Below, one piece after another: positions 1 to 46,995 of a stretch of 46,995 nucleotides of DNA. The stretch is from a virus. The notes under the pieces were generated by a model. That model was not told the origin of the DNA and made no database searches. It saw only the letters and a program-made list of their open reading frames with translations. A program made the translations under genes and the position numbers. Where the stretch lies: IMG/VR virus record IMGVR_UViG_3300030329_004682, positions 1 through 46,995 of that record, one strand, 5' to 3'. Positions within the stretch are counted from its first letter, which is position 1. Each line of letters begins with the position of its first letter.

Positions 1-669
1 TCAAGGACAAGCTCAAGGCCGATGCCAAGGAGCTACAAGCCGCGATCAAGGCCGCTGGGGGCAAGGGGCTGCTCAAGGACATCAAGGTCTACCTCGGCAC
101 TCTGGAATCCACTGACGATGCGCTGGTGGGCGATTTCGCCACCGGGATGTGGAAGGTCACCGACCCCGATGCGATCAAGAGCAAGCTCAAGTCGATGGGC
201 TACAAGTGGCAGAACATGCCCGAAGCCCAAGCCCCGGCAAAGATTCCACCCGCACAGGCGGCAAAAGAGCTGGTGGCTATGGACGATTTCCCGGTGGCAC
301 AGGCGAACAGCTTTGATTGGGAGGCTACGATCAATGCGTTGGACAATCCGGGAACTCTCGCCTATAACGACATCGACAAAACTCTCGATATTGGCCTCGG
401 GGCTGCATCTGATCCGCTGCTGATTGCCAAGATGAAACAAAAGCTCGCCGGGATGGGCTACAAGTGGAAAGATCCAGACTTTGATTTTGACGCAGCCGCG
501 GCAGCGGCTGCTGCTGCGCCACCGGTTCCTCCCGCAGCAACCGGACCCTTGTCGCAGCATGATCAATTTGTCGGCTCTCTGAAGACTACCAATGAGGCTC
601 TAAGCGCCACCAAGGGTTCCTATCCCGAGTCTTTGCATTCCTTGGGGGATTGGGATGATCCCGTGGCCT
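1..669. repeat. Terminal overlap, long allele (matches 46615-46995)
   Basis: Bases 1-223 match 46615-46837 and bases 525-669 match 46851-46995. Between them this copy carries 288 extra bases (96 codons, frame kept). I count about nine mismatches in the aligned parts. The simplest reading is that the window is a circularly permuted or circular genome whose two ends overlap, and the two ends come from different alleles in the sampled population. A true in-genome duplication is possible but would be cut exactly at the window edges. Confidence 0.85.
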
Positions 670-3600
670 TTGACCTTATGGTGCAAGCGCTGGAAGTTGA
701 CGCGGCACAATCTGGCTTGACCGGAGTGTTCGCCACCGCGGACGATTTTGCAAAATGGCTTGTAAATCACAAGAATATCCACCCCGATCTGCATCCAGTG
801 ATTGCTCACGCGCTCAAAAAAGCAGGGGTCAAAAGCTCAAGTGGGGCAGTGGAGGGGATTTCTATGCTGGACGAGCTATCACATGTATTCGGAAAGCCGA
901 AAGACTTTTTATCAGGGCCAAAACTGAAGCAGTTTATCGCTCAGATTGACGACTTCGACCCTGCCGCGCCACCAGTTGCGCCACCAGTTGCCGCAGCTGC
1001 CGCCGATATAGACCTCCCAAAAGACTTCAGCGAGAGCGTCATCGTATCTAAGAAATTTACTCCCGGCAAGGCGGCAATAAATAAGATCTTGGAGGATCAA
1101 GACCTTGATATTGACAAGTTTGGGGATGCTGGGGCGTGGAGTAAAACTAATCTCCACAAGCTGGTCGTAAATCTGGAAAATGGGACCATTAAGACAGAGT
1201 CGGATCTGACGAACTGGATGATAGATACACACGGGGCTGGCAAGAACTGGACTCCGTTTCTCGCTCACGCACTAAAGGAGGCAGGGCTAAAACACCCTTT
1301 GATAAAATCGTTGGCGCGAAAAGCGAAAAACCAAGGATGGATAGACCAGATCGACGGAGCTATCGCCAAGGGAGCCGCGCCACTTCCCTCCCCCGCAGCA
1401 ACACCCCCACCGGCTCCTGTAGCAGCGACAGCGGCCAGCGAGCCGGCACTGGCGGCTACCGCAGCCAAGCCCAAGCCTACGGCCGGCTGGACCGCTGCCG
1501 ACGATGCGTGGGAGCAGATAAGCCCCGACGATTTCAAGTATCTCGGAGATGCCAGCTCTCTGGGAGGAGCGCACAGCAAAGACTTCTACGAGCTGGACGG
1601 AGATAAGTGGCTGTTTAAGCCGGTGAGCAAAGGCGGCTGGGCTGGTGGCGATGAGTTTATCGCTCGCGGCGAGGAAGCGGTCTACAAGCTCCAGCGGCTG
1701 ATCGATCCACAGACCCCCGAGGTGCGGTTCATCGAGCTGAACGGCCGGCCGGGATCGATCCAGCGGATACTGCCCAACATCGACAAAGACTTCAACGGGA
1801 TCTCTCCGAGGGAGCTGTCCGCGGACATGATCGAGCAGTTCCAGCGCGAGCATGTGCTGGATTGGCTGACCTCAAATCACGATGGCCACTGGAAGCAGTT
1901 TCTGCTCGACCCCGATGGCCATGTCTACGGCATCGACAAGGGGCAAGCCTACAAGTTTCTCGACAGCGACAAGCTGGACCTGACCTACGCCCCCAACAGC
2001 CATCTGGGCGAGCGGGAGCCGTACTATAACGAGATCTTCCGCGCTGCCAAGGCCGGCGAGGTCAGCTTTGACCCACAGGCCACGCTTAAATACATCGAGC
2101 GCATCGAAGAGCTGGACGATGACACGTTCCGCGAGATCCTCCGACCCTACGCAGAAGGGCGCTTCAGCAAAAAGACCGAGTCTGATCGGTTCCTCGATCT
2201 GGCACTGGACCGCAAGCACAACCTCCGCTCCGATTTCCGCGACTACTACCGCAACGTCACCAACGACCCCGACTTCGATTGGGAGGTACAGCCGAGCCAG
2301 ATCGGCGTGGCCGAGGGACGGATCATCGACGGAGTGGAGTCGCGGGGGTGGCAGGGGCAGACGATCCCCTTCGATGGCGATCAGGTCGAGGATCAGAACC
2401 TGTTGCTGTTTGTCGATAGGGTTAAGGGGCAGACGCGCACAAACGCAAAATTAAAGCTGCGCCCCGAGGCCGACGATAAAATCCTCGACTTTATCCGCGA
2501 CAACGGTGGGGCCAATATTGTGAGCGGAACGCGGCCCAGAGTCAAAGTTGCTGGCGAGCCTCTCCCCGAAGACACGTTCTGGGACGATATTCTGGGGGCC
2601 ATCAAAACAGTCAACCATCACGTAGACGATGCTGCGTATAATCAGTCAAAGCTGCAAAGTGCTTCGGCCCACCGGCAAGCGCTTACGGCCCTAAAGGCCA
2701 GCAATGACCCCGATGTCGCTGCGATGGCGAATACTTATCTAAAGCACCTCGATGACATTGATCTCGCGGTGAGCAATAAAAGCAAGGTTGCCGGTGGCGC
2801 ACAGGTCGAGCGATACGCTGCAACCGAGTCGGCCAAGGTCACAGCTGCCGCGCCCACGCCAGAAGTGAAAATAGAGCAGACCGAGATCACGGTGCCGATT
2901 CGCTCTATGGACGATACGGGACAGCTGTCGGGGCAACCCAACAGGCAAGCCAGCTTTATGGGCGGGGGAAAGCAGTACACTATCGAGTTCCCCGATGGGA
3001 CAAAGGCGTACTATAGACCGTGGGACTCCGATGTTCCCTATACGCAGCGAGGCGAGCTGGAGATCGAAATCGGAGATCGGCCCACTTCCCAGACCGTCGA
3101 GAAGCTCATCGACAAGCTCGACTCCATGAACCTCGATGCACGGATTGCCAGCGTAGAAGACACCGAGATGATGTATTTGATGAAACAGGCATACTTGAGC
3201 CGCGCCGATGAAAAACCCGAGTGGATCTCGATGGTGCAAGACTTGGACAGCCGCAGCGCCACCACAGGCGAGCGCGTCAGCGCAATGCGCGAGTTCTGGC
3301 AAAAAGAGCTTAATGTGGATGATTTGACCGCGCTGCCCGACTACCATCCCGAAGGGTGGTATGAGCGCAGCGCGTTGCTTTGGCGTGACAATGCACAGCG
3401 GGACTATGCTGGCAACAGGCTTCAGTATCGTTTCGACGTAAAAGAGAACTTTGACCAGATAGCGCGTGGAGGGATGAAAGGCTATGCACTCAAGCACAAT
3501 ATTACAAGTGGCGAGATGGAGTCGTTTTTTGAGGTTGCGCTGAAAAATAATGGACATCTGATCTCGACAAATGAAAAGATGCGGCTGGGCATTCAGCCGT

Positions 3601-4007
3601 CTGGGATGTCTCCCTCGGCAGATATGGATACCGGTGGGGCGAGCTACGCCTTTACCCGCATAACCAAAAACCTCACAGCCGAGGGTATCTACTTCAAGGT
3701 CAGAAATCTTCGTCGCATGGATGCCATATCGTATAACAGCGATATGTATGGGGATGTGGGTGGCTCCGCAGGGCAGAATGTCGTGCGAAACAATCGGGCC
3801 AAGGGGGTAACGGATTGGAAAAAATTTTCTGGCAGTGGAGGCAACGAGACTATCTTTAAAAACGGCCTGTCGTTGATCGAAGAGGTGGAACGGGTCGTGG
3901 CGGGAAGCGAGATAGCGAGAGACCGAATTATCGCAGCCTACCGAGCTGCGGGGATCGACCAGTTCCCTGATGGACGGTCTCTGGAGGAGGTTATCGTCTC
4001 CCAATGA
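1..4007 (+). CDS. Giant MuF minor head protein, C-terminal part with HipA/PI3K-like kinase domain (continues from 44604-46995)
   Basis: The frame is open from base 3 and is the same frame that leaves the window at 46995. Joined at the overlap, the protein is about 2005 residues (long allele) or 1909 (short allele). Two helical modules ending in MGYKW lie at about 66-213 and 309-470. Two further modules at about 557-830 and 1012-1300 end in HALKKAGVK and HALKEAGLK. Pro/Ala-rich linkers separate them (about 490-545, 960-1010, 1370-1480). A kinase-like domain at about 1484-2270 shows GGAHSKDFYELDG, then LFKP with its Lys at 1617-1619, a catalytic-loop-like SNHDGHWKQF at 1872-1901 and IDKG with its Asp at 1935-1937. 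This is the HipA/PI3-4-kinase pattern. The last roughly 570 residues are unassigned; TGGASYAFTRI and NETIFKNGLSL faintly recall ADP-ribosyltransferase-like phage domains. MuF proteins sit at the portal and some carry toxin C-termini, so delivery with DNA is my inference. Confidence 0.85.
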   Translation, partial: KDKLKADAKELQAAIKAAGGKGLLKDIKVYLGTLESTDDALVGDFATGMWKVTDPDAIKSKLKSMGYKWQNMPEAQAPAKIPPAQAAKELVAMDDFPVAQANSFDWEATINALDNPGTLAYNDIDKTLDIGLGAASDPLLIAKMKQKLAGMGYKWKDPDFDFDAAAAAAAAAPPVPPAATGPLSQHDQFVGSLKTTNEALSATKGSYPESLHSLGDWDDPVAFDLMVQALEVDAAQSGLTGVFATADDFAKWLVNHKNIHPDLHPVIAHALKKAGVKSSSGAVEGISMLDELSHVFGKPKDFLSGPKLKQFIAQIDDFDPAAPPVAPPVAAAAADIDLPKDFSESVIVSKKFTPGKAAINKILEDQDLDIDKFGDAGAWSKTNLHKLVVNLENGTIKTESDLTNWMIDTHGAGKNWTPFLAHALKEAGLKHPLIKSLARKAKNQGWIDQIDGAIAKGAAPLPSPAATPPPAPVAATAASEPALAATAAKPKPTAGWTAADDAWEQISPDDFKYLGDASSLGGAHSKDFYELDGDKWLFKPVSKGGWAGGDEFIARGEEAVYKLQRLIDPQTPEVRFIELNGRPGSIQRILPNIDKDFNGISPRELSADMIEQFQREHVLDWLTSNHDGHWKQFLLDPDGHVYGIDKGQAYKFLDSDKLDLTYAPNSHLGEREPYYNEIFRAAKAGEVSFDPQATLKYIERIEELDDDTFREILRPYAEGRFSKKTESDRFLDLALDRKHNLRSDFRDYYRNVTNDPDFDWEVQPSQIGVAEGRIIDGVESRGWQGQTIPFDGDQVEDQNLLLFVDRVKGQTRTNAKLKLRPEADDKILDFIRDNGGANIVSGTRPRVKVAGEPLPEDTFWDDILGAIKTVNHHVDDAAYNQSKLQSASAHRQALTALKASNDPDVAAMANTYLKHLDDIDLAVSNKSKVAGGAQVERYAATESAKVTAAAPTPEVKIEQTEITVPIRSMDDTGQLSGQPNRQASFMGGGKQYTIEFPDGTKAYYRPWDSDVPYTQRGELEIEIGDRPTSQTVEKLIDKLDSMNLDARIASVEDTEMMYLMKQAYLSRADEKPEWISMVQDLDSRSATTGERVSAMREFWQKELNVDDLTALPDYHPEGWYERSALLWRDNAQRDYAGNRLQYRFDVKENFDQIARGGMKGYALKHNITSGEMESFFEVALKNNGHLISTNEKMRLGIQPSGMSPSADMDTGGASYAFTRITKNLTAEGIYFKVRNLRRMDAISYNSDMYGDVGGSAGQNVVRNNRAKGVTDWKKFSGSGGNETIFKNGLSLIEEVERVVAGSEIARDRIIAAYRAAGIDQFPDGRSLEEVIVSQ

Positions 4008-4522
4008 GCGAACTAAACCCAAGAAGCCGCGACGAGCTGGAGAAGATCTTGTTGCCCTTTGACGAGATCGGCTCTTATACCGACTTCACAACGCCGGCCG
4101 GGACCAAGCTCCAACTTATCCTCGATCACCTGTATATCGTCCGAGCTGCTCCCGATCTTAACAGCGCTGGCGAGCCGCAGGGGTTGAGCTGGTGGCTGGG
4201 GTGGTTCCCCGTAGATTGGACAAGTGGAGATTTGGTTTCTCGGCCCCATGTTACCAAGATCGTCCGCATGTCCCGCGTCGATGATTACTGGCTGCGGTTG
4301 CGAGGAAGCAATCAAGAGTTGATGGATTTATACTGGTTTTTACCCGAGGATCATCGAGCGCGTGATACTTATGACGAGTGGCAGAAAGGTGCTGCTCGTC
4401 GAGCGGCTGCGATGGCTGCGAGCAAGGAAGAACAGGCGCACATAGCCGACACTTGGCCCGACCCCATCGATCTCTCCCCCATCGACCTGACCGAGTCCCA
4501 AAAGAAGCGGTGGCAGTTTTGA
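4004..4522 (+). CDS. Unknown acidic protein, translationally coupled to the MuF gene
   Basis: This 172-residue protein starts at an ATGA overlap with the MuF stop codon, so translation is probably coupled. I do not recognise the family. It has a Trp-rich central segment (WWLGWFPVDW) and a charged, Ala-rich C-terminal helix, with no signal peptide or membrane segment. Its position directly after a MuF protein with a putative enzymatic C-terminus makes an immunity or chaperone role possible, as in polymorphic-toxin layouts. That is inference from position only. A head-assembly accessory role is equally open. Confidence 0.75.
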   Translation: MSELNPRSRDELEKILLPFDEIGSYTDFTTPAGTKLQLILDHLYIVRAAPDLNSAGEPQGLSWWLGWFPVDWTSGDLVSRPHVTKIVRMSRVDDYWLRLRGSNQELMDLYWFLPEDHRARDTYDEWQKGAARRAAAMAASKEEQAHIADTWPDPIDLSPIDLTESQKKRWQF

Positions 4523-4890
4523 ATATCCGATTTATGCTCGACAGCGAATACCGCGGCGGCAACAACTACATCCCGGTGGGCGTGTGGGCGCAAGATGTGG
4601 ACAACGCCAACGATGTGACCCTCGCGTGGTTCGATCCTTCCTCCGCTTACGCGAGCGAGGCCGGCCTGATACTGGCGCGGATCGTAGAGCGGAACCTCAA
4701 CTACCCCGAGGAGCTGTTTGAGTACTGGGCCACCTACACCTCGACCTATTCGGGGTCGCGTGGGCCGATCTACACAACCCGCAAATACGCATCAACCGAC
4801 GAGTGTTCAAAAGATGTCCTCAAGATCGTAGAGGACAATTATGACCGATCTACCGGTAAATGGAAAATCCCCTTCCGAGAGCTTGTTTGA
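4519..4890 (+). CDS. Unknown small late protein
   Basis: This 123-residue protein begins NIRFMLDSEYRGG after the start codon. The frame stays open upstream, but that stretch reads as a shadow of the preceding gene. I place the start at TTG 4519, overlapping the TGA at 4520-4522, with AAGAAG about 10 bases upstream. GTG 4510 and ATG 4534 are alternatives. It is rich in Tyr and acidic residues, and no domain is recognised. It closes the transcription unit that began with the portal and MuF genes; a candidate late promoter follows immediately. It may be a second accessory or immunity-type gene to MuF, but nothing in the sequence proves that. Confidence 0.65.
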   Translation: MNIRFMLDSEYRGGNNYIPVGVWAQDVDNANDVTLAWFDPSSAYASEAGLILARIVERNLNYPEELFEYWATYTSTYSGSRGPIYTTRKYASTDECSKDVLKIVEDNYDRSTGKWKIPFRELV

Positions 4891-4908
4891 CGGTTGCCAT
4901 CGCTCCCA

Positions 4909-4931
4909 TGCCGCGCCGATTGTAGTATAAG
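4909..4931 (+). promoter_or_regulatory. Candidate late promoter motif, copy 1 (before scaffold/capsid)
   Basis: TGCCGCGCCGAT at 4909-4920 is followed after 5 bases by TATAAG at 4926-4931. The same 12-mer with the same 5-base gap to TATACG occurs at 37529-37551, ahead of the amidase. Both lie in short intergenic gaps at the head of late operons. No -35 box sits at 17 bp, so the conserved block may replace it, as an activator site would. Confidence 0.6.
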
Positions 4932-4967
4932 CGGCGAGACCGCGACCACCCGATGGGAGGCTATAGC

Positions 4968-5756
4968 ATGGCACTAAAACCGTTTTACACCGACGAGTCC
5001 GATGTTCCAGAGCCGCTACGAGAACACTACACTGCCGACGATAGTGGCCGGCATGTGCTGGTGGTAGACGCTTTGGAGGGCTACGCGCTGGAAAACGTGC
5101 AGGGCTTGAAATCCACGCTGGGCAAGCTCAAAGAGCGAGCCAATAAAGCGGAGGACGATCTAAAGGCATACCGGACACTGGAGCGAGACCCTGACGAGAT
5201 CACGGCAGCGCTCGATGAGCTGGAAAACCTAAAAGCCAGCACTACCAACCACTCAGAATCCGAACGGATCTCCCAGCTACAGGCCGAGCTGGAGAAGACC
5301 CGCACAGCTGCCAAGAGAGAGCGAGAAAAAGAAATCGCGCCCGTGATGGAAAAAAATCGCGCTCTCACGGACCAGCTCAAATCGGTGATGATCGACAACG
5401 CGCTGTCCGAAGCGATTACGGAAGCCGGTGGCTCTGTTCCGCTCTTGCTGCGTGCCTTGAAAGATGAGGTGCGAGCGGCTGAGAGCGACAGCGGAGGTAT
5501 CGAGATTCAGATCGTAGATCGAGACGGAACGCCGCGTGTTACGGGTGCTGATCTCAAGCCCATGAGCTTTGCGGAGCTGGTCGCAGAGAAACGCGCAGAC
5601 GAGCAATATGCTCCCGCATTTGGTGCCAATGGCCACTCTGGTGGTGGAACTCGACAATCCGTCTCTAATGGGGCGCAGGGTTCCCTCACGCCAGAAGTAG
5701 TCGGCTCGATGTCACAGGCCGAATACATACGAGCGAGGGAGTCGCGCCAGATATGA
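4968..5756 (+). CDS. Scaffolding-like protein (GP20/DUF4355-like)
   Basis: This 262-residue acidic protein has a long heptad-rich coiled coil at about residues 40-140 (KSTLGKLKERANKAEDDL and onward) and a C-terminal region rich in Gly and Ser. This organisation and its place just upstream of the coat gene match phage scaffolding proteins such as the GP20/DUF4355 group, which direct procapsid assembly and leave or are cleaved before packaging. The ATG at 4968 is chosen because GGGAGG lies about 8 bases upstream; an in-frame ATG at 4953 has no such site. The late promoter motif lies just before it. Confidence 0.75.
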   Translation: MALKPFYTDESDVPEPLREHYTADDSGRHVLVVDALEGYALENVQGLKSTLGKLKERANKAEDDLKAYRTLERDPDEITAALDELENLKASTTNHSESERISQLQAELEKTRTAAKREREKEIAPVMEKNRALTDQLKSVMIDNALSEAITEAGGSVPLLLRALKDEVRAAESDSGGIEIQIVDRDGTPRVTGADLKPMSFAELVAEKRADEQYAPAFGANGHSGGGTRQSVSNGAQGSLTPEVVGSMSQAEYIRARESRQI

Positions 5757-5773
5757 AATAGGACAACTCTCTC

Positions 5774-6871
5774 ATGGCTAATACCTTCCTGACTCCGAGT
5801 GTTATCGGGCGCGAAGCTCTGATGATCTTGGAGAACAACTTGGTCGCTACCTCGCTGTTCAACCGCGGCCAGACCTCGACTTTTACCGGCGCGAAAGTTG
5901 GTGACACCATCAGCATCCGCAAGCCGGCATCTTTTACCGCTCAAGAATTTACCAGCACGACCACGACGCAGAACGCTACCGAGACCAGCACTTCGATGGT
6001 CTTGGAGAAGCATTTTGATGTCACGTTCGGCGTTACGTCGAAGGATTGGACGCTGGAGCTTGAGGACTTCTCTCGCCAGCTGATCGAACCCGCGGTAGTC
6101 GCTATCGCACAGGGCATCGATGCCTACATCATGGGCAAATACACCGGGATCGAGACAACTGTCGGCACTGCCGGCGATCCTCCCGACTCTCTGGCCGATC
6201 TGGCCGCGGTGGACAAAGAGCTGAACGACCAGAAAGTCCCGGTCACGGATCGCATCGGCATCGTCTCCAGCCAAGCCAAGGCCGACATGCTGGGCATCAG
6301 CGCGGTCGTACAGGCCGAGCAGCGTGGTGACGGTGGTCGGGCGCTCCGCGAGGCCAGCTTGGGCCGCGTGATGGGCATCGACTGGTACATGAGCCAGAAC
6401 GTGCAGACGCACGATGGCAATGGCCCCAGCAGCTGGCTGGTCAACTCTGGCTCCGTAGCCGTGGGCGATACGTCCGTGGCCATCGATGGCGGCTCTGGCA
6501 ATCCTATCGTGGGTGACGTTTTCACGGTAGCCGGCGATACGCAAGAGTATGTGGTCACTGCGGTGACCGGCTCCTCGCCCATCACCTTCAGCCCCGCGGC
6601 AAAGGTCGCATGGGCCGACAACGCAGCGCTGACGTTTATAGCTGATCACGTTGCCAACATCGCCGGCCATCCCTTTGGCCTGACGGTAGCGGTTGTTCCT
6701 TTGGAGCTTCCCGCTGGCGCAGCTCGCGCTGAGTATATCAGTGATCGCAACTTGGGCATCCGCGTAGTCTATGACTACTCGACCAGCACCAAGACCGACA
6801 CCATCAGCCTCGACGTTCTGTGCGGGGCGAAGGTGCAGCAGCCTGATCTCCTGACGCGAGTCTTGGGCTAA
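5774..6871 (+). CDS. Major capsid protein, P22 coat-like
   Basis: This 365-residue protein has the start typical of P22-type coat proteins (MANTFLTPSVIGREALMILE), an E-loop-like segment near residues 40-90, and a long central helix region (VAVVAIAQGIDAYIMGKY area). Residues about 220-300 form a Val/Gly/Thr-rich beta insert resembling the I-domain of this family (VAVGDTSVAIDGGSG). It would form the HK97-fold capsid shell with the scaffold encoded upstream. A very strong hairpin follows the stop codon. P22-like coats occur in both short- and long-tailed phages; the rest of this genome is long-tailed. Confidence 0.85.
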   Translation: MANTFLTPSVIGREALMILENNLVATSLFNRGQTSTFTGAKVGDTISIRKPASFTAQEFTSTTTTQNATETSTSMVLEKHFDVTFGVTSKDWTLELEDFSRQLIEPAVVAIAQGIDAYIMGKYTGIETTVGTAGDPPDSLADLAAVDKELNDQKVPVTDRIGIVSSQAKADMLGISAVVQAEQRGDGGRALREASLGRVMGIDWYMSQNVQTHDGNGPSSWLVNSGSVAVGDTSVAIDGGSGNPIVGDVFTVAGDTQEYVVTAVTGSSPITFSPAAKVAWADNAALTFIADHVANIAGHPFGLTVAVVPLELPAGAARAEYISDRNLGIRVVYDYSTSTKTDTISLDVLCGAKVQQPDLLTRVLG

Positions 6872-6884
6872 TATCATCACCTCG

Positions 6885-6917
6885 GTGGTGGGTGCGCTCC
6901 TACGGCGCACCCACCAC
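6885..6917 (+). terminator. Perfect 13-bp hairpin after the coat gene, no U-tract
   Basis: GTGGTGGGTGCGC at 6885-6897 pairs perfectly with 6905-6917 around a 7-base loop. No T-run follows, so it is not a classical intrinsic terminator. It may protect the 3' end of capsid mRNA or tune expression of the downstream genes. Confidence 0.65.
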
Positions 6918-6947
6918 ACCCTACCCTAACACATCACAGAGGCACCG

Positions 6948-7121
6948 ATGGCAGCTGTTGAGACTATCGCGCTGGTAAAAGGCAGCGACACGGTGGTGGT
7001 CAATGCTGGATCAGCTCAAGAAGCAGATCTTCGCGCTCAAGGCTATAGGGGCGAAGGTGAAAAGCCAGCCCCCAAAGCAGCCCCCAAGGCCAAACCAAAG
7101 GCAAAGGCAAGCAATGAGTGA
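6948..7121 (+). CDS. Small Lys/Ala/Pro-tailed late protein
   Basis: This 57-residue protein starts at ATG 6948 after an AGAGG-like site and ends at TGA 7119-7121, overlapping the next gene by 8 bases. The N-terminal half (ALVKGSDTVVVNAGSAQEAD) resembles short phage head or connector-associated proteins found after coat genes. The C-terminal third is an Ala-Pro-Lys repeat tail (PAPKAAPKAKPKAKA). Its function is unknown, and its size kept it out of longer ORF lists. Confidence 0.65.
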   Translation: MAAVETIALVKGSDTVVVNAGSAQEADLRAQGYRGEGEKPAPKAAPKAKPKAKASNE

Positions 7122-7416
7122 GACAACCCCAATCGAGGCCGAAGAGGCCACAGAAGCGATCCCAGAGGCTCATACGGCCCAGATCCGCGGCCATCTATCA
7201 GGCGAGGTCGCAGAGATCCCGCTGCCGATGGGCGAGATCGACCGCATCAAGGTATCCGTCGCGGTTGGAGAAACGCGCAACGAGCGTATCTGGAGTCCCG
7301 AGTTTCTCGACACCGAGGGCTGGGAACTGTCGGTGACCGACAACACCCTGACCTTTGAGATCCCCGAGGACATCCCAGAACACAACGAGGTTATCGTCAC
7401 GGTGGAGTACAAATAA
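7114..7416 (+). CDS. Unknown acidic beta-rich late protein, possible head decoration or connector protein
   Basis: This 100-residue protein starts at ATG 7114 inside the end of the previous gene; the frame is open further upstream but lacks a ribosome site there. It has a low-complexity Glu/Thr N-terminus (TTPIEAEEATEAIPEAHTAQ), then a beta-rich acidic body ending in NEVIVTVEYK. I do not recognise the family. Its place between the coat and the connector genes suggests a small head protein. Confidence 0.65.
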   Translation: MSETTPIEAEEATEAIPEAHTAQIRGHLSGEVAEIPLPMGEIDRIKVSVAVGETRNERIWSPEFLDTEGWELSVTDNTLTFEIPEDIPEHNEVIVTVEYK

Positions 7417-7923
7417 ATGGCACTGGTGGTCGAAGACGGGACCGGCAAATCGAACGCGGACAGCTACATCTCCGTCACGGATGCCGACACGTATTTCACC
7501 AACCACGGCTCCCCCACTGCGTGGACGGGGCTATCAACCGCGCAGAAAGAGTCTGAGCTGCGCTATGCTACGGTGACGCTCGACGGGAACTGGGATTGGT
7601 GGGGATCGATCACGGTCACCACGCAAGCGCTGGGCTGGCCGCGCTCTGGAGCTGAAGATGGCGAAGGGCGCGACATCGACACGGACGAGATCCCCGCTCG
7701 CGTAAAAGACGCGCAATGCGAGCTGGCGCTGATGGGAACGAGCAACGCACTCAACAGCAGCTATGACCGGGGCAACGATGTGCGGCGTGAGAAAGTCGGC
7801 CCCATCGAGACCGAGTACTTCGACGGTGCGAGCATGGAGCCACAGCTGCCGATCATTGACCGCATTCTGGGCGGTCTGGGTCTACGCCGCGGCCGCGTGC
7901 TGGGTGAGGTTCTCAGGTCGTGA
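7417..7923 (+). CDS. Head-tail connector protein (DnaT-like/gp6-like adaptor)
   Basis: This 168-residue protein has the N-terminal signature of the DnaT-like family annotated in many phage head-tail modules: VVEDGTGKSNADSYISV, then YFTNHG, then a Trp-rich stretch and LGWPR. That family forms the adaptor ring under the portal despite its name. It starts directly after the previous stop and overlaps the next gene through GTGA at 7920-7923. The C-terminus (IIDRILGGLGLRRG) is a basic helix. Position and family agree well. Confidence 0.8.
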   Translation: MALVVEDGTGKSNADSYISVTDADTYFTNHGSPTAWTGLSTAQKESELRYATVTLDGNWDWWGSITVTTQALGWPRSGAEDGEGRDIDTDEIPARVKDAQCELALMGTSNALNSSYDRGNDVRREKVGPIETEYFDGASMEPQLPIIDRILGGLGLRRGRVLGEVLRS

Positions 7924-8279
7924 GCCACGCCGCCAAAGCCACCAGCGCTCTCAATGCCATCAAGCGAGCTGGTACCACCTACACGCTGGCGCGGACTACG
8001 GTCACCGCATCGGGATCTGAGCCGTGGAAGAAGAGCAGCAGCAGCAGCGCCAGCCAGACCGCAAACGGCATCCTCGATGATTTCCGCGCCTTTGAGCGCG
8101 ATGGCCAGATCGTCCGCGAGCGAGACCGGCGCTACCTGATCGCAGCCTCTGGCCTATCGCCGGGGCCGGCTCCCGGTGACGAGCTGACGGATGGCTCCGA
8201 CACGCTCCGCGTCGAGTCGGTGGAGACGATACGCAGCGGCAACGTCGATGTGATCCACTTCTTGCATACGAGGATCTGA
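7920..8279 (+). CDS. Head-tail joining or stopper-like protein
   Basis: This 119-residue protein starts at GTG 7920, overlapping the TGA of the connector. It has a Ser-rich patch (KKSSSSSASQTANG) followed by a beta-rich segment with PGPAPGDELTDGSDTLRVESV. That segment is the kind of phrase found in small beta-barrel head-closure proteins of siphophages. The gene order (adaptor, this gene, HK97 gp10-like, terminator) fits a stopper. The assignment rests mainly on order and size. Confidence 0.7.
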   Translation: MSHAAKATSALNAIKRAGTTYTLARTTVTASGSEPWKKSSSSSASQTANGILDDFRAFERDGQIVRERDRRYLIAASGLSPGPAPGDELTDGSDTLRVESVETIRSGNVDVIHFLHTRI

Positions 8280-8713
8280 TGGCTACCGCAGATGAAAATG
8301 CGCTGGCACTGGCGAGCTTCAACAAAGCGCTCGATGCGGCCATGATTGCGCTGCCCGAACACGCTAACACCATCAAGATCCGCACCGCACTCGACCTGAT
8401 GAACCGGATTGTGCTGAAGACCCCGGTAGACACCGGCCGCGCACGCGGCAACTGGCAGCTGACGCAGCGCTCGCCGGCCGAGGACATGGTGCCAGAAACC
8501 AGCGCGAAGGTCTCCAGCTCCGAAACGCCACCATCTGCGATACTGACGGAAGCGGAACAGACCGCAAGTGGGTCGCAGCTGGGGGATGACATATGGATCT
8601 CCAACAACCTCCCGTATATCGAAGCGCTGGAAGAGGGACACTCACAGCAAGCTCCGCACGGGATGGTCGCGCTCTCGCTGGCCGAGGCCGAGCAAGGGCT
8701 GGAGCTGGAATAG
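8279..8713 (+). CDS. Tail completion protein, HK97 gp10-like
   Basis: This 144-residue protein carries the family signature TPVDTGRARGNW near residues 45-60 and ISNNLPYIEALEEGHSQQAP near 105-125. These are typical of HK97 gp10/neck proteins that join heads to tails in siphophages. It begins with an ATG that overlaps the preceding TGA. The C-terminus is a short amphipathic helix. Confidence 0.85.
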   Translation: MATADENALALASFNKALDAAMIALPEHANTIKIRTALDLMNRIVLKTPVDTGRARGNWQLTQRSPAEDMVPETSAKVSSSETPPSAILTEAEQTASGSQLGDDIWISNNLPYIEALEEGHSQQAPHGMVALSLAEAEQGLELE

Positions 8714-9145
8714 ATGCCAGATTTTGCCGCAGCATACAACACGATCCTGACGCGGTTCAAGTCGCAGATGGACAGCTCGCGGCCTAACGTGAAAGTAGCT
8801 TGGCCGAACATCGACTTCGATCCCGAGAGCGATTTCAACGCCAGCTCGCATGACGCATGGGCGCGTATTACCGTGCAAGGGGGCGAGGCGTTTCAAGCCT
8901 CCCTCGGTGGAACCGGCTATCGCCGCTGGCGGCAACCGGGACTTGTCACGGTGCAGATCTTCAGCCCGATGGGCGAGGGTCTACAGACCAGCCTCGACGT
9001 AGCCGACGATGTCGTAGCTGCGCTGGAGGGGGTCACCACCAGCAGCGTGGAAATCCACGCATCATCGGTTAATCCGATAGGGCGCGATGGGGCATTCTTT
9101 CAGACCAACGTGAGAACGCCTTTTAGGTTTGACAATCAACGATAA
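8714..9145 (+). CDS. Tail terminator-like protein (DUF4128/gpU-like)
   Basis: This 143-residue protein begins immediately after the gp10-like stop. The layout is an N-terminal helix, a WARITVQGGEA-type strand, RQPGLVTVQIFSPMGEG and a helix rich in Asp/Val. It matches phage tail terminator proteins of the DUF4128 type. These cap the tail tube and set its join to the head. Gene order supports this strongly, while sequence evidence alone is moderate. Confidence 0.75.
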   Translation: MPDFAAAYNTILTRFKSQMDSSRPNVKVAWPNIDFDPESDFNASSHDAWARITVQGGEAFQASLGGTGYRRWRQPGLVTVQIFSPMGEGLQTSLDVADDVVAALEGVTTSSVEIHASSVNPIGRDGAFFQTNVRTPFRFDNQR

Positions 9146-9158
9146 GGGCTAAAATCGC

Positions 9159-10349
9159 ATGGCCGATTCCAATAAAGAACAACTGGCCTATCTGCGAGAA
9201 GTTACGTGGGGAACGACTCCGACCTCGGCCATGACCATCGTCCCGTGGGTTTCGGGTTCGATGGCTGCGGGTATCGAGACGATACGGAGTAATTCACTAC
9301 GCAGTGACGCGCAGCTGGCAGACAGTATCCAAGTCGGAGAATCCCCTACGGGATCGTTCGACTTTGAGTTTACTGCCGACACGTACGACGATTTCCTCCG
9401 CTCCGTTCTTCGCTCCGATGCCGATTGGTCTACCGCGGTCAACTTCTCTGGTGCTGGTACTTGTGTGGCATCGACTAACAAGATCACCGGGACCAACGTC
9501 CACACCAATGCGTACAAAGGCCAGTGGGTGTATGTGGCCGGCTTTTCCAATTCTGGAAATAACGGCTGGAAGAAAATCATCGCGGCCGGCACCAACGAGA
9601 TCACGGTCTCGCCGGGGATAACCGATGACGAGTCGGGAGTTTCTGGGGTGACGGCTAAAGGGTCGTATATCCAGAACGGCAGCACGTTACACAGCTACAC
9701 CTTCAGCCAGCGGTTTACCGATCTTACAAACCGCTACCACAGCCTCACCGGCGCACGGCTCAACAGCGCCACGCTATCGGCAACCCCGAACGGAATCATC
9801 ACGCTGAACGTGGGCTTCGATGGCAAGGACATCTCGCAAGCGGCTGCGTGGGCTGGCGGCTCTGCCAGCGATGCTGCGACGAAAGACGTAGCCTCTGAGG
9901 TGACCGCATACGATGCTGTCTTTCTCAGCGCCGACTCAGGAACGGCCGAGGCTTATGCTGCGGTCTCCGAGGATGTGCTGGAAAGCACCATCGGGATCAG
10001 TGTGGCCAACCGGCCGCAGAAGGGGCTGGGGTCTGTTACCAACACCGGGATGCAGCAGAACAGCGTCGATGCCACCGGCTCGATCCAGTTCTACGTCAAC
10101 GACAACACTTGGGCATACGAGGGCTACCTCTATGGTTTTACCAAGTTTGGGCTGGCGCAAGCGCTGAATATGGGCGGGGATGAGCGCTACCTGATCGAGT
10201 TTCCCAAGATCGCTTTTACCGGCGAGCCGGGGAACAATGCCGGGATCAATACTGATCTGGTCTACGCTTTTGATTTCGCGGCCGAGCCGGGAGGTGAGTA
10301 TGGCGGCTCTGACGATGAAAAGACCATAATCATCACGAAGACCGGATAA
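9159..10349 (+). CDS. Major tail tube protein
   Basis: This 396-residue protein starts KEQLAYLREVTWGTTPTS, the opening of the phage tail tube family often called tube_2. It has long beta-rich, Ser/Gly/Asp-rich stretches throughout. It precedes the tail chaperone pair and tape measure, which is the standard siphophage order. The extra length over a minimal tube protein (about 150-200 residues) suggests inserted surface domains. Two hairpins follow its stop codon. Confidence 0.85.
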   Translation: MADSNKEQLAYLREVTWGTTPTSAMTIVPWVSGSMAAGIETIRSNSLRSDAQLADSIQVGESPTGSFDFEFTADTYDDFLRSVLRSDADWSTAVNFSGAGTCVASTNKITGTNVHTNAYKGQWVYVAGFSNSGNNGWKKIIAAGTNEITVSPGITDDESGVSGVTAKGSYIQNGSTLHSYTFSQRFTDLTNRYHSLTGARLNSATLSATPNGIITLNVGFDGKDISQAAAWAGGSASDAATKDVASEVTAYDAVFLSADSGTAEAYAAVSEDVLESTIGISVANRPQKGLGSVTNTGMQQNSVDATGSIQFYVNDNTWAYEGYLYGFTKFGLAQALNMGGDERYLIEFPKIAFTGEPGNNAGINTDLVYAFDFAAEPGGEYGGSDDEKTIIITKTG

Positions 10350-10367
10350 AACCCTACGCCATCCCTA

Positions 10368-10422
10368 CCGACTTTTGTCGGGTGCCTGACACGGGAAGGA
10401 GCTGATTGTAGGGGTCAGCTCC
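10368..10422 (+). other. Two hairpins between tail tube and chaperone genes
   Basis: CCGAC-TTTT-GTCGG occupies 10368-10381 and GGAGCTGA (10398-10405) pairs with TCAGCTCC (10415-10422). Neither is followed by a T-run. They may lower read-through from the abundant tube gene into the chaperone gene, which is needed in smaller amounts. The 97-base gap holds no gene. Confidence 0.5.
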
Positions 10423-10446
10423 TCCCCACTACCCTACGAGGTTATC

Positions 10447-10845
10447 ATGGGCGATTTAGCCAAGAACTACGCAACCGATAAGACCGCAGAGCAAGAAGGC
10501 GTGTGGGAGCCGCTGGCCGATGGCATCGAGATCAAAGTGGCACGCATCGGCAACCCCAATTATCAGCGGATATGGGAACGGGAGATCAAGCCCTATCGGG
10601 CGCAAGTAGACCGTGGCCTGATGGCCGACGAGAAGATGACCGAGATCATCATCAAGGTCTTGGCCGAGGCTGTGCTGCTCGATTGGAAGAACATCGAGTA
10701 CGGGGGCAAGAAGTTGGTACATAATCGGGAAAATGCGATTCGCATCCTGACCGAGCTGCCCGACTTCCGCGCTGATGTGATGTTCCTCGCCAACCAGCAA
10801 GCATCGTTCCGCGCTGCCGAGATCGAGGAAGCGGAAAAAAACTAA
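10447..10845 (+). CDS. Tail assembly chaperone, gpG-like
   Basis: This 132-residue protein lies between tube and tape measure, the position of lambda gpG. It is helical and acidic, with the YQRIWEREIKPY and NAIRILTELPDFRADV segments common in siphophage chaperones. It ends GAA AAA AAC TAA, and A AAA AAC at 10836-10842 is a textbook -1 slippery heptamer directly before the stop. A fraction of ribosomes would shift and make a longer fusion with the following frame. Confidence 0.85.
   Translation: MGDLAKNYATDKTAEQEGVWEPLADGIEIKVARIGNPNYQRIWEREIKPYRAQVDRGLMADEKMTEIIIKVLAEAVLLDWKNIEYGGKKLVHNRENAIRILTELPDFRADVMFLANQQASFRAAEIEEAEKN
10836..10842 (+). promoter_or_regulatory. -1 ribosomal frameshift site A AAA AAC
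   Basis: The heptamer is in the correct phase: GAA AAA AAC in the zero frame, with the stop codon next. After a -1 slip, reading continues CTA ATC GCT GTC CTC into the frame of the downstream open frame. Programmed -1 frameshifting between G and T chaperone frames is conserved across long-tailed phages. Confidence 0.85.
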
Positions 10846-11219
10846 TCGCTGTCCTCGCTCACTCGATGGAGTGGGGGCAGCACTTTGATCGCTTAGAAAA
10901 AGAACGAGCTGCGGGGCGCGACACGCCCCTGATCCGCGAGGTGCTGGATGACCGGCCGCGGATCTACCGCGATCTGGAGAGCGTCTGGGCCGCATTTATG
11001 GTGCTGTCCGATTGCCGGCCCTACATCTCCACCGGTTTCGGTGCAACTCCCGGCCCTATCCCCTACGAAGCGCTGGACCGCTACGCACAGCGCCACGGTC
11101 CTCACTCGCACGATGAGTTTCTACGGTTCCAGCAGCTGATCCGCGCACTGGACAAATACTACACCGATACGAGCGCAAAGAAAGCCAATGCCCGAACTAA
11201 CAGTAGCGGTAAGGGATAA
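10842..11219 (+). CDS. Tail assembly chaperone, T portion made by -1 frameshift (gpGT-like)
   Basis: This 125-residue extension follows the slip site and gives a fusion of about 257 residues. An ATG exists at 10866 but has no ribosome site, so frameshift expression is more likely than independent initiation. The sequence contains MEWGQHFDRLEKERAAG, a feature of the second chaperone, and ends in a Ser/Lys tail. It overlaps the start of the tape measure by 32 bases. The fusion would bind the tape measure and tube subunits during tail assembly. Confidence 0.8.
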   Translation, partial: LIAVLAHSMEWGQHFDRLEKERAAGRDTPLIREVLDDRPRIYRDLESVWAAFMVLSDCRPYISTGFGATPGPIPYEALDRYAQRHGPHSHDEFLRFQQLIRALDKYYTDTSAKKANARTNSSGKG

Positions 11220-14200
11220 CACAAGGCGCGGGGTTGCCAGTGCTGCACGCAACCTGACCACGCTCAAAGACAAAGCACAGGCCGCAAGCCGCTCGATGCG
11301 GGGGCTGGGTGACCGCACGGAGAAGACCGGGGTCCAGTTTGCCCAGAGCGCGATGCGTATGGCCGGCTTTTCTATGGCGCTGGGCAGCGTGGGTCTGGCG
11401 ATGCGCTCCGTCATCAAGACCGGATCGGATTTTGAGTTTACTATGGCGCGGGTCGGCGCAGTGACCGGTGCCACCGGCAAAGACTTCGACTCGCTCAACA
11501 AGCAAGCCAAAGATCTGGGAGCCTCTACCGTTTTCTCTGCTAAAGAAGCGGCAGACGCGATGCAGTTTCTCGGTATGGCCGGCATGGAAACGAACGAGAT
11601 CATGTCTGCGATGCCGACCACCTTGCAGCTGGCCGCTGCCGGCGCGATGGAGCTGGGCGAAACGGCCGACATCGTGACCAATATCCTGTCGGGTATGCGG
11701 CTGGAGATCTCTGAGCTGGACTCCGTAGCGAACGGATTGGCTGTCGCAGCCACCAGCTCCAATACCAGCATCGCACTCCTCGGTGAGTCGTTCAGCTATG
11801 CCAGCGGCATCTCGGCCAGCGTGGGGCTGACCTTTGCAGATGTTGCGGCAGCGCTGGGCAAGCTGGGTGATGCGGGTCTCAAAGGCTCCCGAGCGGGTAT
11901 GAACCTCTCGATGGCTATGGCCAAGGTGCTGGACCCGAGCAAGGAAGCAGCCGAGGTCATGGAGCGGCTCCAGCTGGAGTTTATGAAGACAGACGGGACG
12001 ATGATCTCGCTGGTCGAGATGATCCAGCAGCTGGAAAGGGCGCAGATCTCCGCACAGGATCAGTTCAAGCTCTTCGGAGTGCAAGGTGGCCGCGCTATTG
12101 CGGCACTGACCGCGGCGGGTGCGCCGGCACTGGAGAAGCTGCGGGAGAGCATCGAGACCAACAACACCGCGCTCGATGAGATGTCCGACAAGATGGGCCA
12201 GACCACTCAGAACAAGATGAAAGCGCTGACGAGTGCGGTGGAGGGCTTGCAGCTGGTGATGTTTGAGAATCTTGCGCCGGCACTGACCCAGACGGTGGAA
12301 CAGCTGACCTTGGTCGCTCGCTCCGACGATGCAGTACAGGTGATGAGAGACTTGGGCGTAGCGGCTGGTGAGCTGGCTACGGCGCTGATTGGGATCGGCA
12401 AGTTTGTTCGTGAGTATGGCGATGAGCTGATGCTGCTGGCCACCCTTCTCGGCGCAGGGAAAGCCGGGAGCCTGATGGGCAAAGGTGCCGCGATGGTGGG
12501 CGCGGGAGGAGCCGCGGCCGCGTTGCCGGGGGTCGCACTGGCTACGGGTGTAGGAGTAGGTGGAGCGGCATATGCTCGCTCTAAAATAGACCCGATGGTA
12601 GCCGAAGAAGGTGCCGGCAATGTTTTCGATGTTATTGGCAATGCGATCAGAGATGGCTTCAATAGGCTGTGGCATGATGCACCCGAGGCGGCTTTTACTG
12701 GTGGCGTTCCCACTGGCGAGGAGCCGCGTTGGGCCTTAGACCTCAGTGAAGAGGTAAAGCGGTTTGGCGCAATGACCAATGAAGCCGCAGCGGCTATGTA
12801 TGGCTCGCCGCAGGGCTTCGGCGCTGCCGGCATGGTCTTGCCAAAAATAACAGGTGGCCCATCGCTGGGCGGCATGGCCGGCTTTGGTGGCGATCTGATG
12901 GGGAAAAGCGCAACCTCGCTGATGGATCTACAGCCCAATACGGTCAAAGAGTACAACAAGGAGATCGACCTACAGATCGAGCTGCTCACAGCAGCGACGG
13001 ACATGGCGCGGCTGATGGCGCAGCAAGAGTTGGAGCTGAACCGCGCTCGCGTAGCGGGAGAACCGCAGCCGCATATCGATGCACTAAAGCGGCTCCACGA
13101 TGCACAGCGCAAAGACCTAACAGCAAAAACTGAATTAGCCGCAGCTGAAGATGCCGCAGCGGTGCGAGCCACGGAGCTGGAACAAAACCTCCGAGACCTT
13201 GAGCGCGGCTTGGACTTAGCCGGCCAAGCCGTCAGTATGGTCGCTGGTCCCGAAGCGGCCAAGAACATGCAGACGATGGTAAGCATGGGAACAAATATCG
13301 CCTCGCAAAATTGGATAGGCGCAGCATCGGATGGTCTTACCTTGCTGGGCAGCGCACTTGATACCGTCACCAAGGCGCAAGAGCAATACCGGCAAGCAAT
13401 CCGCGAAACCAACGCAGCGCTGGACGCTGGCGCAGCGCAAGCACTCGGATCAGCGGCGAATATGGCCGGTCCCATTGGAGAAGCCGCAAGAGCCGCACAG
13501 GAAGAAGTAACCGTTTCAATGCGGGAATTTTTTAATAGGGTAAGCTGGAAGGGAAACGAGAGCGACCTTATGCGCTATCGCCAGTTTGTCGAAGTGCTGG
13601 AGCTTTACGACCAGTGGGTGGCAAAGTCAATGGCTGGCGAGGGTGGGACCGGGGGCGGGGCGCAAATGCGTCTTGCGTATGAGGGAAAAACAGAGGCGTT
13701 GTTCCAAGATAGCGCAGCAGCACAGCGCTTTATTTTCGATATGTTAGGCGAGACATATCAAGCCTTTGGCGATTGGGATCTATCCAATGTGGCCAGCCAG
13801 ATGTTTGACGTAGCCGATGCACTGGACGAGGTCGGCAACGCGGCAGCAAAAAGTGCGATTCGCTTAGAGCATAACGCGCAAGAGATCCTTATCCGCACCC
13901 AAATGTCCGAGCAGATGCGGCTGGCTGGCAGCGATGCCAATGAGCAGCGGAAGGTATACCTCTCTTTTCAAGACCAAATCGCCTCATTACGGCGCTCTGA
14001 GCAGCTCGCTCAACGTCGTGGAGGTCGGAAATCTTCGCGGGATGACGAAGATCGATCAGGAGTCTTAGAAACTCCCGCCGGCAAAGCGCTGACGCTCTCC
14101 CCCATCGAACCGACCAACTGGAACACCATCGTAGACGAGGACACGCTACGCGCAGCGACTCCGATACCTGTGGTGTGGTCGGAGATCCTCGCACTGCTGG

Positions 14201-15006
14201 ACCGGTCCCACACGCGCATCGGCAACGCTCGCGGCGATAATTTGGGCAGCTGGGACTTAGTGGTCGATACGGGAGTTTTGCGCGGGATGGACAAGATACG
14301 GGTCCGCTGGTCCGAGGTCACCGACCTGTTAAGCAGTCCGAGCGCAAGGGTCGGCGGCAGTCCATATGAGCTGAACAGCTGGAAGCAGATCGTAGACGAG
14401 CCGTCTCTGGATAGAATGACCAAGATCCGCGCAAAGTGGTCAGATGTGCTGGGGCTGCTTGGCAGAGGACACACCCGCATCGGTCACCCAGACGCTGGTG
14501 ACACGCTCGACAAGTGGGATCTGGTGGTTGACGCTACAAACCTCAGAGCAATGGAACAGATCAAGGTAAAGTGGTCAGACGTACTGGAGCTGCTCGACAA
14601 GGGACACACTCGCATCGGCAAGGCGAAAGGCGAAACGTCTCTCGATCACTGGAACCTTGTGGTCGATTCTGACAATCTCAAGTCGATGAACAAGATCGAT
14701 GTCAACTGGTCGGACATCATAGCACCCACCAAGTCGAACATCAGCCTTAACAGCATGGTGGCTTTTGATCCGTTCAATTTTAGCGACAATGTCAACTGGA
14801 ACATGGGCGTGCTGCCCAAGCTGCGAAGCGGCATCAAGGACAGCGTCGAGGGCTTGAGCGTCTCGGTCAACCTCGCCAACATCATCCGCTTCGACACGGC
14901 AGACCTATCGGATGCAATCAGCCGCGCAGTGCAAGAGGCTATCGATGACCGGCAGATCGAACCCATATCAACAGCGTTTGCAGCTGACCCATTTGGGCGC
15001 GGATAA
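11188..15006 (+). CDS. Tail tape measure protein (TP901-type) with C-terminal tandem repeats
   Basis: This 1272-residue protein has the TP901-type core at about residues 70-350 (GSDFEFTMARVGAVTGATGKD, STVFSAKEAADAMQFLGMAG). A Gly/Ala-rich hydrophobic segment lies near 425-460, followed by a long helical middle. At the family ratio of about 0.15 nm per residue the tail would be near 190 nm. The C-terminal part is odd: five tandem repeats of about 43-45 residues start with W at 14119, 14251, 14380, 14515 and 14650. Each reads roughly W-x-x-(I/V)VD...L...(I/V)W(S)(D/E)...HTRIG. I know no such repeat in other tape measures. Confidence 0.9.
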   Translation: MPELTVAVRDNTRRGVASAARNLTTLKDKAQAASRSMRGLGDRTEKTGVQFAQSAMRMAGFSMALGSVGLAMRSVIKTGSDFEFTMARVGAVTGATGKDFDSLNKQAKDLGASTVFSAKEAADAMQFLGMAGMETNEIMSAMPTTLQLAAAGAMELGETADIVTNILSGMRLEISELDSVANGLAVAATSSNTSIALLGESFSYASGISASVGLTFADVAAALGKLGDAGLKGSRAGMNLSMAMAKVLDPSKEAAEVMERLQLEFMKTDGTMISLVEMIQQLERAQISAQDQFKLFGVQGGRAIAALTAAGAPALEKLRESIETNNTALDEMSDKMGQTTQNKMKALTSAVEGLQLVMFENLAPALTQTVEQLTLVARSDDAVQVMRDLGVAAGELATALIGIGKFVREYGDELMLLATLLGAGKAGSLMGKGAAMVGAGGAAAALPGVALATGVGVGGAAYARSKIDPMVAEEGAGNVFDVIGNAIRDGFNRLWHDAPEAAFTGGVPTGEEPRWALDLSEEVKRFGAMTNEAAAAMYGSPQGFGAAGMVLPKITGGPSLGGMAGFGGDLMGKSATSLMDLQPNTVKEYNKEIDLQIELLTAATDMARLMAQQELELNRARVAGEPQPHIDALKRLHDAQRKDLTAKTELAAAEDAAAVRATELEQNLRDLERGLDLAGQAVSMVAGPEAAKNMQTMVSMGTNIASQNWIGAASDGLTLLGSALDTVTKAQEQYRQAIRETNAALDAGAAQALGSAANMAGPIGEAARAAQEEVTVSMREFFNRVSWKGNESDLMRYRQFVEVLELYDQWVAKSMAGEGGTGGGAQMRLAYEGKTEALFQDSAAAQRFIFDMLGETYQAFGDWDLSNVASQMFDVADALDEVGNAAAKSAIRLEHNAQEILIRTQMSEQMRLAGSDANEQRKVYLSFQDQIASLRRSEQLAQRRGGRKSSRDDEDRSGVLETPAGKALTLSPIEPTNWNTIVDEDTLRAATPIPVVWSEILALLDRSHTRIGNARGDNLGSWDLVVDTGVLRGMDKIRVRWSEVTDLLSSPSARVGGSPYELNSWKQIVDEPSLDRMTKIRAKWSDVLGLLGRGHTRIGHPDAGDTLDKWDLVVDATNLRAMEQIKVKWSDVLELLDKGHTRIGKAKGETSLDHWNLVVDSDNLKSMNKIDVNWSDIIAPTKSNISLNSMVAFDPFNFSDNVNWNMGVLPKLRSGIKDSVEGLSVSVNLANIIRFDTADLSDAISRAVQEAIDDRQIEPISTAFAADPFGRG
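14115..14730 (+). repeat. Five tandem 129-135-bp repeats inside the tape measure gene
   Basis: Repeat units begin at the Trp codons near 14119, 14251, 14380, 14515 and 14650. Conserved residues are the opening Trp, VD at positions 5-6, a K/R-I-x-x-x-WS(D/E) segment and HTRIG at the end. They are diverged at DNA level, so they are old rather than recent duplications. The region lies in the part that would sit nearest the tail tip. Confidence 0.75.
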
Positions 15007-15016
15007 GCGATAAAAA

Positions 15017-15397
15017 ATGGCTACGAGTATATCGTTCACCAAGACGGACGGATCGGGCAGCACGGGAGCGCTGGCACTGCCCGAGTATCCCGGCATGACG
15101 TTTGAGAACCTTGACCAATCGATCCAGCAAGCAATGGGTGGCCGCATTACCTCGATCACTCGCGGCAGCGGAACGATCAAGCGCTGGGTGCTGGCATGGG
15201 AAAACCTCCCACTGGCCAATTTCAACTCGATAAAAACCTTCTTCTACACAACCGTGACCGGGGCAAATACCACGGTGCGCTACATAGACGAGAACGGCAC
15301 CACTAACACCGTCAAATATCTCGGCGGCATCGAATCGGCACAGCTGATTGCGTATAACCTCTACCAGCTGGAGCTGCGTCTGGGAGCGGCATCATAG
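15017..15397 (+). CDS. Tail protein upstream of the hub, possible distal tail or minor tail component
   Basis: This 126-residue protein between tape measure and tail hub is beta-rich (SISFTKTDGSGS start, TTVTGANTTVRYIDENGTTN, YLGGIESAQL). Its size and position match short minor tail proteins such as lambda gpM-like or DUF2460-like adaptors, but I do not see a diagnostic motif. It ends in TAG at 15395-15397, overlapping the GTG start of the next gene. Confidence 0.65.
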   Translation: MATSISFTKTDGSGSTGALALPEYPGMTFENLDQSIQQAMGGRITSITRGSGTIKRWVLAWENLPLANFNSIKTFFYTTVTGANTTVRYIDENGTTNTVKYLGGIESAQLIAYNLYQLELRLGAAS

Positions 15398-18048
15398 TGG
15401 CACGCACGCTTGCCGCGGGGCAAGAAGCCGAGCGCGTCAAGGACGGGGTCAGCGGGGTCTGGATGATCTCCGCTACTTGGGACGAGTACGGCGAGGCCAC
15501 GCTGAACAAATACTACGCCAGCCGCGACTACACGCTCGGGTCGAACAGCTACAGCGGAACAATTGCCGAGCGGGGTCTGGATTTCGGGATGCTGCGCCTC
15601 AAGGCGCAAGGTGGGCTGGCTCCAATCTACAGCTGGTCAGTGCGGCTGCGCGACGAGGATGCCGACAGCACGGTCACCGACACGCATGTTATATCGAACG
15701 ATCCGGTCATTGCCTACTTCATCATGCCCACCGGCAGCGAGGCCGATGGCGAGAAGATCGAGATCATGCGGGGCGTGGTCGAGCGCAACACGACGAGCCG
15801 AAACGTCTGGACGCTGCGGATCAAAGATGACTCCAAGAAAGACCTAAAGCAGATTCCTACGACCACCGTCGATCCGGTCACCTACCCCTACGCCTATCAG
15901 ATCGGCGCGGTCATCCCCGAGTGCTTTGGCGAGCTGAAGAGCGCCCCCGACGATCACGCGAAGGACCGCACGCTGCTGGCTCCCGTCCGCTTTACGGATC
16001 GGTTCTCGCTTAAAGGCACCAGCTCGCTCCGAAAGAAGACGGGAACAGACGCTTATCAGTGGTATAACGCTGCGCGTCGATTCGCCAAGATCAGCGGCAC
16101 CAGCGAGAGCGCCGGCATCCTCACGATGACCAACCCCACCCGCACGATGTACATGCGGCCATCGAGAGCCAAAGGCACCAACAACGTCACCGACTGGTAT
16201 AAGGTCGCAGACCGCGACCAGAGCGTCACAGTGAGCCTATCGTCTGGCAGCAACCTCGATATGTATCTATCAGGCTCCAGCTCATTAGGGACGCTCACAG
16301 CGCTCTCTGTGGAGGTCGAGGCCACCGGCAGCTACACGCTCACGATAAAGGACGATACCACCTCGCTGGTCAGCGGAGCGCAGACGGACGATGCCTCCGA
16401 GGCGCTGACCGCATCAAATTATACCGCGTGGGATCTGGATCTGCTCAACGTCGAAATCGACGGGCCGGGGTCTGGCAGCGCGACGATCAAAGAAGTGTAT
16501 CTGAAGGTCACCTTCGATGATAACATGGCGTTCTCCGAATCGGAGCCGGCTGTGTTCCAGATGGTCGAGGGCTTCCAAGATGTGGCCGGCAACTACAACG
16601 ACAGCACCGCGCAGATAGCCGGCAGCACCGCGATCCGCAATCCCGTCTACCAGCTGCAAGCGCTACTGAGAGCCAAGAACCTCAACGACCTACCCGTGGC
16701 TCAGATCGACACCGCGATGTTTACCACAGCCGCGGCCAGCCGCTCCAGCTGGAAGTTTGACTTCTTTATGCGAGAACAGGTCTCCGATAGCTTTCTGGAT
16801 CGCTTCTGTTTTCAAGCCGGCCTGTTGTTGTGGAACGCGGACGGCAAGTGGAAGGTGGCCGCACTCGACAAATCCAGAGCTGTGAGCCACTTCTTTCTCG
16901 GTGGCTACTCGATGCCGGTGGTCGGCCCGATAGATCAGCCGCAGCAGCAGCAGTACGATCTGGAAGTGATGCCCCCCGATGCGAGCAAGATCTTCAACGA
17001 GATCGCCATCCGCTACGCGCTCCACCCCGCCACCGGGGAGTCGCAAGCCGCGGAGATCGCCAGCGGCCAGTATCGGCTGACCGGGACATGCAACACCGCA
17101 GAGAGCGGCAACACACTGATCGATGGCAGCGCGACCTTCCAGACCAACAACGTAGTCAAAGACGAGCGCATCTATGTGGCTGGCGATACCGACTACAAAG
17201 TGGTTTCTGTTACCAACGAGACCACGCTGGTCATCGCAGCGGTAGATGGATCGTCTACGACTACGCAGACCGGCGCGACCTACTACCTCGGCCCCAACAT
17301 CGACGGTGATGCCTTTGTCTCGCAGCAAGCCTACAAGGTGGTCAACGCGCTGGGCGGGAACAGACAGCGGACGTTCCTCGATGACGGGGGCTACAAGAGC
17401 GAGCTGGTGACGGACGATGCCACCGCGGTGCTACTCAAAGACCACGCGCTGGAGTGGTTCTCACAGCCGCGGGATCGGATCAAATTCTCGCTTATGCACG
17501 ATGGTCTGGCCGTAGAGCCGGGAGATCTGCTTTATCTCGATCACCCCAAGTTCAAGGCCAGCCAGCGCGGCACAGACAAGACGCAGACCACCGAAGCCGT
17601 AGACAGCTCCGAGACAGAAATCAGCGTGACCAGCGGCGAGGCCGGCCTGTTCCGCGCAAACGACTACATCTACATGCAAGAGTCGGCAGACACCGCACCC
17701 GAGTGCATGAAAGTCGCGTCTACCGACATCCTCGGGGCAACGATCACCGTGGCTCGCGCACAGCTGGGAACAAAGGCGCAGACCTTCAGCTCTGGCAAAT
17801 ACATCACACATGTAAAAACCAAGTGGATTGTGACCGGGGTCAAAGCGATGTCTCCCACCAGCACCAAGATCCAGATCGAGGCCGAAGAGACCCCGCCGGC
17901 ATACTTCCCTACCGGCATCTGTTCCGATGAAACTAAGACCTACTCAGCCGCATCGGCCACCGAGCGCATGGCCTCGGGATGGGCCACCCTCCGCAACGGG
18001 CGAGCTATTGAGCTTGACCCCGACAGCGCCATCTCATACGCGGGATAA
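15397..18048 (+). CDS. Tail hub/tip protein
   Basis: This 883-residue protein starts at GTG 15397. It is beta-rich and carries DSFLDRFCFQAGLLLWNADG at about residues 465-485, a phrase typical of large central tail-hub proteins. These proteins close the tube and contact the cell surface. The C-terminal part has strand-rich modules (AVDSSETEISVTSGEAG). It is followed 2 bases later by the fibre gene. No lysozyme or peptidase motif was seen. Confidence 0.75.
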   Translation: MARTLAAGQEAERVKDGVSGVWMISATWDEYGEATLNKYYASRDYTLGSNSYSGTIAERGLDFGMLRLKAQGGLAPIYSWSVRLRDEDADSTVTDTHVISNDPVIAYFIMPTGSEADGEKIEIMRGVVERNTTSRNVWTLRIKDDSKKDLKQIPTTTVDPVTYPYAYQIGAVIPECFGELKSAPDDHAKDRTLLAPVRFTDRFSLKGTSSLRKKTGTDAYQWYNAARRFAKISGTSESAGILTMTNPTRTMYMRPSRAKGTNNVTDWYKVADRDQSVTVSLSSGSNLDMYLSGSSSLGTLTALSVEVEATGSYTLTIKDDTTSLVSGAQTDDASEALTASNYTAWDLDLLNVEIDGPGSGSATIKEVYLKVTFDDNMAFSESEPAVFQMVEGFQDVAGNYNDSTAQIAGSTAIRNPVYQLQALLRAKNLNDLPVAQIDTAMFTTAAASRSSWKFDFFMREQVSDSFLDRFCFQAGLLLWNADGKWKVAALDKSRAVSHFFLGGYSMPVVGPIDQPQQQQYDLEVMPPDASKIFNEIAIRYALHPATGESQAAEIASGQYRLTGTCNTAESGNTLIDGSATFQTNNVVKDERIYVAGDTDYKVVSVTNETTLVIAAVDGSSTTTQTGATYYLGPNIDGDAFVSQQAYKVVNALGGNRQRTFLDDGGYKSELVTDDATAVLLKDHALEWFSQPRDRIKFSLMHDGLAVEPGDLLYLDHPKFKASQRGTDKTQTTEAVDSSETEISVTSGEAGLFRANDYIYMQESADTAPECMKVASTDILGATITVARAQLGTKAQTFSSGKYITHVKTKWIVTGVKAMSPTSTKIQIEAEETPPAYFPTGICSDETKTYSAASATERMASGWATLRNGRAIELDPDSAISYAG

Positions 18049-18050
18049 TT

Positions 18051-19766
18051 ATGGCAACTAATACCTACACCTACGGATCACTCGGAGAGCGCTGGGTCGT
18101 AGAGACTCCGACCAGCAAAGCCAACCTCGACATCAGCAGAGTCAAAGCCGATGCGAACCGGTGGACGCTTACGCAACTCCTTGATGATCCCGACGATAGT
18201 CCGTTCGCTCTCGCCAACGGTACCACTGCCACGACCCAATCGGCAAGCGATAACAGCACCAAGATCGCCACCACCGCGTACGTCGATGCGTCCTCGACCT
18301 CTCCCGGTGGGAGCAATACGCAGATACAGTACAACAACTCGGGCGCATTTGGAGCCTCGGCGAACCTGACCTTCGACGGCTCGACGCTGACGGTGGCGGG
18401 CGCATTATCGGCAACGGGCAACATTAGCTTTGATGGCGGGTCATTTGTCTTCAACGAGTCTGGAGCAGACAAGGATTTTCGGATCGAAGGTGATTCCGAA
18501 GAAAACTTATTTAGGGCCGATGCGTCAACAGATCGGATTGGCATAGGAGTCGCTGCGCCTGCCGCTAATCTGCACGTTGAGACGGATAAGGTGAGTAGCG
18601 ACTACATCGGCTATTTTCACAACACCCGCACCAGCGATGGTGGTGCACAGTATGGGGTTAAAATTGAAGCGGGTTTTAACACGCACGATGATGTTTTTAA
18701 GGTCGCTGATGGCAATGATAATAAGCTGTTCCAAATTCGTGGAAACGGCAATATTGAAGCGGGTCTTAATGGAGGCTGGGTCGGAATCGGCGCGGCTCCA
18801 ACTGCTAATCTGCACGTTGAAACATCCAAGACAACGGGCGATTATATCGGCTATTTTCACAACAGCCGCACCAGTGATGGCGGCGAGCAGTACGGTGTGA
18901 AGATCGAAGCGGGTTTTAACCTCTACGATGCTGTGTTTCACGTAGCCAACGGTAGTAATTCAAAGATGTTTCAGATCGATGGTGGCGGCACTGTCGAGGC
19001 GTGTGTCAATGGGGGCAATATGCTGGTCGGCACTACGGACCCCGCTAACGGTGGACGCTTCAAAGTTTTAAATAGCGATGGCGAATATACAGCCGCCTTT
19101 TTCAACTCTCACTCATCGTCACCTTACGGGCTGTATCTGTACTTTAGCGGTGACGACCCCGACAACAGTACCACAAATCATTTCTTGCATTGCAAAGACA
19201 CTTCCGCTGATCGACTTATAATTTGGTCTGATGGTGATGTTGCTAACCACGATGGTACGTATGGCACGCTCTCCGACGCCAAACTAAAACAAGACATCAC
19301 CGATATGCGCTCCTATTGGGGCGACTTCAGTTCACTCCAATACCGCAAGTATCGCCACAAGACAGATGTCGAGGCAGACCCTGATGCGCCGTATCGCATT
19401 GGCCTTGTCGCCCAAGAAGTCGAGTCGGTATTTCCAAGTCTGGTTCAAGAGGGGGTCGACCAAGCGCAGCAGGACGTTGCGGTGTTGGATGCCGATGGCA
19501 ACGCCACGTACGAGCAGACCGAAAAACTGGATGCTGAGGGCAACGTCGAACTCGACGCCGATGGCAATGCGGTGATGACTAACAAACTCGACGATGACGG
19601 CAACGCGATACCGATAACTGAGACAAAAACAGTTAATCTTGGCACCGTGACCAAGTGGGTCAAGTCGAGTATCATCGAAGGTCCGATTATGGCGAGTGTG
19701 GTGCAGGAATTACAGACTCGCCTCGAGGCGGCAGAAGCCAAGATTGCGGCACTGGAAGCGGCGTGA
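18051..19766 (+). CDS. Tail fibre/spike with C-terminal S74 intramolecular chaperone domain
   Basis: This 571-residue protein has an N-terminal tail-binding part, a repeated shaft and a chaperone domain. The chaperone starts at TYGTLSDAKLKQDI (about residue 400) and continues RIGLVAQEVESVFPSLV, the hallmark of the S74/endosialidase chaperone. That domain trimerises the fibre and then cuts itself off at the Ser of LSDAK. Two related units of about 80 residues (IGIGVAAPAANLHVE and VGIGAAPTANLHVE) cover 18538-19020. The end is an Asp/Gly-rich stretch followed by a heptad coiled coil (RLEAAEAKIAALEAA). It is the probable receptor-binding protein. Confidence 0.9.
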   Translation: MATNTYTYGSLGERWVVETPTSKANLDISRVKADANRWTLTQLLDDPDDSPFALANGTTATTQSASDNSTKIATTAYVDASSTSPGGSNTQIQYNNSGAFGASANLTFDGSTLTVAGALSATGNISFDGGSFVFNESGADKDFRIEGDSEENLFRADASTDRIGIGVAAPAANLHVETDKVSSDYIGYFHNTRTSDGGAQYGVKIEAGFNTHDDVFKVADGNDNKLFQIRGNGNIEAGLNGGWVGIGAAPTANLHVETSKTTGDYIGYFHNSRTSDGGEQYGVKIEAGFNLYDAVFHVANGSNSKMFQIDGGGTVEACVNGGNMLVGTTDPANGGRFKVLNSDGEYTAAFFNSHSSSPYGLYLYFSGDDPDNSTTNHFLHCKDTSADRLIIWSDGDVANHDGTYGTLSDAKLKQDITDMRSYWGDFSSLQYRKYRHKTDVEADPDAPYRIGLVAQEVESVFPSLVQEGVDQAQQDVAVLDADGNATYEQTEKLDAEGNVELDADGNAVMTNKLDDDGNAIPITETKTVNLGTVTKWVKSSIIEGPIMASVVQELQTRLEAAEAKIAALEAA

Positions 19767-19882
19767 CACACTGCGAGATGGCGCTGTATATCCTCTGCGG
19801 TGCCGTTGCGCTGATTTCGGCTTACACCGCAGTGATGGCCTACGTGATACAAGAGACTAAGAGGGGCAAGCGTGGACATTGA
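19763..19882 (+). CDS. Short one-helix membrane protein
   Basis: This 39-residue protein starts at GTG 19763, overlapping the fibre stop (GTGA). An internal ATG at 19778 is an alternative. It has one hydrophobic helix (MALYILCGAVALISAYTAVM) and a basic tail (KRGKRGH). It opens a string of small membrane proteins after the tail genes, the usual place of a lysis cassette. It could be a small holin or an accessory, and I cannot tell which. Confidence 0.55.
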   Translation: MTHCEMALYILCGAVALISAYTAVMAYVIQETKRGKRGH

Positions 19883-20063
19883 TCTCATAATATCGGGCGT
19901 GGCGTTTGCGGTGATACTGCTTAATGCCGCAAGTCTATTTTTGATCCTGTCGGTGCGGGATCGGGTGGGCGATGTTTCCAAGAGGATCGATGCACAGGCG
20001 CAACGCATCACTCGCTTGACCGATTGGCTTGAGCAAAAGCCGACGCGGAAAAATGCAAAATGA
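19872..20063 (+). CDS. Small membrane protein with cytoplasmic coiled coil, holin-like candidate
   Basis: This 63-residue protein starts at GTG 19872 with GAGGGG upstream and overlaps the previous gene. A hydrophobic helix (IISGVAFAVILLNAASLFLIL) at residues 5-26 is followed by a charged heptad region (RVGDVSKRIDAQAQRITRL). This architecture fits small one-helix holin or anti-holin-like proteins. The overlapping gene order suggests co-expression with its neighbours. Confidence 0.55.
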   Translation: MDIDLIISGVAFAVILLNAASLFLILSVRDRVGDVSKRIDAQAQRITRLTDWLEQKPTRKNAK

Positions 20064-20460
20064 AGCCACAGGCGCTCTTACGCAGTTCGGGGCGCAATCG
20101 GGGATTGCGACACTTATTAGCGAGTATGCGTGGCTCTTTGTCGTTGGGTTCTTACTGCTCTTATTCAAATCTTCGATTGAAAACAGCGTGGCGGGGCTAC
20201 AGGTGTTTTTCGGGTCTGACTACGACGAGGACGATGTTGTAATCGTAGATGGTAGACCGGGGAGAATCACCAGAGTCGGGCTAACTAAGACGGTGTTCTA
20301 CCTCTATACGTACAGGTCGGGTGTCCTCGTTGGCGGGACTAAGATCGCCGTGCCTAATACGACACTGAAACATATGAGGATTGAAAAGCCGCTTGAGAAA
20401 TTAGAGGCAGAGGATTATTGGAAATGGAGCGAGGGGCCGAACGGACGCAATGAGAAATGA
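20053..20460 (+). CDS. MscS-like small mechanosensitive-channel-type protein
   Basis: This 135-residue protein starts at ATG 20053; the frame is open to 20029 upstream. It has one long hydrophobic helix (AWLFVVGFLLLLFKSS, residues about 28-45) followed by a domain matching the Sm-like beta domain of MscS channels. In order this domain shows an FGSDYDEDDVVIVDG-type segment, PGRITRVGLTKTV, and IAVPNTTLKHMRIEKP. The last corresponds to the family's xPN motif. MscS proteins normally have three or more helices and a C-terminal vestibule; here only the pore helix and beta domain remain. It sits among putative lysis genes. Confidence 0.7.
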   Translation: MQNEATGALTQFGAQSGIATLISEYAWLFVVGFLLLLFKSSIENSVAGLQVFFGSDYDEDDVVIVDGRPGRITRVGLTKTVFYLYTYRSGVLVGGTKIAVPNTTLKHMRIEKPLEKLEAEDYWKWSEGPNGRNEK

Positions 20461-20882
20461 ATCGCATAAACTGGAACAATCCACCGCGAGATCCACAGGG
20501 GTTGTCGTTTGCCGATCTCAAGCGGATGTACGGGATCGTCTATCGCAATCTGGAGGACTGCAAGCGCAACCGTGGCGCTCTACAGTCTACGCTCGCCTCA
20601 AGCCGCAAGGGAGAGGTGGCGCTGCGGGAGGAGAAAAAAGTCCTCAAGAGCAAGGTGGCGATGATCAGCAAAAAGGCCGCGGCCAACAAATCGTTCAAAG
20701 AGACAAGCGGGTGGTCAGCAGCGGCAATAGGCTTTGTCACGTTGTGCTGGGCGGGGTTTGCTGAATACGGATACCCCGGCCCTGCGTGGCTTTTTGAGCA
20801 TGAGATTTTTTTCGGTTGGTGCTGTTGGGCCGCGACCTCAGTTTGTGCGTGGGCGGCTAAGAGCTTTTACGGAGCAGATTGA
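20457..20882 (+). CDS. Membrane protein with coiled coil, lysis-region candidate
   Basis: This 141-residue protein begins at an ATGA overlap with the MscS-like gene. The N-terminal 90 residues are basic and heptad-rich (LEDCKRNRGALQSTLASSRK, KKVLKSKVAMISKKAAAN). Two hydrophobic segments follow (AAAIGFVTLCWAGF and CCWAATSVCAWAA), the second unusually rich in Trp and Cys. No family is recognised. It could be a holin-like or anchoring component; the role is open. Confidence 0.6.
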   Translation: MNRINWNNPPRDPQGLSFADLKRMYGIVYRNLEDCKRNRGALQSTLASSRKGEVALREEKKVLKSKVAMISKKAAANKSFKETSGWSAAAIGFVTLCWAGFAEYGYPGPAWLFEHEIFFGWCCWAATSVCAWAAKSFYGAD

Positions 20883-20883
20883 C

Positions 20884-21162
20884 ATGGAATACATCGCCAT
20901 CGCAGTGATATTGCTATCGAGCGCTGCGGACGCTCTGCGTGATGCGTGGATGAGATCCGAGGGCTGGTGGAAACGTCACGCGGTTAAATGGGTCGCATTC
21001 TACTCTCCGCTCATCTTTATCACGGTCGTGCATCTGCGGATCGAGATCTGGATACCGCTCTGCATCGCAAGCTGGATCATCTGGCGGCTGTCTGTTACCC
21101 ACATCGGCGGCAAGGAATGGGAGTCGATGTGGAGCCGCTGGCTGCGAGATCTGTTCCGCTAA
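20884..21162 (+). CDS. Small membrane protein with three hydrophobic segments
   Basis: This 92-residue protein starts at ATG 20884, one base after the previous stop; the frame is open much further upstream, but as a shadow. Hydrophobic segments occur at residues 2-15 (EYIAIAVILLSSAAD) and in two stretches at about 36-50 and 55-70 (YSPLIFITVVHLRI, WIPLCIASWIIWRL). The C-terminus is Trp/Arg-rich. Size and position fit a class-I holin, but no family motif confirms it. Confidence 0.6.
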   Translation: MEYIAIAVILLSSAADALRDAWMRSEGWWKRHAVKWVAFYSPLIFITVVHLRIEIWIPLCIASWIIWRLSVTHIGGKEWESMWSRWLRDLFR

Positions 21163-21183
21163 CCCTACACGAGGAGGTCCGCT

Positions 21184-21360
21184 ATGGATCTTGAGCAACG
21201 TAAAACAGAACTGCTGGAAGAGCGGCAGAAGCACATCGTCACGATCAACCAGATCGATGGCGCGATTGCCATGCTCAACGAGCAGATCGATGCCGAGGAG
21301 GCAAACGATGATGAAGATAAATCTGGGATTCGGGAAGACCGAGCTGCTGAAAGCAGCTAA
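21184..21360 (+). CDS. Short charged coiled-coil protein
   Basis: This 58-residue protein starts at ATG 21184 with GGAGG about 8 bases upstream. Nearly the whole length is a charged helix (KTELLEERQKHIVTINQIDG). It overlaps the next gene by 53 bases in another frame. It may be a small cytoplasmic partner of the lysis membrane proteins. No family is recognised. Confidence 0.6.
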   Translation: MDLEQRKTELLEERQKHIVTINQIDGAIAMLNEQIDAEEANDDEDKSGIREDRAAESS

Positions 21361-21535
21361 AGGCGCGGGGCTGGCCGGTGGGGGCGCTGTCGCTGCCACT
21401 GGACTAAACGAGATTGGGGTGCTGCCCGACAATCTGTTCCAGCCTCCCTACGGCCCGTATGTGGTCGCAGCGCTCGCTGTGGCGATCAATCTGGCACGGC
21501 AGCTGATCAGGGACAACACCACGCTGGACGATTAG
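21308..21535 (+). CDS. Gly-rich membrane protein, holin candidate
   Basis: This 75-residue protein starts at ATG 21308 (or 21311) after GAGGAGG at 21296-21302. It has two hydrophobic stretches, GAGLAGGGAVAATGLNEIG and YVVAALAVAINLARQL, with a short basic end. A dual ATG start is a feature of some holins, though here the two codons are adjacent. It is the last gene of the late operon, before attP. It is a reasonable holin candidate, not a proven one. Confidence 0.55.
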   Translation: MMKINLGFGKTELLKAAKGAGLAGGGAVAATGLNEIGVLPDNLFQPPYGPYVVAALAVAINLARQLIRDNTTLDD

Positions 21536-21562
21536 CTCTCCTTATACTATATATAGGGAGCT
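21534..21562 (+). terminator. Weak hairpin at the end of the late operon
   Basis: AGCTC-CC (21534-21541, one bulged T) pairs with GGGAGCT (21556-21562) around an AT-rich loop containing TATACTATATATA. There is only a short T content after it. It may end late transcription, or the loop may serve as a -10 for the integrase gene. Confidence 0.35.
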
Positions 21563-21581
21563 TCAGCTGTGATTTAGGTAG

Positions 21582-21613
21582 CAAAAACGGGCAAAACCGG
21601 ATGTAAAACCGGT
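21582..21613 (+). promoter_or_regulatory. Integrase arm-type sites, P arm (three repeats)
   Basis: CAAAAACGG at 21582, CAAAACCGGATG at 21592 and TAAAACCGGTGC at 21604 share AAAACCGG at 10-12 bp spacing. The same repeat occurs twice on the other side of the tRNA core. This matches the arm-site arrangement of lambda-type integrases. Such sites bind the N-terminal arm-binding domain. Confidence 0.6.
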
Positions 21614-21654
21614 GCAGATCCGTAAGTGGTTGGCCCACAGTGGTCATCGTGGGC

Positions 21655-21699
<45 letters not shown>

Positions 21700-21704
21700 A
21701 AATT

Positions 21705-21741
21705 AAAACCTCCGATTCCTAACGGTTTCGGGGGTTTTTTT
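21705..21741 (+). terminator. Intrinsic terminator after the tRNA half
   Basis: AAAACCTCCGA (21705-21715) pairs with TCGGGGGTTTT (21728-21738), one G:U pair, and a run of seven T begins at 21735. It probably travels with the tRNA 3' half, so that the restored host tRNA keeps a terminator after integration. Confidence 0.8.
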
Positions 21742-21810
21742 GTGCTTTCCCCCTATTATAGCAGAACAAAAGCGAGGCGCAGTGGCGCTGACCCCTGTTT
21801 TTTTACTGAC

Positions 21811-21850
21811 GCTGGCAAGTGCGGGGAGATGCTGGCAAGTGCGGGGAGAT
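21811..21850 (+). repeat. Exact 20-bp tandem duplication in the attP-integrase gap
   Basis: GCTGGCAAGTGCGGGGAGAT occurs twice head to tail (21811-21830, 21831-21850). It lies between the terminator and the second arm-site pair. It may bind a regulator or a recombination directionality factor; the function is unknown. The whole gap 21536-21911 holds attP, this repeat and arm sites, and no gene I can support. Confidence 0.7.
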
Positions 21851-21866
21851 GCCTTATATTGAGGAT

Positions 21867-21890
21867 GAAAACCGGTTACAAAACCGGTTA
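21867..21890 (+). promoter_or_regulatory. Integrase arm-type sites, P' arm (two 12-bp repeats)
   Basis: GAAAACCGGTTA and CAAAACCGGTTA lie directly in tandem at 21867-21878 and 21879-21890. They repeat the AAAACCGG motif found three times on the other side of the attP core. They end 21 bases before the integrase start, so integrase binding here could also repress its own gene. Confidence 0.6.
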
Positions 21891-21911
21891 CGACCAAACA
21901 AGGAGCAGCGA

Positions 21912-23156
21912 ATGGCCACGATCAAGCCGTATGGGAAAGGGTTTCGGGTCCGCTGGTATGTGACGATCAGGGGGTTAAATGGTGGAAAATCTAAGGAGCA
22001 TTCAAAATACCCCGGCACTCTGGACGAGGCCAAGGAGATCAAGGCCGAGGCCGAGCGAGCGAGCAAAGCGGTCAAGATGCGGACGGTCAGCGAGTTTGAC
22101 CCCGCCAAGCGGATCGAGTTCTGGATCGAAGAGGAGTATCTCAGCCGCGAGGAGTGCGAGGCCGCATTCCCCTTCTGGAAGCCCGAGCGTGATGTGCCGG
22201 CTACCTCCGAGGTCGATTGGTCGCAGCTGGAGCGAGCCTATCTCAACCACTACGAGCGGGTCAGTGGTCGCAATAGCCCGAACTACAAGTCGCAGCGCAG
22301 CCGGCTAAAGGTCGTTCTGCCGTGGCTGCGAGCATCTGTTCCCGATCTATCCCAGCTGACCGCGCTCGACGCGAAGGGCTTTCTCGATTATCTGGTCTTT
22401 GAGTGTGAGTATGCCCCCCAGACCCGCAAGCACTTCATCGACGCGCTCCACATATTGCTGGATCGAGCGGTTGATCTGGGGCTGATGGTGACCAATCTTT
22501 CGCGGGAGGTCAAGGTCGCACAGGTCAAGCGAATGAGCCATCCGCGGATACTGGCCGAGGCCGAGATCAAGTGGATCAAAGGAGCCTCCTCAGAGCCGCT
22601 CTGTTCCGCTCTGTTGCGAGGCAGCTTCCGCGCAGCGATATACCTTGGCCTATACTGTGGCTTGCGTAATACGGAGGCTGCGTGGCTCCAGTGGGACGAT
22701 CTGCGTATTAAGTCGCGGACGCTGGAGATCAAGCTGTCTACATGCCCTAATACGGGCCGGCAGCACAAGCCCAAATCGCATGAGTATCGGACGCTGGATA
22801 TGACCGACCAGCTGGCCGAGGTGCTGGAAGCGGAACAGGCGCGACAAGAAGAGGCGAAGATCGACAGCCCGTTCGTGATTGTGTCCGGTGCGCCGACGAT
22901 CAAAGAACAGACGCAGACCTCGGTCTGGCCTGAGTCATTGAATGACGCGCTGGGGAAGGTGCTAAAGCGGGGCGAGCAAGATTCGTATGGCTACTACTCG
23001 CTCAGACACACCTACGCCACCTCGATGCTCAGAGGTGGCGCGGATGTGCGGACGGTGCAGAAGTGGATGGGTCACCAGAAGCTGTCTACCACGGAGGGCT
23101 ATCTGGAGCCGCTGCGAGCCGAGGATCGACCCACGCAGCGAGCGCTCCCCTATTGA
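21912..23156 (+). CDS. int: Tyrosine-family site-specific integrase
   Basis: This 414-residue protein starts at ATG 21912, chosen because AAGGAG lies about 8 bases upstream; the frame is open to 21819. It has an N-terminal arm-binding-like segment (KPYGKGFRVRWYVT), a SAM-like core-binding domain and a C-terminal catalytic domain. Catalytic residues visible are R252 (GLRNTEA), R365 in SLRHTYATSM (the usual preceding His is Tyr), H388 (GHQKLS) and the nucleophile Y397 (GYLEP). It would recombine attP with a host tRNA-fMet gene. The stop overlaps the end of the convergent downstream gene by 7 bases. Confidence 0.92.
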   Translation: MATIKPYGKGFRVRWYVTIRGLNGGKSKEHSKYPGTLDEAKEIKAEAERASKAVKMRTVSEFDPAKRIEFWIEEEYLSREECEAAFPFWKPERDVPATSEVDWSQLERAYLNHYERVSGRNSPNYKSQRSRLKVVLPWLRASVPDLSQLTALDAKGFLDYLVFECEYAPQTRKHFIDALHILLDRAVDLGLMVTNLSREVKVAQVKRMSHPRILAEAEIKWIKGASSEPLCSALLRGSFRAAIYLGLYCGLRNTEAAWLQWDDLRIKSRTLEIKLSTCPNTGRQHKPKSHEYRTLDMTDQLAEVLEAEQARQEEAKIDSPFVIVSGAPTIKEQTQTSVWPESLNDALGKVLKRGEQDSYGYYSLRHTYATSMLRGGADVRTVQKWMGHQKLSTTEGYLEPLRAEDRPTQRALPY

Positions 23157-23902
23157 ATCTCTGGCATCTCGTCGTAGGTCTCGCCCCCCAATAAGCGACC
23201 CGCGGCTTTCTTGTTCTTGATACCGGGGCGCGTTCCCCACTGCTTGAAAAAGAACGGAACCTGTGCCTCTCGGCATATGCTGAGAATCTCCCAGACCCAC
23301 TCTTCGGCCATAGGCCGCGCCCCAGCTCCGCTCTCTCCCCCGACGATGACCCAATCGATCCCGGTCAGGTCGAGCGAGGGCAACGGCCCCAGCAGCGGCT
23401 CAAGGCTCAAAAACTTGATCGCTGCCCCGGTCTGACGGAGCCGATCCACGCGGCGAAGGTAGGGTTCCGATTCGACAGTGACCCCCATCCAGACATTGTC
23501 GGGCCAGCCGCCCCGATAGCCTCCGTCTCGTCGCTCTATCGATGCATTCAAAGAGAGCAATCGTGAGGATCTCTTGGTCAGCACCTGATAGTTGTGCTGT
23601 GGAGTCTCGGACATGACATCGAACACATCGTGTATGTATTCGTTTGGGATCTTCTCATGGAACAGATCGCTCATCGAGTTGACGAAAATGGTAGATGGCT
23701 TGCGCCACTTCCGCGGAGCGTCGAGCGCTTGCGGGGCGAGCGTGACCTCAAATCCGTTCCGGTATTGCGGCTGGCCCATCGCTTGCAGCCGGCGAGCCAT
23801 CGTATCTGCGTAGCAGTTGTCGCATCCCGGCGAAATCTTATCGCATCCGGTCACGGGGTTCCATGTTCTCTCGGTCCATTCGATACTACTTTTCCCAGCC
23901 AT
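23150..23902 (-). CDS. Phage Gp37/Gp68 family protein (DUF5131, radical-SAM-like)
   Basis: This 250-residue protein opens SSIEWTERTWNPVTGCDKI and has GCDKISPGCDNCYA, a C-x6-C-x2-C cluster of the DUF5131/Gp37_Gp68 family. It also has the family segments FVNSMSDLFHE, VLTKR, WMGVTVE, LSLEPLLGPL and VIVGGESG. The family is common in phages and mobile elements, and the fold is thought to be radical-SAM-like; the substrate is unknown. It is the last gene of the leftward unit that begins at 25064. Its leader is AAGGAGAGCCGCC. Confidence 0.9.
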   Translation of the reverse strand: MAGKSSIEWTERTWNPVTGCDKISPGCDNCYADTMARRLQAMGQPQYRNGFEVTLAPQALDAPRKWRKPSTIFVNSMSDLFHEKIPNEYIHDVFDVMSETPQHNYQVLTKRSSRLLSLNASIERRDGGYRGGWPDNVWMGVTVESEPYLRRVDRLRQTGAAIKFLSLEPLLGPLPSLDLTGIDWVIVGGESGAGARPMAEEWVWEILSICREAQVPFFFKQWGTRPGIKNKKAAGRLLGGETYDEMPEIQ

Positions 23903-23914
23903 TGGCGGCTCTCC

Positions 23915-24121
23915 TTAGTTGAGGTTGATGGTGGGCCTATCGTCTGCGAGTATCTCGTCCAGCGAGTATCCCAGCGGCTCCTGTTTCGGCCCTGAGCTGC
24001 TCAGACGGTCCAGCGCAAGGCAGATGCCCCCGAGGACCATGCCGAGCAGATAGCACGCCCATTTGAGCGCCCACAGGCCGATGATGACCGCGCCGGCCAG
24101 TATGATGATGATCTCGATCAT
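23915..24121 (-). CDS. Small one-helix membrane protein
   Basis: This 68-residue protein has one strongly hydrophobic N-terminal segment (MIEIIIILAGAVIIGLWALK, continuing to about residue 38). A polar tail ends in LDEILADDRPTINLN. Its start overlaps the stop of the upstream gene at 24118-24121. No family is recognised. It may be an early membrane protein such as an exclusion or host-takeover factor, but that is a guess from type and position. Confidence 0.65.
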   Translation of the reverse strand: MIEIIIILAGAVIIGLWALKWACYLLGMVLGGICLALDRLSSSGPKQEPLGYSLDEILADDRPTINLN

Positions 24122-24765
24122 GGCATCCTCGTCCGGTCTTGGGAAGGGATCAGCCGGCAGTCATCGCAGACAAGGGTCGGCTCTGAATCGGTCTCGCCGG
24201 TCTCAGGGTTGTAATAGTCCCAGCTGGACACGTTGTCGGGATTCCGCGGATCGACCTCACCAACGCCGCAATAGTCGCAGACCAGATCTTTTATCCCGGT
24301 TTCCATGAGCGGACCCGCTTTCGCCGGCTCTGCGTCGCTGCGACACTCGTCCGTCTGCTCGATGCCGGCCAGCTCGGGCGCGAAAGCGACATCGAAGCCT
24401 GTGAGCTGCTCGGGCTGCGGAGATCTCGGTGGCCGCTGGATCTCGTACAGATCGCTCCATACGTGGCCGTAGATGGCTGCTCGTTCGCTCCCCTGCCGTG
24501 CCTTTACCTCGTTCTTGAAATTGTCGTAGTCGATGTCCATCGTCATCTGGCCGACAGCCTCGGCCCAATCCTTGTTAATCACGGTGGCGCGGAACTGGTA
24601 GTCGGCGCGGAAATCTTCGGTGATCTGGCCCATCTTGTTGCCCAGATACTGGTCGCGGAGGTTCTCCAGATCGCCGCGGGATCGGGCGCGGATCGTCAGC
24701 AGCCCGTGCGGTTCAAAGCTCTTCTGCACTACGCTGAAAAATCCGAAAGGTGTAAGTATCCACAT
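24118..24765 (-). CDS. Unknown protein with C-terminal zinc ribbon
   Basis: This 215-residue protein starts MWILTPFGFFSVVQKSFEPH, an N-terminal phrase I associate with a widespread but uncharacterised family in mobile elements and actinobacterial genomes. That domain covers about 100 residues. The C-terminal part carries VCDYCG and VCDDC, two CxxC pairs that could bind one zinc. The leader is AAGGAGAGCCGCC directly before ATG. The function is unknown. Confidence 0.75.
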   Translation of the reverse strand: MWILTPFGFFSVVQKSFEPHGLLTIRARSRGDLENLRDQYLGNKMGQITEDFRADYQFRATVINKDWAEAVGQMTMDIDYDNFKNEVKARQGSERAAIYGHVWSDLYEIQRPPRSPQPEQLTGFDVAFAPELAGIEQTDECRSDAEPAKAGPLMETGIKDLVCDYCGVGEVDPRNPDNVSSWDYYNPETGETDSEPTLVCDDCRLIPSQDRTRMP

Positions 24766-24776
24766 GGCGGCTCTCC

Positions 24777-25064
24777 TTAGTTGCGATAGTTCTGGGGGTT
24801 TCCATTTGCGATGAAGATCAGCGTATCCAGCAAGTCGATCTCGTCTGTGGTCAGTTTGAGCATGGCCTCGCGGAGCTTGTCGCGGGTGGAGTTGAGGAAA
24901 TCCTCATCATCTGCGTTCTCGGGCTTTTCGATCCACTTGCTGTAAGTGTTGCCGATCCGATTGTCGAGCGCTATGGCGGCTTGGGTTTTTGCAGTTAATT
25001 TTCCGAGCTTGACTTTGTCCCACTTTATCGTGGCCCAGCTGCTGGTGGTGGTTTCGGTTTTCAT
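24777..25064 (-). CDS. Unknown small protein, first gene of a leftward early unit
   Basis: This 95-residue, highly charged, helical protein has no recognised domain. It has the AAGGAGAGCCGCC leader at its ATG and is the first gene downstream of the leftward promoter/operator at 25107-25135. It is probably expressed as soon as the shared repressor is lifted. The end (LLDTLIFIANGNPQNYRN) contains a short hydrophobic helix. Confidence 0.7.
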   Translation of the reverse strand: MKTETTTSSWATIKWDKVKLGKLTAKTQAAIALDNRIGNTYSKWIEKPENADDEDFLNSTRDKLREAMLKLTTDEIDLLDTLIFIANGNPQNYRN

Positions 25065-25106
25065 GGCGGCTCTCCTTGGTTTGGGTTCGTTCTCTGTGCT
25101 GTCTTA

Positions 25107-25135
25107 ATTATAGCGATGAACGCTACTCGGCGCAA
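25107..25135 (-). promoter_or_regulatory. Leftward promoter with regulon operator (site 1)
   Basis: On the minus strand TTGCGC (25130-25135), a 17-bp spacer and a perfect TATAAT (25107-25112). The spacer contains the 15-bp palindromic operator at 25111-25125 (TAGCGATGAACGCTA on the plus strand). Binding there would block RNA polymerase. It drives the 25064 to 23150 genes. Confidence 0.85.
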
Positions 25136-25179
25136 GTAGTTTTCTCATCTTTTTTAACGATTGTTCGTAAGGCACTGTG

Positions 25180-25350
25180 CTATAGGAGCTTACGACGCTC
25201 GGAAAATAGCTCGTCAGGGTCGTTTCGGACGATGACCTGATGCAGATCCTCAATGTATACGAGCAGCTGTTGGACGAGCGCCACGGAAGACCGAGAGGAG
25301 CGGATCTCCTCGATGGCCTCGTCCAACAGCTCCAGATTGACCGCGCTCAT
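25180..25350 (-). CDS. Small helical protein
   Basis: This 56-residue protein starts at ATG 25350, overlapping the stop of the upstream HTH gene (ATGA), and ends with TAG at 25180-25182. It is a charged two-helix protein (LELLDEAIEEIRSSRSSVAL, then LLVYIEDLHQVIVRND). It is too short for most gene finders, but the overlap and clean coding pattern support it. It may be a partner of the small DNA-binding protein upstream. No family is known to me. Confidence 0.65.
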   Translation of the reverse strand: MSAVNLELLDEAIEEIRSSRSSVALVQQLLVYIEDLHQVIVRNDPDELFSERRKLL

Positions 25351-25556
25351 TTGACGGTGTATTTGGCCTCGTAGTCCATCACATGCTCATACTTAAACCG
25401 GCGCTGCCGCGGGGTCACCTCGACGCAGCCGATCTGTCGGCCGCTGTAGTGCTTCCCGGTGGACATCTCCGTCAGCGCTCGCTTTGACACGCCCAGATAC
25501 TCTGCTACTACCTCGGGCTTGTTGAGTCGATCTTTGTACAGTCTCACGCGTTCCAT
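25347..25556 (-). CDS. Small excisionase/AlpA-like DNA-binding protein
   Basis: This 69-residue protein starts at ATG 25556 with GGAGAGCAAA just before it; the frame extends to 25580. VVAEYLGVSKRALTEMSTGK is a winged-helix/helix-turn-helix segment like those of AlpA or excisionase-type proteins, which pick a target-site DNA bend. The C-terminal half is basic (VTPRQRRFKYEHVMDYEAKY). With an integrase 2.2 kb away it could be the directionality factor, but it could equally be a transcription regulator. Confidence 0.65.
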   Translation of the reverse strand: MERVRLYKDRLNKPEVVAEYLGVSKRALTEMSTGKHYSGRQIGCVEVTPRQRRFKYEHVMDYEAKYTVK

Positions 25557-25591
25557 TTTGCTCTCCGTGTCTGGTCCCACAGATTATGAGA

Positions 25592-25787
25592 CCGGGGGCG
25601 TGTGCATTCCCCCGGCAAGCGCTCACCTAACGAGGACAAGGACTACCCCCGGCACACGCGCTATATAGTTCTGGCTGGGCTGCAACCGGTTCCCCTTAGT
25701 CCCGGCTGCGGATTATCCGCACTCAGCCCAGCCAAGGCCGCGGCACACACAACAAGAACAGGCTTGTGCGTCTCCCCAGCCGCGGCC
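25592..25787 (-). ncRNA. Structured intergenic element with nested hairpins (candidate ncRNA or leader)
   Basis: Perfect inverted repeats fill this 232-base gap (25557-25788). CCGGGGG (25592-25598) pairs with CCCCCGG (25609-25615), and a second CCCCCGG sits at 25646-25652. GCGTGTGC (25598-25605) pairs with GCACACGC (25652-25659). TGGCTGGGCTG (25672-25682) pairs with CAGCCCAGCCA (25724-25734), enclosing the palindrome TGCGGATTATCCGCA (25707-25721). GGCCGCGG (25736-25743) pairs with CCGCGGCC (25780-25787). Two of the pairings are mutually exclusive, as in attenuators. It lies in the leftward operon between the nuclease gene and the HTH gene. The strand is assumed from that. Confidence 0.55.
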
Positions 25788-25788
25788 A

Positions 25789-26298
25789 TTACAGTAACCT
25801 CATCAGTTCGACGGGAGCGTAGGTCACCTCGTCAACCTTCTCGCCCCCATTGATGGTGTCTTGCGTCACGCGGGTCTCGGACAGCAGCTGGCCATCGTCT
25901 GGATCGCAGATCGCCGGCTCGTATTCTCCGTCCGCGCTGATCAGCGGCCAGTATGCGATGTCCATCTGTTCGATCCGCTTGGCCAGCAGATGCGGTTTGA
26001 CCGTTGTCCATATGAGGAACGGCACCCGCAGCGCACTGGCGAGGCCGCGGCCGGCGCGGAGCTTACTGGTCGAGACCATCAGGCTCCCCCACTGCTGCAA
26101 CTGGTGCATCGTTGCCGACCGGCACTTTATTTCGCCGGCTGAGACCACCTTGCCGCCGCGGATCATAATCGCATCGACCTCGGCATCCCGATGGGTTGCG
26201 ACATACTCGCAGCACAGCGAGGCCGAGATGCGTTCCAGCACCGCGTACTCCTTGCCCTTGTATGTCGCGCCCAGCGGGGTGTCCGTGGCCAATGCCAT
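25789..26298 (-). CDS. PD-(D/E)XK nuclease-like protein
   Basis: This 169-residue protein has the core EVDAIMIRGGKVVSAGEIKCR at about residues 39-60. The Asp and then Glu-x-Lys (DAI, EIK) are spaced as in PD-(D/E)XK nucleases. An upstream Glu (EYAVLERI) could complete the site. The rest contains a Trp-rich helix and LRVPFLIWTTVKP. In a replication/recombination cluster it could act as a resolvase or end-processing enzyme. Its exact substrate is not shown by the sequence. The start overlaps the previous stop. Confidence 0.75.
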   Translation of the reverse strand: MALATDTPLGATYKGKEYAVLERISASLCCEYVATHRDAEVDAIMIRGGKVVSAGEIKCRSATMHQLQQWGSLMVSTSKLRAGRGLASALRVPFLIWTTVKPHLLAKRIEQMDIAYWPLISADGEYEPAICDPDDGQLLSETRVTQDTINGGEKVDEVTYAPVELMRLL

Positions 26299-26630
26299 TA
26301 TTTTGCCAGCTCTGCTTTACGCTTCTCTGCGGTGCAGCGCATACAGAGACCGCTGTGCAGCGGCATCCCTGTGCATTTCGCGGTCTCGCAGACGTTGTAG
26401 TAGCGAGCGCTCGCGCCGACAGAATACTTCTTGAAACCGCGACTTTCCAAGCCCTTGCCCCGCTCGGCTGGCGTGGAAATGTTGTTGTGGCTGGGGTTGT
26501 TGGTCAGCCCCAGCCGGCGCAGCCGCCGGTGGTAGGTATCGACATGCACGCCCAGCTCCTTGGCCGCAGCGTGTGCATTCGCGTGCCTTTTAAATGCTGA
26601 CCGCACCTGATCGTCGGTGGCTTTCATCAT
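26298..26630 (-). CDS. HTH protein with C-terminal Cys cluster (zinc-binding regulator candidate)
   Basis: This 110-residue protein starts at ATG 26630 (ATGATG, overlapping the upstream TGA); the frame is open to 26711. Residues 1-45 form a helix-turn-helix (NAHAAAKELGVHVDTYHRRL). A C-terminal cluster VCETAKCTGMPLHSGLCMRC has four Cys and a His that could bind zinc. It resembles small phage DNA-binding proteins linked to late or replication control. No specific family is identified. Confidence 0.65.
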   Translation of the reverse strand: MMKATDDQVRSAFKRHANAHAAAKELGVHVDTYHRRLRRLGLTNNPSHNNISTPAERGKGLESRGFKKYSVGASARYYNVCETAKCTGMPLHSGLCMRCTAEKRKAELAK

Positions 26631-27115
26631 CTGAACATCCTCGGGTTCTCGGCGCGGATCTTGGCCATATGTTCCGCGGCACGCTCGCCACTGACGCGCT
26701 CGCCGGCCCACTTCGATCTCTTCTCGCTTTCGCGGTTGCTCCTATCGTTCCACCTCTCGCTGGCTCCAGCCTCTCGTTCCCGCTGGTCGATCTCGGGGAT
26801 CTCTGCGACCACCTGCCACATCGCCGCGGGGCTGGGCTGGTATTTGATCTGGCTGCTGCGCTGGTAGTAGTCCACCGCTTTCATCCACTGGTCTTGGCTC
26901 ATCTTCTTGAGCGCCAGCTGCCACTCCTTGATCAACTCATTCCAAGCACCAGAATCATCAAATGCCGGCCAATCGGCGTTTGGGTGCAGGGCGCGGAGCC
27001 GGCGCAGACCGTGCCGCCACGCCTCGTTCGATATTTCACGCGGAGCCGAGGGCTGCTTCAAGTCCATCTGTCCCTGATCCTTCAGTAGATCCTGTATAGA
27101 GCTTACGTTTGCCAT
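26627..27115 (-). CDS. Replication loader-like protein (G39P/lambda P-type, tentative)
   Basis: This 162-residue protein starts at ATG 27115 with GGAG about 9 bases upstream. The middle shows ELIKEWQLALKKMSQDQWMK then YQPSPAAMWQVVAEIPEID. This helical layout resembles helicase loaders such as G39P, where a short domain is followed by a PxP-type loop. The C-terminal half is highly charged. It overlaps the initiator gene upstream by 80 bases, which argues for a shared role in starting replication. The family call is tentative. Confidence 0.6.
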   Translation of the reverse strand: MANVSSIQDLLKDQGQMDLKQPSAPREISNEAWRHGLRRLRALHPNADWPAFDDSGAWNELIKEWQLALKKMSQDQWMKAVDYYQRSSQIKYQPSPAAMWQVVAEIPEIDQREREAGASERWNDRSNRESEKRSKWAGERVSGERAAEHMAKIRAENPRMFR

Positions 27116-27797
27116 GTTTGGTCTCCATCTTTTTCCATGCAAGTACTACGTCCATAGTCATTTTGTTTTTCGGGGTCAGCTTGCGGAGCCGTGCCGGCCC
27201 GTCGCGGACCACCCAATCCAGAGCTGCCCGATGCTCCTTGATCTGATCGATAGCTCGATAGATCTCCTCGGCGCTGTAGTGATCGTCTCTGTGGAGCAGC
27301 GCCAGCGCGTTCTCTGCCTCGACGCGACTCACCCACACCGGCAGCTCCCCCACATCTGGATGGACAGCCTCGATGTAGCGCTGGAGCGCTTCGCCAGAGT
27401 CGTACGCAGGGTCCGGTTGCCAGCTCGGATCGACAGGCGCACGCAACGATGCCTCGCTGCGGCCACCTTGGTACGCGTCATAGTTGGTGACGGTGACCAG
27501 TAGCCCCTCGCGGCTGCTCTCGCAGCTGATCATCGAAGCCTCGACAAGCTGCTCAATCATGCGGCCCAGCTCGCGCCGAGATAAAGTTTTGAGCTTGTCC
27601 CGGTTGGTGCCGTACTTGAGCGCGTCAGCCAGTGCTGCGTATGTTGTCCGCAGCTGGCCGGTGCGGAGGTTGCGATAGATCGCCTCGGCCTCGGTGGCTG
27701 CGCCCAGCAACAGGTGGCTGAACAGGCGCAGCGTGTGGGGCTGGTGCCAGATCCAGTTCTGCTCGATCTGCCGGTGGAGCTTGATCCAGCCGCTCAT
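27036..27797 (-). CDS. Phage replication initiator (winged-helix replisome organiser)
   Basis: This 253-residue protein begins MSGWIKLHRQIEQNWIWHQP, the typical opening of phage replisome-organiser/DnaD-like proteins, followed by LRLFSHLLLGAAT and TTYAALADALKYG. A winged-helix domain covers about residues 1-115 and ends at the VTVTNYDAYQ phrase. The C-terminal part is helical and ends in a Gly/Ser tail. Such proteins bind the phage origin and recruit the loader encoded next. The ATG overlaps the ParB stop. Confidence 0.85.
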   Translation of the reverse strand: MSGWIKLHRQIEQNWIWHQPHTLRLFSHLLLGAATEAEAIYRNLRTGQLRTTYAALADALKYGTNRDKLKTLSRRELGRMIEQLVEASMISCESSREGLLVTVTNYDAYQGGRSEASLRAPVDPSWQPDPAYDSGEALQRYIEAVHPDVGELPVWVSRVEAENALALLHRDDHYSAEEIYRAIDQIKEHRAALDWVVRDGPARLRKLTPKNKMTMDVVLAWKKMETKHGKRKLYTGSTEGSGTDGLEAALGSA

Positions 27798-28651
27798 ACT
27801 GCCACCGCTGCCGGTTTGTGGTCGCGGAGGATTTGGACCGCTCGCGTCAAAGTCTGGCTCGAAAAATCATCAAGACCCCCGTGCGCGATGACTCCCTCGA
27901 TCCCGTCAATCAGCGCTTGATGCGGGTCAACCGGGGTCGGCAGCGCCGGCAGATCGTCAAACATCTCCGTCTGTTCTGCTGATCGCTTCAGCCTGATCTG
28001 CTCCTGTATGTCCTTGAGCTTGACCCTTCCCCCGTTCTCGATCAGCGCTGTCTGTTCGGCTCGCGTGAGCCGCGCCAATTGCTTGGCTGTCGATACCGAG
28101 ATCTCACCGCTCCGCAGCTGATCGAGTCCAAGCTCCGACAGGCTGCTGCGGAGATCGATCAGAGTCTTGATCTGGGTGCGCCCAAGCCCGGTCTGAGCGC
28201 TGATCTCGTTGACCGCGTCTCGTAGGTCTCCCACCTCAACGTCGGCCCGTAGCCGGTCATCGAGGAGCGCCCAGAGCGCATCGGCCTCGGCTCCCGCATT
28301 GGCACCGCGCACCAGATTCTCGGCGGCTGTGATTTTCGCCATGTAAACAGCAACTCTGGCCCTATACTCGGGGTTGAGGTGCAGCTTGATGGTGTCTGGA
28401 TTGTAGACCCGAGCCATCACCAGTTCCTCGCCCAGCTCTCGGAGCGCAGAAATTCGGCGCTGCCCCGCGTGGATGCGATAGATCGTCTTGTGTTTATCTG
28501 GATCGGCATCGAGATCCTTAAGCACGATCACCGGCACCTGTTGGCCGATGAGCGCGATGCTGCGCTGGAGCGTCATGTCGTGCTTGATCGTGGTCTGTTC
28601 GACAAGATCGAGCGGGATGCTCTCCAGTGTTGATGTTAGTTCTTCTCGCAT
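27794..28651 (-). CDS. ParB/Spo0J-like nuclease-fold DNA-binding protein
   Basis: This 285-residue protein has an N-terminal ParB domain with LIGQQVPVIVLKDL and IYRIHAGQRRISALRELG. A central helix-turn-helix follows (EISAQTGLGRTQIKTLIDLR). Leader AGGAGATCAGGGAC precedes ATG. ParB proteins are CTP-dependent clamps that load at parS; phages also use ParB-fold proteins as nucleases or regulators. There is no ParA gene in the window, so a partition role is not assured. Confidence 0.85.
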   Translation of the reverse strand: MREELTSTLESIPLDLVEQTTIKHDMTLQRSIALIGQQVPVIVLKDLDADPDKHKTIYRIHAGQRRISALRELGEELVMARVYNPDTIKLHLNPEYRARVAVYMAKITAAENLVRGANAGAEADALWALLDDRLRADVEVGDLRDAVNEISAQTGLGRTQIKTLIDLRSSLSELGLDQLRSGEISVSTAKQLARLTRAEQTALIENGGRVKLKDIQEQIRLKRSAEQTEMFDDLPALPTPVDPHQALIDGIEGVIAHGGLDDFSSQTLTRAVQILRDHKPAAVAV

Positions 28652-28663
28652 GTCCCTGATCTC

Positions 28664-29437
28664 CTACGTAGGTGTGATGACCGTCCTGTTGCGGTTCTGG
28701 CCAACCGCGGATTGGACGGAGTCGGGAAGTTGATTGTCGTTGCTGACGTACTCAAAATGGTGGAACGGAAGCTGCAAAAAGACCCCCGCCGAATACTCGA
28801 CGGGATCGTCGTAATACAAGGGTGTCATCACCGAGTACTGAACGCTCGGGGTCTGTATGACCGTGGTCACGCTCGTCCGTTCGATGATGCGATGCGCCGG
28901 CGTGTCAAATGCGACCCCAAGATCCCACGTAGCGAATGTGCAGCTCAACTCGGGGATGTCCTTGTCCTCAACCCGCCGCAGCGCGTGAGTGCAATCCCGC
29001 GGCGTTTCGGGGTCGGGCCGCTGTATCACCGGCCTGATGCCCTGTAGCACCGGCCGCAGCTCATAGCTCCCCTTGACGATGGCTCTGGGGTGGATCAGGA
29101 GTATGCGGCTGTCTTGGTCGAGGCTGGAGTAGTCAGCCTCGCGGTGGACCGGCACACGCTTTGAGAATCCATGCCGCGCTCCCTCGACCACAAAGTCCGC
29201 GATGGTCGGGTAGTATTCCGCGCCGACCCACAGAAGTAAATCGGTGACCCCCGTGTCCCGCTTGTGCAGCCGCGCACCGCGGAACGGTCCCTCGCCCCAC
29301 GGGATGGGTGGGTCAAGAACAAACGCTTCGACGGGGATGCCGCTGGAGCCTGTCGGGACGCAGATGTATAGCCCCCCTTCGGCTCGGGTGCCGCACCCTC
29401 GCTCGATGCTGCTATCTATCGTGGTTATGCTTGCCAT
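28664..29437 (-). CDS. Unknown phage/plasmid-type protein paired with a SWIM protein
   Basis: This 257-residue protein contains LLLWVGAEYYPTIADFVVEG and HGFSKRVPVH, a phrase I link to an uncharacterised family in phages and plasmids. Three regions seem beta-rich, with Pro-rich stretches (FVLDPPIPWGEGPFRG). It lacks an obvious enzyme motif. The leader AAGGAGCGGCC supports ATG 29437. The upstream SWIM gene ends inside this gene's start, implying co-translation. Confidence 0.7.
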   Translation of the reverse strand: MASITTIDSSIERGCGTRAEGGLYICVPTGSSGIPVEAFVLDPPIPWGEGPFRGARLHKRDTGVTDLLLWVGAEYYPTIADFVVEGARHGFSKRVPVHREADYSSLDQDSRILLIHPRAIVKGSYELRPVLQGIRPVIQRPDPETPRDCTHALRRVEDKDIPELSCTFATWDLGVAFDTPAHRIIERTSVTTVIQTPSVQYSVMTPLYYDDPVEYSAGVFLQLPFHHFEYVSNDNQLPDSVQSAVGQNRNRTVITPT

Positions 29438-29699
29438 TTTTGGCCGCTCCTTGGTTTGGTTTGAGTCTTGTCACTCTCGGTTCTCGCTCTGTTCCGATCC
29501 ATCCGCTACGCAGCTCCGTCCGCGCTGCTGTGATATGTTTGCACTGCTTTGTGCCGCCTCGGTAGGCGTGGTCTGGACACTCGCAATCCCACATCGTGCC
29601 AGTGTGGGCATCGCGCCGAGTGACGCGATACCGCTTGTCTCCGCTCTCGATCAGATAGTGTAGCGTGATCATGTTGACGTTGGTGTAGTCGTGCGCCAT
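29412..29699 (-). CDS. SWIM zinc-finger protein
   Basis: This 95-residue protein starts at ATG 29699, overlapping the upstream TAA (TAATG). The SWIM signature is WDCECPDHAYRGGTKQCKHI, a C-x-C...C-x-H zinc site. SWIM domains bind DNA or other proteins in recombination (the Shu complex, bacterial helicase partners). The tail is basic. It lies right after a single-strand annealing protein, consistent with a recombination partner. Confidence 0.85.
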   Translation of the reverse strand: MAHDYTNVNMITLHYLIESGDKRYRVTRRDAHTGTMWDCECPDHAYRGGTKQCKHITAARTELRSGWIGTEREPRVTRLKPNQGAAKNGKHNHDR

Positions 29700-30367
29700 T
29701 AGAAGGGCAGACCATCGTCGTTCGGATTGCCCTGTACGATCTCTGCAAGCATGAGATTGCACTCTTCGGCCAGCGGACCCGTTGCGTCGAGCGCCCTGTC
29801 GATCTCTCCGTTGCTCTTCTCCACGATCTGGTCGAGGACCGCATACGCAGCCTTAGCGTCTGCCGCCTTGGCCTTGCCCCAGATGTCCCGATCTACGTCT
29901 CCGGTGAATTTCCTCTTGCCGTTCTGCTGCTGCGCTGCCGGCTGCTGCTGCTGACTCTGCTGCTGCTGGGGCTGGCTCTGGGGCTGCTGCTGTGCCGGCT
30001 GCTGCTGTTGGTTCTGCTGCTGGGGCTGCTGCTGGATGACCGCGGCCAGTTCGTCGGCCGAGGCGATCTCGTCACCGGCCCAGCCAGCAAATGCCAGAGC
30101 GCGACCAAGTGCGGATGTCTCCGCATTTTCCAGAGCGCTGGTCTTGTTGATCTTTGAGGCGGCTCTATACTCCTCGGCGTGGCCGACATAGCGCTGTATC
30201 CCGTTCCCGTGGTCGATGTGCAGCTCGACCCTGACGATCACTCGCTCCGAGTCGTGGTGCAGCACCTCGCTCTGCACGGAGTAGTTGGCGATGCCGATCT
30301 CGGTCTTGATCATCTCCATGCGCTCTGCGACGGGCAGATACTGTTTCCCGTGGATGTTTACTGGCAT
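29699..30367 (-). CDS. Single-strand annealing protein (Rad52/ERF-like) with poly-Gln linker and SSB-like tail
   Basis: This 222-residue protein starts at ATG 30367 with AAGGAG before it. The N-terminal domain (to about residue 120) contains KTSALENAETSALGRALAFAG, a hallmark of phage single-strand annealing/ERF-type proteins. A Gln/Pro-rich linker at about residues 120-160 contains many consecutive Gln. The C-terminus ends NPNDDGLPF, closely matching the acidic tip of SSB proteins that docks host repair and replication enzymes. It would pair phage DNA strands during recombination and replication. Confidence 0.85.
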   Translation of the reverse strand: MPVNIHGKQYLPVAERMEMIKTEIGIANYSVQSEVLHHDSERVIVRVELHIDHGNGIQRYVGHAEEYRAASKINKTSALENAETSALGRALAFAGWAGDEIASADELAAVIQQQPQQQNQQQQPAQQQPQSQPQQQQSQQQQPAAQQQNGKRKFTGDVDRDIWGKAKAADAKAAYAVLDQIVEKSNGEIDRALDATGPLAEECNLMLAEIVQGNPNDDGLPF

Positions 30368-30378
30368 TTTGCGGCTCC

Positions 30379-30504
30379 TTATTTGGTGAGTTCGGTGAGG
30401 ACGTATGGTATTATTCTGATCGCCAGATAGCCGGCGCTGATGGCTACAGCGATACGCATGACCGGCTCGATCCTGTCGAATAGATCGCGGCTGTGGCGGC
30501 TCAT
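30379..30504 (-). CDS. Very small one-helix membrane protein
   Basis: This 41-residue protein has an ATGA overlap with the stop of the zinc-ribbon gene. The helix at residues 16-38 is MRIAVAISAGYLAIRIIPYV, with charged ends (MSRHSRDLFDR, LTELTK). Short early membrane peptides like this are common in phage regulons and often act on host membrane enzymes. The function here is unknown. The call rests on the overlap and clean reading frame. Confidence 0.55.
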   Translation of the reverse strand: MSRHSRDLFDRIEPVMRIAVAISAGYLAIRIIPYVLTELTK

Positions 30505-30689
30505 ACGGCACGCTCCAGCTGCTGATGCAGCTCGGTGCGACCCTCGGCAGCGGCCAGATGCTTGTGTAAGTCTGTGGGCTGGATCAGGGGCAGATCGCAC
30601 TGGCTGCACGCGCCTGTCTCGATCCGCTCGGCTGCGCCACAGGCGGGGCAGTGCTTGACACTCCGCTGCGGCACGGGTAGGTTATACAT
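30501..30689 (-). CDS. Small zinc-ribbon protein
   Basis: This 62-residue protein starts at ATG 30689 with AAGGAGCGCGTT. HCPACG and CSQCDL give two CxxC pairs, forming a zinc ribbon at residues 13-31. A helical tail follows (LHKHLAAAEGRTELHQQL). It is the first gene of the leftward replication operon after promoter site 2. It probably binds nucleic acid or RNA polymerase, but no specific family can be named. Confidence 0.75.
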   Translation of the reverse strand: MYNLPVPQRSVKHCPACGAAERIETGACSQCDLPLIQPTDLHKHLAAAEGRTELHQQLERAV

Positions 30690-30721
30690 AACGCGCTCCT
30701 TGATAGGGTGTGTTACTTTCC

Positions 30722-30770
30722 GGCACCGAGGGTATTGCTTGGCGGCTCTCTCCTCGGTGCCACTTTTTTG
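30722..30770. other. Strong hairpin in the leader of the leftward operon
   Basis: GGCACCGAGG (30722-30731) pairs perfectly with CCTCGGTGCC (30752-30761). On the plus strand it is followed by six T (terminator form). On the minus strand it lies in the 5' leader of the zinc-ribbon operon, between promoter site 2 and its start at 30689. Within the loop on the minus strand is GGAGAGAGCCGCC, close to the shared translation leader. Confidence 0.65.
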
Positions 30771-30780
30771 TTCTGTCCTA

Positions 30781-30809
30781 AATATAGCGATGAACGCTAT
30801 TCTTGTCAA
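30781..30809 (-). promoter_or_regulatory. Leftward promoter with regulon operator (site 2)
   Basis: On the minus strand TTGACA (30804-30809), 17 bp, TATATT (30781-30786), with the operator at 30785-30799. It drives the leftward replication operon beginning at 30689. An A-tract upstream of the -35 could act as an UP element. Confidence 0.85.
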
Positions 30810-30849
30810 CAGGTTTTTTTGGCTACCCCTTACATTGAGGGCATTTTGC

Positions 30850-30888
30850 GTATTTATGCTTGTTCGACGGACGTAAATACTATATATT
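30850..30888 (+). promoter_or_regulatory. Promoter of a leaderless small XRE gene, with a separate inverted repeat
   Basis: TTGTTC (30860-30865), 17 bp, TATATT (30883-30888), ending only 9 bases before the ATG at 30898. The mRNA would have practically no leader. GTATTTA (30850-30856) and TAAATAC (30874-30880) form an inverted repeat around the -35 region and spacer, a different operator from the six-site family. Confidence 0.6.
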
Positions 30889-30897
30889 GATGGTATT

Positions 30898-31107
30898 ATG
30901 CTCCTGACAGATACAGACCGAGAGTGGACCGGCACCGCACTGCGCCAACTGAGAACAGACCGCGGCTGGACACAGGCAGACCTCGCCCAAGAGATCGGGG
31001 TCGCACTCGGGACGCTGTGGGCTTGGGAGTCGGATCGCCGGCCGGTCAATCGCACGGCTGCGCGACTGCTCGACCTGATTACTGACGATAGGATACTACC
31101 GCGCTGA
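30898..31107 (+). CDS. Small XRE/Cro-like regulator, leaderless mRNA
   Basis: This 69-residue protein is almost all helix-turn-helix: RQLRTDRGWTQADLAQEIG and TLWAWESDRRPVNRTAARLL. No Shine-Dalgarno site precedes the ATG, and the inferred start of transcription is at or next to it, like lambda cI from PRM. The nearby inverted repeat in its promoter suggests autoregulation. It converges on the long HTH gene from 32316 and is ended by a terminator at 31164-31201. Confidence 0.75.
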   Translation: MLLTDTDREWTGTALRQLRTDRGWTQADLAQEIGVALGTLWAWESDRRPVNRTAARLLDLITDDRILPR

Positions 31108-31163
31108 TATAGCGCACACAGAAATAGCACTGGCATGTCCCTGATCGGATTGGTTGGTGCTTT

Positions 31164-31201
31164 GCTCCCGCGAGGCTGGTCCCTTGCGGGGGCTTTTTTT
31201 T
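31164..31201 (+). terminator. Intrinsic terminator after the small XRE gene
   Basis: GCTCCCGC (31164-31171) pairs with GCGGGGGC (31186-31193) with one G:U, and eight T follow. It separates the rightward XRE transcript from the convergent repressor-like gene. The gap 31108-31374 contains this terminator and little else I can assign. Confidence 0.85.
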
Positions 31202-31345
31202 GGCATTAAGCGCAGGTCTGGTCACCCACGCCCCGCCACTAAATCAAGTATGAAATATATGCTACGGGCCGAGCCGTGTCAACTTAAATTTCGTACGTAA
31301 ATGACTCTTCCGCTTGCAGTTACGGTATTTATGCAACCGCGGGGG

Positions 31346-31431
31346 GGTGGGGCGCTTTTGGACCCGCACTATGCTTATTTCTTCCAATTTTTGTGAGTTA
31401 GCGGGGCATTATCGTCCAAAAGCGCCCCACC
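31346..31431. repeat. 17-bp perfect inverted repeat across the end of the long HTH gene
   Basis: GGTGGGGCGCTTTTGGA (31346-31362) and its exact complement (31415-31431) are 52 bases apart. One arm lies in the last codons of the long HTH gene and the other just past its stop codon. In the mRNA it would fold into a long stem bracketing the stop. Confidence 0.75.
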
Positions 31432-32316
31432 GGCATCTTTTAGCGCAATCGGAGTGGATCGCTCACCAGATCCCGCAGAAATATTTTTATCGCCATGACC
31501 GAGGATTCGATGCTTCTCGGAGATTTCGTACGCGTTCCAAAATTTCCGTATCCAGAGCGGCGGCTCGTCTGAGCGCAGTGGCCACATAGGCTGGAGAGAG
31601 ACAATACTGGACACGGTGCGCTCCAATAGCAGACCACTGTGTTCGACGTAATCGGGTATTGTGTCGCTCTCCAAATCTGTAACCCGCGTCTCTGTCATCG
31701 TTGTCAGCGCAACAACTCGCCGCGCCCCTTGCACAAAAATATGAGTAATATCCAAATGCCGATTGTGGTACGGATTGTCTCGCTTCCATGCGGCATTTGC
31801 GCGATTTTCTTCTTCCCAGCTCAAGCCGAGAAGGTCGATGTCGCTGTCGCGCATTGCATCGCTCAGACGACCCCAGTTTTCAATCTCAGTGTTGGCTGCA
31901 ATAGAGGCTTCCACCTCTGCTCCCACCGGCCATCTATCCACTGCGTCTACCGGTATGGTCCTGTCGTTTTTGTCGTACTGCGTGGACGAGCAGCGATAGT
32001 TCGGCGAGATATATTGGCTGGCGGCATCTACGCCCTCGGGGCGTATCTCGCATTGCAGCGTGGCGATGACCGCAGTATCGATGACCTCGACTCCGGTATA
32101 TGTCTGTGGTGCGGGTATTGTCGGAGATACAAGATCTTGCGTGGTGATCCGCAGCTCGCTTGCTATACGTTCCAGCGCTGACCATCGCGCATCAGCCTCG
32201 CCCGAAATCATGCGAGAGATGGCGCGGCGGCTCACGCCGCTACGGCTGGCCAACTCTCGCAAGGACATATTTGCCGATGCCATTGCCACGGTGATGTTTG
32301 TCCCGATATGGTTCAC
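31375..32316 (-). CDS. Long HTH regulator, repressor candidate
   Basis: This 313-residue protein starts at GTG 32316. The N-terminal XRE helix-turn-helix is MSLRELASRSGVSRRAISRM and the rest, about 240 residues, is unassigned. It lacks the S24/LexA Ser-Lys cleavage signature, so it is not a classical SOS-cleaved CI. It is the second gene after promoter site 3, hence probably controlled by the regulon it may itself repress. A 17-bp inverted repeat covers its end. It may sense a different signal. Confidence 0.7.
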   Translation of the reverse strand: MNHIGTNITVAMASANMSLRELASRSGVSRRAISRMISGEADARWSALERIASELRITTQDLVSPTIPAPQTYTGVEVIDTAVIATLQCEIRPEGVDAASQYISPNYRCSSTQYDKNDRTIPVDAVDRWPVGAEVEASIAANTEIENWGRLSDAMRDSDIDLLGLSWEEENRANAAWKRDNPYHNRHLDITHIFVQGARRVVALTTMTETRVTDLESDTIPDYVEHSGLLLERTVSSIVSLQPMWPLRSDEPPLWIRKFWNAYEISEKHRILGHGDKNISAGSGERSTPIALKDAGGALLDDNAPLTHKNWKK

Positions 32317-32349
32317 GGCGCTGCCACTCCATGTGTAGGGTTGTAGGGC

Positions 32350-32733
32350 TTACTCTGTCACTGGCCGGCCTCGCTTGCCACTGGCGATCAACTCCTTGAA
32401 TTTGGCCAAATCCTCGCGGCTGTATGTCCGACTCCCCTGCCCCCCGGTTGCACGCTTGACCCCGATCTGTTCTCGGTCTGCCAGCCTCCTGATCCACGCT
32501 ACCGAGCAATCGAGCTGCGCGGCGATGTCGCTGGTGCTGTAGTAGACCGGTGCGGCCTTGTCGGATTGTTCGGCCAGAGCAGCGTCGAGGTCTCCGAGTA
32601 TCCCCGTTGCGTATCGCAGCGCTCGGCTGGCCTCGATGTCGGTATCGCCGCGGTTGACGCGCTCCTCAATCAACTCCACAAATGCCGCGGCCGAGCGTCG
32701 AGCGCTGGTGATACCATTGTCGCGTTGTAGCAT
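32350..32733 (-). CDS. DNA-binding protein with MerR/excisionase-type HTH
   Basis: This 127-residue protein starts at ATG 32733 with GGAG 9 bases upstream; the frame is open to 32814. A helical N-terminal domain (ARRSAAAFVELIEERVNRGD) is followed by a helix-turn-helix/winged domain (YSTSDIAAQLDCSVAWIRRL, then GSRTYSREDLAKFKEL). The promoter carries the shared operator, so it is in the regulon and is a candidate for the operator-binding repressor or anti-repressor. Confidence 0.75.
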   Translation of the reverse strand: MLQRDNGITSARRSAAAFVELIEERVNRGDTDIEASRALRYATGILGDLDAALAEQSDKAAPVYYSTSDIAAQLDCSVAWIRRLADREQIGVKRATGGQGSRTYSREDLAKFKELIASGKRGRPVTE

Positions 32734-32765
32734 TTTTCTGTTCTCCGTGGTTAGGGTTACCCCTA

Positions 32766-32794
32766 AACGTAGCGATGATCGCTCCAGAGCGCAA
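32766..32794 (-). promoter_or_regulatory. Leftward promoter with regulon operator (site 3)
   Basis: On the minus strand TTGCGC (32789-32794), 17 bp, TACGTT (32766-32771), with a slightly degenerate operator TAGCGATGATCGCTC at 32770-32784. It drives the two regulator genes at 32733 and 32316, implying autoregulation. Confidence 0.7.
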
Positions 32795-32821
32795 GAAAAA
32801 AGCTTCCGCACCAAATTACAA

Positions 32822-33085
32822 CCGTTTTGACACCCGTTTTGACACCGTCAATATACTATACATGTGGGCAGTGGTCAACTTAACATTTTTTCGTTAAGCT
32901 CAAAAGCTGCCCATCCAATTTTGCCTCGTAACTGGCCGTAAAAACAATAGTTTGCGAAGTGGCCAAATCCAAAAGCTGCCCATCAAATCGATTTTTCGCC
33001 CATACATTTTCGTTTCGTAACCTCGTAAATAAACAGGCACTTGCAGAGTGGCGATTTTGCATTCTCGCCCATCTTATTAAGAATA
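32822..33085. repeat. AT-rich repeat region, candidate replication origin or regulator target
   Basis: The gap 32734-33236 has no gene I support. It holds CCGTTTTGACAC twice in tandem (32822-32833, 32834-32845) and an inverted repeat CTTAAC/GTTAAG (32879-32884, 32893-32898). An exact 15-bp repeat CAAAAGCTGCCCATC lies at 32901-32915 and 32970-32984. Further GCCCAT copies lie near 32999 and 33068. AT-rich stretches run from about 33076 to 33115. It sits between divergent operator-bearing promoters. Iteron-like origins have this look, but no initiator site is proven. Confidence 0.45.
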
Positions 33086-33165
33086 AATAGAGTAATTAGT
33101 TATTAATTATATAGCTCCCGTTTTTCGGTTCTTGAAAAAAAGTGCGGATATCCCAAAAAAAGAAC

Positions 33166-33194
33166 TTGCATAGAGTAGCGTTCATCGCTATATT
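33166..33194 (+). promoter_or_regulatory. Rightward promoter with regulon operator (site 4)
   Basis: TTGCAT (33166-33171), 17 bp, TATATT (33189-33194), operator TAGCGTTCATCGCTA at 33176-33190, and an upstream A-tract with AGAAC. It drives the rightward early unit that starts at 33237. Confidence 0.85.
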
Positions 33195-33236
33195 ATTATC
33201 AGCAACAAGTAAACAACCCAAACACGGAGAGCAAGA

Positions 33237-33473
33237 ATGAGCCATCGCACTGAAAGCACACTCATCGAAAGCGGAGTCGAGGCAGTGAAGGATATCATCA
33301 AGGTCTACGAACTCAATCCCACCCCGGCTTTCAAGATGTGGAAAGAGCGCACAACGGCTGGTCCCGCGGTACGCCGCGAGGTCTACAAGCGGGTGACCAC
33401 ATCGAACGATGGCCACTACAACGTCAACCACGGCACCGGCACCGCTTGCTGGAACGTCGAGGACTACTTCTAA
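33237..33473 (+). CDS. Orphan early protein 1 of the rightward block
   Basis: This 78-residue protein has GGAGAGCAAGA before the ATG. It has a charged N-terminal half (SHRTESTLIESGVEAVKDII) and a Tyr/Trp-rich C-terminal half ending GHYNVNHGTGTACWNVEDYF. It has no recognised domain. It is the first gene of the rightward regulon and so likely expressed at once after derepression; such genes often act on the host. Confidence 0.7.
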   Translation: MSHRTESTLIESGVEAVKDIIKVYELNPTPAFKMWKERTTAGPAVRREVYKRVTTSNDGHYNVNHGTGTACWNVEDYF

Positions 33474-33485
33474 GCACCCAACCTC

Positions 33486-33507
33486 GGGCGGGGCTTCGGC
33501 CTCGCCC
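33486..33507 (+). other. C(UUCG)G tetraloop hairpin 1
   Basis: GGGCGGGGC (33486-33494), TTCG, then GCCTCGCCC (33499-33507). It lies between two early genes and has no T-run. The same kind of hairpin recurs at three more intergenic gaps in this block. Confidence 0.75.
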
Positions 33508-33530
33508 ACCCCAAGCCAAGGAGAGCCGCC

Positions 33531-33806
33531 ATGCTCAACAAGTCCCTACCCCATCCCAACGATCTGCCGGCTTGCACCGGCTCGACGGACGAGGTCAAAG
33601 TCGTCTCTCAGTATCACATCGACAAAAGCATGTATGGAGACAGCCGGCCGAGCTGGGAACAGATGTCGGAGGACACGCAGCGCTGGTGCGCCGATTATTC
33701 AGCCAGCTACTACGCAGCGCCGAAGGGAGATTTCTTCCTCCGCTGCGCCATCGATACGGCGAGGGCCGAGGGCAATAAAATCGTCGTAGTCGAGAATTTG
33801 AGTTAA
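33531..33806 (+). CDS. Orphan early protein 2 of the rightward block
   Basis: This 91-residue protein is preceded by AAGGAGAGCCGCC. It has a Trp/Tyr-rich middle (MSEDTQRWCADYSASYYAAP) and an end GNKIVVVENLS. No domain is recognised. It is short, acidic and soluble, consistent with a host-interacting early phage protein. A tetraloop hairpin separates it from the upstream gene, and a fresh promoter follows it. Confidence 0.7.
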   Translation: MLNKSLPHPNDLPACTGSTDEVKVVSQYHIDKSMYGDSRPSWEQMSEDTQRWCADYSASYYAAPKGDFFLRCAIDTARAEGNKIVVVENLS

Positions 33807-33814
33807 AAAAGAAC

Positions 33815-33843
33815 TTGACAAGTAGCGATGAACGCTATATATT
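33815..33843 (+). promoter_or_regulatory. Rightward promoter with regulon operator (site 5)
   Basis: TTGACA (33815-33820), 17 bp, TATATT (33838-33843), operator TAGCGATGAACGCTA at 33823-33837. It begins just after the stop of the 33531 gene, giving the 33890 gene its own start of transcription. Confidence 0.85.
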
Positions 33844-33889
33844 TGAGGTAGATTGAAAAACGCAGCACACACCCACAAGGAGAGCCGCC

Positions 33890-34198
33890 ATGATCGACCA
33901 GAAAACTCAACTCACCGTCACGATTCGCCCCAACGAAAAAGAGAAGTACAACGCCAAGCTCTTCGTGATGGTCGAGCTGGATGGCCAGAAGATGCGGGGC
34001 TACGCGGACACCGAGATACAGGCCGCGGCCGTAGTCGCACAGGCCACCGCGGCTTTGCTGGGCCAGCAGCAGAGCGAACCGCAGATCGCGGAAGAGATCG
34101 AGGCCGAAAAGGTCGAGGCGCAGCCAGATGAGCCGACTCACTCGATGGACGATCTACTGGACCCCTTCCTCGATGACGATGCCCAGAAAGGAGCGTAG
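33890..34198 (+). CDS. Orphan early acidic protein 3
   Basis: This 102-residue protein is preceded by AAGGAGAGCCGCC. A basic N-terminal strand (LTVTIRPNEKEKYNAK), then a region with MVELDGQKMRGYADTEIQAA, and a strongly acidic C-terminal half (AEEIEAEKVEAQPDEPTH, DDLLDPFLDDD). Acidic tails like this are typical of DNA mimic or inhibitor proteins, though that is only a suggestion here. Confidence 0.7.
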   Translation: MIDQKTQLTVTIRPNEKEKYNAKLFVMVELDGQKMRGYADTEIQAAAVVAQATAALLGQQQSEPQIAEEIEAEKVEAQPDEPTHSMDDLLDPFLDDDAQKGA

Positions 34199-34216
34199 GC
34201 ATCGCAGCACCAGCCG

Positions 34217-34236
34217 GCAGGGGCTTCGGCCCCTGC
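34217..34236 (+). other. C(UUCG)G tetraloop hairpin 2
   Basis: GCAGGGGC (34217-34224) pairs perfectly with GCCCCTGC (34229-34236) across TTCG. It sits between the 33890 and 34267 genes. No T-run follows. Confidence 0.75.
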
Positions 34237-34266
34237 TCCACTAAAACACCGATCAGGGAGATGTAA

Positions 34267-34560
34267 ATGGATCTTTTACGTTTGGACTTTGTACCCGGTG
34301 ACATCGTGATGATGTCTACCGACCACTTCAACGCAGAGGATTGCGGTGGAGACATGAGGTTTCGACTCGCGGGGGATACGTTTGGAATGAAAGCAAGCGC
34401 AAACGGTTCCTGTTGCGTCGGAGAGTGGCTCGTTGACCGAGAGTATTGTCGGGTCGAGCGGTGGCAGATCGATTTTGACGCAACGTCCGACCTGTGGGCC
34501 GCGCAGGGCAGGGAGGCACTGCAAACGAAGCACCATGTAGAATATGGAGACGAGCAGTAG
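34267..34560 (+). CDS. Orphan early protein 4
   Basis: This 97-residue protein has GGGAG about 6 bases before the ATG. It is compact, with Cys at positions suggesting a metal or disulfide site (AEDCGGDMRFRLAGD, GSCCVGEW, EYCRVERW). It is not a recognised family. The last part is soluble and acidic. It lies between two tetraloop hairpins. Confidence 0.7.
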   Translation: MDLLRLDFVPGDIVMMSTDHFNAEDCGGDMRFRLAGDTFGMKASANGSCCVGEWLVDREYCRVERWQIDFDATSDLWAAQGREALQTKHHVEYGDEQ

Positions 34561-34574
34561 ATAAGTGCGCCAAT

Positions 34575-34598
34575 GGGCGGGGGCTTCGGCCCCCGCCC
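34575..34598 (+). other. C(UUCG)G tetraloop hairpin 3
   Basis: GGGCGGGGGC (34575-34584) pairs perfectly with GCCCCCGCCC (34589-34598) across TTCG, a 10-bp stem. It precedes the membrane-anchored HTH gene. Only TT follows. Confidence 0.75.
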
Positions 34599-34627
34599 TT
34601 CAAATCCAATCCGATCAGGAGAGATGT

Positions 34628-35332
34628 ATGACCATTATGGCAGATCAAAGCAAGCGAAAGTGGAGCGGTGCCGAGCCGCAGCACGCTGTACCCCCATCCC
34701 CGGTTTCGCCCGTCGAGGTCGTAAAAATTCTTGACGAGCCGGCCGAGGGCTTCCACCGCGAACGGATCAAGCCCAGCGCGGGTTTGCTCAAAGACCTACG
34801 GACGTACCTCAAATTCAATATGCGCGAGATGGCTTTGGCGCTGGAGATCTCAACCGGCCACTACTGCAATCTTGAGCGCGGCGTGAGCGCCATCCCCAAA
34901 AAGCCGCGGAACTACGGCAACACGCGGCATCTGCGGGAGCGGATCAGGGATCTGGCAGCGCATGTCAGCCAGCACGATGAGCTGCCGCCCGAGATGCTGG
35001 AGCGACTCACCGCGCCAGCGCCGGCCGAACAGACGGTGGAACAGGAGCCGGTGGAGCAGCCGGCGCAGACACGCGACGAGGTCTACGAGGCCGAGAAGCG
35101 CCAGCCGCACGAACGGCTGACGCTGCGTTGCTCTCCCGATGTCGCGGCCGAGTTTCGCCAGACAGCGATTGACGAGAATCGCCGGCAGTACGAGGTCTTC
35201 GATGATATGTTCCGCAGCTACAGGGACAGCGGTACCCCGGCACCGAGTCATCGCGGCCGAATCGCGGCAATAGCTACCGCGGCCGCTGCGGCCGGCATCG
35301 GCATCGGCATCGCACTGGCACCATTGATCTAA
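34628..35332 (+). CDS. Membrane-anchored HTH protein with RHH-like segment
   Basis: This 234-residue protein starts at ATG 34628 with AGGAGAGATGT before it; the frame is open to 34565. Residues about 55-100 form an XRE-like helix-turn-helix (KFNMREMALALEISTGHYCN). An acidic, Gln/Glu/Ala-rich linker follows. Residues about 150-195 (ERLTLRCSPDVAAEFRQTA, DENRRQYEVFDDMFRSYRDS) look like a small helical, ribbon-helix-helix-type module. The last 24 residues form a hydrophobic helix (IAAIATAAAAAGIGIGIALA). A DNA-binding protein with a C-terminal anchor is unusual in phages and could tether DNA to the membrane. Confidence 0.7.
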   Translation: MTIMADQSKRKWSGAEPQHAVPPSPVSPVEVVKILDEPAEGFHRERIKPSAGLLKDLRTYLKFNMREMALALEISTGHYCNLERGVSAIPKKPRNYGNTRHLRERIRDLAAHVSQHDELPPEMLERLTAPAPAEQTVEQEPVEQPAQTRDEVYEAEKRQPHERLTLRCSPDVAAEFRQTAIDENRRQYEVFDDMFRSYRDSGTPAPSHRGRIAAIATAAAAAGIGIGIALAPLI

Positions 35333-35340
35333 TCCATCGG

Positions 35341-35374
35341 GATCGGGCTGGCGGCTTCAACTGTCAGCTCGATC
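35341..35374 (+). other. Hairpin after the membrane-anchored HTH gene
   Basis: GATCGGGCTG (35341-35350) pairs with CAGCTCGATC (35365-35374), with one G:U pair. No T-run. It lies in the short gap before the DUF3846-like gene. Confidence 0.55.
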
Positions 35375-35395
35375 CCCTACCAAACCGAGGACACT

Positions 35396-35692
35396 ATGGC
35401 CAAAAAAATCACGATGACAATCATCCCGGCAGACGGTGCCGGCGAGATCGAAGAACGGACGATCACCGAATGCCCCGCGCTGGAGGAATTGCAGCAGCTG
35501 GTAGGCGGCTACATCGAGCTGGTCAAGGTCCGCGTGGCCGGCCGAGCTACCGAGATGATCTGCGACGAGGACGGAGAGCGGAAACAGTTGACGGTCAACA
35601 ACAGGGCGCTGGATCGCATCGAGGCAACGGCCAGCTACATGCCAACGCTGGTCGGGCCTGTGGTGATTTTCTCGGAGCCGGTGCTGGCGTAA
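35396..35692 (+). CDS. DUF3846-like protein
   Basis: This 98-residue protein carries ALEELQQLVGGYIELVKV, MICDEDGERKQLTVNNRALD and VGPVVIFSEPVLA, in the order of the DUF3846 family seen in phages and plasmids. The family function is unknown. It is soluble and probably a single small domain. The family call is from recognised phrases, not a search. Confidence 0.75.
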   Translation: MAKKITMTIIPADGAGEIEERTITECPALEELQQLVGGYIELVKVRVAGRATEMICDEDGERKQLTVNNRALDRIEATASYMPTLVGPVVIFSEPVLA

Positions 35693-35721
35693 AAAAAGTT
35701 TGATTGGGGGCAAAAAAGAAC

Positions 35722-35750
35722 TTGCATATAGTAGCGATCATCGCTATATT
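35722..35750 (+). promoter_or_regulatory. Rightward promoter with regulon operator (site 6)
   Basis: TTGCAT (35722-35727), 17 bp, TATATT (35745-35750), operator TAGCGATCATCGCTA at 35732-35746, a nearly perfect palindrome. AAAAAAGAAC precedes the -35, as at sites 4 and 5. It drives the genes from 35797 on. Confidence 0.85.
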
Positions 35751-35796
35751 AAGGTCAGTTGAGAGACGGAACACACACCAAGCAAGGAGAGCCGCC

Positions 35797-36039
35797 ATGA
35801 AAGACAAGACCCCCGCCTACTACGTCGAGATCCGCAGCCCCGGCCACTTCCCCACTGACTTGATCTACGACTACAAGCGTCACGGCAAGCCCACGGACGC
35901 AGTAGCCGCCGAGATGCTGGAAGTCTACGGCCCAGAGATGGGCGAGATCGACACGCTCCAGATCATCCGCAACACCGGCTCCGATAAGGGCGAAGTCGTA
36001 GCCTCGGCCACCGGGACCATCACTCTGACCATCAACTAA
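35797..36039 (+). CDS. Orphan early protein 5
   Basis: This 80-residue protein is preceded by AAGGAGAGCCGCC; the frame is open to 35704. The sequence (PAYYVEIRSPGHFPTDLI, DTLQIIRNTGSDKGEVVA) suggests a small alpha/beta domain. It has no recognised family. It is first in the unit driven by promoter site 6. Confidence 0.7.
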   Translation: MKDKTPAYYVEIRSPGHFPTDLIYDYKRHGKPTDAVAAEMLEVYGPEMGEIDTLQIIRNTGSDKGEVVASATGTITLTIN

Positions 36040-36046
36040 ATCGCAG

Positions 36047-36068
36047 GGGCGGGGCTTCGGCCTCGCCC
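36047..36068 (+). other. C(UUCG)G tetraloop hairpin 4
   Basis: GGGCGGGGC (36047-36055), TTCG, then GCCTCGCCC (36060-36068), the same stem sequence as hairpin 1. It precedes the 36092 gene and has no T-run. Confidence 0.75.
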
Positions 36069-36091
36069 ACCACCTATCAAGGAGAGCCGCC

Positions 36092-36334
36092 ATGACTTAC
36101 GCAGAGACTAAAAAAGCGCAGCAAAAACTCGTAGAAAACTTACGAGATCGTCTTGAGGTGATTGAGGACAATGAAGAGATCGCGGACTTGGCCAGCCAGT
36201 ACGCAAACGCAGCTTGCGATTACTTTGACACCGCATCATTGGATGGCGCGATATATGATTCGCGGGGATACTGGTGGAGCATTGGCCAGCTAAAAGAATT
36301 TATCGATTGGGCAGAGAAACGCCTCGGACTTTAA
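36092..36334 (+). CDS. Orphan early protein 6
   Basis: This 80-residue, mostly helical protein (KAQQKLVENLRDRLEVIEDN, LASQYANAACDYFDTAS) has a Trp pair near the end (YWWSIGQLKEFIDW). It carries the AAGGAGAGCCGCC leader. No domain is recognised. The leader continues upstream with CCTATC, as at the next gene. Confidence 0.7.
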   Translation: MTYAETKKAQQKLVENLRDRLEVIEDNEEIADLASQYANAACDYFDTASLDGAIYDSRGYWWSIGQLKEFIDWAEKRLGL

Positions 36335-36361
36335 TCCACCCACCTATCAAGGAGAGCCGCC

Positions 36362-37456
36362 ATGCAACTGCTCGATACTACTAACACGATGATCGCAGAC
36401 AATCGCCTTCCAGACAGCAGTGGAGTGACTACCTACACGATGATCGCAGACGCAAAGCTGGACCTGACGCAGATCGAAATCGCCCCGCAGACCCACGGAG
36501 CCGTGGCCGCGTACGCCGGCGTGATGCACCATCTGCAAGCAGACATTCCCGTCTGGGTGAGGCTGACCGCTTCCGCTGGCCGGCAGACCATCGAGGTCAA
36601 AGCGCTGTATCTGGATCACCTGACCCCCGCCGATCTGCCGGCGAATCCGTCCGAGTCGGCAGAGGTCGTGGTCGATGATGATGTCGCTACCGTAGCCGGC
36701 CGCTGCGTGACCCACAGCTACTGCGAGCAGCTGACGCTGACGATGAGGCGCACCACGCTCGACGTTGAGCCGGGTGATTGGACATTTGCGCTGTCGGGGG
36801 ATGGCGCAAACGTCTGCTACACGACAGTAGTGGACAAGCTCGATCTCCAGCTCAGTACGATGGCCGCGATGCGCGATCTGGCCATAGCTATCAGCGCGAA
36901 CAACACCCTATCAGCGACACGGCTGACGGACACGCTGGCCGAGATGCGAGACGAGCTGGTCAAATCGCATGAGCGTGGAGTATACGGGGCAATGGTCCGC
37001 GGCAAGGCTATCGGTGCGATCATGGATCTGGCACAGGCAGAGATCTCGATCAAGATGGCCGAGGCCGGCCAGTCGATGTCCGAGATCGTCACACGCTCCG
37101 GGGTGACACCGCGAGAACAGGCGGCACTCGCCGGCCAGATCGTAGATTGCGCTTCGCCACAGATGCCGTTTTCGGGCAAGGAGTTGTATCGGCACCTGAC
37201 CGGCCGCGACACCTTTTACGTGGCCGAGAAGCGGCTCCAGAAGAAGATCGATGCGGCTGGTCTGCGGCTGCACGATGTCCGCAACACCGGCTGTCTGCTG
37301 GGGGATCGGATGACCGAGCGATTGGAGCAGCTGTGCATCGAGATGGCGCACAGCGATGCGATCTACGAGGATCACCAGCGCGACATCTACGACGAGGCCG
37401 AAGCCGACCACCACGACAACGTCAAGGCCGAAGCCGAGGCCGAGATGGCAGCGTAG
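36362..37456 (+). CDS. Unknown 364-residue protein at the end of the early block
   Basis: This 364-residue acidic protein begins MQLLDTTNTMIADNRLPD after AAGGAGAGCCGCC. An N-terminal beta-rich half (ADIPVWVRLTASAGRQTIEV) and a helical C-terminal half (MRDELVKSHERGVYGAMVRG and onward). It ends in an acidic tail. I do not recognise the family. By size it could be an early enzyme or a host-takeover factor. It is followed by a terminator and the second late promoter motif, so it ends the early unit. Confidence 0.7.
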   Translation: MQLLDTTNTMIADNRLPDSSGVTTYTMIADAKLDLTQIEIAPQTHGAVAAYAGVMHHLQADIPVWVRLTASAGRQTIEVKALYLDHLTPADLPANPSESAEVVVDDDVATVAGRCVTHSYCEQLTLTMRRTTLDVEPGDWTFALSGDGANVCYTTVVDKLDLQLSTMAAMRDLAIAISANNTLSATRLTDTLAEMRDELVKSHERGVYGAMVRGKAIGAIMDLAQAEISIKMAEAGQSMSEIVTRSGVTPREQAALAGQIVDCASPQMPFSGKELYRHLTGRDTFYVAEKRLQKKIDAAGLRLHDVRNTGCLLGDRMTERLEQLCIEMAHSDAIYEDHQRDIYDEAEADHHDNVKAEAEAEMAA

Positions 37457-37475
37457 CAAGACGAGGTGTGGGGAG

Positions 37476-37509
37476 AAGGGGCTGGCTTTCGGGCTGGCCC
37501 CTTTTTTTT
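37476..37509 (+). terminator. Intrinsic terminator closing the early rightward unit
   Basis: AAGGGGC (37476-37482) pairs with GCCCCTT (37497-37503) and a run of eight T starts at 37502. It separates early transcription from the late promoter region that follows at 37529. Confidence 0.85.
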
Positions 37510-37528
37510 GCCCTTGACAAACATTCCG

Positions 37529-37551
37529 TGCCGCGCCGATCCTCATATACG
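37529..37551 (+). promoter_or_regulatory. Candidate late promoter motif, copy 2 (before amidase)
   Basis: TGCCGCGCCGAT at 37529-37540 and TATACG at 37546-37551, with the same 5-base gap as copy 1 at 4909. A TTGACA at 37514-37519 lies 26 bases before the TATA box, too far for a standard promoter. The motif heads the longest late operon (amidase, methyltransferase, packaging, head). Confidence 0.6.
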
Positions 37552-37584
37552 AGGGACCAGCCTCGATTAACAAGGATCAGGGAC

Positions 37585-38157
37585 ATGCGTATCGGGATTG
37601 CTGCGGGGCATAGCAAAAATGCCACCGACAGCCAAGTCTACGAGTGGGGCCGCTGCATCCTCGCAGTGGAGATACTCACCGAACAGTTGCGCCTCGCCGG
37701 CCATCAGGTCATCAGGCCGGCCGCTCCCACCTACGAACGCCACAACGATGTAGCGCTCCGCAACAAGACGGATCTGTTCAACCGCTCTAATCTCGATCTG
37801 GCCATCGAGCTGCACCTCAACGCCGGTGGCGGCAACTACAGCTGCGTGCTGTATTGGGACGATCCGGTCAAACGCACTCACTCACCAGCCGGCAAGCGCT
37901 GGGCCGAAGCGATCAGCGCCAGCCACGACATGCTCCCGTGGCGCAATATGGGCGCGAAGTCCAAGTCTGAGATGGGCCGCAACAAGCTCTGGTTCTTGGA
38001 TCGCACCAGCTGCCCCGCCATCATCACCGAACCCGCATTCAAGGATTACGCACAGCATCGAGCGTGGATGGACTCCGAAGAGTTTCCCCACGACTACGCC
38101 AGCATGATCACCCACGCGGTGGTCAAAGAACAGATGGCCAAGAGGCTCGCCGCATGA
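37585..38157 (+). CDS. N-acetylmuramoyl-L-alanine amidase (amidase_3-type endolysin)
   Basis: This 190-residue protein starts at ATG 37585 with AAGGAT about 8 bases before it. Its family features are GIAAGHSKN (zinc His), AIELHLNAGGG (second His) and AIITEPAF (Glu), the amidase_3 pattern that cuts the MurNAc-L-Ala bond. No signal peptide or wall-binding domain is seen, so it depends on a holin to reach the wall. It is the first gene of the late operon, unusually far from the holin-like genes at 20-21.5 kb. Confidence 0.88.
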   Translation: MRIGIAAGHSKNATDSQVYEWGRCILAVEILTEQLRLAGHQVIRPAAPTYERHNDVALRNKTDLFNRSNLDLAIELHLNAGGGNYSCVLYWDDPVKRTHSPAGKRWAEAISASHDMLPWRNMGAKSKSEMGRNKLWFLDRTSCPAIITEPAFKDYAQHRAWMDSEEFPHDYASMITHAVVKEQMAKRLAA

Positions 38158-39452
38158 TCGAAGTCAAGGTCGATAACTGCGAACGGATGCCGGTTGTGGA
38201 GCTGGAGCCGTTTCAGCGGAATCTCAAAAACTTATCCGAGGAGAGCTACGCCCAGCTCAGGGATTCCATCAAAACCGAGGGTTTTGTCGCGCCCATCTTC
38301 GTCTGGCAAAACAAAATCCTCGATGGACACCAGCGGCTGCGCGTCATAGAGCGCGAGGGCTGGGAGATCGATGGAGGCGTGCCAGTAGTCAAGATCAAGG
38401 CCAAGGACGAACAGGAAGCCGCACGGACGCTGCTGGCGATAGCCTCAAGCTATGGCCGCGTCGATGCTCAAGGGCTGGCCGAGATGGCCGCGCACTACCA
38501 GATCGACCTGATGGATATGCCCAGCATTGACCTCCCCAACTTCGACTATGAGCAGTTTCTGCTGGATTTCTACGCCGACCCCCATGAGCTGGCCGGCGAA
38601 ACCGACGAAGATGAGGTTCCCGAGATCCCCGACGATCCCATCACCCAGCCGGGAGACATCTGGCTGCTGGGAAACCACCGGCTGATCTGCGGCAGCTCGA
38701 CCCGAACGGATGATATGGAGCGTCTGTTCTCCGAGGAAAGCGACTACAAATATCACGCCGACATGCTCTTCACCGATCCCCCCTATGGCGTGGACTACGA
38801 AGGGGGCCAGATCCACAGCGAGGACTTTGACAAGCGGAGACCCCGAGACAAGCTGGCCGGCGATGACTCCGACATCTACCGCGAGTTTATGCCCATCGCA
38901 CTCAACTACGTCGATGGTCCCTGCTATGTCTGGTTTGCCAATATGGCCGGGGGGAATGCCTACAGCGCCGTAGAAGCCAACGAGGGAGACATCTCCGCGC
39001 TCATCATCTGGCACAAAACCAACGCCACCTACCCCGCCATCAGCGCCAACTATAAAAACCGCTTTGAGCCGTGCCTGTATTTCAAACCCAAAGGCTCCAC
39101 CCTGCGCTGGGCCGGCCCGACCACCGAGAACACTGTCTGGGAACTGAAGAGAGACGCGAAAAACGACTACCACCCCACCCAGAAACCCGTCGAGCTGGCC
39201 GAGCGAGCGATAAGCAACCACGACATCGAGACCGTGCTGGACTGCTTCGGAGGCAGCGGATCAACCCTGATCGCCGCAGAAAAGCAGAACAAGCGCTGCC
39301 TGATGGCCGAGATCGAACCCAAATACTGCGATGTGATCGTCAAGCGCTGGCAAGACTACGCCGGCAAAGAGGCCACACTGGAAAGCACCGGAGCCACCTT
39401 CGACACCACCAGCAAAGAGATCGTGCTGGCTCCCGCGGTCAATTTCAGCTGA
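38154..39452 (+). CDS. ParB-domain/DNA methyltransferase fusion (adenine N6 or cytosine N4, beta class)
   Basis: This 432-residue protein starts by an ATGA overlap with the amidase stop. Residues 15-120 form a ParB/Srx-type domain (FVWQNKILDGHQRLRVIERE). A methyltransferase follows with DMLFTDPPYGVDYEGG (catalytic DPPY) at about residue 210 and, later, LDCFGGSGSTLIAAE as the AdoMet-binding FxGxG. The DPPY-before-FGGSG order is the beta class. ParB-MTase fusions occur in many phages and may protect or mark phage DNA. There is no restriction gene nearby. Confidence 0.9.
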   Translation: MIEVKVDNCERMPVVELEPFQRNLKNLSEESYAQLRDSIKTEGFVAPIFVWQNKILDGHQRLRVIEREGWEIDGGVPVVKIKAKDEQEAARTLLAIASSYGRVDAQGLAEMAAHYQIDLMDMPSIDLPNFDYEQFLLDFYADPHELAGETDEDEVPEIPDDPITQPGDIWLLGNHRLICGSSTRTDDMERLFSEESDYKYHADMLFTDPPYGVDYEGGQIHSEDFDKRRPRDKLAGDDSDIYREFMPIALNYVDGPCYVWFANMAGGNAYSAVEANEGDISALIIWHKTNATYPAISANYKNRFEPCLYFKPKGSTLRWAGPTTENTVWELKRDAKNDYHPTQKPVELAERAISNHDIETVLDCFGGSGSTLIAAEKQNKRCLMAEIEPKYCDVIVKRWQDYAGKEATLESTGATFDTTSKEIVLAPAVNFS

Positions 39453-39462
39453 GGAGGATACG

Positions 39463-39618
39463 ATGCCCGTCACCGTCAAAAAAGGCACCGGAAAGCGCCC
39501 GTGGAAGATCGTCAATAAAAACACAGGCAAGATCGAGGGAACAGCTACTACCAAAAAAGCCGCGGATGCGTCTGCACGGATGCGTAACGCCAGCGGATAC
39601 AAAAAGAAACGTAAATGA
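39463..39618 (+). CDS. Small basic protein
   Basis: This 51-residue protein starts at ATG 39463 with GAGGAGG about 7 bases upstream. It is basic throughout (TVKKGTGKRPWKIVNKNTGK, ending GYKKKRK). Related short proteins occur in phage packaging/early regions. It may bind DNA. Its size is under the usual ORF cutoff, but the ribosome site is excellent. Confidence 0.7.
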   Translation: MPVTVKKGTGKRPWKIVNKNTGKIEGTATTKKAADASARMRNASGYKKKRK

Positions 39619-39923
39619 CCAGCAGATGCGCGATCAAGCGTGACTCCACCCACAGCTCGCGGCCACCTGACCTCGGAAGCAGCTGGGGCAACATGGAGAG
39701 TCGCATTCTCTCCGTGCGCGTCAACGACTCTTATCGTGCGCGTGGTACTGTGAATACTACGCATCGGCACCCTCGCGCCAACGAGGACGGAACTTGCGGC
39801 GGCAAGGTAATCCAAGAGCGTGTCCCGCATCTGCCTACCTACACGCCGGCTTGCGGTGCGAGGAGAGCGCCGGGAGGAATACCCGCATGGTATCCGATGA
39901 CCCCCGCGAGCCGGCATGATTAG
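39615..39923 (+). CDS. Possible small protein, weak support
   Basis: This 102-residue frame begins with an ATG that overlaps the previous TGA (ATGA) and ends just inside the next gene. The sequence is Arg/Pro/Ser-rich with no secondary structure pattern I can trust (TPACGARRAPGGIPAWYPMT). It may be a real coupled gene or simply a filler frame in a spacer. A longer antisense frame also covers it. The region has two copies of CGTGCGCGT. Confidence 0.3.
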   Translation: MTSRCAIKRDSTHSSRPPDLGSSWGNMESRILSVRVNDSYRARGTVNTTHRHPRANEDGTCGGKVIQERVPHLPTYTPACGARRAPGGIPAWYPMTPASRHD

Positions 39924-40245
39924 TTGCGCTAAAACGCTGCCACTGCGCCTTGATTGGCAAGCTGTTCGCCGGCTGTATCTGCTGCGATATGGTAAGGCAA
40001 TGGGAGAAAAGCGCCCCGACATGGTAAAACTGGCTGATGCTATAGGGATGCACTACGCCTCGCTGTGTCGGATAAGACAAGGTAAGTCGCTGCCAAATCA
40101 TAGAAATCTGGCCAGCCTGTGCCGCGTGCTGGGATGCCAGCCGGGAGAGATCCTGTTCCTACCGGGGAATATGCAAAAAACGCGGTGGATCTACTCCCGA
40201 GGGGAGAATGGAAAACCACGTTATAGACTGGCTGCGGCCAGCTGA
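39916..40245 (+). CDS. XRE-family regulator A
   Basis: This 109-residue protein starts at ATG 39916. Helix-turn-helix near residues 35-65 (DMVKLADAIGMHYASLCRIR, then QGKSLPNHRNLASLC), followed by LGCQPGEILFL, a standard XRE end. The tail is basic. It overlaps XRE B by 38 bases. Two XRE genes just before terS suggest local control of packaging genes or of each other. Confidence 0.8.
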   Translation: MISCAKTLPLRLDWQAVRRLYLLRYGKAMGEKRPDMVKLADAIGMHYASLCRIRQGKSLPNHRNLASLCRVLGCQPGEILFLPGNMQKTRWIYSRGENGKPRYRLAAAS

Positions 40246-40534
40246 TCCACCATCAGAGTGGCCGTTTATGGTCGAGGTCGTGCTGTTTTGGCCAGCCGTG
40301 GAGCGACTAATGCGAATACACGGCATAACGTCGAGGGATAAGCTGGCCAAAGCAGTAGGCATACATAGGTCGCATATGTACAAGATCAGCAAAAGGAGAA
40401 TCGCTCCGTCACTTGGCAACATTGCCAAATTGTGCGAGCTGTTCCACTGCGTGCCGGGAGATCTGCTGCGGATCGAGTATCGAACAAGCCCCCCGGTGCC
40501 ACTGGAAGAAGAGAACGAGGTGCGCTATGCCTAA
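40208..40534 (+). CDS. XRE-family regulator B
   Basis: This 108-residue protein starts at ATG 40208 within the end of regulator A. The helix-turn-helix is ITSRDKLAKAVGIHRSHMYK and the family end CVPGDLLRI. It overlaps terS by 8 bases. A and B are similar in architecture but not in sequence, so they are not a recent duplication. Confidence 0.8.
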   Translation: MENHVIDWLRPADPPSEWPFMVEVVLFWPAVERLMRIHGITSRDKLAKAVGIHRSHMYKISKRRIAPSLGNIAKLCELFHCVPGDLLRIEYRTSPPVPLEEENEVRYA

Positions 40535-41117
40535 AAAAATAGACCGGGGCGATCTGGGACACCCCACCCGAAGGCTATACTGCGGAGCGACTACCCGCAA
40601 AGGCCAGCCGTGCAAGCGTCTGGCGATCCGATCCGTGGGCCGCTGCCGGCTGCACGGGGGCAAAAGCCGCCGCACTCACGGCATCTATGCACAGGTTTTG
40701 AGCGACGAGGAGCTGGAGCTATACGACAACATCCCCATCGGTGGCGTAGATGCCGAGCTGCGGATGTGCCGCATCCAGCTGCTGCGAGCTTTAAAAGCCA
40801 AAGAGTTGGTCGATGAGGCTCCCGATGACCCGAACAACCGCGCCGGGATGGTGGTAACGGGCATAAAACAGAGCCAAAAGAGCGGCAAGCGGGGCAAATA
40901 CGCCGAATCCGAGCAGCTAAACGAGGTTGAGCGGACTCGCACGGACTACAATGCGATCATCGAGCGGCTACTGGGCCGCATCGGCACGCTGGAACGGACC
41001 CGCGCCGAGCTGCTGGCCACGACAGATCTGGGGTCCCCCGACGAGTTTGCAATGGAAATACAGGCCGCGATGTCCGCAATGAATGCCAAGACCGAGGCCG
41101 ATGACGCAGCTAAGTGA
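40527..41117 (+). CDS. terS: Terminase small subunit
   Basis: This 196-residue protein starts at ATG 40527; the frame is open to 40413. The Cys/His-rich start (LYCGATTRKGQPCKRLAI, GRCRLHGGKS) matches a phage TerS type with the CRLHGGKS motif. A helical middle and a C-terminal helical part (NEVERTRTDYNAIIERLLGR) would form the ring and contact TerL. It overlaps terL by 17 bases. TerS recognises the packaging site and regulates TerL. Confidence 0.8.
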   Translation: MPKKIDRGDLGHPTRRLYCGATTRKGQPCKRLAIRSVGRCRLHGGKSRRTHGIYAQVLSDEELELYDNIPIGGVDAELRMCRIQLLRALKAKELVDEAPDDPNNRAGMVVTGIKQSQKSGKRGKYAESEQLNEVERTRTDYNAIIERLLGRIGTLERTRAELLATTDLGSPDEFAMEIQAAMSAMNAKTEADDAAK

Positions 41118-42435
41118 GCGCTGGACGGCTCTCAAGCCGCACGCGGTGCAGCGGGAGTGCTATCAGAGCAACTGCCGGTTCGTGGTCAACCCAGCTGGCC
41201 GGCGCAGCGGCAAGACCGAGCTGGCCAAACGCAAGCTGGTGGTCCGAGCGCTGGCCGGCAGCATCTATGGCCGGCCGCGGTATTTCGCCGCAGCTCCGAC
41301 GCGGGATCAGGCGAAGCGGATCTATTGGGATGACCTCAAGCGGCTGGTGCCGGCGCGGTTCATCAAGGGCAAGCCGTCCGAGACCGAGCTGGTGATCGAG
41401 CTGGTCAATGGAGCGTCGATATGCGTGGTCGGGATGGACAAGCCCGAGCGCATCGAGGGGTCACCGTGGGATGGCGGGGTGCTGGACGAGTATGCGAATA
41501 TGAAGCCGGGGGCGTGGCAAGCGCATGTGCGGCCGGCGCTATCGGATCGGCTGGGCTGGTGCTTGATGATCGGGGTGCCAGAGGGACGGAACCACTACTA
41601 CGACCTCTGGCGCTTTGCACGCGCTGAGATGGCCGAGAGGGGTCAAGCAAGCGAATGGGGAGCCTATACGTGGACATCGGCCGACATACTGCCAGAGGCC
41701 GAGATAGCGGCCGCAAGGCGCGATCTGGACCCGCTGGTCTACAGCCAAGAGTATGAGGCATCGTTTGTCAACTTTTCGGGGCGTGCTTACTACCCGTTCA
41801 ACGAAGAGACGCACTGCGCTGCGATTCGGAGCCAGTATGATGCTGATAGCGACCTGTATTTCTGCTTTGATTTTAACGTATCGCCGGGGGTCGCAGCCGT
41901 CTGCCAAGAGATGGAGCTGCCCAACGGACAGCGCGGAACTGGGGTTATAGGCGAGGTATGGATACCACAGCACAGCAACACGCCGGCAGTAGTGGCCAAG
42001 CTGGCCGCGGATTGGGGCGAGCATCGAGGCGTGGTGATATGCCACGGGGATGCTGCGGGAGGAGCGCGGGGGTCAGCGCAGACCGAGGGGAGCGATTGGG
42101 AGCTGGTGGAGCAGCAGCTGCGGCAAGTGTTCCCCGGCCGGCTCTCGATACGGCACCCGAAAGCCAACCCAAGTCAGCGAAGCCGTGTAAATGCGGTCAA
42201 TACGCGGCTGATGAGCGGTGACGAGGTGGTGCGGATGATGATCGACCCCGGCGCAGCGCCCCACGTAGTCCGAGATCTGGAGGGTGTGCGGCTGCTGGAG
42301 GGTGGCGCGGGTGAGATCGACAAGAAGAGCGACCCCAACCTGACGCATATATCCGACGCGCTGGGCTATTACGTGGCCGAGGTCTTCCCGGTTGCCGGCG
42401 AGCGCATGTCAATGGGAGATATGGCATGGGTGTGA
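41101..42435 (+). CDS. terL: Terminase large subunit
   Basis: This 444-residue protein starts at ATG 41101. Walker A is NPAGRRSGKTELAKR (about residues 31-45), Walker B is GGVLDEYAN (about residue 127), and the nuclease Asp starts YFCFDFNVSPG (about residue 257). A later DGDA-like stretch is ICHGDAAG. It is a packaging ATPase and headful or site-specific nuclease. The class cannot be decided without a tree. Confidence 0.92.
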   Translation: MTQLSERWTALKPHAVQRECYQSNCRFVVNPAGRRSGKTELAKRKLVVRALAGSIYGRPRYFAAAPTRDQAKRIYWDDLKRLVPARFIKGKPSETELVIELVNGASICVVGMDKPERIEGSPWDGGVLDEYANMKPGAWQAHVRPALSDRLGWCLMIGVPEGRNHYYDLWRFARAEMAERGQASEWGAYTWTSADILPEAEIAAARRDLDPLVYSQEYEASFVNFSGRAYYPFNEETHCAAIRSQYDADSDLYFCFDFNVSPGVAAVCQEMELPNGQRGTGVIGEVWIPQHSNTPAVVAKLAADWGEHRGVVICHGDAAGGARGSAQTEGSDWELVEQQLRQVFPGRLSIRHPKANPSQRSRVNAVNTRLMSGDEVVRMMIDPGAAPHVVRDLEGVRLLEGGAGEIDKKSDPNLTHISDALGYYVAEVFPVAGERMSMGDMAWV

Positions 42436-42776
42436 GAGCTAAAAGCCGCCGGCGCTACGCCACCAAGTACGGGAACTGCCGCGTCGAGGTCGATGGCATC
42501 AAGTTTGACTCCAAGGCCGAGGGCAAGCGGTGGCTCGACCTCCAGCTGCTGGCCAAGGCTGGCCGCATTACGGGACTGGAGCGACAGGTGCGGTTCCCAT
42601 TGGAGGTCGATGGGCAGCGGATCGGCTGCTATGTGGCCGATTTCGTGTATTTTCGCGGTTCCGAGCGGATCGTGGAGGACGTAAAGGGGATGAAAACGCC
42701 CCTCTACAAGTGGAAATCCAAGCATTTCGCCGCGCAGTATGGCCGCGAGATCTCGGAGTATATCGTTCGCAAGTGA
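42426..42776 (+). CDS. DUF1064-type PD-(D/E)XK nuclease
   Basis: This 116-residue protein has YATKYGNCRVEVDGIKFDSK and AEGKRWLDLQLLAKAG, with CYVADFVYF and RIVEDVKGMKTPLYKWKSK. That is the DUF1064 family, a PD-(D/E)XK fold with Asp and Glu-x-Lys (D of VADF, E and K of EDVK). The family resembles Holliday-junction resolvases. It overlaps TerL by 10 bases, so it probably cleans branched DNA before packaging. Confidence 0.9.
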   Translation: MGVRAKSRRRYATKYGNCRVEVDGIKFDSKAEGKRWLDLQLLAKAGRITGLERQVRFPLEVDGQRIGCYVADFVYFRGSERIVEDVKGMKTPLYKWKSKHFAAQYGREISEYIVRK

Positions 42777-42820
42777 GCTGGTCCCGCTGTAGTCCATATC
42801 GGGCCGCGAAAATCAACCCT

Positions 42821-42845
42821 ACGCCGGTATATTGCTGGCGTTTTT
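42821..42845 (+). terminator. Short terminator-like hairpin before the portal gene
   Basis: ACGCCGG (42821-42827) pairs with CTGGCGT (42835-42841), one G:U pair, with five T at 42841-42845. It lies in the 84-base gap before the portal. It probably reduces rather than ends transcription from terL to the head genes. Confidence 0.6.
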
Positions 42846-42860
42846 CTATATGAGGCACTC

Positions 42861-44351
42861 ATGGCCAACCGAATAGGCACCCAGCTGCTGGGGCCGAGGC
42901 TCAACAAGGGAGACAGTGGCGAGGTCACGGTTGACACCCCGATAGCAGCGTATAACGACATGCAGCAGCGGTTCAAGCTGCCGGTGACCCTGATGGGCGG
43001 GACGCAAGCGATGCGGCTGGCGGCACAGGAGTATCTCCCCCAGATGAGCCGCGAGACGAACGAGCGCTACCGGGACCGGCTCAACAGCACGGTGCTGTAT
43101 GACGCATTCAAGCACACGGTGGACTCGATGGCCGGCCGGCCGTTTGGTCAGCCGGTGCAGCTGGGAGCCGGCGCGACCCCCTTCTACGAGGATTTCATCC
43201 AAGACGTTGATCTGGCCGGCACGGACCTGACCTCTTTCGGCCGCGAGCTGCTGTCCGACATGCTGGTATATGGCAAGTGTCACTTTCTGGTCGAGTATCC
43301 CAACACCTACCAGCTGCAATCGACGCTGGGCCGCGCTCTGACGGTGGCTGACGAGCGCGATCTGGGCATCCGCAGCTACTTCGTCCGCGTCTCTCCCGAT
43401 CAGGTGATCGGCTGGCGTGGGGATCGGGTCGGTGGCCGGGAGCGGCTGGAACAGGTCCGCATACGGTTCTCGGTGATCGAGCCGAGTGCATCGAGCGCAT
43501 GGGACGAGACCGAGAAGAACTTTGTCGCGGTCTTTACGCCTGAGTTTATCGAGGTCTGGAAGCAGACGGACAACGAGGACGAGTGGCGCATGGTGGACGA
43601 GCCGTATCCCAATACGCTGGGCCAGATCCCGCTGGTGACGGTCTACGCGAACCGACAGGCACTCTTGAAAGCCTACCCCCCACTGGAGGGTCTCGGCTAC
43701 CTCAACGCCAAGCACTGGCAGCAGCAGAGCGATCAGGACCAGATCGAGAAGGTGGCGCGTGTGCCGATGCTCTTTTTCAAGGGCTTTGCTGATGAGGACA
43801 TCGCCGCGGTGGAGGTCGGTCCCTACAAGCTCTTCGGCAACCGCAACTCCGAGTCTGACATCAAGATGGTCGAGACGAGCGGGGATGCGGTGCGAGTCGG
43901 CCGCGAGAGCCTCAAGGATCTGGTCGAGCAGATGGAGTCGATGGCCATGCAGCCGTTGCAGCGGACCCCCGGCAACCCCACAGCGACTCAGATCGCCGTA
44001 GATGCCGCTCAGAACGTCTCCGATCTGGAGTCCTACGTGATGCTGCTGGAGCGGGGCTTAAGCCAAGGGCTGGCGTTTGCGGCCGCGTGGCAGGGTCTGC
44101 CGGCCGAGGAGCCAGAGGTCAAGATCAATCAGGACTTTGGCTTCACCTTCGGAGCCGAGAAGGAGCTGGCCGAGATCCGCGAGGACTACAAGATGGGCGC
44201 TATCGACCAGCAGACCTACCTCTGGGAGCGGAAACGCCGCGGCCTGTATAGCGAAGAGATGGACATCTCCGAGGTGATGGAGAACATCGAAAACGATGCG
44301 ACAGCCTCGCTCGATGCCGACACGGTATCCATCGATGACCTCCCCGGTTGA
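42861..44351 (+). CDS. Portal protein (DUF4055 family)
   Basis: This 496-residue protein has the DUF4055 portal phrases YRDRLNSTVLYDAFKHTVDS, LLSDMLVYGKCHFLVEYPN, SYFVRVSPDQVIGWRGD and LGQIPLVTVYANRQ. The C-terminal part has the long helical stem/clip region (KDLVEQMESMAMQPLQRTPG). It forms the dodecameric DNA channel at the head vertex. It is followed with overlap by a small gene and then MuF, the classic order. Confidence 0.88.
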   Translation: MANRIGTQLLGPRLNKGDSGEVTVDTPIAAYNDMQQRFKLPVTLMGGTQAMRLAAQEYLPQMSRETNERYRDRLNSTVLYDAFKHTVDSMAGRPFGQPVQLGAGATPFYEDFIQDVDLAGTDLTSFGRELLSDMLVYGKCHFLVEYPNTYQLQSTLGRALTVADERDLGIRSYFVRVSPDQVIGWRGDRVGGRERLEQVRIRFSVIEPSASSAWDETEKNFVAVFTPEFIEVWKQTDNEDEWRMVDEPYPNTLGQIPLVTVYANRQALLKAYPPLEGLGYLNAKHWQQQSDQDQIEKVARVPMLFFKGFADEDIAAVEVGPYKLFGNRNSESDIKMVETSGDAVRVGRESLKDLVEQMESMAMQPLQRTPGNPTATQIAVDAAQNVSDLESYVMLLERGLSQGLAFAAAWQGLPAEEPEVKINQDFGFTFGAEKELAEIREDYKMGAIDQQTYLWERKRRGLYSEEMDISEVMENIENDATASLDADTVSIDDLPG

Positions 44352-44607
44352 GTCGGTCGAAGATTGGTTGATCGACCAAGGGACCGAGGACGCTATCCTG
44401 TTCGACGGTCTCCGCGGGGCTATCGTGGGCGTGGCGCAGCGCTTCGGCCAGCCCGATGTCGTGGCCTATGACTACGAGAAAGCGGTGCAGCTGATACAGC
44501 AGCAGTCCGACGATTGCTCCTACGAGGAAGCTGTCGAGTATCTGGAGTTTAACGTCTGCGGGGCATATGTGGGTAAAACGACCCCGGTATTTCTGAGGAT
44601 GCGATGA
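44338..44607 (+). CDS. Small acidic protein between portal and MuF
   Basis: This 89-residue protein starts at ATG 44338 (frame open to 44296) and overlaps the portal stop. VEDWLIDQGTEDAILFDGLR and EEAVEYLEFNVCGAYVGKTT match a small widespread phage family whose members share AYVGxxTPVF ends. The function is unknown. It ends in an ATGA overlap with MuF, so it is co-translated with it and might assist MuF. Confidence 0.75.
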   Translation, partial: TSPVESVEDWLIDQGTEDAILFDGLRGAIVGVAQRFGQPDVVAYDYEKAVQLIQQQSDDCSYEEAVEYLEFNVCGAYVGKTTPVFLRMR

Positions 44608-46995
44608 CACAGGCAAAAGCTGCGGAGCTGGTTGCGTCTACGGTCAACGAGCAGCTCTTAGACCGCGCCATACGGCACCAGATCTACATCCAGCAGTATG
44701 GGGCTGGTGTAGCCGAGGAAATCGTCAAAGAGCTTGTACAGGCCGAACAGGAGCTTCTGGGCAAGGTTGCGGCACGGCTGGTCAAGGCCGAGAAGATCGG
44801 CTTTGACCGAGGACCGTGGACAACGAAGCGGCTGTCTACGATCACCGCGGGGCTGGGCGAGATCGTGGACAACAAATACAGCGCGACCTACAAGGGGATG
44901 CTCAAGCCCAAGATGCTGGAGCTGGCCAAGGCCGAGGCCGATTTCACGGTGGCCGGCTTCGACTCGACGGTGCCGGTCAAGCTGGAGTATGAGCTGCCCT
45001 CGCCCGAGATGCTCCGCTCGATGGTGCTGTCTGAGCCGTTTGAGGGGGCTGTGATGGGCAAATGGTGGCAGGGCGTGGCTACGGGCGAGAAGGAGAAGAT
45101 CCAGCGAGCGCTGCGGCAGGGGCTGGTGCAGGGCGAGACCACCCCGCAGATCGTGCGCCGGCTGACCGGCCCGAAGGGCGCACTGGCCATCTCGCACCAC
45201 CACGCCACCGCAGTGATCCGCACGGCTACGAACCACGTATCCTCTGGGGCCAGAGCGCAGACCTACCAGCAGAACAGCAAGTATATCAAGTCCGAGAAGA
45301 TCGTGGCCACGCTCGATGCCCGAACCAGCGAGATCTGCCGGTTCCAAGATGGCCGCGTTTATCCTGTGGGCGAAGGACCGAGGCCACCGTTCCATTTCAA
45401 CTGCCGCACCACCGTCATCGCGGTGCTGAAAAGCTGGAAGGAGCTGGGCATCCCGCTCAAAGAGGCTCCTCCCGGCACGCGAGCCTCGATGAACGGACAG
45501 GTGCCGGCCGACCTGACCTATAAGCAGTGGTTTAAGGCGCAGCCGTCCAGCTTCCAGAAGGAGCTGCTGGGGCCGAATCGCTACAAGATGTTTGCCGCGG
45601 GGCTGGAGGATGTGACCAAGTATGCCTCGCCGGCCGGCAAGCTCTACACCCTCAAGCAGCTCTATGCACGCCATCCCGATGTGGCGCTCAAGGCCAAGCT
45701 GATCGAGCCGGGGCAAGCCTCCGCAGCGCTCAAGCATCAAGCGGCCAAGCAGTTCGATAATGCGCTCGACAGCGCGGTCAAGAGCCTCAAGGTGCCGGCC
45801 GAGGCATCCGACTACCCCAGCTTTTTGTCGGCATACAAAGCCGCCAAGGCTACGATCTCCGAGGCCGCGGTCAAGGCACAGGCCAATGGGGTGCTGGCTG
45901 GAGCCAAGACGTTCGCCGCATTCGACAAGCTCAAGGACATCAGCAAGGTCTACAAGGCCCAGATCGAGACCGACAACACAGCCAAGCAGCTGCAAGACAT
46001 CGCCAAGGTCACGGGCATCAAAAAGTGGCAGTGGTCTACCAAGGACAACCTATCGACGCTGATGACGAGCCTCGATGACGATCTGATCGACGCGGCCACT
46101 ACCCAGATGAACGACAAGTGGCTGGCGTGGAAAGCCAAACAGGCGGCAAATCAGGCCGCTAAAAAGGCCGATGCGATAGCGATCAAGAACGCCACCGAGG
46201 CAGTGGCCGAGATACAGGACTCGGTGCAGCTGCCCGACTCCCCCGCCAGCTGGGAGTCGTTCAAGGAAAGCATCGAGATCGCGCAAACGAAGAAGAACCT
46301 GCTGATCGTGGACATGATGCAAGCAAAGGTATCGACGGATAAGATAAACGAGATTATCAACCCGCTGGATCTCGCTCTAAAGACCAACAAAGACGCATTT
46401 AAGTCGATGGTTTCTGCGCTCAAGGCCAAGGAGCTGGCTACGCTCGCCAAGGATACCGGGATCAAAAAGTGGCAGTGGACAACGAAGGACGAGTTTATCA
46501 CGCTGATGACCAGCACCGATGCGTCCGAGCTGGCCGATGTAGCCAAGAGCGTCGAGGCCAAGTGGCTCGGCTGGAAAGCCAAGCAGAAAGCCAATCAAGA
46601 CGCGAAGAAGGTCATCAAGGACAAGCTCAAGGCCGATGCCAAGGAGCTACAAGCCGCGATCAAGGCCGCTGGGGGCAAGGGGCTGCTCAAGGACATCAAG
46701 GTCTACCTCGGCTCTCTGGAATCCACTGACGATGCGCTGGTGGGCGATTTCGCCACCTACATGTGGAAGGTTCCCGACCCCGATGCGATCAAGGACAAGC
46801 TCAAGTCGATGGGCTACAAGTGGCAGAACATGCCCGAGGATGCCCCCGCAGTTCCTCCCGCAGCAACCGGACCCTTGTCGCAGCATGATCAATTTGTCGG
46901 CTCTCTGAAGACTACCAATGAGGCTCTAAGCGCCACCAAGGGTTCCTATCCCGAGTCGTTGCATTCCTTGGGGGATTGGGATGATCCCGTGGCCT
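44604..46995 (+). CDS. Giant MuF minor head protein, N-terminal part (continues at base 1)
   Basis: The frame starts at ATG 44604 (ATGA overlap) and is open to the window end. The phage Mu F head-morphogenesis signature lies at residues 238-267: LDARTSEICRFQDGR, then PFHFNCRTTV. It is followed by long Lys/Ala-rich helical modules; IKKWQW(S/T)TKD occurs at residues 472 and 620, a repeat of 148 residues. The gene then continues in frame into the overlap with bases 1-669. The N-terminus is a portal-associated minor capsid protein; the C-terminal parts add a kinase-like domain. Such modular MuF C-termini are known in temperate phages. Confidence 0.9.
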   Translation, partial: MTQAKAAELVASTVNEQLLDRAIRHQIYIQQYGAGVAEEIVKELVQAEQELLGKVAARLVKAEKIGFDRGPWTTKRLSTITAGLGEIVDNKYSATYKGMLKPKMLELAKAEADFTVAGFDSTVPVKLEYELPSPEMLRSMVLSEPFEGAVMGKWWQGVATGEKEKIQRALRQGLVQGETTPQIVRRLTGPKGALAISHHHATAVIRTATNHVSSGARAQTYQQNSKYIKSEKIVATLDARTSEICRFQDGRVYPVGEGPRPPFHFNCRTTVIAVLKSWKELGIPLKEAPPGTRASMNGQVPADLTYKQWFKAQPSSFQKELLGPNRYKMFAAGLEDVTKYASPAGKLYTLKQLYARHPDVALKAKLIEPGQASAALKHQAAKQFDNALDSAVKSLKVPAEASDYPSFLSAYKAAKATISEAAVKAQANGVLAGAKTFAAFDKLKDISKVYKAQIETDNTAKQLQDIAKVTGIKKWQWSTKDNLSTLMTSLDDDLIDAATTQMNDKWLAWKAKQAANQAAKKADAIAIKNATEAVAEIQDSVQLPDSPASWESFKESIEIAQTKKNLLIVDMMQAKVSTDKINEIINPLDLALKTNKDAFKSMVSALKAKELATLAKDTGIKKWQWTTKDEFITLMTSTDASELADVAKSVEAKWLGWKAKQKANQDAKKVIKDKLKADAKELQAAIKAAGGKGLLKDIKVYLGSLESTDDALVGDFATYMWKVPDPDAIKDKLKSMGYKWQNMPEDAPAVPPAATGPLSQHDQFVGSLKTTNEALSATKGSYPESLHSLGDWDDPVA
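46615..46995. repeat. Terminal overlap, short allele (matches 1-669)
   Basis: 46615-46837 match 1-223 and 46851-46995 match 525-669, so this copy lacks 288 bases present at the start. The junction is in frame: after KWQNMPE, this copy goes straight to a short Pro/Ala linker. The missing piece is one helical module that resembles the module just before it. Confidence 0.85.

Follow-up and report, generated by a model that had tools for sequence, protein, structure and literature searches.

A 15-bp palindrome embedded in six predicted early promoters of a metagenomic phage: a probable dispersed-operator regulon

The window, that is, the whole 46,995-nucleotide stretch of DNA analyzed here, covers positions 1 to 46,995 of IMG/VR virus record IMGVR_UViG_3300030329_004682. 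Positions 46615-46862 of this virus contig match positions 1-254 at 92.5%, so that its ends nearly overlap and the contig is probably near-complete. The portal and terminase are ~35% identical to those of Pseudomonas phages of the Ab18 kind. The virion genes of the phage resemble those of Mesyanzhinovviridae, and we place it in or near this family. Judged by the terminase, it is nearest to the Manatee Spring phages MW202621 and MW202657, whose early regions differ from its own. A tyrosine integrase gene makes a temperate life likely, and judging from this gene the phage is probably temperate; a search for an attachment site or a prophage copy of the window phage found none. Lysogeny is disputed in Mesyanzhinovviridae, since a 2025 study detected an integrase in 0 of 75 genomes of the family and argued against integration (PMC11946847), and the relative described here carries one.

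The early region contains six predicted promoters, each with one copy of a 15-bp palindrome, and several genes encoding helix-turn-helix (HTH) proteins (Table 1). A short leftward operon (24777-25064, 24118-24765, 23915-24121 and, last, the DUF5131 gene at 23150-23902) follows promoter 1, and promoter 2 precedes a leftward replication operon that runs from ~30690 down to 25180 and includes a DnaD-like helicase loader (27036-27797). Site 3, the palindrome of promoter 3, lies upstream of P0002 and of the candidate repressor gene P0001, which form one operon. On the other strand, promoter 5 precedes 33890-34198, 34267-34560 and 34628-35332, and promoter 6 precedes 35797-36039 and rightward genes towards the terminase. 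These gene contents support the preliminary description of this DNA, which had assigned early, replication, and regulator genes to the six promoters. It had also placed the regulator genes themselves under the palindrome, and this holds for the P0002-P0001 operon but not for P0003, whose promoter carries another inverted repeat. The further claim that all early transcription is held off was too strong, as near-consensus promoters at 31282-31254 and 32878-32850 are devoid of the palindrome.

Table 1. Promoters, palindromes, and regulatory or integration genes of the window
Feature	Coordinates	Strand	Hexamers or domain matches	Palindrome	Remarks
Tyrosine integrase, 414 aa	21912-23156	+	phrog_1 1.4e-39; XerA 4e-9		
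Promoter 1	25107-25135	-	TTGCGC-17-TATAAT	25111-25125, TAGCGATGAACGCTA	
Promoter 2	30781-30809	-	TTGACA-17-TATATT	30785-30799	11/12 consensus
Inverted repeat GTATTTATGC...GACGTAAATAC	30850-30880				In P0003 promoter; differs from the six palindromes
P0003, 69-aa XRE protein	30898-31107	+	HTH_31 3.1e-9		Without palindrome promoter
Palindrome-free near-consensus promoter	31254-31282	-	TTGACA-17-TATATT		Antisense to P0003, towards leftward operon
P0001, 313 aa	31375-32316	-	N-terminal Cro/CI-type (XRE) HTH; Pfam HTH_26 7.7e-8, HTH_3 1.5e-7		
P0002, 127 aa	32350-32733	-	HTH_17/MerR_1-type, excisionase-like; phrog_66 2.4e-4		First gene of P0002-P0001 operon
Promoter 3	32766-32794	-	TTGCGC-17-TACGTT	32770-32784, TAGCGATGATCGCTC	Poor -10; precedes P0002-P0001
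Palindrome-free near-consensus promoter	32850-32878	-	TTGACC-17-TATATT		Reads into P0002-P0001, upstream of promoter 3
Promoter 4	33166-33194	+	TTGCAT-17-TATATT	33176-33190	Precedes 33237-33473
Promoter 5	33815-33843	+	TTGACA-17-TATATT	33823-33837	11/12 consensus
234-aa protein	34628-35332	+	XRE-like HTH_19 0.0019; weak ribbon-helix-helix BrnA_antitoxin 0.0017		Both matches below cut-off
Promoter 6	35722-35750	+	TTGCAT-17-TATATT	35732-35746, TAGCGATCATCGCTA	

The six palindromes share the consensus TAGCG(A/T)TNA(A/T)CGCTA (n = 6 in the 47-kb phage). Five contain an exact TAGCG-N5-CGCTA core and the sixth, site 3, has a single mismatch and is the weakest copy; site 6 is a perfect 15-bp palindrome. 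Searching the window with TAGCGATGAACGCTA and up to three mismatches returned 12 strand matches, one per strand at each of the six loci, compared to an expectation of 1.1 matches from shuffles, and none of 100 shuffles reached 12. An independent scan of the whole window for cores with zero or one mismatch found none beyond these six, where 0.054 cores are expected by chance under a mononucleotide model. When all 15-mers with 5-bp complementary arms were compared, every other arm was used at most twice. The six loci of the preliminary description are thus confirmed.

All six palindromes are found, in promoter orientation, within TTGnnn-17-TAnnnT. The spacer is exactly 17 bp in 6/6 cases, as originally noticed, and the palindrome either fits within it or, with its last two bases, runs into the start of the -10 hexamer, whereas only ~0.46% of the 15-mers of the window would lie within such a spacer by chance. 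The hexamers are sigma70-like consensus matches only, and a general promoter scan revealed no excess of consensus promoters over shuffles (6 versus 7.3); the argument therefore rests on the palindromes. At 33823, the palindrome is 2 bp nearer the -35 hexamer than at the other sites while still between the hexamers, which marks it as an element of its own and not a fixed part of them. Lying upstream of the predicted transcription starts, it is not transcribed and must act as a DNA site, not as an RNA hairpin. The surroundings of some sites are 75-95% alike over 40-100 bp, leader included, which indicates that several copies arose by promoter-cassette duplication and that the six do not all have independent origins. 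The same blocks could be taken to mean that the palindrome is a mere by-product of such duplication without any binding protein. We consider this very unlikely, because the sequence around site 3 is otherwise unlike that of the other sites, as is that around site 2 outside the promoter itself, because the A or T variants at positions 6 and 10 leave the outer dyad intact, and because the same layout recurs in an unrelated prophage. The palindromes very probably form a dispersed-operator regulon.

The preliminary description had proposed looking for the site in relatives and other prophages. Over 12.9 kb, a sister contig (L001) shares 99.8% identity with the window, and the 5 sites that it covers are all unchanged. 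An IMG/VR search with the portal protein retrieved L012-L014. In the first of these, which is ~92% identical, site 6 persists as TAGCGTTCATAGCTA, with two changes, and most of the 7 bases that separate TTG from the palindrome differ from those of the window. IMG/VR searches with P0001 and P0002 gave only the near-identical L001, and one for ParB-like relatives gave none. An unrelated prophage (G001) in the methanotroph Methylosinus sporium DSM 17706 carries three sites, TAGCGACAATCGCTA, TAGCGACTTCAGCTA, and TAGCGATTATCGCTA, within 1.7 kb and in the same TTG-N7 register, which lends the operator reading independent, if indirect, support. The pattern TTG-N7-TAGC-N7-GCTA-WAA has 3 matches in this 3.8-Mb genome, all in the prophage, and a related pattern identified a fourth place outside it, at C15:15215, flanked by a MazF/PemK-like reading frame and trpB. 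Other IMG/VR matches to the operator pattern (L002-L009, L016, and L019) were single, several of them in coding sequence, and were taken as chance; those in L031-L036 were unrelated GCTATAATA-type promoters or chance, and single genome-scan matches in high-GC sequence (L020 and L021) were dismissed. Separately, one well-placed site was seen in an AT-rich (~30% GC) isolate record (L017/G005).

Control of prophage promoters by the host is known in general, and the one Methylosinus copy outside the prophage could suggest that a host regulator such as LexA reads the palindrome, placing the early genes in the SOS or another host response. We regard this as extremely unlikely. The promoter-embedded pattern was present in only 1 of 398 genomes sampled from the order, that of M. 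sporium, and in no other among 385 genomes of the class, which argues against a widespread host regulator. Within Methylosinus, the core with at most one mismatch was no commoner than a reversed control (8 versus 15), and the site does not occur at the many host promoters that a LexA/SOS element would occupy, although the host of the window phage may differ. Moreover, the palindrome differs from the alphaproteobacterial LexA box, GTTC-N7-GTTC.

The arms of the palindrome are also related, through TAGC and GCTA, to those of the KorB operator, TTTAGCSGCTAAA. KorB acts in partition and also as a repressor (PMC5577506, PMC11790492). ParB-like proteins are present in the phage, and for the ParB/KorB-like protein at 27794-28651 the sites might serve as centromere and silencer in one, in the manner of KorB on plasmid RK2. 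This is highly improbable, since a ParB-family protein would be expected wherever the site occurs, and the ParB_N match is absent from the Methylosinus prophage, which shares the operator. In addition, a phage with an integrase does not need partition, and 6/6 sites lie within promoters and form no cluster outside them.

To return to a phage-encoded repressor, P0001 may be the protein that reads the six palindromes, an assignment that we make tentatively from its gene position, its HTH type, and elimination. Neither phage nor characterized relatives of P0001 were found, nor were known relatives of its C-terminal part, and its structure, predicted alone, had a pLDDT of 36.5 and no usable C-terminal fold. 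Comparison with 385 alphaproteobacterial genomes yielded generic XRE-domain matches only. The Methylosinus genome likewise yielded no relative of P0001, and the two phages may therefore rely on different proteins. The phage encodes at least five further HTH proteins, and the operon downstream of a site in the Methylosinus prophage includes a small XRE protein. It is therefore conceivable, with a fair share of doubt, that another phage regulator reads the same operators, namely the 34628-35332 HTH protein, P0002, or P0003 in a Cro-like role, and that they serve mainly for lytic early-gene shut-off and not for prophage silencing. The 34628-35332 protein, which has a hydrophobic C-terminus and whose gene belongs to the promoter 5 operon, is an alternative candidate binder. 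MerR activators work on 19- to 20-bp spacers. P0002 is MerR-like, yet all six spacers are 17 bp, which speaks against it. L012, which keeps site 6, lacks the pair of HTH genes at 39916-40534, making these poor candidates.

P0003 is argued against by its own promoter. As many as 26 of the 27 alignment columns that differ between the window and L001 fall in 30820-31350. The six changes in P0003 are all synonymous and none alters an amino acid, indicating a real, constrained gene. In L001, the inverted repeat of its promoter reads GCATTTATGC...GCATAAATGC, with an outer change on both arms (30851 T>C and 30879 A>G). A repeat that changed symmetrically while the shared palindromes stayed unchanged suggests that P0003 is not their reader; on the strength of this one sequence pair, the repeat is probably a second operator, P0003's own. 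The motif GTATTTAYGC was not enriched in the whole window (45 versus 40 expected), and the second operator thus rests on the comparison with L001 and not on counts.

Taken together, the six palindromes are likely the operators of one phage-encoded dimeric repressor, most likely P0001, that acts in the lysogen as an off-switch for early promoters. What we infer, beyond the sites themselves, is that a protein binds and represses, which protein it is, and that it acts in the lysogen. In such a model, P0001 (31375-32316), as the most likely repressor, would protect TAGCGATNATCGCTA, with site 3 as its weakest target. A repressor dimer lying between the -35 and -10 hexamers would exclude RNA polymerase, and early promoters would be switched off together, two of them leftward and three rightward. 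Through site 3, the repressor would damp its own operon, and the palindrome-free promoter at 32878-32850, plausibly a lysogenic maintenance promoter, would keep P0002-P0001 expressed in the lysogen. Promoter 3 and the 32878-32850 promoter would form the layout expected of an autoregulated repressor operon with a maintenance promoter. A bolder proposal, which we think improbable, is that unrelated temperate phages, namely this one and the Methylosinus prophage, share this promoter-embedded operator type, that its reader is an undescribed repressor family including P0001, with a novel C-terminal domain, and that the repressor of the Methylosinus prophage also controls the chromosomal promoter beside trpB.

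The regulon proposed here provides a near-complete, testable wiring diagram of early genes for a phage known only from metagenomes, and its operator gives a sequence by which immunity groups could be predicted. In the Methylosinus prophage, the layout recurs in a host that is cultured and in which it can be tested. In lambda-type phages, CI and Cro bind symmetric, tandem operators at one switch, and the site of P22 Arc at Pant lies between -35 and -10. The symmetry of the palindrome recalls these operators, and its placement recalls that of Arc, but each promoter here has a single operator and the sites are dispersed over 10.6 kb. Mycobacteriophage L5 and cluster A phages have one repressor with operators and stoperators across the genome, early promoters included (PMC6550527, PMC9283540). 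The putative repressor described here would likewise act at multiple sites including early promoters. However, L5 sites number 20-30 per genome, are asymmetric and oriented with transcription, and lie mostly outside promoters, while the present six are near-symmetric and all in promoters. One sequence at several early promoters and absent elsewhere, in a phage with an integration gene (the tyrosine integrase at 21912-23156), is what a dispersed-operator immunity regulon would present, and by analogy we group the palindrome regulon with P1 C1 and SPbeta MrpR and their dispersed operators. In phage P1, the C1 repressor has 22 dispersed operators, and c1 is autoregulated and transcribed from two promoters, P1coi and Pc1 (PMC8546580). 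The putative regulon would share with it one repressor, many dispersed operators, a two-promoter repressor operon, and autoregulation, although the P1 operator is 17 bp and asymmetric and the palindrome here is 15 bp and confined to promoter spacers. In Bacillus prophage SPbeta, MrpR binds the 15-bp SPBRE, which had been seen in silico long before this binding was shown (PMC10516654). The palindrome described here is also 15 bp and was likewise noticed in silico, but MrpR is tyrosine-recombinase-like, whereas the candidates in this phage are HTH proteins.

The window and its sister contig (L001) are 99.8% identical over 12.9 kb, and nearly all of their differences are concentrated in 30820-31350, the stretch holding the gene for the 69-residue XRE protein P0003 and its promoter. 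The protein itself does not differ by a single amino acid between the two phages, and both arms of an inverted repeat in the P0003 promoter are altered symmetrically. A further near-consensus promoter, free of the palindrome, runs antisense to P0003 (Table).

In the leader of the leftward replication operon, a perfect 10-bp inverted repeat, GGCACCGAGG/CCTCGGTGCC (30722-30761), encloses the ribosome-site-like sequence GGAGAGAGCCGCC, although no start codon comes after it. The AT-rich gap between the gene for P0002, the excisionase-like helix-turn-helix (HTH) protein, and the rightward operon (32901-33072) contains two copies each of CAAAAGCTGCCCATC and TTYTCGCCCAT, repeated at a 69-bp spacing; it may be an origin or an additional operator. 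GC-rich hairpins of the GGCTTCGGCC type, lacking a T run, lie 3′ of several rightward early genes, and two of these blocks share 90% identity. Other predicted DNA-binding proteins are also encoded by the phage; the tandem HTH_26 pair is present in the window but not in its relative L012.

Features of the early region and further predicted DNA-binding proteins in the window
Feature	Position	Strand	Remark
Promoter, 11/12 consensus	31254-31282	-	No palindrome; upstream of palindrome-controlled leftward promoter
GGCTTCGGCC-type hairpin	33486-33533		
GGCTTCGGCC-type hairpin	34200-34240		
GGCTTCGGCC-type hairpin	34570-34600		
GGCTTCGGCC-type hairpin	36047-36094		
XRE-like HTH protein	34628-35332		Weak ribbon-helix-helix match; hydrophobic C-terminal segment
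DNA methyltransferase	38154-39452		Fused ParB-like N-terminal domain
HTH_26 genes, tandem pair	39916-40534		Mutually related

At the contig ends, 46615-46862 matches 1-254 at 92.5% and 46851-46995 matches 525-669 at 99.3%, as if the contig had closed on itself inside a repetitive structural gene.

Similar sites were also found in other genomes. In Methylosinus sporium, a fourth promoter-like locus, carrying an operator of the prophage type (C15:15215; L037:3216-3240), lies outside the prophage, flanked by a MazF/PemK-like reading frame and trpB, with a terminator-like hairpin at most about 100 nt past it; the locus is possibly a small RNA or the remnant of an element. In an AT-rich isolate record (G005; about 30% GC), one TAGCGATTTTCGCTA occurs inside a consensus promoter directly after an integrase gene (L026:2373), which may represent a further instance or a chance match.
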